A stretch of 64,000 nt of DNA, taken from positions 496,001 through 560,000 of the forward strand of contig NZ_KE386571.1 of assembly GCF_000427645.1 (NCBI RefSeq), read 5' to 3'. Source of the stretch: Sphingomonas phyllosphaerae FA2. Lineage in GTDB: Bacteria > Pseudomonadota > Alphaproteobacteria > Sphingomonadales > Sphingomonadaceae. Each line of letters opens with the position of its first letter. Positions within the stretch are counted from its first letter, which is position 1. This document shows positions 1-64,000 of this stretch, in pieces. The position numbers and the translations under genes were made by a program. The notes under the pieces are model-generated. The model was not told the origin of the DNA. It saw only the letters and a program-made list of their open reading frames with translations, and made no database searches.

Positions 1-1173
1 GCGGCGATGCGTGGCGTCGTACAGCGCGCGCACCGCACGCTGCGGCATGATCTCGCCATTGTTCTCGTTCGGCCCGGTCTCGGGGAAGTCGAGGCACTTG
101 CGCGCCCGCCAGCCCTCGATCCGCCGCAGCCATTCGGCGATGTCGGGCTTCGGATGCTGGCGCGCCTTCCAGACGTGGATCATGTCCTGCATCGCATGGC
201 CGGCATCGGCGACGATCGGAAGGTCGATCCGCACCGTCTTGTTGATGCTCGACCGGTCGATGTCGATATGCACCTTGCGGCTGTTGGGCGAAAAGGCGTC
301 GAGCCGCCCCGTGACCCGGTCGTCGAAGCGCGAGCCGATCGCGACGACCAGATCGGCCTGGTTCATCGCCATGTTCGCTTCATAGGTGCCGTGCATGCCC
401 AGCATCCCGAGCCATTGCGGCCCGCTCGCGGGATAGGCGCCGAGCCCCATCAGCGTCGAGGTCACCGGCGCGCCGGTGATCTTCGCCAGCTCCTGCAACA
501 GCTGCGACGCGGCCGGACCCGAGTTGATGACGCCGCCACCCGTATAGAGCACCGGACGCTCCGCCGCCGCCAGCATGTCGACGACCTGCTCGATCGCGGC
601 GCGGTCGGCCTTGATCTGCGGGCGATAGGTCTTGTGCTGGATCGGGCCGGGCTTGGCATAGCCGGCGGTCGCGACCTGCACGTCCTTGGGGATGTCCACA
701 ACCACCGGCCCGGGGCGGCCCGAGGTGGCGATATGGAACGCCTCATGGATGACCGCGCCGAGCCGCGCCGGGTCCTTCACGAGATAATTGTGCTTCGAGC
801 AATGACGCGTGATGCCGACGGTATCGGCCTCCTGGAACGCGTCCGAGCCGATCAGCGCGGTCGGCACCTGCCCGGTGATGACCACCATAGGAATCGAGTC
901 GAGCAGCGCATCGGTGATCCCGGTGACCGCGTTGGTCGCGCCGGGGCCGGAGGTGACGAGCACGACGCCGGGTTTGCCGGTCGAGCGCGCATAGCCTTCC
1001 GCGGCATGGGTGGCCGCCTGTTCGTGACGCACGAGAATGTGGCGAATGCGCTTCGAACGGAACAAGGCGTCGTAGATCGGCAGGACGGCACCGCCCGGAT
1101 AGCCGAACACGACCTCCACGCCGAGATCGCACAGCGCCTCGACCAGGATGTCTGCTCCGCTCTTCTCGGTCAC
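1..1173 (-). CDS. ilvB: Acetolactate synthase large subunit (partial, 3' end outside window)
   Basis: First 391 codons of a thiamine-diphosphate enzyme that condenses two pyruvates to acetolactate (or pyruvate with 2-oxobutyrate) at the start of valine, leucine and isoleucine synthesis. The N-terminal ThDP-binding domain is clear: GYPGGAVLP near residue 24, then the RHEQAATHAAEGYAR segment with the catalytic Glu, then TSGPGATN. The central FAD/linker domain follows, and the reading frame leaves the window before the C-terminal ThDP domain. The start is a GTG with AGGAG about 8 bases upstream; no ATG fits the conserved N-terminus. It lies 88 bases downstream of miaA on the same strand, so co-transcription is possible. 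The small subunit gene (ilvH/ilvN) is not visible. Confidence 0.93.
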   Translation of the reverse strand, partial: MTEKSGADILVEALCDLGVEVVFGYPGGAVLPIYDALFRSKRIRHILVRHEQAATHAAEGYARSTGKPGVVLVTSGPGATNAVTGITDALLDSIPMVVITGQVPTALIGSDAFQEADTVGITRHCSKHNYLVKDPARLGAVIHEAFHIATSGRPGPVVVDIPKDVQVATAGYAKPGPIQHKTYRPQIKADRAAIEQVVDMLAAAERPVLYTGGGVINSGPAASQLLQELAKITGAPVTSTLMGLGAYPASGPQWLGMLGMHGTYEANMAMNQADLVVAIGSRFDDRVTGRLDAFSPNSRKVHIDIDRSSINKTVRIDLPIVADAGHAMQDMIHVWKARQHPKPDIAEWLRRIEGWRARKCLDFPETGPNENNGEIMPQRAVRALYDATHRR

Positions 1174-1261
1174 GTCACGTCTCCTCATTGGGGAAGGGGC
1201 AGACGTCTTAGCCTGCCGGGTCCGGGGGCGCTACGGCATAGAAAGTTACGCGTCAACAGCT

Positions 1262-2167
1262 TTATGCGAAATAAAATTGCGAATTTGACGCGGTGCAGCA
1301 TCGCCAGTCGGCGGGTAACTGATTGCGGAACCACGTATATTGTCGCTTGGCGTAACGCCGAGTGGCGAGCTGCGAAGCCGCCAGTGCGTCGACGCGTGAC
1401 AGCGTGCCGGAGAGCATAGCAGCGATTTCGGGCACCCCGATCGCGCGCCGTACCGGCGCATCGGCGGGCACGTCGGTGCGCGCGAGCAGCGCGGCGGCCT
1501 CTTCGACTCCCCCCTCGTCGAACATCTGCACCAGCCGCGCATCGCAGCGCGCCATCAACGTCTCGCGATCGGGCAGCAGCACCAGTCCGCGCACGTCGAG
1601 CGCCTCGCCGATCCCGCCGCTGCGATCCGCCTGCCATGCCGCCAGCGGTCGCCCGGTCGATCGCACCACCTCCAGCGCGCGCGCGACCCGCGTCGTATCG
1701 CGCGCGTTGAGCCGCACCGCCGCTTCCGGGTCTTCCCGCGACAGCGCCACATACGCCTCGGCGACCGGCAGCGCCCGCACCGTCGCGCGCACCTCGGCGT
1801 CGATCTCCGGCACCGGCGCGATCCCGTCGAGCAGTGTGCGCAGGTACAACCCGGTCCCGCCGACCAGCACCGGCACGGCGCCGGCCGCATGAACACGACG
1901 CACTTCCGCCGCCGCATCCGCCGCCCAGCGCGCCGCCGAGCACGCCTCCGCGCCGTCGACATAGCCGAACAGCCGATGCGGCACGCGTACCTCGTCGACG
2001 GGGGAGGGGCGTGCCGACAGTACGCGCAGGTCGCGATACACCTGGCTGGCGTCGGCGTTGATCACCATCCCGCCAACGCGTTCCGCCAGTTCAATCGCGA
2101 GCGCGCTCTTGCCGCTGGCGGTCGGCCCTGCGATGAGCGCCAGCCTTGGCTTTGCGGGGTTAGGCAT
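1262..2167 (-). CDS. miaA: tRNA dimethylallyltransferase MiaA
   Basis: 301-aa enzyme that adds dimethylallyl to the N6 of A37 in tRNAs reading UNN codons. The P-loop GPTASGKS sits about ten residues from the start. It is followed by the [11 protein letters not shown] motif that contacts the tRNA, then [16 protein letters not shown]. The C-terminal end has the [14 protein letters not shown] motif typical of the family. I chose the ATG giving [14 protein letters not shown], because the upstream open frame has no family resemblance. That ATG lies in the same CATG tetranucleotide as the serB start on the other strand, so each gene's promoter must sit inside the other gene. Length is normal for the family. 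Confidence 0.95.
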
Positions 2168-3047
2168 GTTCACGGCGACGCTGATAGCAGCAGGGCGGCT
2201 GACGCCCAACATCATGGCCGAGGCGCATGACCGCCTCGCGGCGGCGGGCTGCGCACCGACGACGATGGCATGGATCGACGAGGGCGACGCCGCCGACTGG
2301 CAATTCGAGCTGGCCCCGGCGGACGCCCGCGCCGCGCTGGAGGGCGCGTTCGATCGCGTCGACGTCGTCGTCCAGCCGCGCGACGGACGCCGCAAGATGC
2401 TGCTCGTCGCCGACATGGATTCGACGATGATCACCGTCGAGTGCATCGACGAACTCGCTGATTATGCCGGCCTCAAGCCGAAGATCTCCGCGATCACTGA
2501 GGCGGCGATGCGCGGCGAACTCGATTTCGAGGCGGCGCTCGACGCGCGTGTGGCCTTGCTCAAGGGGCTCGACGCGGCGGTGATCGATACCTGTCGTGCC
2601 GAGCGCGTGCAGCTGATGCCGGGCGCGCGCGAGCTGGTGCGCACGATGCGCGCTTGGGGGGCGAGCGCGGTGCTGGTGTCGGGCGGCTTCACCCGCTTCG
2701 CCGAGCCGGTCGCCGCCGAGATCGGCTTCGATCGCGCGATCGCCAACGTGCTGGAGATCGACGGCGCGGCGCTGTCGGGTACCGTCGCACGCCCGATCGT
2801 TGGAGCCGCGACGAAGCGCGAAACCTTGCTCGACACCCGCGCCGCGCTCGGGCTCGCCGATGCCGCGACGCTGGCGGTCGGCGACGGCGCGAACGATCTG
2901 GCGATGATCGAGGTCGCCGGGCTCGGCGTCGCTTATCATGCCAAGCCGATCGTCGCGGCGGCAGCGGCGGCGCGTATCGAGCACGGCGATCTGACCGCGT
3001 TGCTGTGGGCGCAGGGTGTGCCGCGCGCCGAATGGGCAACCGTTTGA
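2166..3047 (+). CDS. serB: Phosphoserine phosphatase SerB
   Basis: 293-aa HAD-family phosphatase that makes L-serine from phosphoserine. The N-terminal ~75 residues form a small regulatory-type domain. The catalytic HAD motif I, DMDST, is at about residues 83-87 (nucleophile D83), motif II is in LVSGGFT, and motif III/IV is [10 protein letters not shown] near the C-terminus. The start giving [10 protein letters not shown] is chosen on family resemblance. Its Shine-Dalgarno is weak, and an in-frame ATG (MAEAHDRL) lies 16 codons downstream. It is divergent from miaA with interlocked start codons. Confidence 0.94.
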
Positions 3048-3125
3048 CGGATCGCCATTAACGCTTCCTCCACCATCCGCGTGGCAAGCAGCCACACGGA
3101 TCAACGGGGGACATCGGCAGCCAAC

Positions 3126-3842
3126 ATGCGCGTACTCGCGGTCGCATCGCAGAAGGGCGGGTCGGGCAAGACGACGCTCGCCGGGCATCTTGCGGTGCAG
3201 GCGGAGCGCGCCGGCCTCGGGCCGGTCGCGCTGCTCGACATGGATCCGCAAGGCACGCTCGCGCCGTGGGCGGGCGCGCGTACCGCGCGATCGCCGTCGT
3301 TCGCCGCGACCAGCGTGACGCGGCTGGCCGCCGATCTGGAGGGCTTGCGAGAGCGCGGCGTGCGGCTGGTCGTCATCGACACGCCGCCGGCGCTGACCGT
3401 TGCGATCCAGGCCGCGATCCATCTCGCCGAGCTGATCGTCGTGCCGACGCGCCCCAGCCCGCACGATCTCCACGCGGTCGGCGGCACCGTCGACTTGTGC
3501 GAACGCTCGGGCAAGCCGATGCTGTTCGTCGTCAATGCGGCGACACCTCACGCAGCACTGACCGCGGACACTGCCGTCGCGCTGTCGCGGCATGGCACGG
3601 TGGCGTCGGTCACGGTGCATCAACGCGCCGAATATGCCGAGTCGATGGCCGACGGGCGCACCGTTATGGAGGTTGCCCCGGAAAGCGCCGCCGCGCAGGA
3701 GATCGAGGCGCTGTGGGACGGCGTCTCCGACCGGCTCGAAAAGAACTTCCGTCGCACCGTCTTCACCACCGGCACGCTGGGTGGCGGACATGGCGTGGTC
3801 CGCGCCACCGCGCACAGCTTCGGCCGCCGGGTGCTGAGCTGA
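3126..3842 (+). CDS. ParA/MinD-family ATPase (orphan)
   Basis: 238-aa deviant Walker A ATPase. QKGGSGKTT lies near the N-terminus, the LLDMDPQGTLAPW switch follows, and VVIDTPPA is the Walker B region. There is no ParB gene or parS-like site beside it, so a chromosome-segregation role is unlikely. Members of this group often position or assemble other complexes. The start codon ATG is preceded by GGGGGAC at long spacing; a GTG 45 bases upstream in frame is an alternative. Its stop overlaps the start of the TPR lipoprotein gene by one base (TGATG), so the two are translationally coupled and probably work together. The exact role is unknown. Confidence 0.85.
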   Translation: MRVLAVASQKGGSGKTTLAGHLAVQAERAGLGPVALLDMDPQGTLAPWAGARTARSPSFAATSVTRLAADLEGLRERGVRLVVIDTPPALTVAIQAAIHLAELIVVPTRPSPHDLHAVGGTVDLCERSGKPMLFVVNAATPHAALTADTAVALSRHGTVASVTVHQRAEYAESMADGRTVMEVAPESAAAQEIEALWDGVSDRLEKNFRRTVFTTGTLGGGHGVVRATAHSFGRRVLS

Positions 3843-4642
3843 TGACGCGCGCGCTGTTGCGCACCGGCGGGATGCTGCTGCTCGCACTGGCGCTGGCGGG
3901 ATGCAGCCTCTGGCATTTCGACTTCGGCCGCGCACACACCGCGCAGGACGATGTCACGGCGGCACAACGCGCCCTCAAGCAGCGACGCTGGCCGGTGGCG
4001 ATCGCGCGTGCCGAACAGGCCGTCGCGCAGGACGGCAGCGATGGCGACCGCCGCGCGCTGCTCGCCACCGCTTACTTGCGCGCCGGGCGCTTCCGTTCGG
4101 CGGCGCAGGCGTTCGACGACACGCTCGCGCTGCGGCAGGCGGACGCCGCCACCGCGCTCCACCTCGCACTCGCGCAGATCGCCAGCGGGCAGCATGACGC
4201 CGCGCAGGCGACGCTGTCGCGCTACGCCGCGCTGATCCCGGCCGCCGATCGCGGGCTGGCGCTGGCGCTGGCCGGTCAGCCGGGGCAGGGCGTCGAGGTG
4301 CTGATGGCGGCTATGCGCGTCCCTGGCGCCGATGCGCGCACGCGCCAGAATCTCGCGATGGCGCTGGCACTCGCCGGCGAATGGCCCGACGCGCTCTTCC
4401 TTGTCGGGCTTGACCTGCCGCCCGCGCAAGCGCGGCAGCGCATCCTCGGCTGGATGCGCTTCGCCCGCCCGACCGGCCCCGCAGAGCAGGTCGCCGCCTT
4501 GATGAAGATCACTCCCGCCCTAGATCCGGGCCAGCCCGAAGCGCTCGCGTTGCAGCGCCCGGCACCGGCGGCGCTCGCCGACGCCGACATCGACCGCTTC
4601 ATGCCCGGCCCACCCGAGGAAGCGGTGACGACCGCCCGCTGA
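3842..4642 (+). CDS. TPR-type lipoprotein
   Basis: 266-aa protein with a lipoprotein signal peptide (LLLALALAGC, Cys near residue 20). Alanine-rich helical repeats of TPR character follow: AIARAEQAVAQDGSDGDRRA, LLATAYLRAGRFRSAAQAF and similar segments to about residue 190. The C-terminal 60 residues look non-repetitive. Such proteins resemble TadD and other TPR pilotins or scaffolds. The gene is coupled to the ParA-like ATPase upstream and faces pyrC, with ten bases between the stop codons. I see no other tad or pilus genes next to it, so the resemblance to TadD is structural only. Confidence 0.83.
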   Translation: MTRALLRTGGMLLLALALAGCSLWHFDFGRAHTAQDDVTAAQRALKQRRWPVAIARAEQAVAQDGSDGDRRALLATAYLRAGRFRSAAQAFDDTLALRQADAATALHLALAQIASGQHDAAQATLSRYAALIPAADRGLALALAGQPGQGVEVLMAAMRVPGADARTRQNLAMALALAGEWPDALFLVGLDLPPAQARQRILGWMRFARPTGPAEQVAALMKITPALDPGQPEALALQRPAPAALADADIDRFMPGPPEEAVTTAR

Positions 4643-4652
4643 CGCGGCATCC

Positions 4653-5873
4653 TCACCCAGCGATCGCGCGGCCACCCTTCCACATCGCGGTGACGCGTCC
4701 CTGCACCGGCAGGCCATCGAACGGCGTATTGCCCGCCTTGCCCGGCAGCCGGTCGGCATCGATCTGCCACGGCGCGTGTTCGTCGATCAGGATCACGTCG
4801 CCCGGCATCCCCGCCGCCAGCGTCCCCGTCTCCAGCCCGAGCAGCGCCGCCGGCCCCTGCGCCAGCAACCCGAACAGCCTCGTCAGCGTCACCCGCCCGT
4901 CGCGCGCCAGCCCCAGCGCGAGCGGCAGCAACGTCGCCGCATCCGCCGCGCCCGCGCTGGCATCCGCGAACGGCAGCCGTTTCTCCTCCGGCCCGCGCGG
5001 ATCGTGCCCCGAACACAACAGGTCGATCGTCCCGTCGGCCAGCGCCGCCAGCGCCGCCTTGCGATCGTCCTCGCTGCGTAGCGGCGGAGAGAGATGCGCG
5101 AAGGTACGGAAATCGCTCATCGCATTGTCGCTGAGCAGCAGATACGCTGGCGTGACGCCGCACGTCACCCGCACCCCGCGCACCTTGGCCGCGCGCACCA
5201 AGGCGAACCCCGCCGCGGTGGTCACACAGCGCAGGTGCAGCCGCGCGCCGGTTTCCTCCGCCAGCATCAGGTCGCGCGCGATCGCCAGCGGCTCGGCGAG
5301 CGCCGGTGCCGACGGCAGCCCGAGCCGCGTCGCGGTCTCGCCCTCGGTCGCCACCGCGCCCGCCGCCAGCCCGCCGTCCTCGGCATGGGTGACGACCACG
5401 ACGTCGAGATCGCGCGCATACATCAGCACGCGGTGCATCACTCCCGAATCGGCGATCCAGCCACGCCCGGTTCCGACCGCGCGCGCCCCCGCCGAGAGGC
5501 AGATCGCCATCTCGGCGAGGTCGGTGCCCGCCAGCCCGCGCGTCGCCGCCGCGATCGGATGGATCCAAAGATCGGGCCGCCCGATCAGCGCGAGGCGCTG
5601 CACCGCGCCCGGCTCGTCGAGCACCGGCACCTGGTCGGGCATCGGCGCGACCCGGACCACGCCCCCGGCGCGCGCCGCGGCGCGGTCGATCCGCGCCACG
5701 CCGACGTCGATGATCCCCGGCGCCAGCAATTTGCCGCGACAGTCGACGCGCTCGGCATGGCTCGGCGCCTCGCCGGAAACGATCGTGCCGTCGACGATCA
5801 GCAACTCGCCGTCGCGCTCGCCGCCCGCCGGGCAGACCAGCCGCGCATTGGTCAGGTGCAGCGCCTGCGTCAT
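4653..5873 (-). CDS. pyrC: Dihydroorotase-like protein, probably non-catalytic (PyrC')
   Basis: 406-aa amidohydrolase-fold protein whose ATG overlaps the pyrB stop by four bases. The family framework is present (LAPGIIDVG near residue 56, VTHAEDGG near 163, [15 protein letters not shown], and a C-terminal [12 protein letters not shown]). The metal-binding residues are largely lost. The HxH of active enzymes is replaced by G58 and A60, the later AH is replaced by RC (C216), and the TDH motif reads SGH (D lost). In Pseudomonas, an inactive PyrC' of this kind is needed to hold the PyrB dodecamer together. The same structural role is inferred here, which predicts an active dihydroorotase elsewhere in the genome. 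Confidence 0.9.
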
Positions 5874-6859
5874 GCCCAGCCCTCCACCTTGCGCGCGCGC
5901 CGCGTCAGCACGTCCAGACACGCCATCCGCACCGCCACGCCCATCTGCACCTGCTCCGTGATCGCCGATTGCTCGACATGGTCGGCCACCGCCGAATCGA
6001 TCTCCACCCCGCGGTTCATCGGCCCCGGATGCATCACCAGCGCCCCCGGCGCGCGATCGTTGAGCCGTTCCAGCGTCAGCCCGTAGCGCAGGTGATATTC
6101 GCGGGTAGACGGGACGTAGCCGCCCGCCATCCGCTCGGTCTGCAACCGCAGCATCATCACCACGTCCGCGCCCTCGATCGCCTTGTCGAAGTCGGTGAAG
6201 GCGGTGACGCCGAACCGCTCGATCGCGGGCGGCATCAACGTCGAGGGCGCGCAGACGCGCACCTCGGCGGCCAAAGCGGTCAGCGCGAGGATGTTCGAGC
6301 GCGCGACGCGGCTGTGCAGCAGGTCGCCGCAGATCACGACGCGCTTGTTGGCGACGCCGCCCAGCCGCCGCCGGATCGTCAGCGCGTCGAGCAGCGCCTG
6401 CGTCGGATGTTCGTGCCGCCCGTCGCCGGCGTTGAGCACCGGGCAATCGACCTTGTCCGCGATCAGCCGCACCGCGCCCGACGACATGTGCCGGATCACG
6501 ATCACGTCGGCGCGCATCGCGTTGAGCGTCATCGCGGTGTCGATCAGCGTCTCGCCCTTCTTCACGCTCGATTGCGCGGCGTGCATGTTGACGACGTCGG
6601 CGCCGAGCCGCTTGCCCGCGATCTCGAAGCTGAGCAGCGTGCGCGTGCTGTTCTCGAAAAAGGCGTTGATCTGCGTAAAGCCCGCCAGCCGCTGGTCGGG
6701 CGCGGCGCGGGTCCGGTTCGCCTCGACCCAGGTTTCGGCCTCGTCGAGCAGGAAGGTGATTTCGTGGGGCTCGAGGCCCTCGATCCCGGTCAGATGGCGG
6801 TGCGGAAACACCGCGCCTCCGGGGATCAGCGTGGCGGGGCGGTGGTCCGACTGGTTCAT
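5870..6859 (-). CDS. pyrB: Aspartate carbamoyltransferase catalytic subunit
   Basis: 329-aa enzyme joining carbamoyl phosphate and aspartate in pyrimidine synthesis. The carbamoyl-phosphate loop FFENSTRT is near residue 69, SVKKGETL follows, then [12 protein letters not shown]. The aspartate-binding LRLQTER and [11 protein letters not shown] lie in the second domain. It is longer at the N-terminus than the E. coli enzyme, as in class A ATCases that pair with PyrC or PyrC'. It is translationally coupled (ATGA) to the degenerate pyrC. No pyrI is present. The upstream 307-base gap to ruvX holds two inverted repeats. Confidence 0.95.
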
Positions 6860-6932
6860 CGAAGCCGCTGCCTAATGGCGGAGCGGGGAGGGGGCAAGCG
6901 GGGTGTGGGCTAGGGCCTTATCGCCACTCCTA

Positions 6933-7020
6933 CCGTCGCCCCGGACTTGATCCGGGGCCCCGCTTCTTCTTGGCGGTCGAGATCGAAAAGCGGGATCCCG
7001 GATCAAGTCCGGGATGACGG
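6933..7020. repeat. Intergenic inverted repeat, family A (CCGGACTTGATCCGG type)
   Basis: Two imperfect arms of about 33 bases face each other. The left arm begins CCGTCGCCCCGGACTTGATC and the right arm ends GATCAAGTCCGGGATGACGG. Each arm also contains its own small palindrome around the TTGATC/GATCAA core. Related copies occur in this window at 23344-23541 and 34944-35022. It lies between pyrB and ruvX, with nothing protein-coding in that gap. Confidence 0.85.
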
Positions 7021-7060
7021 TATGTCGTGGAGCGCGCCCACCGTCCGACCTTCTGCACCC

Positions 7061-7152
7061 GTCATCCCCGCGAAGGCGGGGATCCAGACGCGCAGGTCTA
7101 CGCAAAGGCCGAAAGGTCAGAGGTTCTGGATTCCCGCCTCCGCGGGAATGAC
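7061..7152. repeat. Intergenic inverted repeat, family B (GTCAT-CCCGCG type)
   Basis: The left arm starts GTCATCCCCGCGAAGGCGGG and continues into ATCCAGA. The right arm is TCTGGATTCCCGCCTCCGCG and ends GGGAATGAC. Arms of about 28 bases with few mismatches enclose a short spacer. A degenerate relative lies at 29958-30039. It ends 14 bases before the ruvX stop and could also end transcripts from either side. Confidence 0.82.
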
Positions 7153-7166
7153 GAAGGGCAGAAGGA

Positions 7167-7631
7167 TCAACCCACCGCCACCAGCGCATCGATCGCCGCC
7201 TGCAGGATATGCGCCGCGGCATGGTTGTCGATCCGCTCCGCCCGCTTCGCGCGACTGAAGTCCTGCTCGATCAGCGCCCGCTCCGCCGCCACCGTCGACC
7301 AGCGCTCGTCCCACAACAGGATCGGCAGCCCGGTATCCCGGCAGTTGCGCGCAAACGCCCGCGTCGACTGGCTGCGCGGGCTCTCGGTCCCGTCGAGATT
7401 GAGCGGCAGCCCGATCACCCAGCCGCGCACCTGCTGCGCCTGCGACAGCGCGACCAGCGCCGCCTTGTCGACCGTGAACTTCGTTCGCTTCACCAACTGC
7501 GCCGGACTCGCAAAACTCCACCCCGCGTCGCACAGCGCGGTGCCGACCGTCTTGGTCCCGACATCCAGCCCCAGCAGCCGCCCGCCCTCGGGCAGCATCG
7601 CGCGAAACGCCGCGGCTTCGGTGACGATCAT
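7167..7631 (-). CDS. ruvX: Putative pre-16S rRNA nuclease RuvX/YqgF
   Basis: 154-aa RNase H-fold protein. [17 protein letters not shown] near residue 20 carries the first catalytic Asp, [14 protein letters not shown] forms the second strand, and [13 protein letters not shown] and [12 protein letters not shown] carry the remaining acidic residues. The family matures the 5' end of 16S rRNA. The ATG giving MIVTEAAAF is chosen; an upstream in-frame ATG would start inside the inverted repeat at 7646-7724 and adds repeat-derived residues. Length matches the family. Confidence 0.9.
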
Positions 7632-7645
7632 CGGCGCCCTTCCGT

Positions 7646-7724
7646 CCGTCATTGCGAGCGCAGCGCGGCAATCCAGGGCGTCCTGGTCCAACCCTGGACT
7701 GCGTCGCTACGCTCGCAATGACGG
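7646..7724. repeat. Inverted repeat, family C (CGTCATTGCGAGCG type)
   Basis: The left arm is CCGTCATTGCGAGCGCAGCG followed by CAATCCAGG. The right arm is CCTGGACTGCGTCGCTACGC, continuing TCGCAATGACGG. It lies 14 bases upstream of the ruvX start. The same family appears at 24828-24905. The fold is a long hairpin with a short loop. Confidence 0.85.
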
Positions 7725-7732
7725 TTAAAGCT

Positions 7733-7837
7733 GTTCGTGCTGAGCCTGTCGAAGCACGTGGCCCGGCGATCACGCCCCCCTCGGCTGGCCGACCAAGCCG
7801 GCCGCTCGGGACCGGCTTCGACAAGCTCAGCGCGAAC
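7733..7837. repeat. Inverted repeat, family D (CTGAGCCTGTCGAAG type)
   Basis: The outer arms 7733-7755 (GTTCGTGCTGAGCCTGTCGA) and 7815-7837 (CTTCGACAAGCTCAGCGCGA) are near-complementary over 23 bases. The spacer of about 60 bases shows no coding signs. A more distant relative with a TTCG/CGAA core lies at 40488-40604. It adjoins family C, so two different elements are stacked between ruvX and the DUF3089 gene. Confidence 0.8.
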
Positions 7838-7878
7838 GGTGTTTGATGATCGACCCGGGGCGGACCACACGCCCGTCA

Positions 7879-8979
7879 TCACCCTGCCGCCAGCCGTCGC
7901 GCGGCATCGGCGCGCACGTTCGCCCAGAACAGGCTGTAATCGTACACATGATAATTGTTACCCGGCAGCGTGTACGGCCCCACATCCGGTGGCGATCCGA
8001 TCAGCAGCAACCCGCGTCCGCCGCATGTCGCGCCGATCCGCCCCGCCTCGATCCGCGCCTCGCTCAGCGCCGCATTGGGGAACAGCGTCCCCAGATTGGC
8101 GCTCGCCGGCGCGGCGGCGTTCGGCGTGCCGGTCAGCGGGTTGGTGCACAGCATCTGCGTGCCGCGCCGCGGCTTGCCGTCGAACCCGGTCGAGCGGTCG
8201 TAATTGTCGAGGATCAGCGACGGGTCGGCAGGCTCCGCGAACGTCTGCCACGACAGCACGCAGCCACGCTGGTCGGCCCGCTCGCACGCCGGCAGGCCGA
8301 GCGCGGGCAAGTCGTTGCTGAACGACACCGGCCACCCGACGACATAGGCCGCGACGATCCGCTTCGCGAGCGGCGTCCCCGCGACCCGGTCCTTGAGCAG
8401 ATGCGTCAGGTGCAAGGCGCCTTGGCTATGGCCGGCAAGGATGATCGGCCGGTTCGGACCGGCCTCGGCCAGAAACGCGTCGAACGCGGCGAGGATGTCT
8501 CCATAGGCCAGCGCCAGCGCCTGTTCGGCGGCGCGCTGGTCGGTCAGGAACGCGCCGAACGTCGCCTGACGATAGCGCGGGGCCCAGATCTCGCCCGCTT
8601 CGTTGAACGCGCTTGCTTGCCCGCGCAGGAACAGGGCGGCGCGGTTGTTCGCCTCCTCGTCGGTCAGCGGCGCATTCCAGTGCGCGCGGTTGAGGTAGGA
8701 GGTCGGGTGGATGAAGAACACCGCCGCGCCCCCGGGCGTCTTGCGCGGCGAATAGCCGGGCGGCGTCCACAAGGCCGGATTGCCCGCCAGCGCCGGTCGC
8801 GCCAGCCACATCGAGTCCGGCGCATAATCCTTTGCGCTCAAGTGCTTCTGATCGCGGAACGACTCGCCCGGCACCATCGCCATCCGCATCATCCCGACGC
8901 CCCACAGGCGGTAGGCAAAGGCAGCCGCCGTCCCCAGCACGATCAGCGCGACGACGACGTAAAGGAATTTGCGGGCCAA
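7879..8979 (-). CDS. DUF3089 alpha/beta-hydrolase-like protein
   Basis: 366-aa protein with an N-terminal membrane anchor ([20 protein letters not shown]) followed by a hydrolase domain. [17 protein letters not shown] precedes the nucleophile elbow [10 protein letters not shown], and the C-terminal end contains [17 protein letters not shown]. This fits the DUF3089 family, whose substrate is unknown. Start choice: the best candidate is a TTG giving MARKFLYVV with GGTGA seven bases upstream. An ATG at position 9066 would add 29 residues without family resemblance. It is divergent from gatC. Confidence 0.8.
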
Positions 8980-9113
8980 ATGTGTGTCACCATTGTGCGG
9001 TGCAGCAAAAGCGCCGGGTCCGCAACCGCAAAGCTGGTGCCTCAGGAACGCGCCAGGCGCAACCATGCGAGGCGTGTTGCAAGACCGGGCCGCCGGGTGG
9101 TAGCGGCGGCGGC

Positions 9114-9401
9114 ATGTCCGTTGACACCGCAACCGTCAGGCGCATCGCCGGCCTCGCCCGCATCGCCATCACCGACGACGAAGCCGCCCGGCTCGCGCCC
9201 GAACTCGGCAACATTCTCGACTGGATCGAGCAACTCGGCGAGGTCGATACCGCCGGGGTCGATCCGATGACCGCCGTGATCCCCAACCACCTTCGGCTGC
9301 GCGATGATGTCGTCACCGACGGCGGGGTCCGCGACAAGGTGCTGGCGAACGCGCCGCAGGCCGAACATGGCTTCTTCACTGTGCCCAAGGTGATCGAATA
9401 A
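9114..9401 (+). CDS. gatC: Asp-tRNA(Asn)/Glu-tRNA(Gln) amidotransferase subunit C
   Basis: 95-aa subunit that wraps around GatA and stabilises the GatCAB amidotransferase, which converts Glu-tRNA(Gln) and Asp-tRNA(Asn) to the correctly charged forms. The family pattern is complete: [20 protein letters not shown], then [19 protein letters not shown], then HLRLRDDVV and [16 protein letters not shown] at the C-terminus. The gatA start overlaps its stop by one base, so translation is coupled. Confidence 0.94.
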
Positions 9402-10885
9402 TGACCGCACTCACCGATTTGGGCATCGCCGCGATCCGCAATGGCGTGCGCGACGGCGACTTCTCCGCGCGTGAGGTGGCCGAGGCGTTCAATGCCGCGG
9501 TCGCCGCCGCCAAGCCGCTCAACGCTTTCCTCGTCGAAACCCCTGAACACGCGCTCGCCGCCGCCGAAGCTGCCGATCAGGCGCGCGCCGCGGGCGAGAC
9601 CTTGAAGCCGATGGCCGGCGTGCCGATCGGCATGAAGGACCTGTTCTGCACCAAGGGCGTGCCGACCACCGCGGCGAGCCACATCCTCGAAGGCTTCACG
9701 CCCGAATATGAGTCGACCGTTTCGCAGAACCTGTGGAACGCCGGCGCGGGGATGCTCGGCAAGCTGAACCTTGACCAGTTCGCGATGGGCTCGTCGAACG
9801 AGACCAGCTATTTCGGCAACGTCATCAGCCCGTGGCGGCGCAACGACGGCGGCAACGCCCCGCTCGCGCCCGGTGGCTCGTCGGGCGGTTCGTCCTCGGC
9901 GGTCGCGGCGCGCATCGCGCCGGGCGCCACGGGGACCGATACCGGCGGCTCGATCCGCCAGCCGGCGGCGTTCGTCGGCATCTCGGGAATCAAGCCCACC
10001 TACGGCCGCTGCTCGCGCTGGGGGACGATCGCTTTCGCCTCGTCGCTCGATCAGGCCGGGCCGATGGCGCGCGACGTCCGCGACTGCGCGATCATGCTCG
10101 AGGCGATGGCCGGCTTCGACGCGAAGGACGCGACCTCGCTCGACCTGCCAGTGCCGAACTGGGAGGGACAGCTCAACGCCTCGCTCGCCGGCAAGCGCGT
10201 CGGCATCCCCAGGGAGTATCGCGTCGACGGCATGCCCGCCGAGATCGAGGCGCTCTGGCAGCAGGGGATCGCGTGGCTGAAGGATGCCGGCGCGGAGATC
10301 GTCGACGTCTCGCTGCCGCACACCAAATACGCGCTGCCCGCTTATTACATTATTGCTCCCGCCGAGGCCTCGTCGAACCTCGCGCGCTACGATGGCGTGC
10401 GATACGGGCTCCGCGACCTCCCGGACGGTGCTAATTTGCAGGAGATGTATGCACGGACGCGCGCCGAAGGCTTCGGCGACGAGGTCAAACGCCGCATCCT
10501 GATCGGCACCTACGTGCTCTCGGCCGGCTTCTACGACGCTTATTATACTCAGGCGCAGAAGGTCCGCACGCTGATCGCCCGCGACTTCGAACGCGCATGG
10601 GAGGTCTGCGACGTGCTGCTGACCCCCACCGCACCCTCGGCAGCGTTCGCGCTCGGCGAGAAGTCGGCCGACCCATTGGCCATGTATCTCAACGACGTAT
10701 TCACCGTTCCTTCCAGCCTCGCCGGCTTGCCCGCGATGAGCGTGCCGGGCGGTCTGGACGCGGCGGGGCTGCCGCTGGGGCTGCAGGTGATCGGCAAGCC
10801 GCTCGACGAACAGGGCGTCCTCAATGCCGCACTGGCGATCGAGGAACGGGCCGCCTTCACCGCGCGACCGGCCAAGTGGTGGTGA
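9401..10885 (+). CDS. gatA: Asp-tRNA(Asn)/Glu-tRNA(Gln) amidotransferase subunit A
   Basis: 494-aa amidase that releases ammonia from glutamine for the GatB kinase site. The catalytic Ser-cisSer-Lys triad is visible: Lys in [12 protein letters not shown], and the serines in [17 protein letters not shown] and [14 protein letters not shown]. The glutamine-binding YGLRDL and C-terminal [16 protein letters not shown] are also present. Length is typical. gatB is 1.2 kb downstream, separated by an oppositely oriented glycosyltransferase gene. Confidence 0.95.
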
Positions 10886-10898
10886 TCGCGCGCTTCGA

Positions 10899-11951
10899 TT
10901 AGCGCACCGCCGCCTCCACCATGTCGATCGCGCGCAGCAGACGCGCAACCGGCATGGTGAAATCGTCGCCCGTCGCAACGTCACCGACCGAGAAGGCGAA
11001 GCGCAATCCCGCATCGGCGGTCGCGAGCCGGTGGATGGTGTTGAACGACGCGGGCGACTGGATCGCGAACACGCACGCACCGGGATCGAGCACGGCGTTG
11101 GCGTGCGCCAGCGCCGACCCTTCCACCCCTACGACGATGCGGGCGTCGCGCAGCGTCCCGGCGATCTGCGCCACGGGCAAGGTATCGGGCGCGATGATCG
11201 TGAAGCCGCGCGCCGAAAGCGCGGCGATCACCTCGGCCTCGTTGCAAAGATTGCGTCCTGCCGCCTGCGCGCCGCGCCGGATGAACACCTTGTCTGGCCC
11301 GCCGCGTCCCGCAAGGGCGGCGCGCAGCCGCGCGCGCACCCGCCTGAACCGTTCCATCCGTGCGGGATTGTAGCCGCGATCGTCGATCAGCCACAGCCGT
11401 CGCACCCGCGCGTCCGCGATGCTGCGCGCCGGCAGATCGATTAACGCCCGATAGCCGTCGCTATGCCCGAAGCGTGCGGGATCCAGCACCATCGGCACCA
11501 TCCCGCGTTCGATCGCCAGTTGCTCGCGAGACCAGCCATCGGCCACCCAATGCCCGAAATAGCGGTCGATCACATAGTCCGCGCACAGCATCGCCTCGGG
11601 CAGCGTCGCGAACGTGCCGCGCAGCACCTTGCGCTTGCCCGGACCTGGGCGGATCACCTGCACGCCGCCATGCCGCAACAGCGTTCCGTCGGCGACGATG
11701 ACGTCACGCACGATCCGCGCGGTCGTCGCGGACTCGATCCGGCTGCTATGCAGCAGCCGGTCCAGATCGTCCTTGGGCGCGACCCCAGGATAGTGCGCGA
11801 TAATCCGGTCGAGCTCGTCAGGCAGGAAAAGCGCCGGCGCGCGCTCGACCCGTCCCGAGGGGTCGATGTCGACCGTCTTCGCGCCGCGCCAAAAGCCTTC
11901 TGCATCCAGCGGTCGCATGATCCGCGCGGTGAGCGGACGAAGGCTGAACAT
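10899..11951 (-). CDS. Glycosyltransferase family 61-like protein (DUF563)
   Basis: 350-aa protein without signal peptide. The C-terminal half shows the GT61/DUF563 pattern: KVFIRRGAQAAGRNLCNEAE, then FTIIAPDTLPVAQIAGTLRD, then ARIVVGVEGSALAHANAV with the typical GS-H segment. The N-terminal part is divergent. The acceptor is unknown; relatives modify cell-surface or capsular polysaccharide. It sits between gatA and gatB on the opposite strand, which is unusual placement for an envelope gene. The start ATG (MFSLRPLTAR) is one of several possible. Confidence 0.78.
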   Translation of the reverse strand: MFSLRPLTARIMRPLDAEGFWRGAKTVDIDPSGRVERAPALFLPDELDRIIAHYPGVAPKDDLDRLLHSSRIESATTARIVRDVIVADGTLLRHGGVQVIRPGPGKRKVLRGTFATLPEAMLCADYVIDRYFGHWVADGWSREQLAIERGMVPMVLDPARFGHSDGYRALIDLPARSIADARVRRLWLIDDRGYNPARMERFRRVRARLRAALAGRGGPDKVFIRRGAQAAGRNLCNEAEVIAALSARGFTIIAPDTLPVAQIAGTLRDARIVVGVEGSALAHANAVLDPGACVFAIQSPASFNTIHRLATADAGLRFAFSVGDVATGDDFTMPVARLLRAIDMVEAAVR

Positions 11952-12079
11952 CACATCGGTCCCCCACGATCGTGCCGCGCTTGGACCGCGCGCCGCGGCC
12001 CAAGTCAAGCCGGGCGGACATTGCCAGCGCGCGGTGCGTATCCTAGAGCGACACGCTTCCAGCAAGGAGCGGAAAGACG

Positions 12080-13537
12080 GTGACCGCGAGCGCGTATCGA
12101 GTGAAGGGTAGCACGGGCGACTGGGAAGTCGTCATCGGGCTGGAGGTCCATGCCCAGGTGACCAGCAACGCCAAATTGTTCTCCGGCGCAGCGACCACCT
12201 TCGGTGCCGAGCCAAATACGCAGGTATCGCTGGTCGATGCCGCGATGCCGGGAATGCTGCCCGTCCCCAACCGCGAGTGCATCCGTCAGGCGGTGCGCAC
12301 CGGGATGGCCATCGACGCACAGATCAACAAATGGTCGCGGTTCGATCGCAAGAATTACTTCTACGCCGATCTGCCGCAGGGCTATCAGATCAGCCAGCTT
12401 TATCATCCGCTTGTCGGTGAGGGCGCGGTCGAGATCGAGGTCGGCGACGACACCAAGACGATCGGCGTCGAGCGCATCCACGTCGAGCAGGACGCCGGCA
12501 AGCTGATGCACGATCAGCATCCGACCCGCTCCTATGTCGACCTCAATCGGTCGGGGGTCGCGCTGATGGAGATCGTCAGCCGCCCCGACATGCGCTCGCC
12601 CGCCGAGGCCGGGGCGTATCTGACCAAGCTGCGCTCGATCCTGCGCTACGTCGGGTCATGCGACGGCAATATGGATCAGGGCTCGATGCGCGCCGACGTC
12701 AACGTCTCGGTGCGCAAGCCCGGCGAGGAATTCGGCACCCGCACCGAGACGAAGAACGTCAACTCGATCCGCTTCGTCATGCAGGCGATCGAGCATGAGG
12801 CGGCGCGGCAGGTCGACGTGCTGGAGGCCGGTGGCACGATCGTGCAGGAAACGCGGCTGTTCAATCCCGACAGCGGCACGACACGCTCGATGCGCTCGAA
12901 GGAAGACGCGCACGACTACCGCTATTTCCCCGATCCCGACCTGCTCCCGCTCGAACTGGACGAGGCGTTCCTGGATGAATGCCGCGCCAGCCTCCCCGAA
13001 CTGCCCGATGCCAAGCGCGCGCGCTACGAGGGGCTGGGGATCACGCCCTACAACGCGCAGGTGCTGACCGCCGAGGTCGAGAGCGCGCGCTGGTTCGATA
13101 CGCTGCTCGACGCCGGCGCGAAGCCGGTGGCCGCCGCCAATTGGGTGACCAGCGAATTGTTCGGCGCGCTCAACCGGCTGGGCCGCTCGATCGGTGACAG
13201 CCCGGTCACGCCCGGTCAGGCCGCCGAACTGCTCGCGCTGGTCGCCGACGGTACGCTGTCGGGCAGCCTCGCCAAGCAGGTGTTCGAGGCGATGCTTGAA
13301 ACCGGCGACGCCCCGGGCAAGATCGTCGAGGAACGCGGTCTGAAGCAGACCAGCGACACCGGCGCAATCGAGGCGGTGATCGCCGACGTGCTCGCGAAGA
13401 ACCCGGGTCAGCTGGAGCAATATCGCGGCGGCAAGGTCGCGCTGTTCGGCTTCTTCGTCGGTCAGACGATGAAGGCGATGGGCGGCAAGGCCAATCCGGC
13501 GGTCGTCAATGATCTGCTGAAGAAGGCGCTCGGGTAA
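12080..13537 (+). CDS. gatB: Asp-tRNA(Asn)/Glu-tRNA(Gln) amidotransferase subunit B
   Basis: 485-aa kinase/transamidation subunit of GatCAB. The GTG start has AAGGAG ten bases upstream. [20 protein letters not shown] opens the cradle domain, [18 protein letters not shown] and [12 protein letters not shown] follow, then [20 protein letters not shown]. The C-terminal helical and YqeY-like tail ends [20 protein letters not shown]. All are hallmarks of GatB, and the length is normal. Separation from gatCA by one reversed gene suggests an insertion or local inversion in the ancestral cluster. Confidence 0.95.
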
Positions 13538-13629
13538 ACGACCCGGAGCGTTTTGCGGCCGCTTGCTCTTGGGCGGGCAGCAGCTAAGTTCCTCCTTGTC
13601 GTCGACCGACGACATGGGGGAATTTTTCA

Positions 13630-14493
13630 ATGAAACGACTTTTCGCTGCGCTGCTGGCGTGTGCGCTGCCGACTGCTGCCTCGGCTGAAACCTTGAACAA
13701 CGCCACCGTCGTCACGCTCGTCAAGGCGGGGCTGGGCGACGAGGCGATCATCGCGAAGATTAAGGCGACGCCGGGCCAGTTCGATCTGTCGACCGATCAG
13801 ATCATCGCGCTGAAACAGCAAGGCGTGCCGTCGGCGGTGATCGCGGCGATGCTGGGCACTGGTGCCAGTGCGGCCGCTGCCGCTTCGTCGATCGATTCGG
13901 CCGACTGGCGCGTGCCGCATCCGGCGGGCATCTATCTCTACAAGGGGGAGGGCGATGCGGCGCAAATGGCGCGGATCGATCCGACCACCGCCAACCAGAC
14001 GAAGACGGGCGGTATGCTCGGCTATATGGTGACGGGCGGGCTGGCCTCGATCAAGATGAAATCGGTGATCCCGAACGCCCATGCCCGCGTGAGTGGGACA
14101 AAGGCACGCCCGGATTTCTACTTCTACTTCGATGAGGCGAACACCAGCCTGTCCCACGGCGCCAACACCGGATCGTTCCTGGCGGGGCCGGCGGTGACGA
14201 CCACGTCGCCCAATGAATTCAGCCTCATCCGGTTCGACGTGAAGGAAAACCGCCGCGAGGCGCGCGTCGGCAGCTTCAACATCGCTGGCTCGAAGAGCGG
14301 GGTGATGGACAAGGATCGGATCGCGTTCAGCTACGATCGGATCGCCCCGGGCGTCTTCAGGGTGCGGCCCGACGCCGATCTGGCGCCGGGCGAATATGGC
14401 TTTCTGTATTCCATGTCGGCCGGCTCGACCTCCGGCCTGTATTCGGGCGGCGTGATGAGTGCCCGTGTCTTCGACTTCGCGGTCACCAAATAG
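13630..14493 (+). CDS. Secreted hypothetical protein
   Basis: 287-aa exported protein with a clear signal peptide (MKRLFAALLACALPTAASA, cleavage before ET). An N-terminal segment of about 45 residues (VVTLVKAGLGDEAIIAKIKA, then LSTDQIIALKQQGVPSAVI) resembles short helical repeats seen in several periplasmic proteins. The remaining 200 residues look beta-rich and end with VFDFAVTK. Function is unknown. GGGGGAA lies upstream of the ATG at acceptable spacing. No operon partner is present. Confidence 0.8.
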   Translation: MKRLFAALLACALPTAASAETLNNATVVTLVKAGLGDEAIIAKIKATPGQFDLSTDQIIALKQQGVPSAVIAAMLGTGASAAAAASSIDSADWRVPHPAGIYLYKGEGDAAQMARIDPTTANQTKTGGMLGYMVTGGLASIKMKSVIPNAHARVSGTKARPDFYFYFDEANTSLSHGANTGSFLAGPAVTTTSPNEFSLIRFDVKENRREARVGSFNIAGSKSGVMDKDRIAFSYDRIAPGVFRVRPDADLAPGEYGFLYSMSAGSTSGLYSGGVMSARVFDFAVTK

Positions 14494-14534
14494 GCCGGGA
14501 GCCACCGGCGGCGCGCATCACGATCTTCCGGGCG

Positions 14535-14735
14535 TTATTGCTGGGTCAGATCCTGATTCTTCACCTCGCCGCCGGTGCCACTGTTGCCGTCGAACTCGCC
14601 GGTATCGGTGAAACGCGCCGGCTCCTTGCCGCCTTCGCCGCGCGCCACCGCGTCGCTGCGTGCCTCGACCGCCTGCTGGATGTCGGGGCGTTCGTCGTCG
14701 CGGTTCGGGGTTGGGTCGATGGTCTTGTCGGTCAT
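14535..14735 (-). CDS. Small acidic hypothetical protein
   Basis: 66-aa hydrophilic, strongly charged protein (MTDKTIDPTPNRDDERPDIQ at the start; ends KNQDLTQQ). It contains TGEFDGNSGTGGEVKNQD and no hydrophobic segment, so it is probably disordered and cytoplasmic. It lies 13 bases downstream of another small ORF on the same strand, and the pair may be one transcript. No family is recognised. Confidence 0.58.
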   Translation of the reverse strand: MTDKTIDPTPNRDDERPDIQQAVEARSDAVARGEGGKEPARFTDTGEFDGNSGTGGEVKNQDLTQQ

Positions 14736-14748
14736 GGCGTCGCGCCTC

Positions 14749-14901
14749 TCAGATGCTAGGGGTCGTGGGGGACGGCGTACCGGGGGCGGGGACGTCGATG
14801 TCCGGGCCGGGCGGCGTGATTTCAGGCGGCGGCGTATCGGGCGTAGCCGGCTGAGTCGGCTGCGGCACGTCGGCGGGCAGGTCTCCGGGGTTGGTGGCCA
14901 T
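14749..14901 (-). CDS. Proline-rich microprotein
   Basis: 50-aa ORF beginning MATNPGDLPADVPQPTQPAT and ending PSPTTPSI. About one third of the residues are proline and it has almost no hydrophobic core. GAAGGAG lies about ten bases before the ATG, a good ribosome-binding site. Codon use matches the neighbourhood. It could be a real small protein or a chance ORF; the RBS and the adjacent small ORF favour the former. Confidence 0.5.
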   Translation of the reverse strand: MATNPGDLPADVPQPTQPATPDTPPPEITPPGPDIDVPAPGTPSPTTPSI

Positions 14902-15007
14902 GGCATTTTTCTCCTTCGCTTCGACAACGCGCCGTCGAAGCGCGGGTTGCCCGCTTGCCCCGTCGCGCGCGTCGGTATAGATGCCGCCGACCGGCGGTGT
15001 CCGACTA

Positions 15008-15092
15008 GCGGGCGTGGCGGAACTGGTAGACGCGCCAGATTTAGGTTCTGGTATCGCAAGATGTGGGGGTTCGATTCCCTTCGCCCGCACCA
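15008..15092 (+). tRNA. tRNA-Leu (anticodon TAG)
   Basis: 85-base class II tRNA with encoded CCA. The acceptor stem GCGGGCG pairs with CGCCCGC, the anticodon stem CCAGA/TCTGG encloses loop TTTAGGT giving anticodon TAG (leucine, CUN codons), and the long variable arm is present before the TTCGATT T-loop. It lies upstream of tig. Confidence 0.96.
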
Positions 15093-15149
15093 GTCCCCGC
15101 GCAAGCGGGGTTGCCACCACTAACGAAATTCTTCTGACGAAAGCGGCCA

Positions 15150-16838
15150 ATGCAGACTGTCGAGACGCTGAACGAGGGCCTGAAGCGCGCCTTCACCCTG
15201 ACGATCCCCGCCGGCGACATCGCCAAGCGGGTCGATGCCGAGCTGAAGCGCGTTGCGCCGCAGATCAAGATGCCGGGCTTCCGCCCGGGCAAGGTGCCGA
15301 CCAATTTGGTCAAGAAGATGCACGGCCCCGCGATCGAGCAGGACGCGCTCAACACCTCGATTCAGGAGGGCATACAGGCGCTGATCGCCGAGAAGCAGCT
15401 GCGCCCGGCGATGCAGCCGAGCGTCGAGCTGGTCGAGGGCTATGAGTCGGGTAAGGACGCCGAGCTGAAGGTCGAGCTGGAAGTGCTCCCGCAGGTCCCG
15501 GCGCCCGCGATCGAGGGTCTCAAGCTCGAGCGCCTCACCGTGCCGGTCGACGAATCGGCGATCGACGAGCAGCTGAAGCGCTTCGCCGACGGCGCCAAGC
15601 GCTGGGAAGATGCGGGCGACAAGGCCGCGGAAACCGGCGACCAGGTCGTCATGGACTTCGTCGGCAAGACGCTGGACGGCGTCGCGTTCGACGGTGGCAC
15701 CGGCACCGACATGGCGGTCGAGATTGGCGCCGGTCGCCTGATCCCCGGCTTCGAGGAGCAGGTCGTCGGCGCGAAGGCCGGCGAGGAGCGCCAGATCAAG
15801 GTGACCTTCCCCGAGGATTACGGCGCGAAGGAACTGGCCGGGCAGGACGCGACCTTCGACCTGACGATCAAGTCGGTGAAGACCGCGGGCGAGAGCCAGA
15901 TCGACGACGAGATGGCCAAGAGCCTCGGGCTCGAGAGCCTGGAGCAGCTGCGCGGGTTGGTGAAGGGCCAGTTCGAGCAGGAGAACAATGGCCTGACGCG
16001 CACCTATATGAAGCGCAAGCTGCTCGACCAGCTGGCCGAGGGGCATGACTTCGAAGTGCCGCCGTCGATGGTCGAGGCCGAGTTCAACCAGATCTGGCAG
16101 CAGCTCCAGCACGAAGCGACGCACGAGCCCGATCCGCAGGCGGCTCTCGACGAGATGGAGAAGGAGCGCGACGATTACCGCAAGATCGCTGAGCGCCGCG
16201 TCCGTCTCGGCCTGCTGCTGAGCGAAATCGGTCAGGCGAACGGCGTCGAGGTCACGCAGCAGGAAATGCAGCGGCTGCTGATGCAGGCGGCGCAGCAATA
16301 CGGTCCCGAGGATCGTCAGCGCTTCATGCAGTACGTCCAGCAGGACCCGATGGCCGCAGCCCAGCTTCGTGCCCCGCTGTACGAGGACAAGGTCGTCGAC
16401 TTCCTGTTCGATAAGGCCGAGATCACCGAGCGCGAGACGACCAAGGAAGAGCTGGAAGCGGCGATCGAGAGCGAGGACGGTTTCGCGACCGGCACGCACA
16501 GCCACGATCACGACAACCATAAGCCGAAGCAGGCCCGCGCCAAGAAGAAGGCCGAGCCGGCTGCCGAGGGCGACGAGGCCGCTGCCGAGGCGAAGCCGGC
16601 CAAGAAGGCCGCCGCCAAGAAGCCGGTCGCCAAGGGCGAGGACGCCGGCGCGGTGACCGAGCCGGCTGCCGACGCCGAGGCAGCGCCGGCCAAGAAGCCG
16701 CGCGCCAAGAAGGCCGCGCCGGTCGACGCCGAGACGCAGGTGACTGAGTCGTCGCCGGAAGCCGCCGAGGCGGCCGAGGGCACGCAGGCCGCCGACGATG
16801 TGCCGGCAAAGAAGCCGCGCGCGAAGAAGGCCCAGTAA
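15150..16838 (+). CDS. tig: Trigger factor with long Lys/Ala-rich C-terminal extension
   Basis: Ribosome-associated chaperone and peptidyl-prolyl isomerase. The N-terminal ribosome-binding domain contains GFRPGKVPTNLVKK near residue 45. The FKBP-type PPIase domain spans roughly residues 155-245 (GDQVVMDFVGK to FDLTIKSVK), and the helical substrate-binding domain runs to about residue 440. Normal trigger factors end there at about 430-450 residues. This one is 562 long. The tail opens with a histidine cluster (THSHDHDNH) and then has repeated AKKA and KKPRAKKA blocks separated by acidic stretches. The start codon sits 58 bases after tRNA-Leu. The position next to clpP and clpX is the usual tig-clpP-clpX order with two genes inserted. 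Confidence 0.95.
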   Translation: MQTVETLNEGLKRAFTLTIPAGDIAKRVDAELKRVAPQIKMPGFRPGKVPTNLVKKMHGPAIEQDALNTSIQEGIQALIAEKQLRPAMQPSVELVEGYESGKDAELKVELEVLPQVPAPAIEGLKLERLTVPVDESAIDEQLKRFADGAKRWEDAGDKAAETGDQVVMDFVGKTLDGVAFDGGTGTDMAVEIGAGRLIPGFEEQVVGAKAGEERQIKVTFPEDYGAKELAGQDATFDLTIKSVKTAGESQIDDEMAKSLGLESLEQLRGLVKGQFEQENNGLTRTYMKRKLLDQLAEGHDFEVPPSMVEAEFNQIWQQLQHEATHEPDPQAALDEMEKERDDYRKIAERRVRLGLLLSEIGQANGVEVTQQEMQRLLMQAAQQYGPEDRQRFMQYVQQDPMAAAQLRAPLYEDKVVDFLFDKAEITERETTKEELEAAIESEDGFATGTHSHDHDNHKPKQARAKKKAEPAAEGDEAAAEAKPAKKAAAKKPVAKGEDAGAVTEPAADAEAAPAKKPRAKKAAPVDAETQVTESSPEAAEAAEGTQAADDVPAKKPRAKKAQ

Positions 16839-16981
16839 GCCGGCACGCGTCCGGACCCCGGCGCTGATGCGCCTGGGGTTCGGGCGCTGCCCACTGTCCC
16901 ATCGCCGCATGACGAAGGCGGATGACGCCCCTGTTTCCGGCTGTTAGACGCGGCCCGATGGGGCGTGAAACGGGGGCTGGC

Positions 16982-18550
16982 ATGGACATGGCGCTGAGCG
17001 GCGATAGCGCGGGGCGGACGGTCGTTCAGACCGGCAACCCCGTGCGCGCGCTCGACATTTTCCGGCACATCGTCTGCATCCTTGCGCTGATGTGGACCGG
17101 GATCGTCAACGGTCAGCCGTTCTTCTTTCCCGACACGACCAACTACGTCCGCGCCGCCGATCTGGCGGTGCATCTCGCCTCGGGTCGGACGATCTCGACG
17201 GTCTGGACCGCGCGTTACGCCGACGATCTGCCGCCTAGGCAGACTGCCCCTTCCTCGGCACCGACGGGCGCGACCGACAATCCCGAGGCCAAACATCGCA
17301 CCAGCGCGAACGACCTGAAAAGCGGGTTGGTGATGAGCGGCCGCTCGCCGTACATCGGTGCGCTGCTCTATGCTGGCTGGGTGCTCGGCTGGTTCTGGCC
17401 TTTCGTGCTGCTGCAGGCGGTGATCGCCTATCTGCTCATCATCATGGTCCTGCGCCGCTTCGATCTGGCGCGCGCGTCGATCATAACCCTCGTCACGCTG
17501 ATATTGTCGTTCACCACCAGCCTGCCGACCTACAACAGCATGTTGCTCGCCGACGCCTTCGCTTCCTTCGGGATGCTGTCGCTGGTGTTGCTCGCGCTGC
17601 CGGGGCGGTTATCGCGCTGGCAAGTCGCGTTTCTGGTCGCCGTCATCGTGATGTCGGTGATCGCGCATCTCACGCACCTGACCATGTTGGCGGGCATGAC
17701 CGGCGCGATCGTGCTGCTGCGGCTGGTGGGATGGCTGCGCCCGCCGCCGCGCGTCTGGTACGCTGCGATCGGCGCGATGATCGTTGCCGTGCTGGCGATG
17801 CAGGCGACGACCTACGCGACGCGGATCGCGGTCGGACGCCCGCCGCAATTGCTGCCGTTGCTGACCGCGCGCTTCTACGCCGACGGGCCGGGCGAGAAAT
17901 TCATTGAGGCGGGCTGCGAGGGCCGGCGCTTCGAGGCGTGCCGCATCCCGATGGGCAAGCCCTTCGACAATTCGAGCTGGCTCTTCTCGGTCGAGCCCGA
18001 AACCGGTGCCTATATGCTCGCCACGCCCGAGCAGCGCCGGCTCATGGGTGAGCAGGACGTCGCCTTCGCCACCGCCGTGCTGCGCGCCTACCCGGTCGAG
18101 CAGATCGGCGCTTCCGTCCACGATACGATCCGGCAACTGCTGTGGATCGATTATGACGCGCTCAATCAGGGCTGCGGCACCGGGCCGGAATGCTGGGAAA
18201 GCCTGCCGCCGGTCGTCCGTGCGCGTTTCATGCAGACGCCGTCGGGCCGCAACGCCTGGCCGCGCGACCTGATGAACGGCATCCTCTATGCTGCGGTGAT
18301 CGCGTCGTTGCTGGCGCTCGCGGTGACGATGCCGATACTGGCGCGCCACGATCGCGACGGCTTCGTCAGGATGCGCAACGTCCTGATCATCACCGGCGCA
18401 GGGATGCTCGTCTGCTGTTTCTTCGGTGGCGCGGTCGCCGATCCGCAATATCGCTATCAGGGACGGTTGATCTGGCTGCCCGTCTTCTTCGGGTTGATCG
18501 CGGTGCTGCGCGCCCGGCAGATACGTCGCGCGGAGGTCGTGCCGCAGTGA
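16982..18550 (+). CDS. Polytopic membrane protein, possibly GT-C type
   Basis: 522-aa integral membrane protein with about nine to eleven hydrophobic segments. An acidic loop after the first segment (QPFFFPDTTNYVRAADL) resembles the catalytic loop of GT-C glycosyltransferases, but I cannot assign a family. A long extracytoplasmic region with two Cys pairs (GCEGRRFEACR and QGCGTGPECWE) follows. The ATG giving MDMALSGDS is chosen because GGGGG lies eight bases upstream; two earlier in-frame ATGs exist. Its stop overlaps the start of the GT2 glycosyltransferase by four bases, so both probably act in one lipid-linked sugar pathway. Confidence 0.75.
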   Translation: MDMALSGDSAGRTVVQTGNPVRALDIFRHIVCILALMWTGIVNGQPFFFPDTTNYVRAADLAVHLASGRTISTVWTARYADDLPPRQTAPSSAPTGATDNPEAKHRTSANDLKSGLVMSGRSPYIGALLYAGWVLGWFWPFVLLQAVIAYLLIIMVLRRFDLARASIITLVTLILSFTTSLPTYNSMLLADAFASFGMLSLVLLALPGRLSRWQVAFLVAVIVMSVIAHLTHLTMLAGMTGAIVLLRLVGWLRPPPRVWYAAIGAMIVAVLAMQATTYATRIAVGRPPQLLPLLTARFYADGPGEKFIEAGCEGRRFEACRIPMGKPFDNSSWLFSVEPETGAYMLATPEQRRLMGEQDVAFATAVLRAYPVEQIGASVHDTIRQLLWIDYDALNQGCGTGPECWESLPPVVRARFMQTPSGRNAWPRDLMNGILYAAVIASLLALAVTMPILARHDRDGFVRMRNVLIITGAGMLVCCFFGGAVADPQYRYQGRLIWLPVFFGLIAVLRARQIRRAEVVPQ

Positions 18551-19491
18551 ACTCGGCCGCGCGGATTGCGGTGCTGTTGCCGTGCTATAACGAGGAAGCC
18601 GCGATCGCGCAGACGGTCGCGTCCTTCCGCGCCGCGCTGCCGGATGCGGCCATCTACGTCTACGACAACAACAGCCGCGATCGCACGCGCGAGCGCGCCG
18701 CCGCGGCGGGGGCGATCGTTCGTACCGAGCGGATCCAGGGCAAGGGCGCGGTGGTGCGCCGGATGTTCGCCGACGTCGACGCCGACGTCTATGTGATGGC
18801 GGACGGCGACGCGACCTACGACGCCAGCGCCGCGCCGGCGCTGGTCGCGCGGATGCTCGACGAGCAGCTCGACATGGTCGTCGGCTGCCGCGTCGGCGAA
18901 GCCGCGGCCGCCTATCGTCGTGGGCACCGGCTCGGCAATGCGCTGCTCACGGGGATGCTGACGCGGCTGTTCGGGCGCAGCTTCACCGACATCCTGACCG
19001 GCTACCGCGTCTTTTCGCGCCGCTTCGTCAAGAGTTTCCCGGTGCTGTCGGTCGGCTTCGAGATCGAAACCGAGATCAGCGTCCACGCGCTCGAACTCAA
19101 GATGCCGGTCGGCGAGATCGACACGCCGTACTTTGCGCGTCCCGAAGGATCGGTGTCGAAGCTGAGCACCTATCGCGACGGCTGGCGCATCCTCGGCACG
19201 ATCGCGACGCTCTACCGGATCGAGCGGCCGTTGTGGTTCTTCGGCGGGATCGGCGGCGTGCTCGCGCTGCTGGCGGTCATCCTCGCGGTGCCGCTGGTCG
19301 TCACCTACATGCACACCGGCCTCGTGCCCCGCTTCCCGACCGCGATCCTGACCACCGGGCTCATCATCCTGGCGGCATTGTGCTTTTTTGCCGGGCTGAT
19401 CCTCGACACCGTGGTGCGCGGGCGACGCGAGGTGCGCCGACTCGCCTATCTGCAACTGCCGGCGCCGGGGCGGGTGAGCGAAGGGGCTTGA
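18547..19491 (+). CDS. GT2 glycosyltransferase with C-terminal membrane anchor
   Basis: 314-aa family 2 glycosyltransferase. [18 protein letters not shown] opens the GT-A fold, [11 protein letters not shown] follows, and [11 protein letters not shown] holds the DxD metal-binding motif. Two hydrophobic segments at about residues 230-300 resemble polyprenyl-phosphate sugar synthases (dolichol-phosphate mannose synthase type). The GTG start overlaps the previous gene's stop (GTGA). It is probably cytoplasmic-face, loading a lipid carrier; the sugar is unknown. Confidence 0.88.
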
Positions 19492-19515
19492 ACCGTTTCG
19501 CGGAAGCACCGATGT
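19488..19515 (+). promoter_or_regulatory. Candidate heat-shock (RpoH-type) promoter of clpP
   Basis: TTGAAC at 19488-19493 and ACCGATGT at 19508-19515, spaced by 14 bases. This resembles the sigma-32 pattern TTGAAA/CCCCATnT at five of seven -10 positions. It would give a leader of about 30 bases before the clpP ATG. It overlaps the end of the glycosyltransferase gene. The related sites before clpX and lon support it. Confidence 0.4.
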
Positions 19516-19547
19516 TGCGGCTCTTCCTAAGCGAAAAGAGAGTTTCC

Positions 19548-20237
19548 ATGCACAATCCGTTCGAGACCGGCGACTTCGCGGGCAAGCTGGCGAGCGCCGG
19601 GATCGGCCTGCAACCGACCTCGGCCGGACTGGTCCCGATCGTGATCGAGCAGTCGAACCGTGGCGAACGCTCGTTCGACATCTTCTCGCGGCTGCTGCGC
19701 GAGCGGATCATCTTCGTCACCGGCGGGGTGGAGGATGGCATGGCCAGCCTGATCTGCGCGCAGTTGCTGTTCCTCGAATCGGAAAACCCGAAGAAGGACA
19801 TCTACATGTACATCAACTCGCCGGGCGGTGTCGTCACGGCGGGCATGGCGATCCATGACACGATGCAGTACATCCGGCCGCGCGTCGGTACGCTCTGCAT
19901 CGGTCAGGCGGCGTCGATGGGCAGCTTCCTGCTTGCGTCGGGTGAGCCGGGGATGCGCGTGGCGACCACCAACAGCCGCATCATGATCCACCAGCCGTCG
20001 GGCGGGGCGCAGGGCATGGCCGCGGACATCGAGATCCAGGCGCGCGAAATCCTGCGGATGCGCCACTTCCTCAACACGCTCTATGCCAAGTACACCGGCA
20101 AGCCGCTTGAGGAGATCGAGCGCGCAATGGACCGCGACAAGTTCATGAGCGCCGAAGAGGCCAAGGAGTTCGGCCTGATCGATCAGGTGTTCGACAAGCG
20201 TCCGCAGCCGACCGAGGACGTCAGCGCGGCGGCCTGA
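19548..20237 (+). CDS. clpP: ATP-dependent Clp protease proteolytic subunit
   Basis: 229-aa serine protease subunit. Residues forming the catalytic triad are Ser in [13 protein letters not shown] (about residue 123), His in [11 protein letters not shown] (about 148) and Asp in [13 protein letters not shown] (about 197). [16 protein letters not shown] provides the oxyanion region. It works with ClpX and ClpA in regulated proteolysis. An AGAGAG sequence precedes the ATG; an earlier in-frame ATG ([10 protein letters not shown]) is less likely. The 3' end overlaps the converging membrane protein gene by 17 bases. Confidence 0.95.
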
Positions 20238-21789
20238 TCTCGTACAACCGCGACCGGTCGCTCCGCCAGACCAGGCGGGCGCCGGCCGGGAGCGGCACTG
20301 CGGTATCGCCGGCGTCGATCAACCACAGGTAATCGACCCCGCGCCACGGCAGCCCCGCCAGCGTCTCGTGCAGCGGAGTGGACGGGAAGAACCGGTCGCA
20401 GCGCTCGACCGTGCCGGTGCTCAACAATTCGGCCAGCACCGGATCGATGCGCGATGTCAGCCCCATCGCCTGCCCCGCCACCGCCGAAAACTGTCCGTTG
20501 GCGAACGCATCGCGACGGGTGGTCGCGTAGGACTGGATGTGGCTCAGCCGCGGCGGCGCCCATTCGCGCGCGCACGGCACGATCGACATCGCCGCCACCC
20601 GCGCCCCCGATGGGATCATCGGCAGCACCGCCAGTTCGCGTTCCGCCTGCGCCGATGCGGTGGCGAGCGACGCCGTCGTCAGCGCCAGCCGCAGTCCCAG
20701 GAACCCCAGCGCCACCGCCATCAGCGTCCGCGCGTCACCGCGCCGCTCGCGCACCGCCAGCAACGAGATCGACAGCGCTACCGGGATCAGCCGGACCGAT
20801 GCAAATTCGGACCCGAACATGCGCCCGGGCAACAGGATGACCGCCATCCACAGGATCGCAGCGGGTACCGCGCCGCGCCATTCGATCACGAATCGCGGTC
20901 GCCCGATAATCGCCAGCGCCACCGCCAGCGCCACGGCCGCGTACAGGAGCAACGCCGAGGCAATGTCGATCGGCATCCAGCGGTCGCGCAGCACGCCGAC
21001 CAGCCAGCGCGCGATCTGCGCCCACGCGAACCACTCGCTGCTGGGCGGCGCTTCGCCGGTCTGCCACAGCAGCAGGAAGGCCAGCGGCCATGCGAACGGC
21101 AGCATCGGCCGCACAACGCCGATCGTGAATCGCACCGGATGCCGCCAATCCTCGCGCCGTTCGGCCATCGCGGCACCCCCCGCCAGCAACCCGAGCACGC
21201 CGAAGCCGATGATATGTGCGGTCAGGATCACCGGCGCCGAAACCGCCGCCAGCACCAATCGCGCCCGTACACGTCCCATGTTGCCGAAATGCAGCCACAG
21301 ACCGAACACCACCAGCGCCAGCGACACGGCGAGGCAGGCGTTCACGAACCCGAATGTCAGCGGGTAAGCGTAATTCAGCGTCAGCGCGAGCAACGCACCC
21401 GCGGTCAGCCGCCCGTGCAGCGCCGCGCCGATCAGCAACATTCCGAGACCGCCCAGCGCCGGAATGGTCGCCACCGCGATCCGCGCCGCGTTCTCGACCC
21501 CGATCAGGCCGGCCAGCGGCGCGACGATCAGGTCGATCCCCAGGTTCGGGATGAACCGCCACTGATAGGTGAAATTGGCCGCCAGCGCCGGGTTGTGCGC
21601 GATCGTCTCTTCGACGTGAAACCGCGCGATGTGCGAGGGCAGGTCGATCAGCAGCGGGATCGGGGTCAGCAGGATCGGCAGCGCCAGCGCCAGCATCGTC
21701 AGCACGATGACCGACAGCGACGGCAGCCCGGATGTGCCCCGACCCGGATCGATCGCGTGCCGCAAGGGCGCCGCCGGCGCAGTCGTCAT
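20221..21789 (-). CDS. Large polytopic membrane protein, possibly GT-C type
   Basis: 522-aa protein with roughly ten to twelve transmembrane segments and a C-terminal soluble part of about 120 residues (from [12 protein letters not shown] to RLYEIRPPR). The first loop carries [18 protein letters not shown], an Asp/His-containing segment like the catalytic loop of some GT-C enzymes. The product may be a sugar transferase, but no family is certain. It lies between clpP and clpX on the opposite strand, breaking the usual clpP-clpX adjacency, and overlaps clpP by 17 bases at its 3' end. Confidence 0.75.
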
Positions 21790-21886
21790 GTCCTGAATTC
21801 CCCCGGAAGACGGGCGTCCCCCGCGACGCGTCTCGATGTTACGGTCGACGGCATGGCGGGCGGAGTCAAGTGGCGCGCCGCCGCCC

Positions 21887-21914
21887 TTGAAGGTCGCGCA
21901 TGCAACAGCGATAT
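21887..21914 (+). promoter_or_regulatory. Candidate heat-shock (RpoH-type) promoter of clpX
   Basis: TTGAAG at 21887-21892 and AGCGATAT at 21907-21914 with a 14-base spacer, the same spacing as the clpP site. The -10 match to CCCCATnT is weak, at about four of seven positions. It would leave a leader of about 130 bases before clpX. The evidence is mainly the shared geometry with clpP and lon. Confidence 0.3.
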
Positions 21915-22053
21915 ACGCCGATGCGGACGGCGGAGCGCCGATCCGGAACGGTCTGCGGAAAAACGGCGCTTTGTACGTTGTTGCTTAAGGAGCGGTGCGT
22001 TAGCCTGCGCCGCGCACTGGCGGGTCGACGATCCGCGACGAAGGATGGACTGA

Positions 22054-23322
<1,269 letters not shown>

Positions 23323-23343
23323 CGCGGCCCGCCTCCTAACCAT

Positions 23344-23541
23344 CGTCGTCCCGGGCTTGACCCGGGACCCCGCTTCCCCGCGACGTTGGTGAAAGCGCGG
23401 AACGTCGGATCAAGCCGGTGATCACGGGAATAGGGACGGCTTCTCTTCTCGATTTTACGTCACTCCGGACTTGATCCGGGGGCGCCGCTTCTTCGGCAAC
23501 CGGGGTAGAAGCGGGATCCCGGATCAAGTCCGGGATGACGG
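23344..23541. repeat. Two family-A inverted repeats in tandem
   Basis: The 379-base gap between clpX and the antiporter is mostly repeat. Copy one (about 23344-23428) is degenerate, with CCCGGGCTTGACCCGGG and a decayed right arm. Copy two (23458-23540) starts CGTCACTCCGGACTTGATCC and ends GATCAAGTCCGGGATGACG. Both share the TTGATC/GATCAA core with 6933-7020. The remaining 160 bases up to the next start show no gene. Confidence 0.78.
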
Positions 23542-23701
23542 AAGAGCGGGGTTGTTCGGCGGAAATCGTTCGGCAGAAATCGATCGCGCTTGGAAACAGC
23601 GCTTCCGCCCGGCGCAGACGCCGGGACCTACCCATCGTTACACCTGCGGATCATGTCCGCGCGTCATGCATTGGTCGGGGGAAGGGAGCCCGCCAGATCG
23701 C

Positions 23702-24826
23702 ATGACCACCGAAGACGACGCTTTGCCACCGGCCGATGTCCGCCGTTCGCTGCTCCACCGGCTCGATCTGCCGTTGTGGACGCTGGCAATGCCGCCGCTC
23801 GGTTTGCTGACCGTGTTGCTGTCTCTCTACAAGATGGGAGCCGCGGGGACGATCGGCGCGACGATCGTGCTGTTCGGCTGCGTGCTCGCCGCGGTTCACC
23901 ATGCCGAGGTCGTCGCGCACCGCGTCGGCGAGCCGTTCGGCACGTTGGTGCTCGCGATTGCAGTGACGGTGATCGAGGTGTCGCTGATCGTCTCGCTGAT
24001 GCTCTCCGACGCCGGCGACGCTTCGGCGCTCGCGCGCGACACGGTTTTCGCGGCGATCATGATTATCCTCAACGGGATCATCGGGTTGTGCCTGCTGGTC
24101 GGCGGCGTCCGGCACGGCGAGCAGCGCTTCACGCTGCGCGGGGTCAGCGCCGCGCTGTGCACGCTGGCTGCGCTGGCGGTGCTGACGCTGGTGCTGCCCA
24201 ATTATACCCTGACCACACCGGGGCCCTATTATGCGACCTCGCAGCTGGTGCTGGTCGCGGTGGTCAGCCTGCTGCTGTATGGCGTGTTCGTGATGGTGCA
24301 GACCTTGCGCCACCGCGAATATTTCCTTCCGGAACATGGCGATGAAGACGGTCATGCCGCGATGCCGACGCGCGCCACCACGACGGTTGCGTTCGGCACC
24401 TTGCTGGTCGCGCTGGTCGCGGTGGTGCTGCTCGCGAAGGCGCTGTCGCAGACCGTCGAGGAAGCGGTGCTCGGCGCCGGACTGCCGCTCGCGGTGGTCG
24501 GCGTCGTGATCGCGGCGCTGGTGCTCGCGCCCGAAAGCCTCGCCGCCTATCGTGCCGCGGCGCGCAATCGCATCCAGACCAGCCTCAATCTCGCGCTCGG
24601 CTCGGCGCTGGCGACGATCGGCTTGACGATCCCGGCGGTCGCGATCGTCAGCCTCGTCCTCGACCTGCCGCTCGCGCTCGGGCTCAGCGCGATGAAGATC
24701 ATCCTGCTCGCGCTGTCGCTGTTCATCGCGACGATCTCGCTCGGCACCGGGCGGACCACCGTGCTGCAAGGCGCGGTGCATCTGGTGATCTTCGCGGTGT
24801 ATCTGTTCACGACGGTTGTGCCCTGA
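23702..24826 (+). CDS. Cation/proton antiporter, calcium exchanger type
   Basis: 374-aa membrane protein of the CaCA/ChaA class with about eleven transmembrane segments. The two inverted alpha-repeat motifs are visible: AVTVIEVSLIVSLML with its conserved Glu, and in the second half LVLAPESLAAYRAA, followed by NLALGSALATIGLTIPAVA. It exports Ca2+ or Na+ in exchange for protons; the ion is not decidable from sequence. An acidic/His-rich loop (EHGDEDGHAAM) separates the halves. The ATG (MTTEDDALPP) is chosen; the frame stays open upstream into the repeat and is not coding there. Confidence 0.88.
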   Translation: MTTEDDALPPADVRRSLLHRLDLPLWTLAMPPLGLLTVLLSLYKMGAAGTIGATIVLFGCVLAAVHHAEVVAHRVGEPFGTLVLAIAVTVIEVSLIVSLMLSDAGDASALARDTVFAAIMIILNGIIGLCLLVGGVRHGEQRFTLRGVSAALCTLAALAVLTLVLPNYTLTTPGPYYATSQLVLVAVVSLLLYGVFVMVQTLRHREYFLPEHGDEDGHAAMPTRATTTVAFGTLLVALVAVVLLAKALSQTVEEAVLGAGLPLAVVGVVIAALVLAPESLAAYRAAARNRIQTSLNLALGSALATIGLTIPAVAIVSLVLDLPLALGLSAMKIILLALSLFIATISLGTGRTTVLQGAVHLVIFAVYLFTTVVP

Positions 24827-24827
24827 T

Positions 24828-24905
24828 CCGTCACTGCGAGCGCAGCGAAGCAATCCAGAGCCGGACCAAGACGCCCTGGATTGCTTCGCGGCGCTCGCAA
24901 TGACG
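24828..24905. repeat. Inverted repeat, family C, between convergent genes
   Basis: It begins two bases after the antiporter stop. The left arm CCGTCACTGCGAGCGCAGCG, followed by AAGCAATCCAG, faces the right arm CTGGATTGCTTCGCGGCGCT, ending CGCAATGACG. The long stem with a spacer of about 20 bases could serve as a bidirectional terminator for the flanking convergent genes, though neither strand has a U-run. Confidence 0.82.
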
Positions 24906-24917
24906 AGCGTTGCGGCG

Positions 24918-25163
24918 CTACCCCCGCTGCCGCGCCGCCAATGCTAGCCCTGCTGCGATCTGCACCACCGCATACAGCCGCCGCCGCCCCGGCCGACCGA
25001 CGAACGGCCGCACCGTCCGCTCCGCGCCCAGCGCGTTCTCCTTCCACAAGTCGGTATGCCGCGCGGTCTGCGTTAGCCCGAGCAACCCGTCGCCGATCAT
25101 GAACACCGCCGTCATCTCAAGCACGCGCGCGGTCAGCGGGGCTTCTGCTGCTGTTGACGCCAT
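24918..25163 (-). CDS. Small conserved membrane protein, unknown function
   Basis: 81-aa protein with two hydrophobic segments (MTAVFMIGDGLLGLTQTA near residue 17 and LYAVVQIAAGLALAA at the C-terminus) around a basic loop with VRPFVGRPGRRR. Its start lies inside the 3' end of the M1 peptidase gene (31-base overlap, different frame), which suggests translational coupling. I do not recognise the family. Confidence 0.68.
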   Translation of the reverse strand: MASTAAEAPLTARVLEMTAVFMIGDGLLGLTQTARHTDLWKENALGAERTVRPFVGRPGRRRLYAVVQIAAGLALAARQRG

Positions 25164-26891
25164 TGCTGGTACTCCTCCACCGCCACCGATCGCCGCAGGA
25201 TGCGCGCCGCCGGATCGATCACCACATGCGCGCCGGCCGGTACGGCGACGGTCGCCGTGCCGTCCGGCATCTCGACGCGCCGCGCCACGCCATCGACGGT
25301 CAGTTCGACCGGCATCGCAAAGACACGCGCGCGCTCCGTCCGCCATGCGAGCCGCAGCGTATCGCCGTCACGTGTCGTCACCAGCTCGGGCAACGCACGA
25401 TCACGCAGATAGGTGTCGAAGAACCACGACAGATCGCGCCCGCTCTCCTCGCGGACGATTGCCTCGAACTCGCGGGTCGAGCCATAGCGCGGGCTGAAAT
25501 TGCCCGGCTTCGGGTCGCGCCGCCCATAAACGACGCGTCGCACCGAATCGGAGAACGCGTGGTCGCCGATCAGCCAGCGCAACGTGTGGAGCGTCCACGA
25601 TCCCTTGTAATAGATGTCGGTGCCCGCGCCGCCCTTGGTGGGCTCGTACACCTCTTCCTCGGTCAGCACGCGGTCGCGGACGATCGGGGCGCGATTGGTG
25701 ATCTGGTTGCGCTGCGCCTCCAGCATCACCGCATAGCGCGCGTCGCCCTCGCGCCACTGGCCATAGAGCGGCTGCATGTAGCTGCCGAAGCCTTCGTGCA
25801 GCCAGTAATCGTCCCAGTTCGTGGCGGTCAGCTGGTTGGCGAACCATTCGTGACTGAATTCGTGGTGGAACAGCCAGTCGAACCCTTCGGGCGCCTTGGC
25901 ATAGCCATTGCCATAGGCGTTGATCGTCTGGTGCTCCATGCCCTTGTGCGGCGTCTCGACCACGCCCAGCTTTTCGTCGCCGAAGGGGTAGGGGCCGATC
26001 ACGCTCTCGAAGAAATCGAGCGTCGGCGCAAATTCGTCGAACAGCTTGCGCGCCTGCGCGCCCTCACCGGGCAAATGCCAATAGAACAACGGGATCGTGT
26101 TGCCGAAGCGGCTCTTGTAGCTGCCCTCGATCACCTCATACGGCCCGATGTTGATCGCGATCGCATAGGTGTTCGGCTGGCGCGCGCGCCAGTGCCAGAC
26201 GGTGCGTCCGTCGGCGAGCGTGTCCACGCCGAGCAGCCGACCATTCGACGGCGCCTTCAACCCCTTGGGCGCGGTGATGTGGAGCGTCGCCACCTCGGGC
26301 TCGCCGGTCGGGAAGTCGAGGCACGGCCACAGCAGGTCGCAGCCATAGCCCTCGGTCGTGCTCGCGATCCACGGGCGGCCATCGGGCGTCCGGGACCAGA
26401 CCATTCCGTCGTCCCACGGCGCGTTGACCGCGACGTGCGGCGTGCCGTCATAGGCGATCGCGATCGTCACCTGCTTACCCGCCGCCAGCGCACGCGCCAC
26501 GACGATCCGCCCGTCCGGCCGCTCCGCGCGCACCGGCTTGCCGTCGAGCGTCACCGATCGCACCTGATAGTTCGAATCAAGATCGAGCGTGATCGCCGCC
26601 ACGTCGCGCTTCGCCGCCACTACCAGGGTCGCGCGCGCCGTCATCCGTCGCGTCGCCGGGTCGGGCGCGAACGACAGATCGGCGGACCGCAGCGTCAGAT
26701 CGGCCTGCCCGGCCGGCCGCACGCCCCCTGAAAGCTGCGTCTGCTCGCTGATCGGCGGCTCGCCCTTTTCCGGCAGTTGCGCGGCAGCGACCGACGTCGG
26801 GACGGCCAGCGCGAGCAGAAGATTGATGCCGCGCGCGAACGCACCATATAAACGGTGTTGGCCGCCCCACACGGGCGGTACCGGAGTATAC

Positions 26892-26893
<2 letters not shown>
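25133..26893 (-). CDS. M1 family metallopeptidase (aminopeptidase N-like), secreted
   Basis: 586-aa zinc peptidase. A signal peptide (GINLLLALAVPTSVAAA) precedes the beta-rich N-terminal domain. The exopeptidase motif GMEHQ, the zinc site HEFSH at about residues 342-346, and the third ligand Glu 19 residues later in WLHEGFGSYM are all present, so the enzyme should be active. The C-terminal ~150 residues form a beta/helical region ending QQQKPR. The start is uncertain. The ATG giving MYTPVPPVW interlocks with the lon ATG in one CATG; a GTG seven codons later is the alternative. Probably periplasmic peptide degradation. Confidence 0.88.
26823..26849 (+). promoter_or_regulatory. Candidate heat-shock (RpoH-type) promoter of lon
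   Basis: TTGATG at 26823-26828, 13-base spacer, then CACCATAT at 26842-26849, which matches seven of eight positions of CCCCATnT. The predicted transcript starts about 36 bases before the lon ATG. This is the best of three similar sites in the window (clpP and clpX have weaker ones). It lies within the presumed signal-peptide region of the divergent M1 peptidase gene. Confidence 0.55.
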
Positions 26894-29288
<2,395 letters not shown>

Positions 29289-29315
29289 ATTACATAGTTT
29301 GTCAGTTTATTGTGA

Positions 29316-29351
29316 CCGCCGTACCGATATTTCGGTGCGGCGGTTTCGTTT
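29316..29351 (+). terminator. Rho-independent terminator after lon
   Basis: CCGCCGTACCGA pairs with TCGGTGCGGCGG (one G-U pair) across a short TAT loop, followed by TTTCGTTT. It lies 27 bases after the lon stop. Confidence 0.8.
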
Positions 29352-29450
29352 GACTCCGCCATGGGCACCCGCGTTAATGGGCGGATGCGGGTTTCGATCC
29401 GCGAATCCATTCCAATTACGTAATGACTTTTGAAAGTGGGGTTTTGCGGG

Positions 29451-29723
29451 ATGAACAAGCAGGAACTGATCGCGCAGGTCGCGACGGCCGCCGGACTGGG
29501 GAAGAACGAGGCGAGCCGCGCGGTCGAGGCGGTGTTCGACACCATCTCGGCATGCCTGAAGAAGGGGGACGAAGTCCGTCTGGTCGGCTTCGGCACCTTC
29601 GCGGTCAGCAAGCGCAAGGCCTCGACGGGCCGCAACCCGCGCACCGGCGAACCGATGACGATCAAGGCGTCGAGCCAGCCGAAGTTCAAGGCCGGCAAGG
29701 TGCTGAAGGATTCGCTCAACTGA
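29451..29723 (+). CDS. hupB: Histone-like DNA-binding protein HU
   Basis: 90-aa HU-family nucleoid protein. MNKQELIAQVATAAGLGKNE opens the helical dimerisation part, VRLVGFGTFAVSKRKA forms the beta saddle, and GRNPRTGEPMTIKAS is the DNA-clamping arm with the Pro that kinks DNA. It ends FKAGKVLKDSLN. The ATG has TGCGGG upstream. A perfect ten-base palindrome ATTACGTAAT lies at 29415-29424, 26 bases upstream of the start, and may be part of the promoter or an operator. Confidence 0.95.
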   Translation: MNKQELIAQVATAAGLGKNEASRAVEAVFDTISACLKKGDEVRLVGFGTFAVSKRKASTGRNPRTGEPMTIKASSQPKFKAGKVLKDSLN

Positions 29724-29784
29724 CGCGGATTTGCTCTGGACAGGGCGGGGGGGCTTGCGTAATTGCGCCGCTCCGCCAACGGAT

Positions 29785-29859
29785 GGGCGCGTAGCTCAGC
29801 GGTAGAGCACACCCTTCACACGGGTGGGGTCACAGGTTCAATCCCTGTCGCGCCCACCA
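29785..29859 (+). tRNA. tRNA-Val (anticodon CAC)
   Basis: 75 bases with encoded CCA. Acceptor GGGCGCG pairs with CGCGCCC. Anticodon stem CACCC/GGGTG encloses loop TTCACAC, anticodon CAC. The T-arm has GGTTCAATCC. It is followed at once by a strong terminator. Confidence 0.96.
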
Positions 29860-29870
29860 TCCGGTTCACG

Positions 29871-29908
29871 AAAAGCCCCGCCGGTCGCTCCGACCGGCGG
29901 GGCTTTTC
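29871..29908 (+). terminator. Terminator after tRNA-Val
   Basis: A perfect stem of 17 pairs (AAAAGCCCCGCCGGTCG against its complement) with a CTC loop and a terminal TTTT. It is an intrinsic terminator readable in both directions. Confidence 0.88.
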
Positions 29909-29957
29909 GCGTTTGGGACGATGAAGTCGATCCGCGGTTTCTGCCACCCCAGTTCAT

Positions 29958-30039
29958 CGTCATTCCCGCGCAGGCAGGAATCCAGACGAGCAGGTTTCCG
30001 GGTGAGCCGCCACGTCAGAGGTTCCGGGTTCCCGCTCCT
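29958..30039. repeat. Partial family-B inverted repeat
   Basis: Starts CGTCATTCCCGCGCAGGCAG and then GAATCCAGA, as in the copy at 7061-7152, but the right arm is cut short (GGTTCCGGGTTCCCGC) and lacks the final GGGAATGACG. It occupies the first part of the 432-base stretch between the tRNA-Val terminator and the lipoprotein gene. From 30040 to 30179 I see nothing recognisable. Confidence 0.65.
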
Positions 30040-30179
30040 ATTCACAATCTTGCCGCGTAAATTTCATGCAACCGGACCCGTACGATCTTCGCAAGACGTG
30101 ATCTCCCGCTTCCCGCGGATGCTCGAAAAGCCTAAGTAGTTGAAAGGACGCGGCACCGCGCACGTCTCAACTTTGCACA

Positions 30180-30240
30180 TGTCACGCAACCGTAACGCTT
30201 GCGTCACGCAAACGTCGCTGAAATCGCATTCAGCTGTCAT
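30180..30240 (+). promoter_or_regulatory. Candidate Pho box array (11-bp-spaced repeats)
   Basis: Pentamers recur exactly every 11 bases: GTCAC (30181), GTAAC (30192), GTCAC (30203), GTCGC (30214), CGCAT (30225, weak) and GTCAT (30236, within CTGTCAT). PhoB binds direct repeats of TGTCA-type heptamers with 11-bp periodicity, so this reads as an extended Pho box. It lies 100-160 bases upstream of the beta-helix lipoprotein gene and TonB receptor, consistent with induction under phosphate starvation. The periodicity is seen directly; the PhoB assignment is inference. Confidence 0.6.
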
Positions 30241-30340
30241 CCTCACCGACTAGCGGCGCTTTCGACGATCGAGCGGACAGTCAGGTCCGACTCGGATCGG
30301 GGCCTTGGCAAAGGGTCCGAATCTCGAAGGGAGTGAGTTC

Positions 30341-32002
30341 ATGGTCAGCTTCAGCCGCCGCAGCCACATGCTGCTGGCATCCAGTGCCGCCCTGTTCCTG
30401 GCATCGTGCGGTGCGGACGATGTGGCGTCGCCAGGCGCTGGCAGCATTCCGATCACGATCAACCAGCCGGCGCCGACTCCCACGCCGACCGGTACCGCGA
30501 CGCCGACCCCGCTGACCGCCGCGCAGTTCGCGCTCGCCACGACCCAGTCGGGCGTCACGATCACCGCCGACGAGCAGGTTGCGCTGGTCAACGCCGGACA
30601 GAACAACAATCTGAACGGCTTCGGCACGACGCTGAACGGCGTCTATCCGGTCAGCGGCACCTCGCTGGCCATCGCCAGCAACCCGCAGACGGTGCTGGGC
30701 AACACCGCCTTCCTTCAGAACACCAGCTTCGTCGGCGCGCTCAGCGGTCCGAACGACAACAGCTTCTCGGGCTGGACCTGCAATTCGTCGAGCGCGACCT
30801 TCCTGAACAGCGGATCGTGCACCGCGGTGCCGTCGATCGGCACCGGCACCCCGGCGGCGTCCTGCCCGACCGGTCTGACCGACGATGGCACCAACGAAAT
30901 TCGCAACAGCGCGGGCACGGTCACGACCGCCGGCACGTTCCGCTATTGCCGCCTGCCGCAGCTCATCACCGCCGACCTGACGCTCGCGAAGATCCCTGGT
31001 CTGGTCTATCGTTTCCGCGGGCAGACCGAAGTGGGCGTAGACGGCACGTCGGCCACCACGCTGACGATCCAGCCCGGCGTCGTGCTGGCGGCGGATTCGA
31101 CCGAGACGTCGAACGATCTGATCCTCGTCAACCGCGGCAGCAAGCTGAACGCGGTCGGCACCGCCGACGCGCCGATCATCTTCACCGCGCAGCAGAACCT
31201 CGTGAATAACGGCGTGTCGGACTCGTCGCAGGGCCTGTGGGGCGGCGTCGTGCTGCTCGGCCGCGCGCCGACCGCGGTCTGCGCCACCGGCACGGGCCCG
31301 AACGACGCTAACGGTTCGTCGACGACCTGCCAGCAGGCGATCGAGGGCGTGACCGGCCGCTTCTACGGTGGTTCGAACCAGGCCGACAGCTCGGGCACGT
31401 TGCAGTACGTGCAGATCCGCTACACCGGCATCGCGATCAGCGAAGGCAACGAACTGCAGGGCCTCACGCTCGGCGGCACCGGTTCGGGCACAACGATCGA
31501 TCACGTCCAGAGCCACAATTCGGCGGATGACGGCATCGAGATCTTCGGTGGCGCGACCAACCTGAAGTATTTCGTGGTCACCGGCGCCGACGACGACGGC
31601 TTCGACGTCGACAACGGCTGGCGCGGGTTCATGCAGTTCATCATCGCGGCGCAGAAGGCCGGCGGCTCGACCGCCGACTCCTTCGCGACCGAGATCGACT
31701 CGAACGGCCAGGAAGACGCGCTGCCGCGCACCTACGGCCGCTACGCCAATTTCACCTTCGTCCAGACGAACTCGGCCCCGGCCGCGATCCGCCTGCGCGG
31801 CGGTGCGGACTTCGCCTTCGTCAACGGCATCGTGAAGACCCAGTCGGGCGCGGCCTGCCTCAACGTCATCGCGGGCAACGCGGTGAACGGGGCTGCTGCG
31901 ACCGGCAACGACCGCTCCACGATCCGCTCGGCGGACAGTGCGCTGCAGGACGTCGGCCCGCCGACCTTCAACTCGATCTACTTCCAGTGCCAGGGCCGCT
32001 GA
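30341..32002 (+). CDS. Surface/periplasmic lipoprotein, beta-helix type
   Basis: 553-aa lipoprotein. The lipobox LFLASC places the lipidated Cys near residue 24. A Pro/Thr linker (APTPTPTGTATPTPL) follows, then a long Gly/Asn/Thr-rich domain with repeating hydrophobic-Gly-Asn strands (LTLGGTGSGTTIDHVQSHNS, DDGIEIFGGATNLKYFVVTG, DDDGFDVDNGW), the pattern of right-handed parallel beta-helices. Acidic DDD turns could bind metal. GAAGGGAG precedes the ATG. It is followed by a TonB-dependent receptor, with a hairpin between. Proteins of this kind commonly accompany such receptors in sphingomonads; the ligand is unknown. Confidence 0.82.
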   Translation: MVSFSRRSHMLLASSAALFLASCGADDVASPGAGSIPITINQPAPTPTPTGTATPTPLTAAQFALATTQSGVTITADEQVALVNAGQNNNLNGFGTTLNGVYPVSGTSLAIASNPQTVLGNTAFLQNTSFVGALSGPNDNSFSGWTCNSSSATFLNSGSCTAVPSIGTGTPAASCPTGLTDDGTNEIRNSAGTVTTAGTFRYCRLPQLITADLTLAKIPGLVYRFRGQTEVGVDGTSATTLTIQPGVVLAADSTETSNDLILVNRGSKLNAVGTADAPIIFTAQQNLVNNGVSDSSQGLWGGVVLLGRAPTAVCATGTGPNDANGSSTTCQQAIEGVTGRFYGGSNQADSSGTLQYVQIRYTGIAISEGNELQGLTLGGTGSGTTIDHVQSHNSADDGIEIFGGATNLKYFVVTGADDDGFDVDNGWRGFMQFIIAAQKAGGSTADSFATEIDSNGQEDALPRTYGRYANFTFVQTNSAPAAIRLRGGADFAFVNGIVKTQSGAACLNVIAGNAVNGAAATGNDRSTIRSADSALQDVGPPTFNSIYFQCQGR

Positions 32003-32028
32003 GGCGCTCTTAGCCCCTCGTGATGCTC

Positions 32029-32075
32029 AGCGGAGCCCGGGGAGCGCCTGATCGCGCCACCCGGGCCCGCTTTTT
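32029..32075 (+). terminator. Hairpin with U-run between lipoprotein and receptor genes
   Basis: AGCGGAGCCCGGG (32029-32041) pairs with CCCGGGCCCGCT (32060-32071) with one mismatch, and TTTTT follows. It lies 22 bases before the receptor start. As the two genes appear to share one upstream promoter, it may act as a leaky terminator that lowers receptor expression relative to the lipoprotein. Confidence 0.7.
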
Positions 32076-32096
32076 AGAACCAGACTGGAATTCGAC

Positions 32097-34919
32097 ATGC
32101 GCCAGCGCACCCTTGCTTCGCTTCTTCTCCTGACGACCACGCTGGTCGCCCCCGCGGCGCTTGCGCAGGTCGCTCCGGCTCCGTCGGCGCCCGCCGGTCC
32201 GCCGCAAACCAGCACGACGTCACCCGGCCAGGCCCCCGCGCCGGAGCAGCAGGCGCAGGCGACGCAGGACGCAGTGCCGGGTGCCGCTGATGATCAGGCC
32301 GAGATTTCCGCCCCCGGCGTCGACGCCAGCACCGCCGGCGACATCGTCGTCGTCGGGCGCAACATTCCGAATGCGGTTCGCGCCACCGCGCAGGTCGTCA
32401 ACGTGCTGTCGACCGCCGACATCGCGCGGACGGGCGAGGGCGACATCGCCGGCGCGCTGACGCGCGTCACCGGCCTGTCGGTGGTCGGCAACGGCTATGT
32501 CTTCGTCCGTGGTCTGGGCGATCGCTATTCGTCGGCGCTGCTCAACGGCTCGCCGCTGCCCAGCCCCGAGCCGCTGCGCCGCACCGTTCCGCTCGACATC
32601 TTCCCGACGACGGTCGTCGGCTCGGCGCTCGTCCAGAAGACCTATTCGGTGAACTATCCCGGCGAGTTCGGCGGCGGCGTCATCAACCTGACGACCAAGG
32701 CGATCCCGGACGAGAATTTCTTCACCGTCGGCGCCTCGGGCGGGATCGATACCGAGACGACCGGCCGGCTCGGCTACACCTATTTCGGCTCGAAGACCGA
32801 CTGGCTCGGCTATGACGGCGGCGAGCGCAACGTCCCCGATTTCATCAAGCAGGCGCCGGCCGGCAACGGCGTGATCCCGGGCGCGCAGGTGCTTCAGTTG
32901 TCGAACGCGCGCACGACGCTCCTTCAGCGCAACAGCGACATTCCGGCGAATTATTCGGGCAGCCTCGATCTCGGCGTCACCGGCGATATCGGTGGCGCGC
33001 GCGTCGGCCTGATCGGCAGCGTCGGCGTGTCGAACAACTGGCGCACCCGCGACGCGGTGCAGCAGGATACCGTCAGTGACGACGGCACGATCCGCAACGA
33101 TTTCGACACCGTCATCACCGACAATCGCGCGGTGGTGAACGGCCTGCTCGGCTTCGGGCTGGAATTCGGCGAGAACAAGGTCCGCTGGACCAACGTCTAC
33201 ATCCACGACACGCTCAAGCAGGGGCGTGCGTCGGCGGCGACCGTCTACAACAATTCCAGCGGCAACCCGCTGTTCCAGCAGAACACGAGCTGGTTCGAGC
33301 GCAAGCTGATCGAAACGCAGCTGGTCGGCGAGTTCAAGCCGCTTGAGGATCTGTCGATCGACGTGCGCGGCGCCTATGCCAATTCGCAGCGCAACTCGCC
33401 GTACGAGCGGCAGTTCATCTATCTCTGCAACACCTCGCTCAACACCAACCTGAGCAACGCGCCGGTATCCGACACCGGGGTGAGCTGCCCGGGCGTGTGG
33501 CAGGCGACCAACGCCTTCGACCGGTTCGCGACGGTGGTGTTCAGCGAGCTGAACGAGAACCTGTATTCGGGGCAGGCGGACGTCGCCTACAAGTTCGCGG
33601 GCGATCGCCCGATGACGCTGTCCGCGGGCTATTATTATTCGGAGAACGAGCGCACCTCGACGCGTCTTCCCTTCGTCTATCAAACCGCGGTGGGCGGGGC
33701 GATCCCGTTCCCGTGCAACCTGTTCCGCCCCGATTACCTGTTGTCGCCCGATGTGGTGAACGGCTGCCCGGTGCCCGGCGCGGGCAACGCGTCCGACACC
33801 GCGGTGCAGATGCGCTTCGACGCCGGCCAGAACGGCTCCTACGCCTATGACGCGCTGCTGCGCGTCCACGCCGGCTATGTGCAGGCCGAGGCCGAGGCGT
33901 TCGATGGCGTCCGCGCGATCGTCGGCGTCCGCTACGAAACCGCGACGCAGCGCGTCACCCCGATCAACGCCACCGGCACGCGCCTGAAGAACGATTATTT
34001 CCTGCCCGGCGCGACGCTGACGTGGAACTTCGCGCAGGACATGCAGTTGCGCCTCGCCGCATCGAAGACGATTGCGCGCCCGCAGTTCCGCGAATTGGCC
34101 CCGCAGGCGTTCCGCGACTTCGAATCCGACCGCCTGTTCTTCGGCAACCCGCGCCTCAAGGACTCGGAACTCTACAATCTCGAGGCGCGCTACGAATGGT
34201 TCTTCGCGCGTGACCAGCGGATCACGCTGGCGGGCTTCTACAAGCGGATCGACAATCCGATCGAGCAGGTCGGCTTCTTCCCGACCCCCGACGCGCGGCT
34301 CCAGACCGGCTTCACCAACCTGCCGCGCGCCAGGCTGTACGGCGCGGAGATCGAGGCGCAGAAGTACATCCCGCTCGACTTCATCTCCGAGGGCATGGCG
34401 GGCAAGCGCGCGGTCGTGATCGCCAACTACACCTGGACGCATTCGGCGCTAAGCGCGGACAAGACCTGCGTTCCCGGCGTGCTGGAAGGAACGACGCTCG
34501 GCGGCTGTCAGCCGAATTTCGCCCCCGCCGCCAGCCTGTTCCGCGACGGCGCACCGCTCACCGGCCAGTCCGACCACCTCGTCAACCTTCAGCTCGGCTA
34601 TGAGGACAAGGACAACGGCACGCAGGCGACATTGCTGTTCAACTACGCCAGCGAGCGCGTGACCAACCGCGGCCCGTCGCTGCTGGGCGGTGCCGGCTTC
34701 CAGCCCGACATCATCGAACGGCCCGGCATCCGCCTCGACTTCGTCGCGCGCCAGACGGTCGATTTCATGAGCAAGAAGGTCGAGATCAAGGCCGAGATGC
34801 GCAACCTGACCGGCACGCGCTATCAGGAATTCCAGACCTTCGACGGCGGCAATCGCGTCGACATCAACCGCTATCGCCTCGGCCGCCTGTTCACGCTGGG
34901 GGCGAGCGTGACGTTCTGA
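32097..34919 (+). CDS. TonB-dependent outer-membrane receptor
   Basis: 940-aa receptor. The signal peptide ends PAALAQ, a Pro/Ala/Gln-rich linker follows, and then a TonB-box-like DIVVVGRNI. The plug domain spans roughly residues 90-215 (TGEGDIAGALTRVTGLSVVG, then RGLGDRYSSALLNGSPLP). The remaining 720 residues form the 22-strand barrel ending in the expected aromatic residue (GASVTF). Large extracellular loops contain paired Cys (FIYLCNTSLN to VSCPGVW; FPCNLF to NGCPVP). The substrate is unknown. The shared Pho-type promoter suggests phosphate or phosphorylated compounds. Confidence 0.92.
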   Translation: MRQRTLASLLLLTTTLVAPAALAQVAPAPSAPAGPPQTSTTSPGQAPAPEQQAQATQDAVPGAADDQAEISAPGVDASTAGDIVVVGRNIPNAVRATAQVVNVLSTADIARTGEGDIAGALTRVTGLSVVGNGYVFVRGLGDRYSSALLNGSPLPSPEPLRRTVPLDIFPTTVVGSALVQKTYSVNYPGEFGGGVINLTTKAIPDENFFTVGASGGIDTETTGRLGYTYFGSKTDWLGYDGGERNVPDFIKQAPAGNGVIPGAQVLQLSNARTTLLQRNSDIPANYSGSLDLGVTGDIGGARVGLIGSVGVSNNWRTRDAVQQDTVSDDGTIRNDFDTVITDNRAVVNGLLGFGLEFGENKVRWTNVYIHDTLKQGRASAATVYNNSSGNPLFQQNTSWFERKLIETQLVGEFKPLEDLSIDVRGAYANSQRNSPYERQFIYLCNTSLNTNLSNAPVSDTGVSCPGVWQATNAFDRFATVVFSELNENLYSGQADVAYKFAGDRPMTLSAGYYYSENERTSTRLPFVYQTAVGGAIPFPCNLFRPDYLLSPDVVNGCPVPGAGNASDTAVQMRFDAGQNGSYAYDALLRVHAGYVQAEAEAFDGVRAIVGVRYETATQRVTPINATGTRLKNDYFLPGATLTWNFAQDMQLRLAASKTIARPQFRELAPQAFRDFESDRLFFGNPRLKDSELYNLEARYEWFFARDQRITLAGFYKRIDNPIEQVGFFPTPDARLQTGFTNLPRARLYGAEIEAQKYIPLDFISEGMAGKRAVVIANYTWTHSALSADKTCVPGVLEGTTLGGCQPNFAPAASLFRDGAPLTGQSDHLVNLQLGYEDKDNGTQATLLFNYASERVTNRGPSLLGGAGFQPDIIERPGIRLDFVARQTVDFMSKKVEIKAEMRNLTGTRYQEFQTFDGGNRVDINRYRLGRLFTLGASVTF

Positions 34920-34943
34920 CCGGTAGGACTGGTGCCTGCCATG

Positions 34944-35022
34944 CCGTCATCCCGGACTTGATCCGGGATCCCGCTTCTCCCCTCGCGAAGAAGCGTCGCC
35001 CCGGATCAGGTCCGGGGCGACG
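34944..35022. repeat. Inverted repeat, family A
   Basis: The left arm CCGTCATCCCGGACTTGATC faces the right arm GATCAGGTCCGGGGCGACG. It lies between the convergent TonB receptor and 2OG oxygenase genes, where it could stop transcripts from both. Confidence 0.83.
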
Positions 35023-35046
35023 AACGGAGCGGGGGACCGCGCCGGT

Positions 35047-35676
35047 TCACCAGCCCCACGGACGCTCGCGATACCACTTGGTGACGATATATTTGGTGCC
35101 GGCGCGCACCTTCATCCCGTGGTGGATCGTCGCCGGGTTGAGCGTCCCGTCGGGGCGACAATTGTTCCAGCAGACCAGCTTGCCCAGTTCGGGCTGGATC
35201 GTCTTGTCGACCGCCTTGAAGCGGGTCGCGCCGCCTGCCTCGGGTTCGTTGAGATAGATCATCGCGGTCCAGGTGCGATTGCCCGCCACGCTGCAATAGC
35301 GGTCGAAGTCGGCGCCGTTCGGCTCGAAGTAATCGGTATGCGCCTTGAATTCCTGCCCGACCGCATAGCGTTGCCCCTGGATCGGCTCGCCATGCAGCGG
35401 ATCAAGCCCGGTCGCCGCCGCCAGCGCCGCGTCCACCTGCGCCACCACCGGGTCGGTCGCGGGCAGGTCGCAGGTTTCGCTGGTGCGGAACGCGGTGTCG
35501 CCGTTCGCGTCGGCGATCGTCGACGGTCGCCGGCCGATATCGATCAGCTCGACCAGATAGGCGCACGTCTCGGGCGAGAGAAACGCGCGTTTGGTGAACA
35601 ACGTCAGCTTGGGGCTGGGCAGGCGCTGGAAGCCGGACTGGGCGGAAAGCCGGGCGGCGATCGGATCGGTGGCCAT
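35047..35676 (-). CDS. 2OG-Fe(II) oxygenase, prolyl 4-hydroxylase type
   Basis: 209-aa dioxygenase of the P4Hc class. The iron ligands are visible as HTDYFEPNG (His and Asp) and the distal His in NPATIHHGMKVRAGTKYIVT, with the 2-oxoglutarate-binding Lys/Arg region after it (KYIVTKWYRE). RYAVGQEFKAHTDYF and WTAMIYLNEPEAGGATRF are typical of the core. Substrate may be a protein prolyl residue or a small molecule. It is divergent from gspC across a 117-base gap that holds an AT-rich inverted repeat. Confidence 0.87.
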   Translation of the reverse strand: MATDPIAARLSAQSGFQRLPSPKLTLFTKRAFLSPETCAYLVELIDIGRRPSTIADANGDTAFRTSETCDLPATDPVVAQVDAALAAATGLDPLHGEPIQGQRYAVGQEFKAHTDYFEPNGADFDRYCSVAGNRTWTAMIYLNEPEAGGATRFKAVDKTIQPELGKLVCWNNCRPDGTLNPATIHHGMKVRAGTKYIVTKWYRERPWGW

Positions 35677-35720
35677 TGCGGGTTAGTGCCACAGGTAAAG
35701 GCGCGAGCCCAAGCACAGAA

Positions 35721-35753
35721 ATATTACACAAACTCGCAATACCCACGTAATAT
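35721..35753. promoter_or_regulatory. AT-rich inverted repeat upstream of the T2SS operon
   Basis: ATATTAC (35721-35727) and GTAATAT (35747-35753) are perfect inverted arms separated by 19 bases, in an AT-rich patch within a GC-rich genome. The centre-to-centre distance of 26 bases suits a dimeric or tetrameric regulator. It lies between the divergent oxygenase and gspC, and could control either. No regulator is assigned. Confidence 0.5.
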
Positions 35754-35793
35754 GGTTTACCTAGCGGCCGTTCGCGGGGAGTTGGCCAGGCCG

Positions 35794-36687
35794 ATGCGTT
35801 TGAAGTTCGATGCCCGTGCACGGGCGATCCTGCGGCGGCTGCCCGTGGTAAATGTCTATTCCGCGGCGGAATTGGTATTGCTTGCGGCGCTGGCGGTGCA
35901 ATGCGCGCGGCTGGCGTGGGTGTTGTTGACCCCGGTCGCGCCGCTCGGGGCATGGACCCCCGCCGGGCCGACCGTCCCCGCCGATGCCGCGGGCGTGCTG
36001 GCAGGCTTCGATCCTTTCTACCGTGTCAGCGGCGCGGCGCAGGCGCAGGGGCCGACCGCGGTTACCTCGCTCCAGCTCACGCTCTACGGCACGCGCATGG
36101 ACAGCGCGCAGGCGCGCGGCGCGGCGATCATCGCCGGGCCGGACGGCGTCCAGAAGAGCGTCGCGGTGGGTGAGGAGGTCGCCCCCGGCGTCACGCTCAA
36201 GTCGGTCGCCTTCGATCATGTCACGCTCGATCGCGGCGGCCGCAGCGAGGATCTGTTCCTCGACCAGTCGGGCAGCAGTGGCGGCACCGTCACCGCCCCC
36301 GGCAACGATCCGGCGCAGAACCCGCCGCCCGAGGCGCCGCCCGGCGCACGCGGGCTCGCCGCCCGGCTTGAGATACCCAGCGGCGGGACGATCCCGGCCG
36401 GCACCCCGACCGTCTCGCCACAGCAATTGCGTCAGGAGATCAACGCGATCCCACGGATCGACGGCGGCAAGGTCACTGGCGTCACCGTGCGTGGGCAGGG
36501 GGGCGCGGCGTTCCGCGCCGCCGGGCTGCGCGACGGCGACGTCATCACCACGGTCGCGGGCCGCCCGATCACCGGCCCGTCCGATCTCGAAATGCTCACC
36601 CGCGCGCGCGCGTCGGGCGGCACCCTGTCCCTCACGGTGGAGCGCGCCGGACAGCCGCTGCCGCTCACCATTCCGGTAGCTCGATGA
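35794..36687 (+). CDS. gspC: Type II secretion system protein C
   Basis: 297-aa inner-membrane protein that links the outer-membrane secretin to the cytoplasmic assembly. One transmembrane segment (AAELVLLAALAVQCARLAWV) is followed by the homology region (VTSLQLTLYGTRMDSAQARG). The C-terminal PDZ domain (IDGGKVTGVTVRGQGGAAF, then LRDGDVITTVAGRPITGPSD) recognises substrates or GspD. A Pro-rich linker joins the two. The ATG at 35794 is chosen; an earlier ATG at 35752 lies inside an inverted repeat. The stop overlaps gspD (ATGA). Confidence 0.9.
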   Translation: MRLKFDARARAILRRLPVVNVYSAAELVLLAALAVQCARLAWVLLTPVAPLGAWTPAGPTVPADAAGVLAGFDPFYRVSGAAQAQGPTAVTSLQLTLYGTRMDSAQARGAAIIAGPDGVQKSVAVGEEVAPGVTLKSVAFDHVTLDRGGRSEDLFLDQSGSSGGTVTAPGNDPAQNPPPEAPPGARGLAARLEIPSGGTIPAGTPTVSPQQLRQEINAIPRIDGGKVTGVTVRGQGGAAFRAAGLRDGDVITTVAGRPITGPSDLEMLTRARASGGTLSLTVERAGQPLPLTIPVAR

Positions 36688-38900
36688 ACCGCACCGCCAC
36701 TTTCCTGTCGCCGCTCGTCCTCCTCGCCGCGGCGCAGCCCGCGCTCGCGCAGACCACGCTCAACGTCCGCGATGCGGACATTCGCGCGTTCATCGCCGAT
36801 GCCGCTAAGGTCACCGGGCGCACCTTCATCATCGACAATCGCGTGCAGGGCAAAGTGACCGTCGTCACCGATCGCCCGCTGTCGCGCAGCGAATATCTGG
36901 AGGTGTTCCTCTCCACGCTGCGCGCCAACGCGCTCATCGCGGTGCCGACCGCCAATGGCGCGTTCCGCGTCCAGCCGATCGACAATGCCGCCAGTCAGCC
37001 GGGGCGGATCGGGCTCGCCGGGTCACAGCGCAACCAGCTCGTCACCGAGATCATCCGGTTGCGCTCGGTCGACGCCGCGCAGGCGGTCGACACCGTCCGC
37101 CCGCTGGTCAGCGCGCAAGGGTCCGTCACCGCCAATCGCGGCGGCAACAGCCTCGTCGTCGTCGATTTCGCCGACAACGTCCGCCGTGTCCGCGAAGTGG
37201 TGCGACGGATCGACGCCGACACGTCGGCGACGCGGATCATCGCGCTCAAGAACGCGCGCGCCAGCGAGGTCGCGACCGCGCTGACCGGTTTGCTCGGCGG
37301 CGGCGCACAGGGCGGCGCAGCGGCGGCGACCGGCGGCGCCTCGGCGGTCGCGATCGAGAGCAGCAACGCGGTGGCGCTGCGCGGCGACCCGCAGACCGTC
37401 GCGAGGCTCGCCGGGCTGGCGCGCGAACTCGACCAGAGCGCACGCAACGCCACCGAAATTCGCGTCGTGTTCCTCGAAAACGCCGACGCCAATCAATTGC
37501 TGCCGGTCCTCCAGCAGCTCGTCGGTCAGGCCCCCGATGCGGTGCAGGAACAGGGACTCAGCCGCACCGGGCTAAGCACGTCGAGCACCGGTTCGACCGG
37601 CGTCGGCGCGACTCCGCAGCCTGCGACGCGCAGCCAGTCGCAGCAGACCGCCACGCAAGCGTCGGGCAGCCAGCCCCAACAGGCCGCGATCCGCGGCGAG
37701 GGCGCGCGCACCGCAGCGGTCGTCACCCGCTATGCCGGCGCGAACGCGATCGTCGTCGCCGCCCCGGCCGACGTTCAGCGCCAGCTGGCGGAGGTGATCC
37801 GCAAGCTCGACCAGCGCCGCCAGCAGGTGCTGGTCGAGGCGATCGTCGCCGAAGTGTCGGACAGCACCGTCAACCGGCTCGGCGCGCAATTCCTGCTCGG
37901 CAACATCGACGGCGGCGCGTTCGCCGCCTCGACGTTCAGCAATTCCGCGCCGAACATCCTCCAGATCGCGGGCGCGGTCGGCGCGCAGTCGCTGGGGTCG
38001 ACGCGCACCGTCGTCACCGCCGCTGATGGCACCCGCACCGAAACCACGACCAACAACACCGCGTCGAACACGCTGACCCAGTCGGCGATCAATTCGATCA
38101 TCGGCTCGCAGGGCGGGTTCGGTGGCTTCGGCGGCAAGATCGGCAGCACGATCTTCGGCGCGATCATCAATGCGGTGAAGAGCGATACGCAGTCCAACCT
38201 GCTGCAAGTCCCGCAGATCATGACGCTCGACAATCAGGAGGCGCATACCCTGGTCGGGCAGGAAATCCCGATCACCACTGGCGAGGCGCTGTCGAACAAT
38301 TTCGACAATGCCTTCCGCACCACGCAGCGCCAGAACGTCGGCATCGGGCTCGACGTCCGCCCGCAGGTCAATTCGTCGGGCACGATCAAGATGAACCTCC
38401 ATCTGGAGGTCAGCTCGATCGCCGGCCCGGTCAGCAGCAACAATTCCGACCTGATCCTCAACAAGCGTGAGGTCGAGACGGTGCTGACCGTCGACGATGG
38501 CGCGATCGGCGTTATAGGCGGGCTGCTTTCCGACGAAGAGCGGCGCACGATCGAGAAGATCCCGTTCCTCGGCGACATTCCGGTGCTCGGCAATCTGTTC
38601 AAAAGCCGTGCGAAGACCCGCGCCAAGTCGAACCTGATGATCTTCATCCGCCCGACCGTGATCCGCTCGGCGGAGGAGAACCGCCGCGTCACCGAGCGTC
38701 GCTACGGCTATCTGCGGCTCCAGCAGGGGTTGCAGGACCCCGCCGCCGAGCCCTCGATCGACGAACTGGTCCGCGACTATATGGGCGCGACCCCGCCGCT
38801 CCCGCCGGCCGGCGAGCCGGGTAGCATCGAGGATCCGCGCATCGGCGTGCCGGTGCAACGCAACTCCACCACCGTCATCAGCGGAGCCAGGCGCAAATGA
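36684..38900 (+). CDS. gspD: Type II secretion system secretin GspD
   Basis: 738-aa outer-membrane secretin. The signal peptide ends PALAQ. The N0 domain starts TTLNVRDADIRAFIADAAKV, N1-N3 domains with Gly/Ser/Gln-rich insertions follow, and the secretin core contains VPQIMTLDNQEAHTLVGQEI and VETVLTVDDGAIGVIGGLLS. The C-terminal LFKSRAKTRAKSNLMIFIRP precedes a ~75-residue tail that may bind a pilotin. No gspS is visible. It overlaps gspC and gspE by four bases each. Confidence 0.95.
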   Translation: MNRTATFLSPLVLLAAAQPALAQTTLNVRDADIRAFIADAAKVTGRTFIIDNRVQGKVTVVTDRPLSRSEYLEVFLSTLRANALIAVPTANGAFRVQPIDNAASQPGRIGLAGSQRNQLVTEIIRLRSVDAAQAVDTVRPLVSAQGSVTANRGGNSLVVVDFADNVRRVREVVRRIDADTSATRIIALKNARASEVATALTGLLGGGAQGGAAAATGGASAVAIESSNAVALRGDPQTVARLAGLARELDQSARNATEIRVVFLENADANQLLPVLQQLVGQAPDAVQEQGLSRTGLSTSSTGSTGVGATPQPATRSQSQQTATQASGSQPQQAAIRGEGARTAAVVTRYAGANAIVVAAPADVQRQLAEVIRKLDQRRQQVLVEAIVAEVSDSTVNRLGAQFLLGNIDGGAFAASTFSNSAPNILQIAGAVGAQSLGSTRTVVTAADGTRTETTTNNTASNTLTQSAINSIIGSQGGFGGFGGKIGSTIFGAIINAVKSDTQSNLLQVPQIMTLDNQEAHTLVGQEIPITTGEALSNNFDNAFRTTQRQNVGIGLDVRPQVNSSGTIKMNLHLEVSSIAGPVSSNNSDLILNKREVETVLTVDDGAIGVIGGLLSDEERRTIEKIPFLGDIPVLGNLFKSRAKTRAKSNLMIFIRPTVIRSAEENRRVTERRYGYLRLQQGLQDPAAEPSIDELVRDYMGATPPLPPAGEPGSIEDPRIGVPVQRNSTTVISGARRK

Positions 38901-40477
38901 TCCTGCGCACCGGAGCGGAGATCGACGCAGCCGCCGCGCCGCTGCCGCCCGCACCGGACGGCGCGACGGTGCTGGGCGAGGCGGTGCCGGTCGTCCCGCC
39001 GCTCGCCTTGCCCTATGCGTTCGCGCGTAAATTCGGCGTCGTCCTCGATGGGGACGGCGTCGCGCTGCGCGAGGGCAGCGACCCGCGCGCGTTGATCGAG
39101 GTGCGGCGCGTGCTCGGCCGCGCGTTCGATGTCGCGGTGGTCGCGCCCGCTGCGTTCGACCGGCTGCTCGGCGAGAATTACGCGATGGACGGGCAGGCGA
39201 CCGCCGCCGCCGCCGTCGGCATGGGCGACGAACTCGACCTGCTCGCGGAGGGCTTGCCGACCGCCGAGGATCTGCTCGACACCGCCGACGACGCGCCCGC
39301 GATCCGGCTCATCAACGGCATCATCGCCGATGCCGCGCGCAACGGCGTGTCGGATATTCATATCGAGCCCTATGAAACCGGGCTGGTCGTGCGGATGCGT
39401 ATCGACGGCGTGCTGCGCGAGACGCTGCGGATGCCGCCGCACGTCGCCCCGGTCGTGGTCAGCCGTATCAAGGTGATGGCGCGGCTCGACATCGCCGAGC
39501 GGCGCGTGCCGCAGGACGGGCGCATGGGGCTGACGCTCGGCGGCAAGCTGCTCGACGTCCGCGTCTCGACCTTGCCAAGCCGCGCGGGCGAGCGTGTCGT
39601 CCTGCGTATTCTCGACAAGGAGAATGCCGGCATCGACCTCGACGCGCTCGGGATGAGCGCGCCGATGTATGCGCTGCTGCGCGATGCGATCGCGGAGCCG
39701 AACGGCATCGTGCTGGTGACCGGGCCGACCGGTAGCGGCAAGACGACCACGCTCTACGCCGCGCTGCGGTTGTTGAACGACGGCAGCCGCAACATCCTGA
39801 CCGTCGAGGACCCGGTCGAATATGCGGTTGAGGGTGTCGGCCAGACGCAGGTCAACGCCAAGGTCGGACTGACCTTCGCCGCGGGGCTCCGCGCCATTCT
39901 GCGGCAGGACCCCGACGTGGTGATGATCGGCGAAATCCGCGACCGTGAGACCGCCGAGATCGCGGTGCAGGCGTCGCTGACCGGCCACCTCGTGCTGTCG
40001 ACCGTCCACACCAACGACGCGGTCGGCGCAATCACGCGGATGCGCGACATGAAGGTCGAATCGTTCCTGCTCGCCTCGACGCTGCGCGCGGTCATCGCCC
40101 AGCGGTTGGTGCGCCGCCTGTGCAAACATTGCGCGCGCCCGGTGCCAGCATCGGAGACGGTCGCGCCGCTGCTCGGGATCGATCCGGCGACGACCGTCTA
40201 CGAGGCGGTAGGGTGCGAGAATTGCAACCGAACCGGCTTCCGCGGCCGGATCGGCGTCTACGAGGCGGTCCGCGTCGACGCGACCGTCCGCCGCCTGATC
40301 AACGAGGGCGGCGACGAAGATGCCATCGCGCGCCACACCTTCGCCAACAACGACACGCTCGCCACCGCCGCGCGGCGGCTGGTGGAAAGCGGCCAGACCA
40401 CGGCGGAAGAAGCGATTCGCGTCTCCCGCAGCGAAAACGCCGACACCGCCGAAGCCGCGATCGCCGATGCGCACTGA
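38897..40477 (+). CDS. gspE: Type II secretion system ATPase GspE
   Basis: 526-aa cytoplasmic motor. The N-terminal domain binds GspL. Walker A GPTGSGKTTTLYAALR, the Asp box (ILTVEDPVEYAVEGVGQTQV), Walker B (ILRQDPDVVMIGEIRDRETA) and the His box (HLVLSTVHTNDAVGAITRM) are all intact. The tetracysteine zinc module is RLCKHCARP and CENCNRTGF. The ATG overlaps gspD. It ends 137 bases before gspF, the only sizeable gap in the operon, which holds an inverted repeat. Confidence 0.95.
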   Translation: MILRTGAEIDAAAAPLPPAPDGATVLGEAVPVVPPLALPYAFARKFGVVLDGDGVALREGSDPRALIEVRRVLGRAFDVAVVAPAAFDRLLGENYAMDGQATAAAAVGMGDELDLLAEGLPTAEDLLDTADDAPAIRLINGIIADAARNGVSDIHIEPYETGLVVRMRIDGVLRETLRMPPHVAPVVVSRIKVMARLDIAERRVPQDGRMGLTLGGKLLDVRVSTLPSRAGERVVLRILDKENAGIDLDALGMSAPMYALLRDAIAEPNGIVLVTGPTGSGKTTTLYAALRLLNDGSRNILTVEDPVEYAVEGVGQTQVNAKVGLTFAAGLRAILRQDPDVVMIGEIRDRETAEIAVQASLTGHLVLSTVHTNDAVGAITRMRDMKVESFLLASTLRAVIAQRLVRRLCKHCARPVPASETVAPLLGIDPATTVYEAVGCENCNRTGFRGRIGVYEAVRVDATVRRLINEGGDEDAIARHTFANNDTLATAARRLVESGQTTAEEAIRVSRSENADTAEAAIADAH

Positions 40478-40487
40478 ACGCCATTTT

Positions 40488-40604
40488 CCGTTCGTTTCGA
40501 GCAGCATCGAGCGCAGTCGAGATGCGTCTGTCGAGAAGTGTGGGGCCACAGTCTTCTCGACCCCGGGTCTCGACTTCGCTCGACCCTCGGCTCGAAGCGA
40601 ACGG
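40488..40604. repeat. Inverted repeat inserted between gspE and gspF
   Basis: The outer arms CCGTTCGTTTCGAGC (40488-40502) and GCTCGAAGCGAACGG (40590-40604) match except for one position. Inner arms (GAGCGCAGTCGAGA with TCTCGACTTCGCTC, then GTCGAGAAGTGTGG with CCACAGTCTTCTCGAC) fold as nested hairpins. It is a dispersed intergenic element related in style to 7733-7837. It ends ten bases before the gspF start. Confidence 0.82.
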
Positions 40605-40614
40605 CTTATTTCCA

Positions 40615-41838
40615 ATGGCTGACTTCGACTATATCGCGATCGACACCCGCGGCAACGAGACGCGCGGCCATGTGAGCGCCACCGACATGGACGCCGCGCG
40701 CGCCGCGCTCGATCGCAAGCGTCTGTACGTCGTCCGCATCGAGCCCGGCAGCACCCCGCAGGCGCGCAGCCGCCCGCTGTTCGGCCTCGAACTCGGCCGC
40801 GCGAAGATGTCGGGCAAGCAATTGACCTTGTTTACCCGCCAGTTGGCGACGCTCAATCGCGTTTCGCCGCTGGAGGAATCGCTCCGCACGATCACCCGCC
40901 AGACCGAGCAGGAAAGCGTCCGCGCGATCGTCCAGACCGTCCATACCGCGGTCGTCGAGGGGCGCCGGCTCGCCGATGCGATGGCGCGCGAGCCGAAGAG
41001 CTTTCCGCCGCTCTACCGCGCGATGGTCGCGGCGGGCGAGAGCTCCGGCACGCTGCCGCAGATCATGGAGCGGCTGTCGACCCTGCTCGAACGACAGGCA
41101 GAAATCCGCGGCAAGTTGCTGACCGCGATGGCCTATCCCTCGGTGCTCGCCGCGGTCGCGCTCGGCGTGGTGCTCGCGCTGATGACCTTCGTCGTCCCGC
41201 AGGTGGTCGAGCAATTCGATACCGTCGGTCAGGAACTTCCGCTGCTCACCCGGCTCGTGATCGGCCTGTCGGCGGTGCTGGTCGGCTGGTGGTGGCTGAT
41301 GCTGCTGGTGCTCGTCGCGCTGGGGTTCGGGGCATGGGCCGCGCTGCGTCAGCCGCCGATCCGGCTGGCTTTCGATAGCTGGCTGCTGCGCGTGCCGCTG
41401 CTTGGGCGGCTGCTCCGCGACCTCCACGCCGCGCGGATGGCGCGGACGCTGTCGACGATGGTCGCCAGCCGTCTCCCGCTTCTGGAAGGGCTTAGCCTCA
41501 CTGCCGGCACGATCCACAACCGCCGGCTGAAGGCGGCATCGGACGAGATCACCGAATCGATTCGCGGCGGCGGCAGCCTTTCGGCGGCAATGCGTCGCGC
41601 CGGAGTCTTCCCGCCATTGCTCGTCTATCTCGCCGCCAGCGGCGAGGCGGCGGGGCGGCTCGACGAGATGCTGGAGCGCGCCGCCGACTATCTGGAGCGC
41701 GAGTTCGACCGCTTCACCGCCACCGCGATGTCGCTGCTCGAACCGCTCATCATCGTCATCATGGGCGCGATCGTCGCGACGATCGTGCTATCGATCCTGC
41801 TCCCCATCCTTCAGCTCAACACGCTGGCCGGACAATGA
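40615..41838 (+). CDS. gspF: Type II secretion system inner-membrane protein GspF
   Basis: 407-aa polytopic platform protein. The duplicated GspF domain is clear: FTRQLATLNRVSPLEESLRT in the first copy and ARMARTLSTMVASRLPLLEG in the second. Three hydrophobic segments lie at about residues 172-196, 220-250 and 375-400 (LLEPLIIVIMGAIVATIVLS). The start ATG (MADFDYIAID) is close after the repeat at 40488-40604 and lacks a strong RBS. The stop overlaps gspG (ATGA). Confidence 0.93.
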   Translation: MADFDYIAIDTRGNETRGHVSATDMDAARAALDRKRLYVVRIEPGSTPQARSRPLFGLELGRAKMSGKQLTLFTRQLATLNRVSPLEESLRTITRQTEQESVRAIVQTVHTAVVEGRRLADAMAREPKSFPPLYRAMVAAGESSGTLPQIMERLSTLLERQAEIRGKLLTAMAYPSVLAAVALGVVLALMTFVVPQVVEQFDTVGQELPLLTRLVIGLSAVLVGWWWLMLLVLVALGFGAWAALRQPPIRLAFDSWLLRVPLLGRLLRDLHAARMARTLSTMVASRLPLLEGLSLTAGTIHNRRLKAASDEITESIRGGGSLSAAMRRAGVFPPLLVYLAASGEAAGRLDEMLERAADYLEREFDRFTATAMSLLEPLIIVIMGAIVATIVLSILLPILQLNTLAGQ

Positions 41839-42284
41839 GAATGCCTATGTCGACTGAGAAGAAGCCCCGGAAGAAGCGCAACGGGTTCACGCTGGTGGAA
41901 CTGATGGTGGTGATCGTCATCATCGGCCTGCTGGCGACGATCGTCGCGCTCAACGTGCTGCCCTCGGGCGACACCGCGCGGATCCAGAAGGCGAAGGCTG
42001 ATATCGCGACGATCGAGCAGGGCCTCGAACTCTACCGGCTGCAGATGGGCAACTACCCGACAACGACGCAAGGGTTGCAGGCGTTGGTCACCCCGCCGGC
42101 CGGGGCGGACGCCGCGCGCTATCAGGCCGGCGGCTATATCAAGCGCTTGCCGCAGGACCCGTGGAGCCGTCCGTACCTCTACGCCTCGCCCGGTCAGCAT
42201 GGCGCGGCGGATGTCTGGACGCTGGGCGCCGACGGCAAGGACGGCGGGCAGGGGATCGATGCCGATATCGGGTCCTGGCAGTAA
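41835..42284 (+). CDS. gspG: Type II secretion system major pseudopilin GspG
   Basis: 149-aa pseudopilin. The type III signal peptide KKRNG is cleaved before FTLVELMVVIVIIGLLATIV, with Glu at +5. The variable domain has GNYPTTTQGLQALVTPP and the C-terminal LGADGKDGGQGIDADIGSW segment that coordinates calcium in this family. Four of the first residues may be skipped if MSTEKKPRK is the real start. Overlaps gspF by four bases. Confidence 0.94.
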   Translation: MRMPMSTEKKPRKKRNGFTLVELMVVIVIIGLLATIVALNVLPSGDTARIQKAKADIATIEQGLELYRLQMGNYPTTTQGLQALVTPPAGADAARYQAGGYIKRLPQDPWSRPYLYASPGQHGAADVWTLGADGKDGGQGIDADIGSWQ

Positions 42285-42726
42285 CGCGGCCCGGGGCCAC
42301 CAGCGCGGTTTCACGCTGATCGAGCTGATGGTGGTCATCACCGTCATCGGGCTCGCCTCGGCGGCGGCGGTGCTGATGATGCCCGACACGCGCGGCCGGC
42401 TGATGGACGAGGCGACGCGCTTCGCGGTGCGCACTCGCGCCGCGCACGACGCCGCGATCGTCGAGGCGCGCCCGGTCAGCCTGTGGGTGACGCCCGGGGG
42501 CTATGGCTTCGACCAATGGCGCGGCGGCGCGTGGACGCCGCTCGACGGCGCATTGAAGGTCGAGCGCTGGAAACCGGGCACCGCGACCACCGGCCCGGCG
42601 CGCGACCGGCTGACCTTCGACACCACCGGGCTCGCCGATCGCGCGATGACCGTGACGCTGACGCGCGAGGGGATGCGCACCGATGTGGTGATCGACGCCG
42701 ACGGGACCGTCCGTGTCGCCGGCTGA
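42259..42726 (+). CDS. gspH: Type II secretion system minor pseudopilin GspH
   Basis: 155-aa minor pseudopilin. The prepilin cleavage site HQRG precedes FTLIELMVVITVIGLASAAA. The beta-rich C-terminal half (VSLWVTPGGYGFDQWRGGAW) fits GspH. The ATG used (MPISGPGSN) gives a 26-base overlap with gspG; the leader is long at ~24 residues. The 3' end overlaps gspI by 14 bases. Confidence 0.88.
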   Translation: MPISGPGSNAARGHQRGFTLIELMVVITVIGLASAAAVLMMPDTRGRLMDEATRFAVRTRAAHDAAIVEARPVSLWVTPGGYGFDQWRGGAWTPLDGALKVERWKPGTATTGPARDRLTFDTTGLADRAMTVTLTREGMRTDVVIDADGTVRVAG

Positions 42727-43114
42727 CCCGCCCGCGCGCGGGTTCACCCTCGTCGAGATCATGGTCGCGCTGGTCGTGTTCAGCCTCGCCGCGCTCGCGC
42801 TGATCCGGCTGGAGGGGCAGACGATCCGCTCGACCGGCTTCGTGTCGTCGGCGCTGCTCGCGCAGATCGTGGCGCGCAACGTCGCGATCGAGGCGGTCAC
42901 CGATGCACAGCCGCCGACGCGCGGGCGCGCCAGCGGCGTCGAGCAGGCCGGCGGACGCACCTGGACGTGGGTGCGCGATACGCAGCCGCTCGGCGACGGC
43001 GATGTTCAGCGGATCGACGTCGCGGTCAGCGATGCGGGCGGCGCGGTGATGGGCCGCGCGACGATGGTCCGCCCGCCGCCTGCGCCGATCGCACAGACGC
43101 GGGTCGGGCCGTGA
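42713..43114 (+). CDS. gspI: Type II secretion system minor pseudopilin GspI
   Basis: 133-aa minor pseudopilin starting with GTG inside gspH. The leader PPARG is cleaved before FTLVEIMVALVVFSLAALAL. The conserved region LARNVAIEAVTD-like (LLAQIVARNVAIEA) and the C-terminal strand follow. It initiates the pseudopilus tip together with GspJ and GspK. The stop overlaps the GTG of gspJ. Confidence 0.9.
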   Translation: MSPADPPARGFTLVEIMVALVVFSLAALALIRLEGQTIRSTGFVSSALLAQIVARNVAIEAVTDAQPPTRGRASGVEQAGGRTWTWVRDTQPLGDGDVQRIDVAVSDAGGAVMGRATMVRPPPAPIAQTRVGP

Positions 43115-43803
43115 CGCGCCGGACGACGCACGACGCGGGCTTCACGCTCGTCGAGGTGATGATCGCGTTGATGATCTTCGGGATGATCGCCGCCGCGGGG
43201 GTCGCGTTGCTGGCGTTCAGCGTCCGCGCGCAGGGGGCGACCGGCGCCGCGCTCGACGACAATGCCGCGCTCAACCGGCTCGTGTCGATCATGACCGCCG
43301 ACATGGCGCAGGCGCAGGATCGTCCAACCCGCGACGCCGCGGGCACGCTGTTCCCCGCCTTCTCGGGCGACCGCAGCGCGCAGCCGATCCTGCGCTTCGT
43401 CCGCGGCGGCTGGGCCAACCCCGATCAGGCCCCGCGCGCGACCGTGCAGAAGGTCGAATATCGCCTGACCGCCGATGGGATCGAGCGCGTCGCCTATCCC
43501 GCGCTCGACGGCGCCGCGCCGCTGCCCGCGGCGTTGCTGGTCGACCGCGTGCAGGAAGTGCGCGTCCGCTTCCGCTACGCCGGGGCGTGGAGCGACACAT
43601 GGCAGGGCGACGAGCGCGCGTCCTTGCCGCAGGCGATGGAACTGACGCTGGTGCGCGCGGGCGGGCAGTCGTACCGGCTGCTGTTCCTCGTCGGCACCGG
43701 CGCACCGCGCACGCTCGACGACGTCAACAACGGGCAGCTGGGCCCCGGCTCGGGCGGTGCCCCGGCCGCTACTCCGACAGGCACGGCGAATGCGGCGCGC
43801 TAG
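43111..43803 (+). CDS. gspJ: Type II secretion system minor pseudopilin GspJ
   Basis: 230-aa minor pseudopilin. The leader TTHDAG precedes FTLVEVMIALMIFGMIAAAG. Family features are DMAQAQDRPTRD and the beta-strand RVQEVRVRFRYAG, WSDTW, with PQAMELTLVRAGG. The C-terminal ~20 residues are Gly/Ala/Thr-rich. The GTG start overlaps gspI (GTGA), and the end overlaps gspK by 14 bases. Confidence 0.91.
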   Translation: MTRRTTHDAGFTLVEVMIALMIFGMIAAAGVALLAFSVRAQGATGAALDDNAALNRLVSIMTADMAQAQDRPTRDAAGTLFPAFSGDRSAQPILRFVRGGWANPDQAPRATVQKVEYRLTADGIERVAYPALDGAAPLPAALLVDRVQEVRVRFRYAGAWSDTWQGDERASLPQAMELTLVRAGGQSYRLLFLVGTGAPRTLDDVNNGQLGPGSGGAPAATPTGTANAAR

Positions 43804-44758
43804 GCCGGGCGAGCGCGGGGCCGCGCTGCTGACCGTGCTGCTGCTCGTAGCCGTCATCGCGGTCATGGCCGCCACCGCGCTGGAGCGCTTGCGGCTGTCG
43901 ACGCGACTCGCCGCCAATGCTGTCGCGCTTGATGCTGCGCGCGGTTACGCCTATGCCGCCGAGACGCTGGCGACGCGCCGCGTCTCGACGCTTCTGCAAC
44001 AGAGCCGCGACCGCGTCGCGCTGACCGGCGGGTGGAGCGGACGGCCGTTCGGCCTGCCGATCCCCGGCGGCACCGCGACCGCGCGGGTCACCGATGGCGG
44101 CAATTGCTTCAACCTCAACGGGCTGGTCACCTTCGGCTTCGGCGACGCCTATCTCGTCAACCCGCAGGCGCTGACGCGTTTCCAGCGGCTGTTGCGACTG
44201 CTGCGCGTGCCGGACGGCGATGCGATCGCGGTGGCGACCGCCGACTGGCTCGACAGCGACGACGATCCGCTGCCCGGCGGCGCGGAGAACAGCGCCTATC
44301 GCGGCTATCGCACCGCCGGCACGTTGATGGCCGATGTCAGCGAGTTGCGTGCGGTAAAGGGCGTCACGCCCGAGGCGTACAAGCTGATCCAGCCGTGGGT
44401 GTGCACCCTGCCCATCGCGCGGCAATCGGTGCTCAACGTCAATACCTTGCTCCCCGAGCAGGCGCCGCTGCTCGCGATGCTGCTGCCCGACACGATGGGG
44501 GTCGCGCAGGCGCAGGGTCTGCTGCTGCGCCGCCCGCCCGGCGGTTATGCGCAGGCCGGACAATTCTGGGCGCAACTGGCCAGCGCGGGCGGCGCGACCG
44601 ACATCGGCGCGCAATCGCAGACCGGCGTGACGACCAAATGGTTCGCGCTGCGCATCGATGTGGTCAATGGCGGCGCGGAATTGCATGAGGAAGGGCTGAT
44701 CGACGCGCGGACTCTTCCCGTCCGGCTCGTGACGCGGCAATGGGGGGATGTACCATGA
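43790..44758 (+). CDS. gspK: Type II secretion system minor pseudopilin GspK
   Basis: 322-aa largest minor pseudopilin. The leader ARPGERG precedes AALLTVLLLVAVIAVMAATA; GspK lacks the +5 Glu, as expected. FNLNGLV and LDSDDDPLPGGAENSAYRGY (acidic metal site) are family marks, as is the helix-hairpin-helix-like LRAVKGVTPEAYKLIQPWV and LNVNTLLPEQAPLLAML. It caps the pseudopilus tip. The start codon lies in the gspJ end. Confidence 0.92.
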   Translation: MRRARPGERGAALLTVLLLVAVIAVMAATALERLRLSTRLAANAVALDAARGYAYAAETLATRRVSTLLQQSRDRVALTGGWSGRPFGLPIPGGTATARVTDGGNCFNLNGLVTFGFGDAYLVNPQALTRFQRLLRLLRVPDGDAIAVATADWLDSDDDPLPGGAENSAYRGYRTAGTLMADVSELRAVKGVTPEAYKLIQPWVCTLPIARQSVLNVNTLLPEQAPLLAMLLPDTMGVAQAQGLLLRRPPGGYAQAGQFWAQLASAGGATDIGAQSQTGVTTKWFALRIDVVNGGAELHEEGLIDARTLPVRLVTRQWGDVP

Positions 44759-45843
44759 CCGCTGCGACGCTCCTCTTCCTGCCTCCCGACGATTCGCAGC
44801 CGTGGCGCTGGTGGCGGATCCGCGACGACGCGGTCGAGCGCGAGGGCGAGGGGATGCCCGAGGTGACGGCGGAGGACCGCGTCGTCGCGGTCGCGCCGGC
44901 CGATGCGGTGACGCTGCACTGGGCGACGCTGCCCGCGCGTTCACCGGCGCAGGCATTGGCGGCGGCGCGCGTCGTGGTCAGCGACGCCACCGCCGAGCCG
45001 GCGCATGACCTGCATGTCGCGGTCGGGCGCGAACGCGACGGCGAGCGCGCGATCGCGGTCGTCGCGCCGGCGCGGATGGCGGCGTGGCTCGCGGCACTGG
45101 CGCGCGGCGGGGTTGATCCGGCCGCGGTCGTCCCCGCGCCGTTGCTGCTGCCTGAGCCCGAGGAAGGCTATGTCCGCGCCGACCTGGGCGGGCAGGTGGT
45201 GGCGCGCGGTCGCACGACCGGCTGGGCCGACGAGCCGGTGCTCACCGGGCTGGTGACCCGCGGCGAAACTCCGCGGCTGCTCGACCGCGCCGCACTGCGT
45301 GCCGCCGCGATCGAGGCGGTCGCCGAGCCGGTCATCGACCTGCGGCAAGGCGCGTTCGCGCGTCGCCGCCGGCGTACCGCGATCGACTGGGCGCTGGTGC
45401 GGCGGCTGGCGGTGCTCGCCGGGCTGATCCTGCTGGCGACGCTCGCGATCGATGTCGTGCGGATCATGCGCTATTCGTTCGGCGCGGACGCGATCGAGCA
45501 GCGCGCCGCGACGATCGCGCGGCAGGGTTTGCCGCGCGGCACCGGCGAAGGTGACGAAACGCGAATGCTCGGCGAGCGGCTGTCGGCGCTGCGCGGGCCG
45601 GGGCAGGGCTTCACCCGCACCGCGGCGGCGGTCTACGCGATCGTGGAGGCGGTGCCCGATACGGAGATCACCGCGTTGCAGTTCGAGCCGAACGGCGCGT
45701 TGCGCATTTCGCTGTCGCTGGCGGGCGAGGCGCAGGCGAATACGGTCAAGTCGCGGCTCGCCGACGCGGGTTTCACGGTCGAATCAAGCGTCTTCCAGCA
45801 ATCGGCCGGTCGCCTGACCGGCGACATGACGGTGCGGCCATGA
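44755..45843 (+). CDS. gspL: Type II secretion system protein L
   Basis: 362-aa bitopic protein. An actin-like cytoplasmic domain (residues 1-210) would recruit GspE, one membrane segment follows near residue 225 (LAVLAGLILLATLAIDVV), and the ferredoxin-like periplasmic domain (EAVPDTEITALQFEPNGALR) pairs with GspM. GGGGGGA lies six bases before the ATG. It overlaps gspK and gspM by four bases each. Confidence 0.9.
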   Translation: MTAATLLFLPPDDSQPWRWWRIRDDAVEREGEGMPEVTAEDRVVAVAPADAVTLHWATLPARSPAQALAAARVVVSDATAEPAHDLHVAVGRERDGERAIAVVAPARMAAWLAALARGGVDPAAVVPAPLLLPEPEEGYVRADLGGQVVARGRTTGWADEPVLTGLVTRGETPRLLDRAALRAAAIEAVAEPVIDLRQGAFARRRRRTAIDWALVRRLAVLAGLILLATLAIDVVRIMRYSFGADAIEQRAATIARQGLPRGTGEGDETRMLGERLSALRGPGQGFTRTAAAVYAIVEAVPDTEITALQFEPNGALRISLSLAGEAQANTVKSRLADAGFTVESSVFQQSAGRLTGDMTVRP

Positions 45844-46313
45844 CGGCGTTGAAGACATGGTTCGACGGACGCTCGCTGCGCGAACGGCGTTTGTTGCTGG
45901 TGATGGTCGCGCTGGCAGCGGTGACGCTGGTGTGGGGCGCGGTGATCCGCCCGGTCCGCGACGGGCTGTCGTCATCGCGTGAGCGCTATACCGACGCCGT
46001 GATCCGCCTCGGCACCGCGCAGGCCGGGCTGCGGCAGGTCAAGGCGTTGCAGCGCCGCGCGACCCCGCTGTCCGCGCCGCTCGCCGATGTCGTCCGCGCG
46101 CGCGCCGACGCCGCGGGGTTCACGCTCGCCAGCCTCGATGTCGAGGCGCCCGACCGCGTCCGCACCGCGATCGCCACCGCGCGCGCCGGCGCGTTGATGC
46201 CATGGATCAGCGGGCTGGAATCGGAGGGGATTCTGGTCGACTCGCTCAGCGTCTCCGGCAATGGCGCGGGCAGCGTCACCGCGACCATGACGCTCCGCGC
46301 GCGAGGGGTCTGA
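45840..46313 (+). CDS. gspM: Type II secretion system protein M
   Basis: 157-aa protein with a short cytoplasmic N-terminus, one transmembrane segment (LLLVMVALAAVTLVWGAVI) and a periplasmic domain. The segment WISGLESEGILVDSLSVSG is characteristic of GspM. Length is normal. It stabilises GspL in the inner-membrane platform. It overlaps gspL by four bases and gspN by one. Confidence 0.9.
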   Translation: MTALKTWFDGRSLRERRLLLVMVALAAVTLVWGAVIRPVRDGLSSSRERYTDAVIRLGTAQAGLRQVKALQRRATPLSAPLADVVRARADAAGFTLASLDVEAPDRVRTAIATARAGALMPWISGLESEGILVDSLSVSGNGAGSVTATMTLRARGV

Positions 46314-47032
46314 TGCGTATCCCGCTCACCACCGGGCGTCGCACGCTGTTCCTCGCGCTGTTCGCGGCGGCGATGCTTGCCTTCCTCCCGCTGCGGCTCG
46401 CGCTCGGTTGGAGCGGGCTCGACGGACAGGGATTCGCCGCGCGCGAAGTAACCGGCAGCCTGTGGTCGGGGCGGCTGGTCGAGGCGCGGTTCGGTGAAAT
46501 CGCATTGGGTGATCTCGACGCCGGCCTGTCGCCGTTCGCGCTGCTGATCGGCCGCGCGCGAATTGCGCTGTCGAGCGAGTCGAACGACCCGGCGCAGCGG
46601 CTGGCCGGCGCGGTCGAGATCGGGCGCAATCGCGCGGCGATCATCGACGCCAGCGGCCCGCTCTCGCCCGGCAACGCCTTCGCGCCGTTGCCGGTTTCGG
46701 CGCTCAACCTCGACGGGGTTACGGTGCGCTTCGTCGACGGCACCTGTCAGGCGGCCGAAGGTCGCGTCCGCGCGACGCTCGCCGGGGCGTTCCTCGGTCA
46801 GCCGCTGCCCGGCGCGCTCAGCGGCAGTGCGCGTTGCGATGCGGGGGCGCTGCTGTTGCCGCTCACCAGTGGTGCGGGGGAGGGCGTCAACCTGCGGCTC
46901 TGGCCGGATGGCCGCTATCGCGCCGACCTGACGCTGATCCCGACCGACCCGACGATCGCGGCGCGGCTCGACGGCGCGGGCTTCGCGGCCAATGGCGCGG
47001 CGCGCACTTTCTCGGTCGACGGACGCTTCTGA
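46313..47032 (+). CDS. gspN: Type II secretion system protein N
   Basis: 239-aa protein with one N-terminal membrane segment (LFLALFAAAMLAFLPLRLAL) and a periplasmic part with the GspN pattern: EVTGSLWSGRLVEARFGEI, LGDLDAGLSPFALLIGRARI, a Cys pair (GTCQAAEG and ARCDAGAL) and ADLTLIPTDPTIAARL. It ends the operon; no gspO (prepilin peptidase) is present here. GspN is dispensable in some systems. Confidence 0.88.
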   Translation: MRIPLTTGRRTLFLALFAAAMLAFLPLRLALGWSGLDGQGFAAREVTGSLWSGRLVEARFGEIALGDLDAGLSPFALLIGRARIALSSESNDPAQRLAGAVEIGRNRAAIIDASGPLSPGNAFAPLPVSALNLDGVTVRFVDGTCQAAEGRVRATLAGAFLGQPLPGALSGSARCDAGALLLPLTSGAGEGVNLRLWPDGRYRADLTLIPTDPTIAARLDGAGFAANGAARTFSVDGRF

Positions 47033-47079
47033 ACCGCTTGACGAACGGCCCGCGGTGCCGCTAGGGGCACGGCCTTCGC

Positions 47080-47157
47080 GGCGATCGTAGCTCAGTTGGT
47101 TAGAGCATCGGTTTGTGGTACCGAGGGTCGCGGGTTCAAGTCCCGTCGATCGCCCCA
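47080..47157 (+). tRNA. tRNA-His (anticodon GTG)
   Basis: 77 bases plus the encoded G-1. Acceptor GCGATCG pairs with CGATCGC, discriminator C73, CCA encoded. The anticodon loop TTGTGGT gives GTG. The T-loop is GGTTCAAGTCC. It lies in the 215-base gap between gspN and the dehydrogenase gene. Confidence 0.95.
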
Positions 47158-47247
47158 TCCCTCCATTTCTGTTTCTTGCTGGCGTTTTTCGCGCGACAAG
47201 ATTATTGCGCTTGGACGTAATTTAACGTCGTGCGCACTGGAGAGACG

Positions 47248-48303
47248 ATGACCTCGGTCTGGGACTATCCCGATTTCGACAGCCATGAAGGGCTGCATCT
47301 GTTCACTGACCCGGCGTCGGGGCTGAAGGCGGTCATCGCGGTGCACTCGACGACGCTCGGGCCGGCGGCGGGCGGGGTACGCTTCTGGCACTATGCCGAT
47401 GATTCCCGGGCGATCACCGATGCGCTGCGGCTCTCGCGCGGCATGAGCTACAAGAATGCAATGGCCGGGCTCGATCTGGGCGGCGGCAAGGGCGTCGTGC
47501 TGGCCGACCAGCCGGGCGCGACGATCAGCGAGGCGCAACTGGTGGCGTTCGGCCGCGCGGTCGAGTCGCTGGGTGGCCGCTATGTCACCGCCGAGGACGT
47601 CGGCATGTCCGAAGCGCGGATGAAGGTGATCGCGGGCGAGACGCGCTACGTCTCGGGCCTGCCGGTCGCACAGGGCGCGGCGGGCGGCGATCCCGGCCCG
47701 TACACCGCGCACGGCGTCTATCTCGGCGTGCGCGCCGCGGCGAAGCGCGGGCTCGGCAGCGATGACATGAAGGGCGTGCGTGTCGCGATCCAGGGGCTCG
47801 GCTCGGTCGGCGGCGGGCTCGCCCGCTTGCTGGCGAAGGACGGCGCGGTGCTGACGCTCGCCGACGTCGATCAGGCGCGTGCCGAGCGGATGGCCGCGGA
47901 GCTGGGCGCGACGACCGTCGCACCGGACGCGATCCTGTCGGCGGATGTCGATATCGTCAGCCCCAATGCGCTGGGGGCGATCCTCACCGAACGTTCGATC
48001 CCGACGCTCAAGGCGAAGATCGTTGCGGGCGGCGCGAACAACCAGCTCGAAACGCGCGCCGACGGGCAGCGGCTGCACGATGCCGGAATCGTCTACGCGC
48101 CCGACTATGTCATCAACGCCGGTGGCATCATCAACGTCGGGCTCGAATATCTCGGCCACGGCGATGAGGCCGAGGTGATGGCGCGGATCGCGCAGATCCC
48201 CGGCCGGCTCGATCAGGTGTGGGACGAAGCCGCCGCCTCGGGCGATCCGACTGCCGAGGTCGCCGACCGGATCGCGCGCCGTTTGATCGGCAGGGCGGCG
48301 TAA
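47248..48303 (+). CDS. Leu/Phe/Val-type amino acid dehydrogenase
   Basis: 351-aa NAD-dependent oxidative deaminase. The catalytic Lys is in the first domain (MSYKNAMAGLDLGGGKGVVL), TAEDVGMSEARMKVI follows, and the Rossmann glycine motif is VRVAIQGLGSVGGGLARLLA. VNPNAL-like SPNALGAILTE and VAGGANNQLETRADGQRL close the fold. GGAGAG precedes the ATG. It converts branched-chain or aromatic amino acids to 2-oxo acids; substrate preference is not readable. An alternative GTG start lies six codons upstream. Confidence 0.9.
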   Translation: MTSVWDYPDFDSHEGLHLFTDPASGLKAVIAVHSTTLGPAAGGVRFWHYADDSRAITDALRLSRGMSYKNAMAGLDLGGGKGVVLADQPGATISEAQLVAFGRAVESLGGRYVTAEDVGMSEARMKVIAGETRYVSGLPVAQGAAGGDPGPYTAHGVYLGVRAAAKRGLGSDDMKGVRVAIQGLGSVGGGLARLLAKDGAVLTLADVDQARAERMAAELGATTVAPDAILSADVDIVSPNALGAILTERSIPTLKAKIVAGGANNQLETRADGQRLHDAGIVYAPDYVINAGGIINVGLEYLGHGDEAEVMARIAQIPGRLDQVWDEAAASGDPTAEVADRIARRLIGRAA

Positions 48304-48360
48304 CCGCGGTTTTTTGACACACTGTCGCCGCGTTCGGCGGTGACAGTACGTGAGACGAAG

Positions 48361-48439
48361 CAGACATGGGCCCCTGCCTCCGCAGGGGCGACGGTTGGTT
48401 GATCCCCGTCGCCCCTGCGAAGGCAGGGGCCCATGTCTG
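48361..48439. repeat. Long near-perfect inverted repeat (34-bp arms)
   Basis: The left arm 48361-48394 begins CAGACATGGGCCCCTGCCTC and the right arm 48406-48439 ends AAGGCAGGGGCCCATGTCTG. They match at 33 of 34 positions around an 11-base spacer. A smaller hairpin (ACTGTCGCCGC with GGCGGTGACAGT) lies just upstream at 48320-48347. The pair fills the dehydrogenase-ccmC gap and could terminate transcription, though no U-run follows. Confidence 0.85.
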
Positions 48440-48546
48440 TAAATTCCGGCGCTGCGCGTGCTGCACGAGACGTTGCCATTGTGTCCCTATGCCGCCGACC
48501 CAACGCCGGGGGTGACGACCGCCCCCGGTTCGCCTATCCGGGCCGG

Positions 48547-49272
48547 GTGCCTGCGCTCCATGCCTTTGCCAATCCGGCGCGTTTCCTGAAGATCGCGCGT
48601 CCGCTCACCCCCATCATGTTTTGGGCGGGGGTCGTGTTGATCGCAGTCGGCTGCTGGGCGGGGCTGACCCAGACCCCGGCCGATTACCTGCAGGGCGAGA
48701 CGGTCCGTATCCTCTACATCCACGTCCCCGCCGCATGGCTGGGGATGGGCGGCTGGAGCAGCATCGCCATCTCGAGCATCGTCTTCCTCGTCTGGCGGCA
48801 TCCGCTCGCGATGATCGCCGCGCGCGCGATCGCCGCGCCCGGCGCGATCTTCGCCGCGCTCTGCCTCATCACCGGCGCGATTTGGGGACGGCCGACCTGG
48901 GGGACGTGGTGGCAATGGGATGGGCGGCTGACGTCGATGCTGCTGTTGTTCTTCGTCTATCTCGGCTTCATCGCGCTGGCGCAGGCCGATCGCGAGCGCG
49001 ACGGCGACGGGCGTATTCCTGCGCTGTACGGCATCGCCGGAACGGTGCTGCTTCCCGTCATCCGCTATTCGGTCGTATGGTGGAACACGTTGCATCAGGG
49101 GCCGAGCATCGGGCTGACCGGGTCCAGCATCGATCGCTCGTTGCTCTGGCCGCTGCCGATCGTGCTGGCGGGCTTTTCATTTTTCTTCGGTGCGGTGGTG
49201 CTGATGCGGATGCGTACGATGCTGGCGCGCGAAAAGGCCGAGGCGCGGCTGCGGCGGCGCGCGCGCGCATGA
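48547..49272 (+). CDS. ccmC: Cytochrome c biogenesis heme transport protein CcmC
   Basis: 241-aa six-pass membrane protein that hands heme to CcmE. The tryptophan-rich heme-handling motif is WGRPTWGTWWQWDGRL, with the flanking conserved histidines in LYIHVPAAWLGM and WWNTLHQGPS. The start is taken as GTG (MPALHAFANPARF); the frame is open further upstream into the inverted repeat but not family-like there. ccmD overlaps by four bases. The ABC transporter genes ccmA and ccmB are not here. Confidence 0.92.
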   Translation: MPALHAFANPARFLKIARPLTPIMFWAGVVLIAVGCWAGLTQTPADYLQGETVRILYIHVPAAWLGMGGWSSIAISSIVFLVWRHPLAMIAARAIAAPGAIFAALCLITGAIWGRPTWGTWWQWDGRLTSMLLLFFVYLGFIALAQADRERDGDGRIPALYGIAGTVLLPVIRYSVVWWNTLHQGPSIGLTGSSIDRSLLWPLPIVLAGFSFFFGAVVLMRMRTMLAREKAEARLRRRARA

Positions 49273-49373
49273 ATCCGTGGCCGTTCGTCACCGGCGCCTA
49301 TGCGCTCACCCTGCTCGCTGCCGCTGCGCTCGCGTGGTGGAGCTGGCGACAGATGCGGGACGCCGAGAAGTGA
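49269..49373 (+). CDS. ccmD: Heme exporter protein CcmD
   Basis: 34-aa single-pass membrane protein: ATGA overlap with ccmC, hydrophobic core FVTGAYALTLLAAAALAWW and basic end SWRQMRDAEK. CcmD stabilises the CcmC-CcmE heme intermediate and has this size and position in other genomes. It also overlaps the ccmE start by four bases (GTGA). Confidence 0.88.
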   Translation: MNPWPFVTGAYALTLLAAAALAWWSWRQMRDAEK

Positions 49374-49810
49374 CGCGAAAGAACCAGCGATTGATGCTCG
49401 TGCTGCTCGGGCTCGGCGCAATCGCCGCGGCGGCGTTGCTGGCGCTGTCGGGGCTGCGCGATCAGGCGGCGTTCTTCTACGCGCCCGCCGACGTGGCGGG
49501 TAACGTGCCCCCGCCCGACAAGGCGGTGCGGCTGGGCGGGATGGTCGAACGCGGCTCGCTCAAGCGCGCGGCGGATGGCGTGTCGATCGACTTCGTCGTC
49601 ACCGACGGCAAGGCGACCACGCCGGTGCGGTTCAGCGGGATCGCGCCCGACCTGTTCCGCGAAGGCTCGGGAGTCGTGGCCGAAGGGCATTTCCGTCGTG
49701 ACGCCTCGTTCGTCGCCACCAACCTGCTCGCCAAGCACGACGAGAAATACATGCCGCCGCAAATGGCCGGCAAGATGCACGAAACCCGCACGCTTGAGGA
49801 GCAGCGCTGA
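49370..49810 (+). CDS. ccmE: Cytochrome c maturation heme chaperone CcmE
   Basis: 146-aa periplasmic heme chaperone with an N-terminal anchor (MLVLLGLGAIAAAALLALSG). The OB-fold barrel contains VRLGGMVERGSLKRAADG and APDLFREGSGVVAEGHFRRD, and the heme-binding histidine is in LLAKHDEKYMPP. It starts with GTG overlapping ccmD. Its stop overlaps the TPR gene by one base. The ccmF gene, which normally follows, is absent. Confidence 0.93.
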   Translation: MTRKNQRLMLVLLGLGAIAAAALLALSGLRDQAAFFYAPADVAGNVPPPDKAVRLGGMVERGSLKRAADGVSIDFVVTDGKATTPVRFSGIAPDLFREGSGVVAEGHFRRDASFVATNLLAKHDEKYMPPQMAGKMHETRTLEEQR

Positions 49811-50442
49811 TGGGCTTCGTTGCGCTTCTGGTGCTGGCGGCGGCGGCGTTCGCGGCGATGGCGTTGTGGCTGCGCGTCGACCGGCTGTTGTGGTCGATGC
49901 TGGGCGCGGCGCTATGCCTCGGCGGGGTGGGCTATGCGTGGCAAGGCCGACCGATGCTTGGTGCCGCGGCACCGCAGCGGACGACCACGACTCCGCCGGT
50001 CGATATCGAAGAGACGCAGTTGCGCGACAGCCTGTTCGGACGCTTCAATGCCGACACCGCCTATCTGATCGCCGCGGACGCGATGACGCGCAGCGGCAAT
50101 GACGATGCGGCGGCGCGGGTCGTGCTCGGCGGGCTGTCCAAACTGCCGCAGAGCTTCATTCTGTGGACCTGGGCGGGCGTCACGCTTTCCGCCGAAGCAG
50201 GGCACCGCGTGTCACCGCCCGCGCTGATTGCGTTCCGACAGGCCGCGCGACTGGCACCGGAGCATCCGGCACCGCCTTATTATCTCGGCTTTGCGTATCT
50301 AGAGGCGGGCGATATCGCCAAAACACGCGCCCTATGGGCACGCGCCGTCCAGCTTTCGCCGGACGGCACGCCCTACCGCATCGAGATCGCGCGCCGACTG
50401 GCGCTGCTCGACCGGCTGATCGCGGCCAACGACGCGCGCTGA
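49810..50442 (+). CDS. TPR protein, CcmI/CycH-like
   Basis: 210-aa protein with an N-terminal hydrophobic region (LLVLAAAAFAAMALWLRVDR and a second segment to about residue 45) and a C-terminal TPR part (ALIAFRQAARLAPEHPAPPY, then AYLEAGDIAKTRALWARAVQ). CcmI presents apocytochrome c to the ligase in other bacteria. Translational coupling to ccmE suggests it belongs to cytochrome c maturation. It is much shorter than full-length CcmI proteins. Confidence 0.78.
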   Translation: MGFVALLVLAAAAFAAMALWLRVDRLLWSMLGAALCLGGVGYAWQGRPMLGAAAPQRTTTTPPVDIEETQLRDSLFGRFNADTAYLIAADAMTRSGNDDAAARVVLGGLSKLPQSFILWTWAGVTLSAEAGHRVSPPALIAFRQAARLAPEHPAPPYYLGFAYLEAGDIAKTRALWARAVQLSPDGTPYRIEIARRLALLDRLIAANDAR

Positions 50443-50452
50443 CCGGAGCGGG

Positions 50453-50671
50453 TTATTTGCCGCGCCCGGTCTGCTCCTGAAGCGCGTCGATCCGCTTGGA
50501 GGCATCGGCCTTGGTCAGCGATTCGTCGAAAGCTTCGCCCGCCTCTTCGCTCAGCGTTTTCAGGTAACTGGCCTGCGCGCCGGTCATCGGCTCGTCGCCG
50601 GTGGTCCAGTCGTCGGGATCCTTCTCGGCGTTCGAGAAGGGCTCGCTCTTCGGATTTTGGGTATCGCTCAT
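50453..50671 (-). CDS. DUF3072 domain protein
   Basis: 72-aa acidic protein with the conserved DUF3072 core DDWTTGDEPMTGAQASYLKT, followed by LSEEAGEAFDESLTKADASK. It is soluble with no signal peptide. The family is widespread and uncharacterised; relatives are often annotated as small stress-linked proteins, but I would not assign a function. It converges with the TPR gene. Confidence 0.86.
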   Translation of the reverse strand: MSDTQNPKSEPFSNAEKDPDDWTTGDEPMTGAQASYLKTLSEEAGEAFDESLTKADASKRIDALQEQTGRGK

Positions 50672-50807
50672 GGTGGCAAGGTCCTTTCGCTGAACAGAAC
50701 AATTATGTTCGCCACCTGTTCCGCGTTGCGGGCGCTTCGGCTGCGTGCTAGTCGCGCCCCAATATGGCCACGATCACGCACGTCCTTTCGATAGCGGTGG
50801 CCAGCGC

Positions 50808-52727
50808 ATGAGCGTCAGCACCGTCGACCCTGCCGTCCGTGCACAGGCGGCCGCGGGGCATCACCAGCACAGCGGCAGCCTCGCCAAGCTCGCGCTCGGC
50901 GCGATCGGCGTCGTCTACGGCGACATCGGCACCAGCCCGCTCTACGCGATGAAGGAGGTGTTCGTCGGGCATCACCCGCTAGCGGTCGATTCGTTGCACG
51001 TGTTCGGGGTCATTAGCCTCGTCTTCTGGTCGCTGATGCTGATCGTCACGCTGAAATACGTGCTGATCGTGTTGCGCGCCGACAACAACGGCGAAGGCGG
51101 CAGCCTCGCGCTGCTCGCGCTGATCCAGCGCCGCTCCGGGGCGGGCAAGAAATGGGGATCGAGCCTCGTCATCCTCGGCGTGCTCGCTACCGCCTTGTTC
51201 TTTGGCGATTGTATGATCACCCCGGCGATCTCGGTGCTGTCGGCGGTCGAGGGGCTGGCGACGGTCGAGCAAGGGTTCGACTCGTTCGTGCTGCCGATCG
51301 CGGTGACGATCCTGATCGCGCTTTTCTATATGCAGTCGATCGGGACCGAGAAGGTCGGGCGGCTGTTCGGCCCGATCATGGCGATTTATTTCGTCGTGTT
51401 GGCGGTGATGGGCGTTTCGCACATCATCCAGCGCCCCGATATTCTGTTCGCGCTCAACCCGCTCTACGCGGTACGCTTCGCGATGAACGACGGCGGGCTG
51501 GCGTTCCTCGCGCTCGGCTCGGTGGTGCTGGCGGTGACCGGGGCCGAGGCGCTCTACGCGGATATGGGCCACTTTGGTCGTCGCCCGATCGAGCTGGCAT
51601 GGCTGGCGTTCGTGCTGCCGGCGCTGATGCTCAATTATCTGGGGCAGGGGGCGCTATTGCTGCAAACCCCATCGGCCGCCGAAAACCCCTTCTTCCTGAT
51701 GGCGCCCGAGAACTGGCGCCTGCCGCTCGTCATCCTCGCAACGATGGCGACCGTGATTGCCAGCCAGGCGGTCATTACCGGCGCCTATTCGGTCGTTCAG
51801 CAGGCGGTGCAGCTCGGGCTGATGCCGCGCATCCGCATCACCCACACGAGCGCGTCGGAGGCGGGGCAGATCTATATCCCGGCCGCAAACTGGGCGCTGA
51901 TGGTGATGGTACTGCTGCTCGTCTTCGGCTTCGGCGAATCGTCGAACCTCGCTGCGGCCTATGGCATCGCAGTGACGGGGACGATGTTCATCTCCACCTG
52001 CATGATCGGCGTGTTGATCCGCCGCGTGTGGCACTGGCCGCTATGGGCGACCGCGTTGTTCGAGATCGTCTTTCTGTCAATCGACGGCCTGTATTTCGCG
52101 TCGAACCTCACCAAGGTGCCCGATGGCGGCTGGTTCCCGCTGCTGGTCGCGGTGATCGTCTTCGTGTTGCTCACCACCTGGTCGCAGGGGCGCAAGCTGA
52201 TGATCGAGCGGATGCGTGAGGCGGCAATGCCGATCAAGATCTTCATCGATTCGGCCGCGAGCTCGGCAACGCGCGTTTCGGGCACCGCGGTGTTCATGAC
52301 CTCGACACCGGAGGGCGTTCCGCATGCCTTGCTTCACAACCTCAAGCACAACCGCGTCCTGCACGAACGCGTGATCCTGCTGACGGTGCGCGTCACCGAT
52401 ATGCCGTATTTTCCCGAGGAGGATCGCTTCCTTCACGAGGATCTCGGACAGGGCTTCCACCGCGTTATCCTGCGCTACGGCTTCATGGAGGAGCCTGACG
52501 TCCCCGCGCATCTCAAAACCTTCGACGGGTGCGGCGCGGCGTTCCGGATGATGGACACCAGCTTCTTCCTCAGCCGTCAGACGTTGCTCGCTTCGGAGCG
52601 TCCCGGCATGGCGATCTGGCGCGAAAAGCTGTTCAGCTGGATGTTGCGCAACGCCGAAAGCGCGATGGAATTCTTCCGCCTGCCTACCAACCGCGTGGTG
52701 GAGCTGGGCAGCCAGATCGAGATTTGA
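50808..52727 (+). CDS. kup: Potassium transport protein Kup
   Basis: 639-aa K+/H+ symporter. [20 protein letters not shown] opens the membrane domain. About twelve transmembrane segments follow, with [13 protein letters not shown]-type ([20 protein letters not shown]) and [11 protein letters not shown] motifs. The ~180-residue cytoplasmic C-terminal region begins near [11 protein letters not shown]. The ATG ([10 protein letters not shown]) is chosen over one 21 codons upstream. The stop overlaps a possible TTG start of the next gene. Confidence 0.94.
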
Positions 52728-53245
52728 CCCCATCGTTCGAGCCCGCCCCGATCATCGTCACCGCGCTATTCGGGCGCGAGGATCAAGCGTTCTTTGATGC
52801 CGAACGCAGCGCGTACTTCCCACCCGAGCGCAATCAGCTCGCGGCGCATCTTACGATGTTCCACCATCTCCCGCCGTCGCTGGCGCCGGAGCTGAAGCAG
52901 CGGCTGGTATCGGAAACTCGCGGCATTCCGGCACTGCATGCGCGGATTGCAGACGTGATCTCGCTCGGGCGCGGCGTGGCCTACCGCATCGACTGTGAGG
53001 AACTGTCCACAGTCCGCGCGCGGTTGGCCGCAGCCTTCGCCGGACTGCTGACACCACAGGATGCCGGCGGCTGGCGCGCGCATGTCACGGTACAGAACAA
53101 GGTCGAACCGGCGGTCGCCAAGGCGTTGCTGACCGAACTGCGTGCCGGATTTCGCCCGCGCCCGGTCACGATCTCCGGACTGGCCGCCTATTGGTATCGG
53201 GGCGGGCCCTGGGAAATGTTGTCGAAGCATTCGTTCGCGGGTTGA
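52724..53245 (+). CDS. 2'-5' RNA ligase family protein (2H phosphoesterase)
   Basis: 173-aa protein with the two His-x-Thr motifs of the 2H superfamily: [12 protein letters not shown] near residue 42 and [11 protein letters not shown] near residue 120. It probably acts on 2'-5' or cyclic phosphodiester bonds in RNA or a nucleotide. No ATG fits. The best start is a TTG whose bases overlap the kup stop (TTGA), implying coupling to kup, or simply compaction. The C-terminal end is [11 protein letters not shown]. Confidence 0.8.
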
Positions 53246-53304
53246 CCGCGTCGAACCGGCTGTTATAGCCCGCGCCTCACGAGCGCTGGTTCCCTCGGAA
53301 ACGG

Positions 53305-53381
53305 GGCGGAGTAGCTCAGCTGGTTAGAGCAGCGGAATCATAATCCGCGTGTCGGGGGTTCAAGTCCCTCCTCCGCTACCA
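53305..53381 (+). tRNA. tRNA-Met (anticodon CAT), probable prophage attachment site
   Basis: 77 bases with encoded CCA. Acceptor GGCGGAG pairs with CTCCGCT (one G-U). Anticodon stem GCGGA/TCCGC, loop ATCATAA, anticodon CAT. Form and T-arm resemble elongator tRNA-Met of alphaproteobacteria; tRNA-Ile with modified CAT cannot be fully excluded. An integrase gene ends 106 bases downstream, so its 3' part is the likely attL core. Confidence 0.92.
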
Positions 53382-53486
53382 AGCGTTCGTGTTTCCAAGC
53401 CCCTGATTTAGCGTCTAATTTTCGGTTCTGTCGGTTGCTTGAGACTGACGCCGCTTGTTCGTTTGGGCGTTTATTTGGGAAAACCG

Positions 53487-54551
53487 CTATTCTGGCGGCT
53501 TGTCCTCGCCCTCCAGCTTGCGGATCGCGGCCTCGCCCAGCGCCGGGTCGCGGTTGAGGTAGTGCGCGTCCAGAATCTCGTTCACGTCCTTCAGGGAGTG
53601 ACCGGTCACCGTCGCGATCTCGGGTGGCGTCGCGCCGGCGAGTGCCAGCCGGGTGACGGCGGTTCCGCGCAGGTCATGAAAGGTGACGCCCTCGACGCCG
53701 GCAAGCGCGCACGCCTTTCGCCATGAGGCGCGGAAGCCGCCTTCGGTCCAGGCGGTGCCGCGCTCCGTCAGCAGGATCGTCTCGCTGGTTGCGCGGCCTA
53801 CGCGGATGGCGTCGAGTCGCGCCTTGAGGGGCGCGCCGACGCGGATGACCACGCGCTTGCCGACCGATCGCCGGACCTTGCTGACGGTCTTGCCTTGGAT
53901 CAGACGCAGGTGGGTGCCGTCGTATTGCGCCCATGTCAGTGCGATCAGGTCGCCCTGTCGCTGACCGGTCCAGAGCGCCAGCGCCAGCGCAAGATGAAGG
54001 TGATCGGGCGCGCGGGCGTAGAATGCCGCTTCGTCGATCGACGTCCAGATGCGGTCGGATCGCGCCGCGCGATAGACCCGCCCGCCTGCAAGGCAGGGAT
54101 TGACGGTGACAAGGCCGCGATCGAGCGACCACGACATGACCCGCGCCAGCACCGCGAAGGCGTAATCCGCCTGTCGCCGCGAGGTGCCAGCGAGCCGGTC
54201 GCGCCATGCCATGAATTCGCCGCGCGTCCGCCGGTCGGACAGCGCCGCCAAGGGGAAGTCGCCGAACTCAGCATCAATCACGCGCAGGTGCTTGCGATAG
54301 TCGGCGCGAGTCCGCTTCGCGAGATCGGTGAAGTCGGACGAATCCTGATATTGGTCGAGCACGCTGCGCAGCAGGTGCGAGGCGTCGGCGCGACGGGAGC
54401 GCACAGCGTCGGCATAGCTGGCGTGGAATTCGGGGCTTCCGAATGCACCGGACAGGCGTGGCCCGCCCTTCCATGCGTAATAATAGGTGACCTTCTCGCC
54501 GGATCTCAGGCGAGTCGTCACCTTGTTCAGCCCTTTCAGCTTAACGCGCAT
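53487..54551 (-). CDS. int: Tyrosine-type integrase
   Basis: 354-aa site-specific recombinase. An N-terminal arm-binding segment (MRVKLKGLNKV, then SGEKVTYYYAWKG) precedes the core-binding domain. The catalytic domain has the first Arg in LALWTGQRQGDLIAL, the HxxR box in VTFHDLRGTAVTRLA, the later His in VTGHSLKDV, and the nucleophile Tyr in ILDAHYLNR. All catalytic residues are present. The gene is adjacent to tRNA-Met, its likely target. It is the last gene of the leftward early operon. Confidence 0.94.
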   Translation of the reverse strand: MRVKLKGLNKVTTRLRSGEKVTYYYAWKGGPRLSGAFGSPEFHASYADAVRSRRADASHLLRSVLDQYQDSSDFTDLAKRTRADYRKHLRVIDAEFGDFPLAALSDRRTRGEFMAWRDRLAGTSRRQADYAFAVLARVMSWSLDRGLVTVNPCLAGGRVYRAARSDRIWTSIDEAAFYARAPDHLHLALALALWTGQRQGDLIALTWAQYDGTHLRLIQGKTVSKVRRSVGKRVVIRVGAPLKARLDAIRVGRATSETILLTERGTAWTEGGFRASWRKACALAGVEGVTFHDLRGTAVTRLALAGATPPEIATVTGHSLKDVNEILDAHYLNRDPALGEAAIRKLEGEDKPPE

Positions 54552-54732
54552 CGCGGCGGGCCTTCCACTCATCGAACGGTGAGGCAGGGGCGGTGCTTTC
54601 CTGTCCGTGGAACAGGATGATTCGGCCGTCCGGCGCGATCTCCGTCCGGGTCACAAGGACGTGCGCCTTCGCCGCGGCCTTCAACGCGCGTGCCAGATCA
54701 TCCTGACGAAAGGTGACCCTTGCACGGTTCAC
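54541..54732 (-). CDS. Small prophage protein, unknown function
   Basis: 63-aa basic protein (MNRARVTFRQDDLARALKAA, ending EWKARRDAR). It could be a DNA-associated accessory factor: short, charged, one helix and a beta hairpin (VTRTEIAPDGRIILFHG). It overlaps the integrase start by 11 bases and the upstream gene by four, so it is translated as part of the operon. Its role as an excision factor is possible but not shown. Confidence 0.68.
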   Translation of the reverse strand: MNRARVTFRQDDLARALKAAAKAHVLVTRTEIAPDGRIILFHGQESTAPASPFDEWKARRDAR

Positions 54733-55001
54733 GCGACCGCTCCGATCGCATCCTCAAGGTCGAGCTGGCGATCGTCGGCGACCGGGCGACCATAAGCGAT
54801 CGACAGCGCAATCTCGCACCACGTCGCGTGGCCGGTCGCGTCGTGGTGACGTGCCGCGACCCCTTGTGCGTTCGGGCCGGACCAGCGAACGGCATCGCCG
54901 CACACATGACATCCCGCGCGCACGTCACGTGTGCTGGACGTATTGCGCGGCGGGCGGTGATCGGTGTTGATCCTGTGGAGCATCGGGACAGGCGGGGGCA
55001 T
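54729..55001 (-). CDS. Small prophage protein with Cys/His pattern
   Basis: 90-aa protein. CHVCGDAVRWSG followed by HHDATGHATWCE gives a C-x2-C ... H ... C arrangement that may bind zinc. The first ~25 residues are proline-rich. It overlaps its neighbours by four and one base, so it is coupled to gapR. Function unknown. Confidence 0.65.
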   Translation of the reverse strand: MPPPVPMLHRINTDHRPPRNTSSTRDVRAGCHVCGDAVRWSGPNAQGVAARHHDATGHATWCEIALSIAYGRPVADDRQLDLEDAIGAVA

Positions 55002-55276
55002 CAGAGCATCCCCAGCGCTTGCATGTACACTTCGAGGATCGACTGCTCCTCCTGATAATCCTCGCGCTTTTTCTTGCGGATGGTCAGGATCGTGCGGATC
55101 GCCTTGGCATCGTAGCCACGGCTTTTCGCCTCGGCCATGACATCCTTGATGTCGTCGGTGATGCCTTTCTTCTCTTCCTCGAGGCGCTCGGCGCGCTCAA
55201 TCAGCAGGCGCAGCTCGTCGACGGCAACAGTGCCGCCGGTGAACGGCTGATCGGTATCGTTCGACGGTGTGATCAT
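55001..55276 (-). CDS. GapR family protein (DUF2312)
   Basis: 91-aa coiled-coil nucleoid-associated protein. The family core reads [40 protein letters not shown], then [13 protein letters not shown]. The Caulobacter relative GapR binds overtwisted AT-rich DNA ahead of replication and transcription forks. A prophage copy is common in the group. The ATG giving [10 protein letters not shown] is chosen; upstream residues do not fit the family. Confidence 0.86.
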
Positions 55277-55360
55277 AGGGCGGAGATCCTGATGAATGAC
55301 GGGACGGTGCGGAGGGAAACGGGCCTGCCTGTGGAATGACGGTTCCACAGGTCAAAGCGG

Positions 55361-55561
55361 TCACCACATCGGAGGAGGGCGCCGCGGGATCGGGTGACAG
55401 TCGCGGGCAAGGCACAGGAGCGCGAGCCCGTCATCGAAGCGGACGTTGGCGAAGCCGCGGCGTGCCGCGATGACAGTGCCGTGCTTGCCGTGCCGCCGAC
55501 CACGACCGAGATAGACGAAGCGGTCGCCATGACCGATCGCCGTCGAGGATACAGCCGGCAT
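55361..55561 (-). CDS. Small prophage protein, KOW/SH3-like
   Basis: 66-aa ORF. The segment HGDRFVYLGRGRRHGKHGTV, then GFANVRFDDGLALLCLARD, looks like a small beta-barrel of the KOW or SH3 type. The ATG follows the upstream stop directly (TGAGATG), indicating reinitiation. A gap of 84 bases to gapR shows nothing further. No family is firmly recognised. Confidence 0.58.
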   Translation of the reverse strand: MPAVSSTAIGHGDRFVYLGRGRRHGKHGTVIAARRGFANVRFDDGLALLCLARDCHPIPRRPPPMW

Positions 55562-55562
55562 C

Positions 55563-55700
55563 TCACAGGCCGAACAGCACGAAGGGGCCGGGGCCACCGG
55601 TTGCCGCATCCAGCGCGATGACGATCAACTGACCCAGCGCGAGACCAGCAAGCGCGCGAGTCGCGACGCCATTGGCGGTCAGGCCGCGCGCCGCCTTCAT
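55563..55700 (-). CDS. Prophage microprotein with hydrophobic segment
   Basis: 45-aa protein. MKAARGLTANGVATRALAGL leads into the hydrophobic stretch ALGQLIVIALDAATGG, with FVLFGL at the C-terminus. It may be a single-pass membrane protein. It overlaps the next upstream ORF by four bases (ATGA), so it is probably translated. Function unknown. Confidence 0.52.
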   Translation of the reverse strand: MKAARGLTANGVATRALAGLALGQLIVIALDAATGGPGPFVLFGL

Positions 55701-55831
55701 CGCTCGCCGCCGAGGCGCACGACCAGCAGCATCAGCATGAAGGGCACGGCGACGATCACGCCCACGATGGTGACGATCATCACCGCCGATCGGCGCCAGC
55801 GGGGCGCGCGCGACGCGGGTGCGGTAGTCAT
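55697..55831 (-). CDS. Prophage microprotein with one membrane segment
   Basis: 44-aa protein with a basic N-terminus (PASRAPRWRRS) followed by the hydrophobic run AVMIVTIVGVIVAVPFMLML and a short positively charged tail (VVRLGGER). It is coupled on both sides by four-base overlaps. The N-in, basic topology and size are compatible with a holin-like, exclusion or toxin-type protein; nothing decides between these. Confidence 0.55.
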   Translation of the reverse strand: MTTAPASRAPRWRRSAVMIVTIVGVIVAVPFMLMLLVVRLGGER

Positions 55832-56280
55832 GCCACATCGCCTTCGCTTTCCGTGCCGGCGCAGCGCGTGCAGGCGTTGTCATTCGCCCAGCGCAGCGGC
55901 CCGGCGCCCTCCAGCGCGGTCCAGTTCGTGGCGGCGCAGCCGCGGCACACGCGCGGATGTCGCTCGGGCGGCTCGCTCGCGAGCTGGCGGTACACATCGG
56001 GATCGAAGGGGAGTGCCGCGCGCAGGCGTTCCAGCGTCTCTTCCTTGCGCGCGACGGCGCCGGGCGTCTCCAGCAGCGCGAGCAAATCGCTCGCCGGGCT
56101 CACATCAGCGGGGCGTGGCGCGAGCCGCGCGGCCACCGCCGCGCGCGACAGGCTGGCGGAGTGACGACAAAGGCGTAGGTACGTCGCCGGCGTGAGCGGC
56201 GGCAACGCAAGGGCAGGCGGCGCGCCGCGAACGGCTCGGCTGGTCGCAAGCGCGAAGGTTCGTGGGAAAGCGTGCATCAT
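55828..56280 (-). CDS. Prophage protein with C-terminal zinc ribbon
   Basis: 150-aa protein. The first 100 residues are helical and Ala/Leu-rich (TPATYLRLCRHSASLSRAAV, then LLALLETPGAVARKEETLER). The C-terminus has two Cys pairs, VCRGCAATNW and ACTRCAGTE, forming a zinc ribbon. A helix-turn-helix-like segment near residue 35 suggests DNA contact. GAAAGGA lies before the ATG pair. A gap of 104 bases separates it from the Ogr-like gene. Confidence 0.68.
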   Translation of the reverse strand: MMHAFPRTFALATSRAVRGAPPALALPPLTPATYLRLCRHSASLSRAAVAARLAPRPADVSPASDLLALLETPGAVARKEETLERLRAALPFDPDVYRQLASEPPERHPRVCRGCAATNWTALEGAGPLRWANDNACTRCAGTESEGDVA

Positions 56281-56384
56281 GAAGGCGATCCTTTCGGGAC
56301 AAAGCGGGGGCGTTGCCGAAAGCGGGAGTTGCGATCGGCCGGAGTGGGACGGTGATGGTGAGCGCGCGGGTGAGCGCGCGGCGA

Positions 56385-56693
56385 TCAGGGCATCGGTTCG
56401 ACGTCAGCGGCCGGCGCGCGTTCATCGTTGGCGGGGATGGGAGCGTCGTCATTCGCCGGGCGCGATCTGACAACGAGCGGAAGGGAGATGGCCGGATGCG
56501 GCGCGTAGCTCGGCTGGATCGTGCGCACCGCGACGATCTGCCCCACGAACCGGAAGCCACAGGCGTCGTTGCTGCACAGCAGCAGCAGTTCTCGAACCAG
56601 TCGCGTCTGCTGTTCGCTGGTGCGGATCGCGGCCGCGCTTTGGCAGTGCGGGCACAGCACCATCGGCGCCCGCTTCGTATAGTTCCTTCTCAC
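56385..56693 (-). CDS. Ogr/Delta-like zinc-finger late-gene activator
   Basis: 102-aa protein whose first 60 residues match the Ogr/Delta pattern of P2-like phages: VLCPHCQSAAAIRTSEQQT, then LLLLCSNDACGFRFVGQIVA, with two CxxC-type pairs. These proteins bind upstream of late promoters and activate tail, capsid and lysis genes. The C-terminal tail is Pro/Asp-rich. It overlaps the upstream gene by four bases. Confidence 0.85.
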   Translation of the reverse strand: MRRNYTKRAPMVLCPHCQSAAAIRTSEQQTRLVRELLLLCSNDACGFRFVGQIVAVRTIQPSYAPHPAISLPLVVRSRPANDDAPIPANDERAPAADVEPMP

Positions 56694-57184
56694 CGTGTAA
56701 CCCCCGTCGACCCTGCGTCCGGCCCCGCGCCGGACGGAAGGAAGCTGGCGACCCGCTGTTGAAGCGCGTCGATCGCGCCAGCGGCTTGCGTCACCTCGGC
56801 GAATGCGCGGTGCGCATCCAGCGGCGAGGCATTGGTGTTGGTGAGCGAGAGGGCGGCAGCGATCGCCTCGCCCGTCTCGCGGGAAACGTTGCCGACATCG
56901 GCGACCAGCGCGCGGGCGCAGGCGTCCTGACGCTCGATCACCAGCCCGAGCTGGAAGGCGAAGGCGTCAAGGAACGGGGCACCGACGCCGCCAGCTTCGC
57001 GCCAAGCCGCGTCGAAGGCGAGCGCCTGATCAACCGGCGGGACCGTCTTGCTGGTCGGGTGTGCCCAAGAATAGACCGTGCGCTCTGCGCGACCGGCGAT
57101 CTTGGCCGCAGCTGGATAGCCGATCAGCCCGGCGACCTGCGTCATCGCACCGGGGAAGGTGAGAGGGGCGCGGAAGTGCGTCAT
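56690..57184 (-). CDS. Prophage early protein, unknown function
   Basis: 164-aa protein with an N-terminal helical segment AAKIAGRAERTVYSWAHPTS that resembles a helix-turn-helix. A helical middle domain follows (QALAFDAAWREAGG, then DACARALVADVGNVSRETGE). The rest is Ala-rich. It may regulate early transcription. The overlaps of four bases on both sides fit the compact early operon. No family is confidently recognised. Confidence 0.66.
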   Translation of the reverse strand: MTHFRAPLTFPGAMTQVAGLIGYPAAAKIAGRAERTVYSWAHPTSKTVPPVDQALAFDAAWREAGGVGAPFLDAFAFQLGLVIERQDACARALVADVGNVSRETGEAIAAALSLTNTNASPLDAHRAFAEVTQAAGAIDALQQRVASFLPSGAGPDAGSTGVTR

Positions 57185-57474
57185 GCCTGTGCCTGTTGCG
57201 AAACTGAGGGACGATCGCACGCGACATTCTCGTGCCCGATGGGCATCCCGGTAGCGGAGGTAGGGGGATAAATGTCGGGACGCAGATCGTGCTTCGAGAT
57301 GCCAGTCTCGCGCTCAACTCGCAGAACCAGTTCGGCGGGGAGCGGGGTGTCGTTGCTCAACCACATGAAGATGGTGGACTGGCGACGACCGATCAAACGA
57401 CCAAATGCAGACTGGCTGCCTGCAGCTCGAACAGCCCTCGCCAACGGCGCATCGGAATGTGTTTCTATGCCCAT
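57181..57474 (-). CDS. YdaS/Cro-like DNA-binding protein
   Basis: 97-aa protein. The segment AGSQSAFGRLIGRRQSTIFM, then WLSNDTPLPAELVLRVERET, is the YdaS/Cro type helix-turn-helix, as in phage early regulators that oppose the CI-like repressor. It starts an operon that runs leftward to the integrase. The promoter overlaps the region of operator 57485-57500 and is divergent from the S24 repressor. Confidence 0.8.
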   Translation of the reverse strand: MGIETHSDAPLARAVRAAGSQSAFGRLIGRRQSTIFMWLSNDTPLPAELVLRVERETGISKHDLRPDIYPPTSATGMPIGHENVACDRPSVSQQAQA

Positions 57475-57484
57475 TCCTATGAAC

Positions 57485-57500
57485 TACCGGTGTACCGGTA
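57485..57500. promoter_or_regulatory. Candidate phage operator (palindrome)
   Basis: TACCGG and CCGGTA are perfect inverted arms around TGTA, giving a 16-base palindrome in the 83-base gap between the divergent YdaS/Cro-like and S24 repressor genes. ACCG-containing half-sites recur at 57502, 57509 and 57533. The position is right for repressor binding and switching; binding is not shown. Confidence 0.6.
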
Positions 57501-57557
57501 AACCGTCGACCGGAAAATGCACGGTGAGATTTACCGCTTTGCCGTTAGTGAGATCAC

Positions 57558-58214
57558 GTGATCTACGGTGACCGCATAACGGCGCAGCTGGGCAGCCTCG
57601 GAATGAGCCAGTCGGAATTGGCCCGGCGGGTTGGTGTGAATCAGAGCACGATCAACGGATTAATCAAAGGCGAGCAGCGCTCGTCGTCGCACCTGCATAA
57701 AATTGCTCGAGAGCTGTCCACGTCAGTCGAGTACCTGACCGGCGAAACAGACAATCCGGCAAGCACCGCTCCGCCTGCGCCCTCTTCTGCGCAGATTGCG
57801 GAGATGTTCGACCTGGTCCCTGTCGCCTCGATCGACATGGCTTATGGTATGGGCGGAACCTTCGCAGACGGGCACGTCAACGTCGAGGTTATGCACTTCC
57901 CGCGACCGTGGCTGGAGGCGATGACACGAACGCCGGCTGCTTCGCTGACGTGGGCGCGCGGGCGTGGAAACTCCATGTCGCCGACGATCGAGGATGACGA
58001 CATTGTCCTGATCGATCGTTCCGATCGCCGCGTGCAGGATCAGGATGCAATCTGGGCTTTCACAATCGGCGACATCGCCATGATGAAGCGCCTGCGGGTG
58101 CGAGGCGACAAAGTTACGATCCTGTCTGATAACGATCGTGTCCCTCCGGACGAGGCGCATCCGGATGAAATCAATGTGGTGGGGCGCGTTTCACATATAA
58201 TCAAGCGACTGTGA
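57558..58214 (+). CDS. S24 family phage repressor (LexA-like, CI type)
   Basis: 218-aa repressor. The N-terminal helix-turn-helix is MSQSELARRVGVNQSTINGL, and the C-terminal S24 peptidase domain has Ser in RGRGNSMSPTIEDDD near residue 139 and Lys in IAMMKRLRVRG near residue 175. A self-cleavage site is likely near YGMGGTFADG. Such repressors are inactivated when RecA filaments form on damaged DNA. The start is GTG; no closer ATG keeps the HTH intact. It is divergent from the early operon. Confidence 0.9.
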   Translation: MIYGDRITAQLGSLGMSQSELARRVGVNQSTINGLIKGEQRSSSHLHKIARELSTSVEYLTGETDNPASTAPPAPSSAQIAEMFDLVPVASIDMAYGMGGTFADGHVNVEVMHFPRPWLEAMTRTPAASLTWARGRGNSMSPTIEDDDIVLIDRSDRRVQDQDAIWAFTIGDIAMMKRLRVRGDKVTILSDNDRVPPDEAHPDEINVVGRVSHIIKRL

Positions 58215-58230
58215 TACCCCCCGCCTGTGG

Positions 58231-58246
58231 TTCACATTGATGTGAA
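58231..58246. promoter_or_regulatory. Palindrome after the repressor gene
   Basis: TTCACAT and ATGTGAA are perfect seven-base inverted arms with a two-base centre, 16 bases after the repressor stop. Another TTCACAT lies at 58190-58196 inside the repressor end. It may be an operator or a weak terminator; there is no T-run. Confidence 0.4.
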
Positions 58247-58295
58247 TGCTTATGACGTTGTATGGGAAGTGGCGTTGCTTGATTAATCAGCGCCG

Positions 58296-58757
58296 CTAGG
58301 CTCCCCATTCCGGCCCATCATCGTCAGGCCAAAATCCATCCCCGGCTTCTGCGAGTTCTTGCGGGTCGCGTGGTTTCTCTGGGGCAAACGCGACAGGTGG
58401 CAAAGAGGGGTCCCCGCCTCCTACTCGAACGCGTAGATAGCCAGACGATCCCACAAGCCCTTGGTAGATCGCGCGAACGTCCTCGCCATTGCGTATCCGA
58501 GAACCCATCCATGGGGCGCGCTCAGCTGTAATGTAGCCGACTTGGACGCCGGCGGGGCTGAAGACGGCAATTGCTTGAGGATCGTGACGGTTACGGGGCT
58601 CGGGGCGCAGCTCCATCGGCACGCCCGGCGGCAGCATCAGCAGCTCGGATCGGCGATTGCTTTTCGCACGATCTTCGTTTGGAAAATCGATCCCAACGAT
58701 AGACACTGTGAACTCGCGCATAGATTCTTCGACGCTTCCATTTAGCAAGAGCTTCAT
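58296..58757 (-). CDS. HIRAN domain protein
   Basis: 153-aa protein. The HIRAN domain covers roughly residues 12-115: REFTVSIVGIDFPNEDRAKS, then ELRPEPRNRHDPQAIAVFSP and VGYITAERAPWMGSRIRNG. HIRAN modules bind DNA 3' ends and often accompany helicases or nucleases. This one stands alone with an acidic C-terminal tail (WPDDDGPEWGA). A second in-frame ATG lies 12 codons downstream (MREFTVSIVG) and may be the true start. GC is lower than in the chromosomal genes. Confidence 0.78.
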   Translation of the reverse strand: MKLLLNGSVEESMREFTVSIVGIDFPNEDRAKSNRRSELLMLPPGVPMELRPEPRNRHDPQAIAVFSPAGVQVGYITAERAPWMGSRIRNGEDVRAIYQGLVGSSGYLRVRVGGGDPSLPPVAFAPEKPRDPQELAEAGDGFWPDDDGPEWGA

Positions 58758-58830
58758 CTATCAGTTCGCTGCTCCATGGGGATGGAGCAAGCCGCGTCAT
58801 AGCGCGGGATTAGAGACTAGGGGGAGGCTT

Positions 58831-58950
58831 ATGGAAGAGGCTGGCGCATTCGCGTTTGATCTGGGCAGCGTTGATACGGGGGACGCGACCTTGTTACGGC
58901 TGCAAGCGCTCGCGCTGATTGCCGGTGTGTGCCTTCTGCTAATCTGGTAG
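58831..58950 (+). CDS. 39-aa C-tail-anchored membrane microprotein
   Basis: MEEAGAFAFDLGSVDTGDAT is an acidic N-terminal half, followed by LLRLQALALIAGVCLLLIW, a single hydrophobic C-tail. A textbook ribosome-binding site (GGGGGAGG) lies four bases before the ATG, which makes translation very likely. It lies between the HIRAN and glycoside hydrolase genes on the opposite strand to HIRAN. Function unknown. Confidence 0.68.
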   Translation: MEEAGAFAFDLGSVDTGDATLLRLQALALIAGVCLLLIW

Positions 58951-59114
58951 TCGATTTCACTCGATAGTTAAATTTGTGGAGAGGGTCGGTGCACCGGCGT
59001 TGCCGCTGCTCCCGGTCCGATCCAACGATTGCCGCTCACGACGTGGGCAAGCCGGTCTTGGTGGTTCATTCCGTAACACTGCGGTATGAGGCGTGTGCCT
59101 GATACGGAGTGGGT

Positions 59115-60416
59115 ATGGTTCTGCGCTCAATGGCGTCGCTGACGCTGGCTTTGCTGCTGTCCTCATGGGCGGGTATGCCGCAACCGGCTGCGTCGACGAA
59201 GCCGGCGTCACGATCGGCTCCGCTTATTCTTGGGATCAACACCCACTTCGGGTCCAAGGTCACCGGGTCGAACTACGTCCCCGGCCAATCCGCCACTGCC
59301 ATCCGACGACTTGGTTTTGAATCTTGGCGTGACGTAGCCTCTATGGGGCGCTTTACCCGGCTGCGGGCCGGCTCGGCGCTCGAGAAATCAGTGCTGGGTC
59401 AGTTCGGCGCATTCGCGACCTCGGCCGCCACCCCACAGTCGCCGCTGCTGATCGTCAACACATGGCCGGAAGGTAGCACGCCGGCCAACCGGGTTCAGGC
59501 ATTTGCGGCCGCCCTGCAGCAGGGTCTTTCGGCCTTTCCGCGCGGCAGCCTGATCGAAATCTGGAACGAGTGGGACAAGAACCCCGACAATCAGACGGGC
59601 GGGACCGTTGAGGGCTATGCCAATCTGGTCAACGCCAGCGTACCCGCGATCCGGCGAGCGCTGCCCGCTGCCAAGGTGCTGATCGGCGGAGCGGCTGATG
59701 ACCAGCAGGATCTGGAGTTTCGCTGGACGAAGGCGCTGCTACGCCGTCCCGAGGCCGCTCTGGCCGATGGCGTTTCGGTACACGTCTACAATCATTGCAG
59801 TGCCCCACGTCGCAATCGAGCCGCCGCTGACATGATCGGGCGGCTTGATCGTCTGCGCGCCGACATGGTCGCGATCGGCAAGTCGAGCATGCCGATCTAT
59901 GTCTCTGAATTCGGCTGGCCGACCGACGGCGGCACCTGCCATATCTCACCGGATGAGGCCGCCGCGGCCGTCGCCCAGTTCACTTTGCTGGCGAACAGCC
60001 GGCCGTGGATCGCGGGTATCTGGTATTATGAGCTAAAGGACAGCGGCACCAATCCCGACGATATTGAAAGCCATTTCGGCCTGTACGATTTCAACATGGC
60101 GCCCAAGCCGGGAGCATGTGCCGCTACCTTGGCCAACCAGCTCGTCCGGCGTGGCACTGTGCTCCAGACGTATGAGGGCGACGACCTTACCGCCGTCTTG
60201 GTTCGAACTGGATCGACCGTGCAAACCATCGCTTGGGCAACGAAGGCGAATACGCCCGCGACGTTGCAGGTAGGAAAAACTGTGATGGCGCGCCCCTTCT
60301 GTGCGCCATCACAGTCAGTCAGCGGATCTTACCGGTTGAGCGGTACGCCGGTCGTCCTACCCGGCGACATGCTTCCCCGAGTTGGCGCGGCGGGCGGGAC
60401 CAGCGCGCTTCGGTAA
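59115..60416 (+). CDS. Secreted glycoside hydrolase, clan GH-A-like
   Basis: 433-aa exported enzyme. Signal segment: SMASLTLALLLSSWAGMPQP. The catalytic-domain signature is LIEIWNEWDKNPDNQ (acid/base Glu near residue 152) and IYVSEFGWPTDGG (nucleophile Glu near residue 265), within a TIM-barrel pattern such as GH5 or GH39. PslG-like exopolysaccharide hydrolases are the closest type I can name. GGAG lies five bases before the ATG. Its 3' end overlaps the converging ligase gene by 88 bases. Substrate is probably a surface or exopolysaccharide. Confidence 0.8.
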   Translation: MVLRSMASLTLALLLSSWAGMPQPAASTKPASRSAPLILGINTHFGSKVTGSNYVPGQSATAIRRLGFESWRDVASMGRFTRLRAGSALEKSVLGQFGAFATSAATPQSPLLIVNTWPEGSTPANRVQAFAAALQQGLSAFPRGSLIEIWNEWDKNPDNQTGGTVEGYANLVNASVPAIRRALPAAKVLIGGAADDQQDLEFRWTKALLRRPEAALADGVSVHVYNHCSAPRRNRAAADMIGRLDRLRADMVAIGKSSMPIYVSEFGWPTDGGTCHISPDEAAAAVAQFTLLANSRPWIAGIWYYELKDSGTNPDDIESHFGLYDFNMAPKPGACAATLANQLVRRGTVLQTYEGDDLTAVLVRTGSTVQTIAWATKANTPATLQVGKTVMARPFCAPSQSVSGSYRLSGTPVVLPGDMLPRVGAAGGTSALR

Positions 60417-61672
60417 AGCGTCGATGCCCAAGGCGCGAACTTGTAACCGCAAAACGCCATGAAGGTGACTAGGAACACCATCGACATACCTTGCGTCACG
60501 TCCTCGGCGAACATGACGACAAGCAGAAAGCAGATCATTGGCGGCAATGCGTCGATTCGACGCGTCGACGCGATCCGCCAGACAAGGCGTGCGTGCCCGA
60601 TGACGATCAGGAGCAGCAAGGGCAGGCCCATGATCCGCGCGGTGAACAGATAGCCATTGTGGCTGGCGGTGAGTCCGTCCGCGAGTGTGATCCGCTTCAG
60701 GAATTGCGACCAGCCGGTGCCGAGCGGATGGTGCAGCAACAAGTCGATCGTCGCCTCGACCGTGTGCAAACGGCCCGACAGATTCTTGTCCAAACCCTTA
60801 GAGGCGATGCGTTCCGCCAAGCGATCCTGCCCGATCTCGAACTGCGATAGCTGGATGGCGAGCAGCACCATGATCCCGGCCAGCACCGCGAAGATCACGC
60901 GGAACCAGACGGCACTCTTCTCACTGCGCTTGAAGACCTGAAGCACGCCGATTGCGATCGCGATGAAAGCGCCAAGTGTCGCCGACCGGGTGAGCGTGAA
61001 GTAGAAGCCGATGACGAGCAGCACCAGCGACACGCCGACGATCCACAGCCCCTTATCGCGAGGCGCGACGAGTCGGTACGATACGGCTGCCGGAACCGAC
61101 ATTGCGATAAGGATCATCGCATTGTTGGCGTGTTCGGAAAGCGAGGTGATACGCGTTTCGCCGAAATAGGTGGTGTCCTTCACGCGCGGTGAAGCGAATC
61201 CGATTTGCAGCAGGAGTGGTTTGCCGCCGATCGAGGCAAACCAGATCGTAAGAACGTGCAGCGCTGCACCGGCGATGATCCCGAGCAGGAACATGCGCTG
61301 CAATCGTGGATTGCCGGGCATGATCTGCGCAAGCGGCGCCGCGAGCGCAATGGCAAGTGCCCAGCGCATGTAATAGACGTAGTCGGCGATGACGAAGCTG
61401 CCGAACGTCAGATAATGCACAACGGCGGGCACCACGATTGCCGCCTGCCAAGCTAGCATGAACGGCACAGTGCTGCTGTTTCGGATCGTCCGATTATAAA
61501 GCGCCCACGCGAACGGAATGCACAGCGCTACTGCCAAATCGGTGTAGCGAGGTGACGACGTTGCGTTAGGTATCAGCAAGCCCGGAAAAGGCAGCGAGAA
61601 GCCTAAGAAGAAGGTCAGACGCGCCAATATGGTGCCGCGATCCGCAGCTTTACCTACCACCCGCTGTTGCAC
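60329..61672 (-). CDS. O-antigen ligase/polymerase-like membrane protein
   Basis: 447-aa protein with about ten to twelve transmembrane segments. The WaaL/Wzy-type periplasmic loop is recognisable: LHTVEATIDLLLHHPLGTGW, then the ASHNGYLFTARIMG segment with the conserved His. FYFTLTRSATLGAFIAIAIG is typical of the family. It probably joins or polymerises O-antigen or exopolysaccharide units. It converges with, and overlaps by 88 bases, the hydrolase gene. GC is lower than that of the host genes, consistent with cargo. Confidence 0.85.
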   Translation of the reverse strand: MQQRVVGKAADRGTILARLTFFLGFSLPFPGLLIPNATSSPRYTDLAVALCIPFAWALYNRTIRNSSTVPFMLAWQAAIVVPAVVHYLTFGSFVIADYVYYMRWALAIALAAPLAQIMPGNPRLQRMFLLGIIAGAALHVLTIWFASIGGKPLLLQIGFASPRVKDTTYFGETRITSLSEHANNAMILIAMSVPAAVSYRLVAPRDKGLWIVGVSLVLLVIGFYFTLTRSATLGAFIAIAIGVLQVFKRSEKSAVWFRVIFAVLAGIMVLLAIQLSQFEIGQDRLAERIASKGLDKNLSGRLHTVEATIDLLLHHPLGTGWSQFLKRITLADGLTASHNGYLFTARIMGLPLLLLIVIGHARLVWRIASTRRIDALPPMICFLLVVMFAEDVTQGMSMVFLVTFMAFCGYKFAPWASTLYRSALVPPAAPTRGSMSPGRTTGVPLNR

Positions 61673-61845
61673 GATTTCCCCGCACCTTCTTATTCCCCAG
61701 TGCTGCCCTACTCAGGCCAGATGAAATTAGCGACGAAAAAATGTGACTGCTAACGTCCTGTAAAAGCACGCGGGGCGTGGCGACTAGTGCCTTGCACGTA
61801 GAACGGATAGGGAACACGGGAGCGAAAAATCGAATCGGAGTGACT

Positions 61846-62097
61846 ATGAGGCAGGTCAACGAAGCCGAGCTGGTTTGGCGCGTCAGATATCAGTTGAGCC
61901 GCCTCGGTGCGGGGCTGCGGAAGAATCTTGCATCGTCAAATCCCGATGTCCGACGCCCGGCCGAGCAGCTTGTCGCCGAGCAGTTGGTCCGCGGAGCGTT
62001 GGCGCGGCTGGAGATTCTGTCGTCGGCACCGCTACGTGAGGGAACGAACGTTTTCGAGCGAGCTGCCTATGGCGAGGGAGAAATCTCGATCGAGTAG
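61846..62097 (+). CDS. Small charged prophage protein, unknown function
   Basis: 83-aa protein: MRQVNEAELVWRVRYQLSRL, RPAEQLVAEQLVRGALARLE, ending YGEGEISIE. It is helical and amphipathic and might bind another protein. GGAG lies six bases before the ATG. An upstream in-frame ATG would add 23 unconvincing residues. No family recognised. Confidence 0.6.
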   Translation: MRQVNEAELVWRVRYQLSRLGAGLRKNLASSNPDVRRPAEQLVAEQLVRGALARLEILSSAPLREGTNVFERAAYGEGEISIE

Positions 62098-62206
62098 CGC
62101 TTCTTGTAAGTCAAAGCTAAGAGGTTTGTGCATCCATCTGCGGATGGCTCTCGTAACTGCCCCAAGTTGCGCCAGAAAGGCGTGAGAATCGGGAAGGTGG
62201 TTCTGG

Positions 62207-62488
62207 ATGAGCGCTGCACGGGAGCTGGATACGTTGAACGGTTACCAGCAAATTTCTTCTAATCAAGATCAGGTTGTGGCTCGGGGCACCGAGCGACGAG
62301 CTTGTGAGACTGAGGGGACGATGGCTTACGCTCAGCGGAGTGCGCTCGAAGCCGCGCTTCTTGATAATCACGGCAACATCGCATTGGCTGCCATTCAGTT
62401 GCGCATAGCTAAAATCACTGTGTACCGCCTAATAAATGCTTATGATATTTGTTATGTAGAGATAAAGGCCCGTAAGTTCGCCAGCTAA
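62207..62488 (+). CDS. Small Fis-type HTH protein
   Basis: 93-aa protein. The C-terminal half has the Fis/NtrC-type helix-turn-helix: EAALLDNHGNIALAAIQLRI, then KITVYRLINAYDI. The N-terminal half (MSAARELDTLNGYQQISSNQ) is not recognised and lacks a receiver or AAA+ domain. It could regulate cargo or tail genes. A GGAAGG precedes the ATG. The 3' end overlaps the converging gpD gene by four bases. Confidence 0.68.
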   Translation: MSAARELDTLNGYQQISSNQDQVVARGTERRACETEGTMAYAQRSALEAALLDNHGNIALAAIQLRIAKITVYRLINAYDICYVEIKARKFAS

Positions 62489-63528
62489 GTTCCGGTGCTT
62501 TCCAGCGTTACGGCGGTTTCAAAGCCGCGACTTGCGATCAGCTCGTGCGTGACGTCGCTGACGATCCACTTCGTCCCGTCGATCGGCGCCTTGAAGCCGC
62601 GGACGGTCACCGGCCGGTCGGGGTAGATCTCCAGCCGGCCAAGCGCGAGTCCGAGGTCCAGCTTGCGGGGCGCGCGGGCGGCGCGGCCGAGTTCTGCCTT
62701 TGCAGCGGCGCGCGCGCCGGCCTCGCTGGCGTAGGTGCGTGCCAGCCGCCTCGCCTCTCCCGTTCCGCCGCCGACCTTCACCACCTGTTTCTTCGCGCCC
62801 TTACGGTCGTGCCACGCCGCCTCTATCGCGCCGGCTTCCTCGCGCTTCTCGATTTTGAAGGTATGTCGGTCGCCATCACGCCGGGTGATCGTCAGGCCGG
62901 GAATAGCCGCGCCGCTGGCGGTCACAGCCTTGCCGATCGGCGCGAAGATCAGCGCGCCGGCTTTCACGGTGGCGGTTGCGTCATGCTCGCGGCCGAGCCG
63001 ACGTAGCAGCGCCATGTCACTCTCACGGCTCTGCGCCAGCGCGGGCACTGCGATCCCCGCCAGCGCGGCCGACACGCGCGGCTTGAGCTTGTTGCGCGCA
63101 GCGACCGCCTTCACGATGGCCCCCAACGTCGTCGATCGCCAGCTATGCTCGCGGCGGGTGCGGATTGCACTGGTCAGGTCGGCGGAGCGCGCGCGGATGA
63201 CGAGCTGGTCGGTGGGGCCGCTATGTTCTATCTCGTCGACCACGAAGCTGCCCTTGTCGACGAGCCCGACCGCTACGTCGTTGCCGCTCGCCCAGCCGAG
63301 CTTGACGGTGATCGTGGCGCCGGCCGGCGGGATCTCCAGCAGCCCGTCGCTGTCGTCGAGCGTCATTTCAAGCTGGTCGGCATCGCCGCCGCGCTTCTCG
63401 GACAGGCGCAGCCCGATCAGGCGCGCGCGTGGTGTGCGCCCGGCTGCGCCATCTGTACCCTTCAGACGCGGGGTCAGGTCCTTGCCGTCGACCGTGATGC
63501 GGTAATCGGCGACGTTTGCCTCGGTCAT
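62485..63528 (-). CDS. P2-type tail protein gpD (late control D)
   Basis: 347-aa baseplate/tail tube-cap protein. ADYRITVDGKDLTPRLKG and LIGLRLSEKRGGDADQLEMT open the family domain, with VDKGSFVVDEIEHSGPTDQL and SRESDMALLRRLGREHDATA following. The C-terminal region has VRGFKAPIDGTKWIVSDVTH. It is the last gene of the leftward tail operon in this window and overlaps gpU by four bases. Confidence 0.88.
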   Translation of the reverse strand: MTEANVADYRITVDGKDLTPRLKGTDGAAGRTPRARLIGLRLSEKRGGDADQLEMTLDDSDGLLEIPPAGATITVKLGWASGNDVAVGLVDKGSFVVDEIEHSGPTDQLVIRARSADLTSAIRTRREHSWRSTTLGAIVKAVAARNKLKPRVSAALAGIAVPALAQSRESDMALLRRLGREHDATATVKAGALIFAPIGKAVTASGAAIPGLTITRRDGDRHTFKIEKREEAGAIEAAWHDRKGAKKQVVKVGGGTGEARRLARTYASEAGARAAAKAELGRAARAPRKLDLGLALGRLEIYPDRPVTVRGFKAPIDGTKWIVSDVTHELIASRGFETAVTLESTGT

Positions 63529-63926
63529 ACGGCCACCGGCGCGGGCTGCGCGTCGACTTCGAGCAGTGTGAGCGTGAAGTTGATCAGCCGCGGCGTGCCG
63601 TCGGCGAAGAAGGCGGTGTGGCGTTCGCTGATCTTGGTGATGACGAAGTTGCCGTAGATCGCCCCGGTGCCGGCGACGAGCGGCCATGCGGCGCCGTCCT
63701 TCGCCATGTCGACCAGCTGGTCAATCGAGGCGCGGCCGGCCATCAGCTCGGCCGGCGCATCGCCCGACAGCGTGATCTCGTCATTGTCGCGCCCGGTGAA
63801 CTGGACGGCATCGAGCGCGCCGACGCGACCCGCGCGCGCGTGGCGCCACGATCGCTCGCGCGCCAGCTCCTGATAGGCCAGTGTCGGCAACGAGAAGACG
63901 AACATGCCCAGCGCCATGAGGTTCAT
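63525..63926 (-). CDS. P2-type tail protein gpU
   Basis: 133-aa tail completion protein. MFVFSLPTLAYQELARERSW, then GRDNDEITLSGDAPAELMAG and FVITKISERHTAFFADGTPR, are the typical gpU pattern. It overlaps gpD and the upstream gene by four bases each, as expected in a P2-like tail operon. Confidence 0.88.
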   Translation of the reverse strand: MNLMALGMFVFSLPTLAYQELARERSWRHARAGRVGALDAVQFTGRDNDEITLSGDAPAELMAGRASIDQLVDMAKDGAAWPLVAGTGAIYGNFVITKISERHTAFFADGTPRLINFTLTLLEVDAQPAPVAV

Positions 63927-64000
63927 ACGTCGGCTCCATCGGGATCATCGCGGAAGGTGGAGCGGCGCGCTGCGGCGTTCTGGCGTTCCATGCGCTGCAA
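63923..64000 (-). CDS. Tail gene C-terminus (partial, probably tape measure)
   Basis: The last 25 codons of an ORF ending RRSTFRDDPDGADV, which enters from beyond the window. The stop overlaps the gpU start by four bases. In P2-like operons the gene before gpU is normally the tape measure protein gpT; the fragment itself is too short to confirm it. Confidence 0.5.
   Translation of the reverse strand: MQRMERQNAAARRSTFRDDPDGADV

Follow-up and report, generated by a model that had tools for sequence, protein, structure and literature searches.

The Pho box of E. coli is described as two 11-nt direct repeats with the core CTGTCAT (PMC4415409), and at E. coli phoA the PhoB site lies over the -35 region (PMC3348028). 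In Caulobacter, phosphate starvation induces elpS (cc0170), a neighbor of cc0171 and the gsp genes, and overexpression of ElpS raises extracellular alkaline phosphatase activity (PMC2996285). By RT-PCR, cc0171 was constitutive in Caulobacter (PMC2996285), so the receptor gene need not follow elpS. It has also been reported that Caulobacter PhoB controls TonB receptors and that type II secretion is among the regulated categories (PMC11208175). The term "pho box" is absent from the main text of the Caulobacter elpS paper (PMC2996285). A literature search combining Sphingomonas and Pho box found no paper on a Sphingomonas Pho box, as judged by title.

In this study, we analyzed a run of phased repeats in a 64-kb stretch of a Sphingomonas genome, referred to here as the window. 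The original prediction described GTCAC-like pentamers at 30181, 30192, 30203, 30214, 30225 (weak) and 30236, and the exact 11-bp register was read in the sequence as described. The lipoprotein and TonB receptor genes that it placed downstream were also found. The features are as follows, where rows are those of the alignment of 52 upstream regions (51 loci and the window).

30179 to 30240, plus strand: six-unit array of direct repeats at 11 bp, predicted PhoB operator (Pho boxes), from sequence, phasing, rarity and conservation
30181 to 30185, plus strand: unit 1, GTCAC; GTMAY exact in 47 of 52 rows
30192 to 30196, plus strand: unit 2, GTAAC; GTMAY exact in 38 of 52 rows
30203 to 30207, plus strand: unit 3, GTCAC; GTMAY exact in 38 of 52 rows
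30214 to 30218, plus strand: unit 4, GTCGC, weak and conserved; GTMAY exact in 1 of 52 rows, commonest form GTCTC
30225 to 30229, plus strand: unit 5, CGCAT, weak and conserved; GTMAY exact in 0 of 52 rows, commonest forms CTCAT and CGCAT
30236 to 30240, plus strand: unit 6, GTCAT; GTCAY in 52 of 52 rows
30251 to 30256, plus strand: TAGCGG, probable -10 element; TA exactly 10 nt past unit 6 in 52 of 52 rows
30341 to 32002, plus strand: elpS-like lipoprotein, 553 aa; LASC lipobox read by eye, named by synteny (PMC2996285) and lipobox
32097 to 34919, plus strand: TonB-dependent receptor in a cc0171-like position; Pfam plug and barrel above cut-off, NCBIfam TIGR01782 under its cut-off
35047 to 35676, minus strand: 2OG-Fe(II) oxygenase-like protein (family-like match), between the receptor gene and gspC
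35725 to 35751, plus strand: weaker trio TACAC-GCAAT-GTAAT at 11-bp spacing before gspC; 12 of 15 letters
35762 to 35767, plus strand: TAGCGG, possible -10 of the gsp genes, exactly 10 nt past the trio
35794 to 47032, plus strand: type II secretion genes gspC to N; gspD and gspE by Pfam, the rest named from ORF translations
36684 to 38900, plus strand: gspD, Pfam confirmed
38897 to 40477, plus strand: gspE, Pfam confirmed

An HU gene and a tRNA-Val lie upstream of the array. The elpS-like lipoprotein had no Pfam or NCBIfam match at E 0.001; it carries a lipobox, and its gene is a neighbor of the TonB-dependent receptor gene and the gsp genes. By synteny, the genes presumed to be controlled by the array resemble Caulobacter elpS-cc0171 beside the type II secretion genes. 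A doubled form of the lipoprotein is suggested in eight genomes of the order that belong to other families (G037, G040, G046, G047, G048, G052, G054 and G057), where its homolog gave two adjacent matches in open frames of 911-1006 residues; in G057, one of the two matches holds two stops.

The direct repeats of the array run head to tail at 11-bp intervals and have a TGTCA(T/C)-like core. When both strands of the window were scored against six copies of GTCAC at 11 bp, positions 30181-30240 formed the top site with 24 of 30 letters. The best score on the other strand was 19 of 30, and the maxima of 20 second-order Markov shuffles were 18-21. In a motif-free test, no other 55-bp segment of the window had as high a self-similarity at lag 11; lags other than 11 reach higher values elsewhere. 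The whole genome (G000, 3.92 Mb) was then scanned for the 11-bp-phased motif, as proposed with the original prediction. The exact trio GTMAY-N6-GTMAY-N6-GTMAY was found at only two places, the array and the junction between a histidine-kinase gene and a pstS-like gene, and the reversed control pattern had no occurrence in the same 3.92 Mb. With one mismatch allowed, the trio occurred at 12 places (two of them inside the array), compared to none for the control. The concern that the same phasing might arise at random elsewhere in the genome at a similar frequency was thus not borne out. The simple pair GTCAC-N6-GTCAC was present at 11 places in the genome, none within the array, so that the distinctive feature is the phased run. 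These results indicate that the array is far above chance.

We examined conservation in 53 loci obtained by a search with the lipoprotein, nearly all of them titled Sphingomonas. Both strands (691 kb) were scanned for six units at spacings of 6-20 with a threshold of at least 25 of 30 letters. This gave 65 six-unit matches, every one at spacing 11, on the coding strand and 138-393 bp before the start of the lipoprotein match. The array precedes the orthologous gene in 51 of the 53 loci, and the two loci lacking it (L090 and L091) have merely 14 and 2 bases before the match. No other six-unit array reached the threshold elsewhere in the 691 kb or at the 14 other spacings. Exact trios numbered 19 at spacing 11, 3 at spacing 15 and 0 at the 13 other spacings. 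In the 52 rows, mean information was 1.44 bits in the units, 0.46 in the linkers, 0.12 in the 60 bp upstream and 0.31 in the 60 bp downstream. The units and their phase have therefore been kept, while the intervening sequence drifts. The initial row placement gave credit for CCTAG and for the deviant forms of units 4 and 5. When GTMAY x6 alone was used as a neutral criterion, 51 of 52 rows kept their unique place and the unit counts did not change; the remaining row (L080) gave a three-way tie. It may be argued that the array is a chance repeat, or reflects common descent alone without any regulator, since the loci are related and the locus counts are not independent. We regard this as extremely improbable, because in the 27 rows that are less than 75% alike the units still hold 1.44 bits vs. 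0.42 in the linkers, no six-unit array was seen elsewhere in the 691 kb, and the 11-bp phase is seen again before pstS-like genes and phoX.

The range of the array was examined by searching 25 genomes of the same genus both ways. A lipoprotein match was present in 23, and 21 of these 23 had the array profile in front; of the two exceptions, a contig end truncates the region in G006, and the lipoprotein match of G012 is weak. More distant lipoprotein homologs in seven genomes of other families (G037, G038, G040, G046, G047, G048 and G052) had no profile match in front, which makes the modelled array a possible trait of the genus. In 8 of the 52 rows (L074, L075, L076, L077, L078, L081, L083 and L086), an extra pair of units lies upstream of unit 1, joined by a 9-bp step instead of an 11-bp step, and in 1 of the 52 two further units follow at 11 bp.

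Units 4 and 5 differ from the others, since they match the consensus exactly in only 1 and 0 of the 52 rows, compared to 47, 38, 38 and 52 for units 1, 2, 3 and 6. They prefer letters of their own, GTCTC in unit 4 and CTCAT or CGCAT in unit 5. The TA at exactly 10 nt after unit 6 appeared in every row, even when the placement contained no -10 term. The E. coli -10 is TATAAT, and that of the array promoter reads TAGCGG. The pattern G[TC][CA]A[CT]-N10-TA[GAT] was found in 50 of 52 elpS upstream regions, and the other gaps from 4 to 17 gave 1-5 each, save gap 7 with 24. A TA peak at gap 7 (24 of 52 for elpS, 16 of 30 for gspC and 24 of 30 for pstS) was set aside; by reasoning, it fits the TA contained in a GTAAC-type unit at the next step. 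None of the 52 elpS promoters had two consensus units ahead of N10-TA, because unit 5 is never consensus. The fixed 10-nt distance from unit 6 to TA would place the last PhoB copies over the -35 region. Cooperative and strong control by the array, as first proposed, is plausible from its layout. With units 4 and 5 conserved in a weak form, binding of PhoB may also be graded rather than simply stronger. Many E. coli PhoB sites are reported to be transcriptionally inert (PMC10294691), and PhoB might bind the array to repress, or might merely be held there. This seems very improbable to us, as the last unit stands at a fixed distance before a conserved TA, which fits an activator site, and the inert E. 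coli sites are described as mainly intragenic and little conserved (PMC10294691), unlike the Sphingomonas array.

We investigated whether the phased repeats are shared with phosphate genes. The second exact trio of the genome overlaps both the kinase frame, at its end, and the earliest start available to the pstS-like gene. This gene matches TIGR02136 with 125.1 bits (E 3.6e-36) against a curated cut-off of 206.6; the match is below the cut-off in all but one of the genomes that have one, and the name rests on the E-value and the neighbors. Among the pstS-like genes of 30 relatives, 19 promoters scored at least 13 of 15 letters at 11 bp and none did so at six other spacings (G000 scored 14), which leaves 11 of 30 below the trio threshold. 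The TA lay at gap 10 in 9 of these 30 promoters and at gap 14 in 7, so that the 10-nt rule is not clearly common to them. The phoX genes were found independently of the motif, and the best 18 of 28 rows were used. Fourteen of these 18 upstream regions, G000 included, scored at least 16 of 20 letters at 11 bp, which leaves 4 of the best 18 under the threshold. At spacing 13 one of the 18 reached it, and at seven other spacings none did. The phased repeats are thus common to the array, the genes named pstS-like below the cut-off, and phoX, in this genome and in relatives.

A profile built from 26 arrays was also run on 41 genomes with E up to 1. It gave 128 matches. Twenty-one of them, among which are the 20 strongest, stand in front of the lipoprotein homolog; because several of the searched genomes are the same records as rows of the model, these matches before elpS are not independent. 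For the other 107 weaker matches, coordinates place at least 10 ahead of PhoX and 6 ahead of pstS-like genes. For 18 of the 21 non-lipoprotein matches with E below 0.009, the downstream gene was PhoX in five cases, a TonB-dependent receptor in eight, a metallophosphoesterase in two, and a T2SS-E domain protein, a small TPR protein and nothing clear in one each. Genes for TonB-dependent receptors abound in such bacteria, and the -10 is part of the profile; the receptor matches therefore carry little weight. In 19 of the 23 genomes that have PhoX, it is represented by one match row, and the matches before it therefore count for much. Among 20 matched places examined, L174 has no clear target gene and L183 lies inside open frames. 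In L171, a frame with a receptor plug continues into unrelated sequence, as read by eye. Small TPR-protein genes stand behind phased GTMAY-like arrays at L184:2871-3218 (G000:C1 near 2579754, minus strand) and L179:2744-3097. Metallophosphoesterase genes (Pfam Metallophos) stand behind arrays at L177:2206-3177 and L178:245-1300; we assume that these may be PlcP-like and act in lipid remodelling during phosphate shortage. Three further profile matches in G000 are at C2:27752, C1:1576119 and C1:187467.

The genome encodes PhoB (334.6 bits, above the curated cut-off of 296.2) about 4 kb after the pstS-like gene on the same strand. PhoR was named from the position and translation of the adjacent kinase, and the genome thus holds PhoB over its cut-off, PhoR by translation and a Pst component whose PstS-like match is below its cut-off. 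A different OmpR-family regulator with direct repeats at 11-bp spacing, such as ChvI or CenR acting in envelope stress, was also considered. The products near the array are envelope proteins, and in G000 there are 13 further proteins whose matches to the PhoB model span almost all of it. The CenR motif TGA-N8-TGA is 11 bp from start to start as written, and is given as 10 in the paper (PMC9275681); the ChvI motif of S. meliloti is N-GCC-N8-GCC, with TTGC-N3-GCAA as another form of the ChvI site (PMC9731502). The conserved core of the array is GTMAY, not TGA or GCC, and neither the CenR site nor either form of the ChvI site was matched. ChvI and CenR were set aside because of this difference in core and because core and phase also mark the pstS-like genes and phoX, which better fits a phosphate regulator. 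We therefore consider such a regulator unlikely.

The PhoB reading of the original prediction gained support from the repeats before the pstS-like genes and phoX and from the rarity of the trio in the genome. In our judgement the array is very probably an extended Pho box, through which PhoB is predicted to activate the genes for the elpS-like surface lipoprotein and for the TonB-dependent receptor, an outer-membrane importer. When phosphate is scarce, PhoR would phosphorylate PhoB, and PhoB~P would load head-to-tail onto the 11-bp half-sites. The PhoB copies on the last units would then lie over the -35 region, 10 nt before the probable -10 (TAGCGG), and would recruit RNA polymerase there, so that the two genes would be transcribed together. 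Units 1-3 and 6 look strong and units 4 and 5 have been kept weak, and the sites are probably filled in order.

The same TAGCGG follows the weaker trio before gspC. We compared the gspC upstream regions of the window and 29 loci (n = 30). Seven scored at least 13 of 15 letters at spacing 11, the window reaching 12, and at eight other spacings none did so. A unit followed by N10-TA was present in 26 of 30, compared to 16 for gap 7 and no more than 7 for any other gap, and 16 of 30 had two units ahead of N10-TA. These results suggest that the secretion genes may answer to the same regulator as elpS, more weakly; this shorter array of the same layout probably ties them to the phosphate signal. 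Taken jointly, the operator would be a graded one with two of six half-sites held weak by selection, the second shorter array with the same 10-nt geometry would drive the type II secretion genes, and lipoprotein, importer and secretion machine would rise together at different phosphate thresholds. We put this combined proposal forward tentatively, at somewhat less than an even chance.

On the sequence evidence, the phosphate-starvation response appears to include elpS, its receptor gene and the secretion genes. For predicting such genes in this large genus of soil and plants, GTMAY at an 11-bp phase offers a ready motif, to which the elpS and gspC promoters add N10-TA. Six graded sites in about fifty natural variants are also a convenient system for relating the number and strength of half-sites to the response threshold.

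Compared with known systems, the array resembles the E. coli Pho box in its 11-bp head-to-tail units, its GTCAT/GTCAC core, its predicted position over the -35 region (as at phoA; PMC3348028) and its association with phosphate-scavenging genes. It differs from the two-unit E. coli box in having six units, frequent GTAAC and two units conserved in a non-consensus form. The greater length noted in the original prediction has precedents, since more than two 11-bp units at one promoter are known in E. coli ugp and in complex operators of Streptomyces (PMC4415409); unlike these, Sphingomonas keeps the order strong-strong-strong-weak-weak-strong genus-wide. As in the Caulobacter crescentus elpS (cc0170)-cc0171-gsp locus, genes for a lipobox lipoprotein, a TonB-dependent receptor and type II secretion adjoin, with a common theme of phosphate starvation (PMC2996285), whereas in the window the oxygenase gene on the opposite strand separates the receptor gene from gspC. 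The array is very probably a switch of a known kind, yet one of unusual length that some fifty species have strictly preserved.
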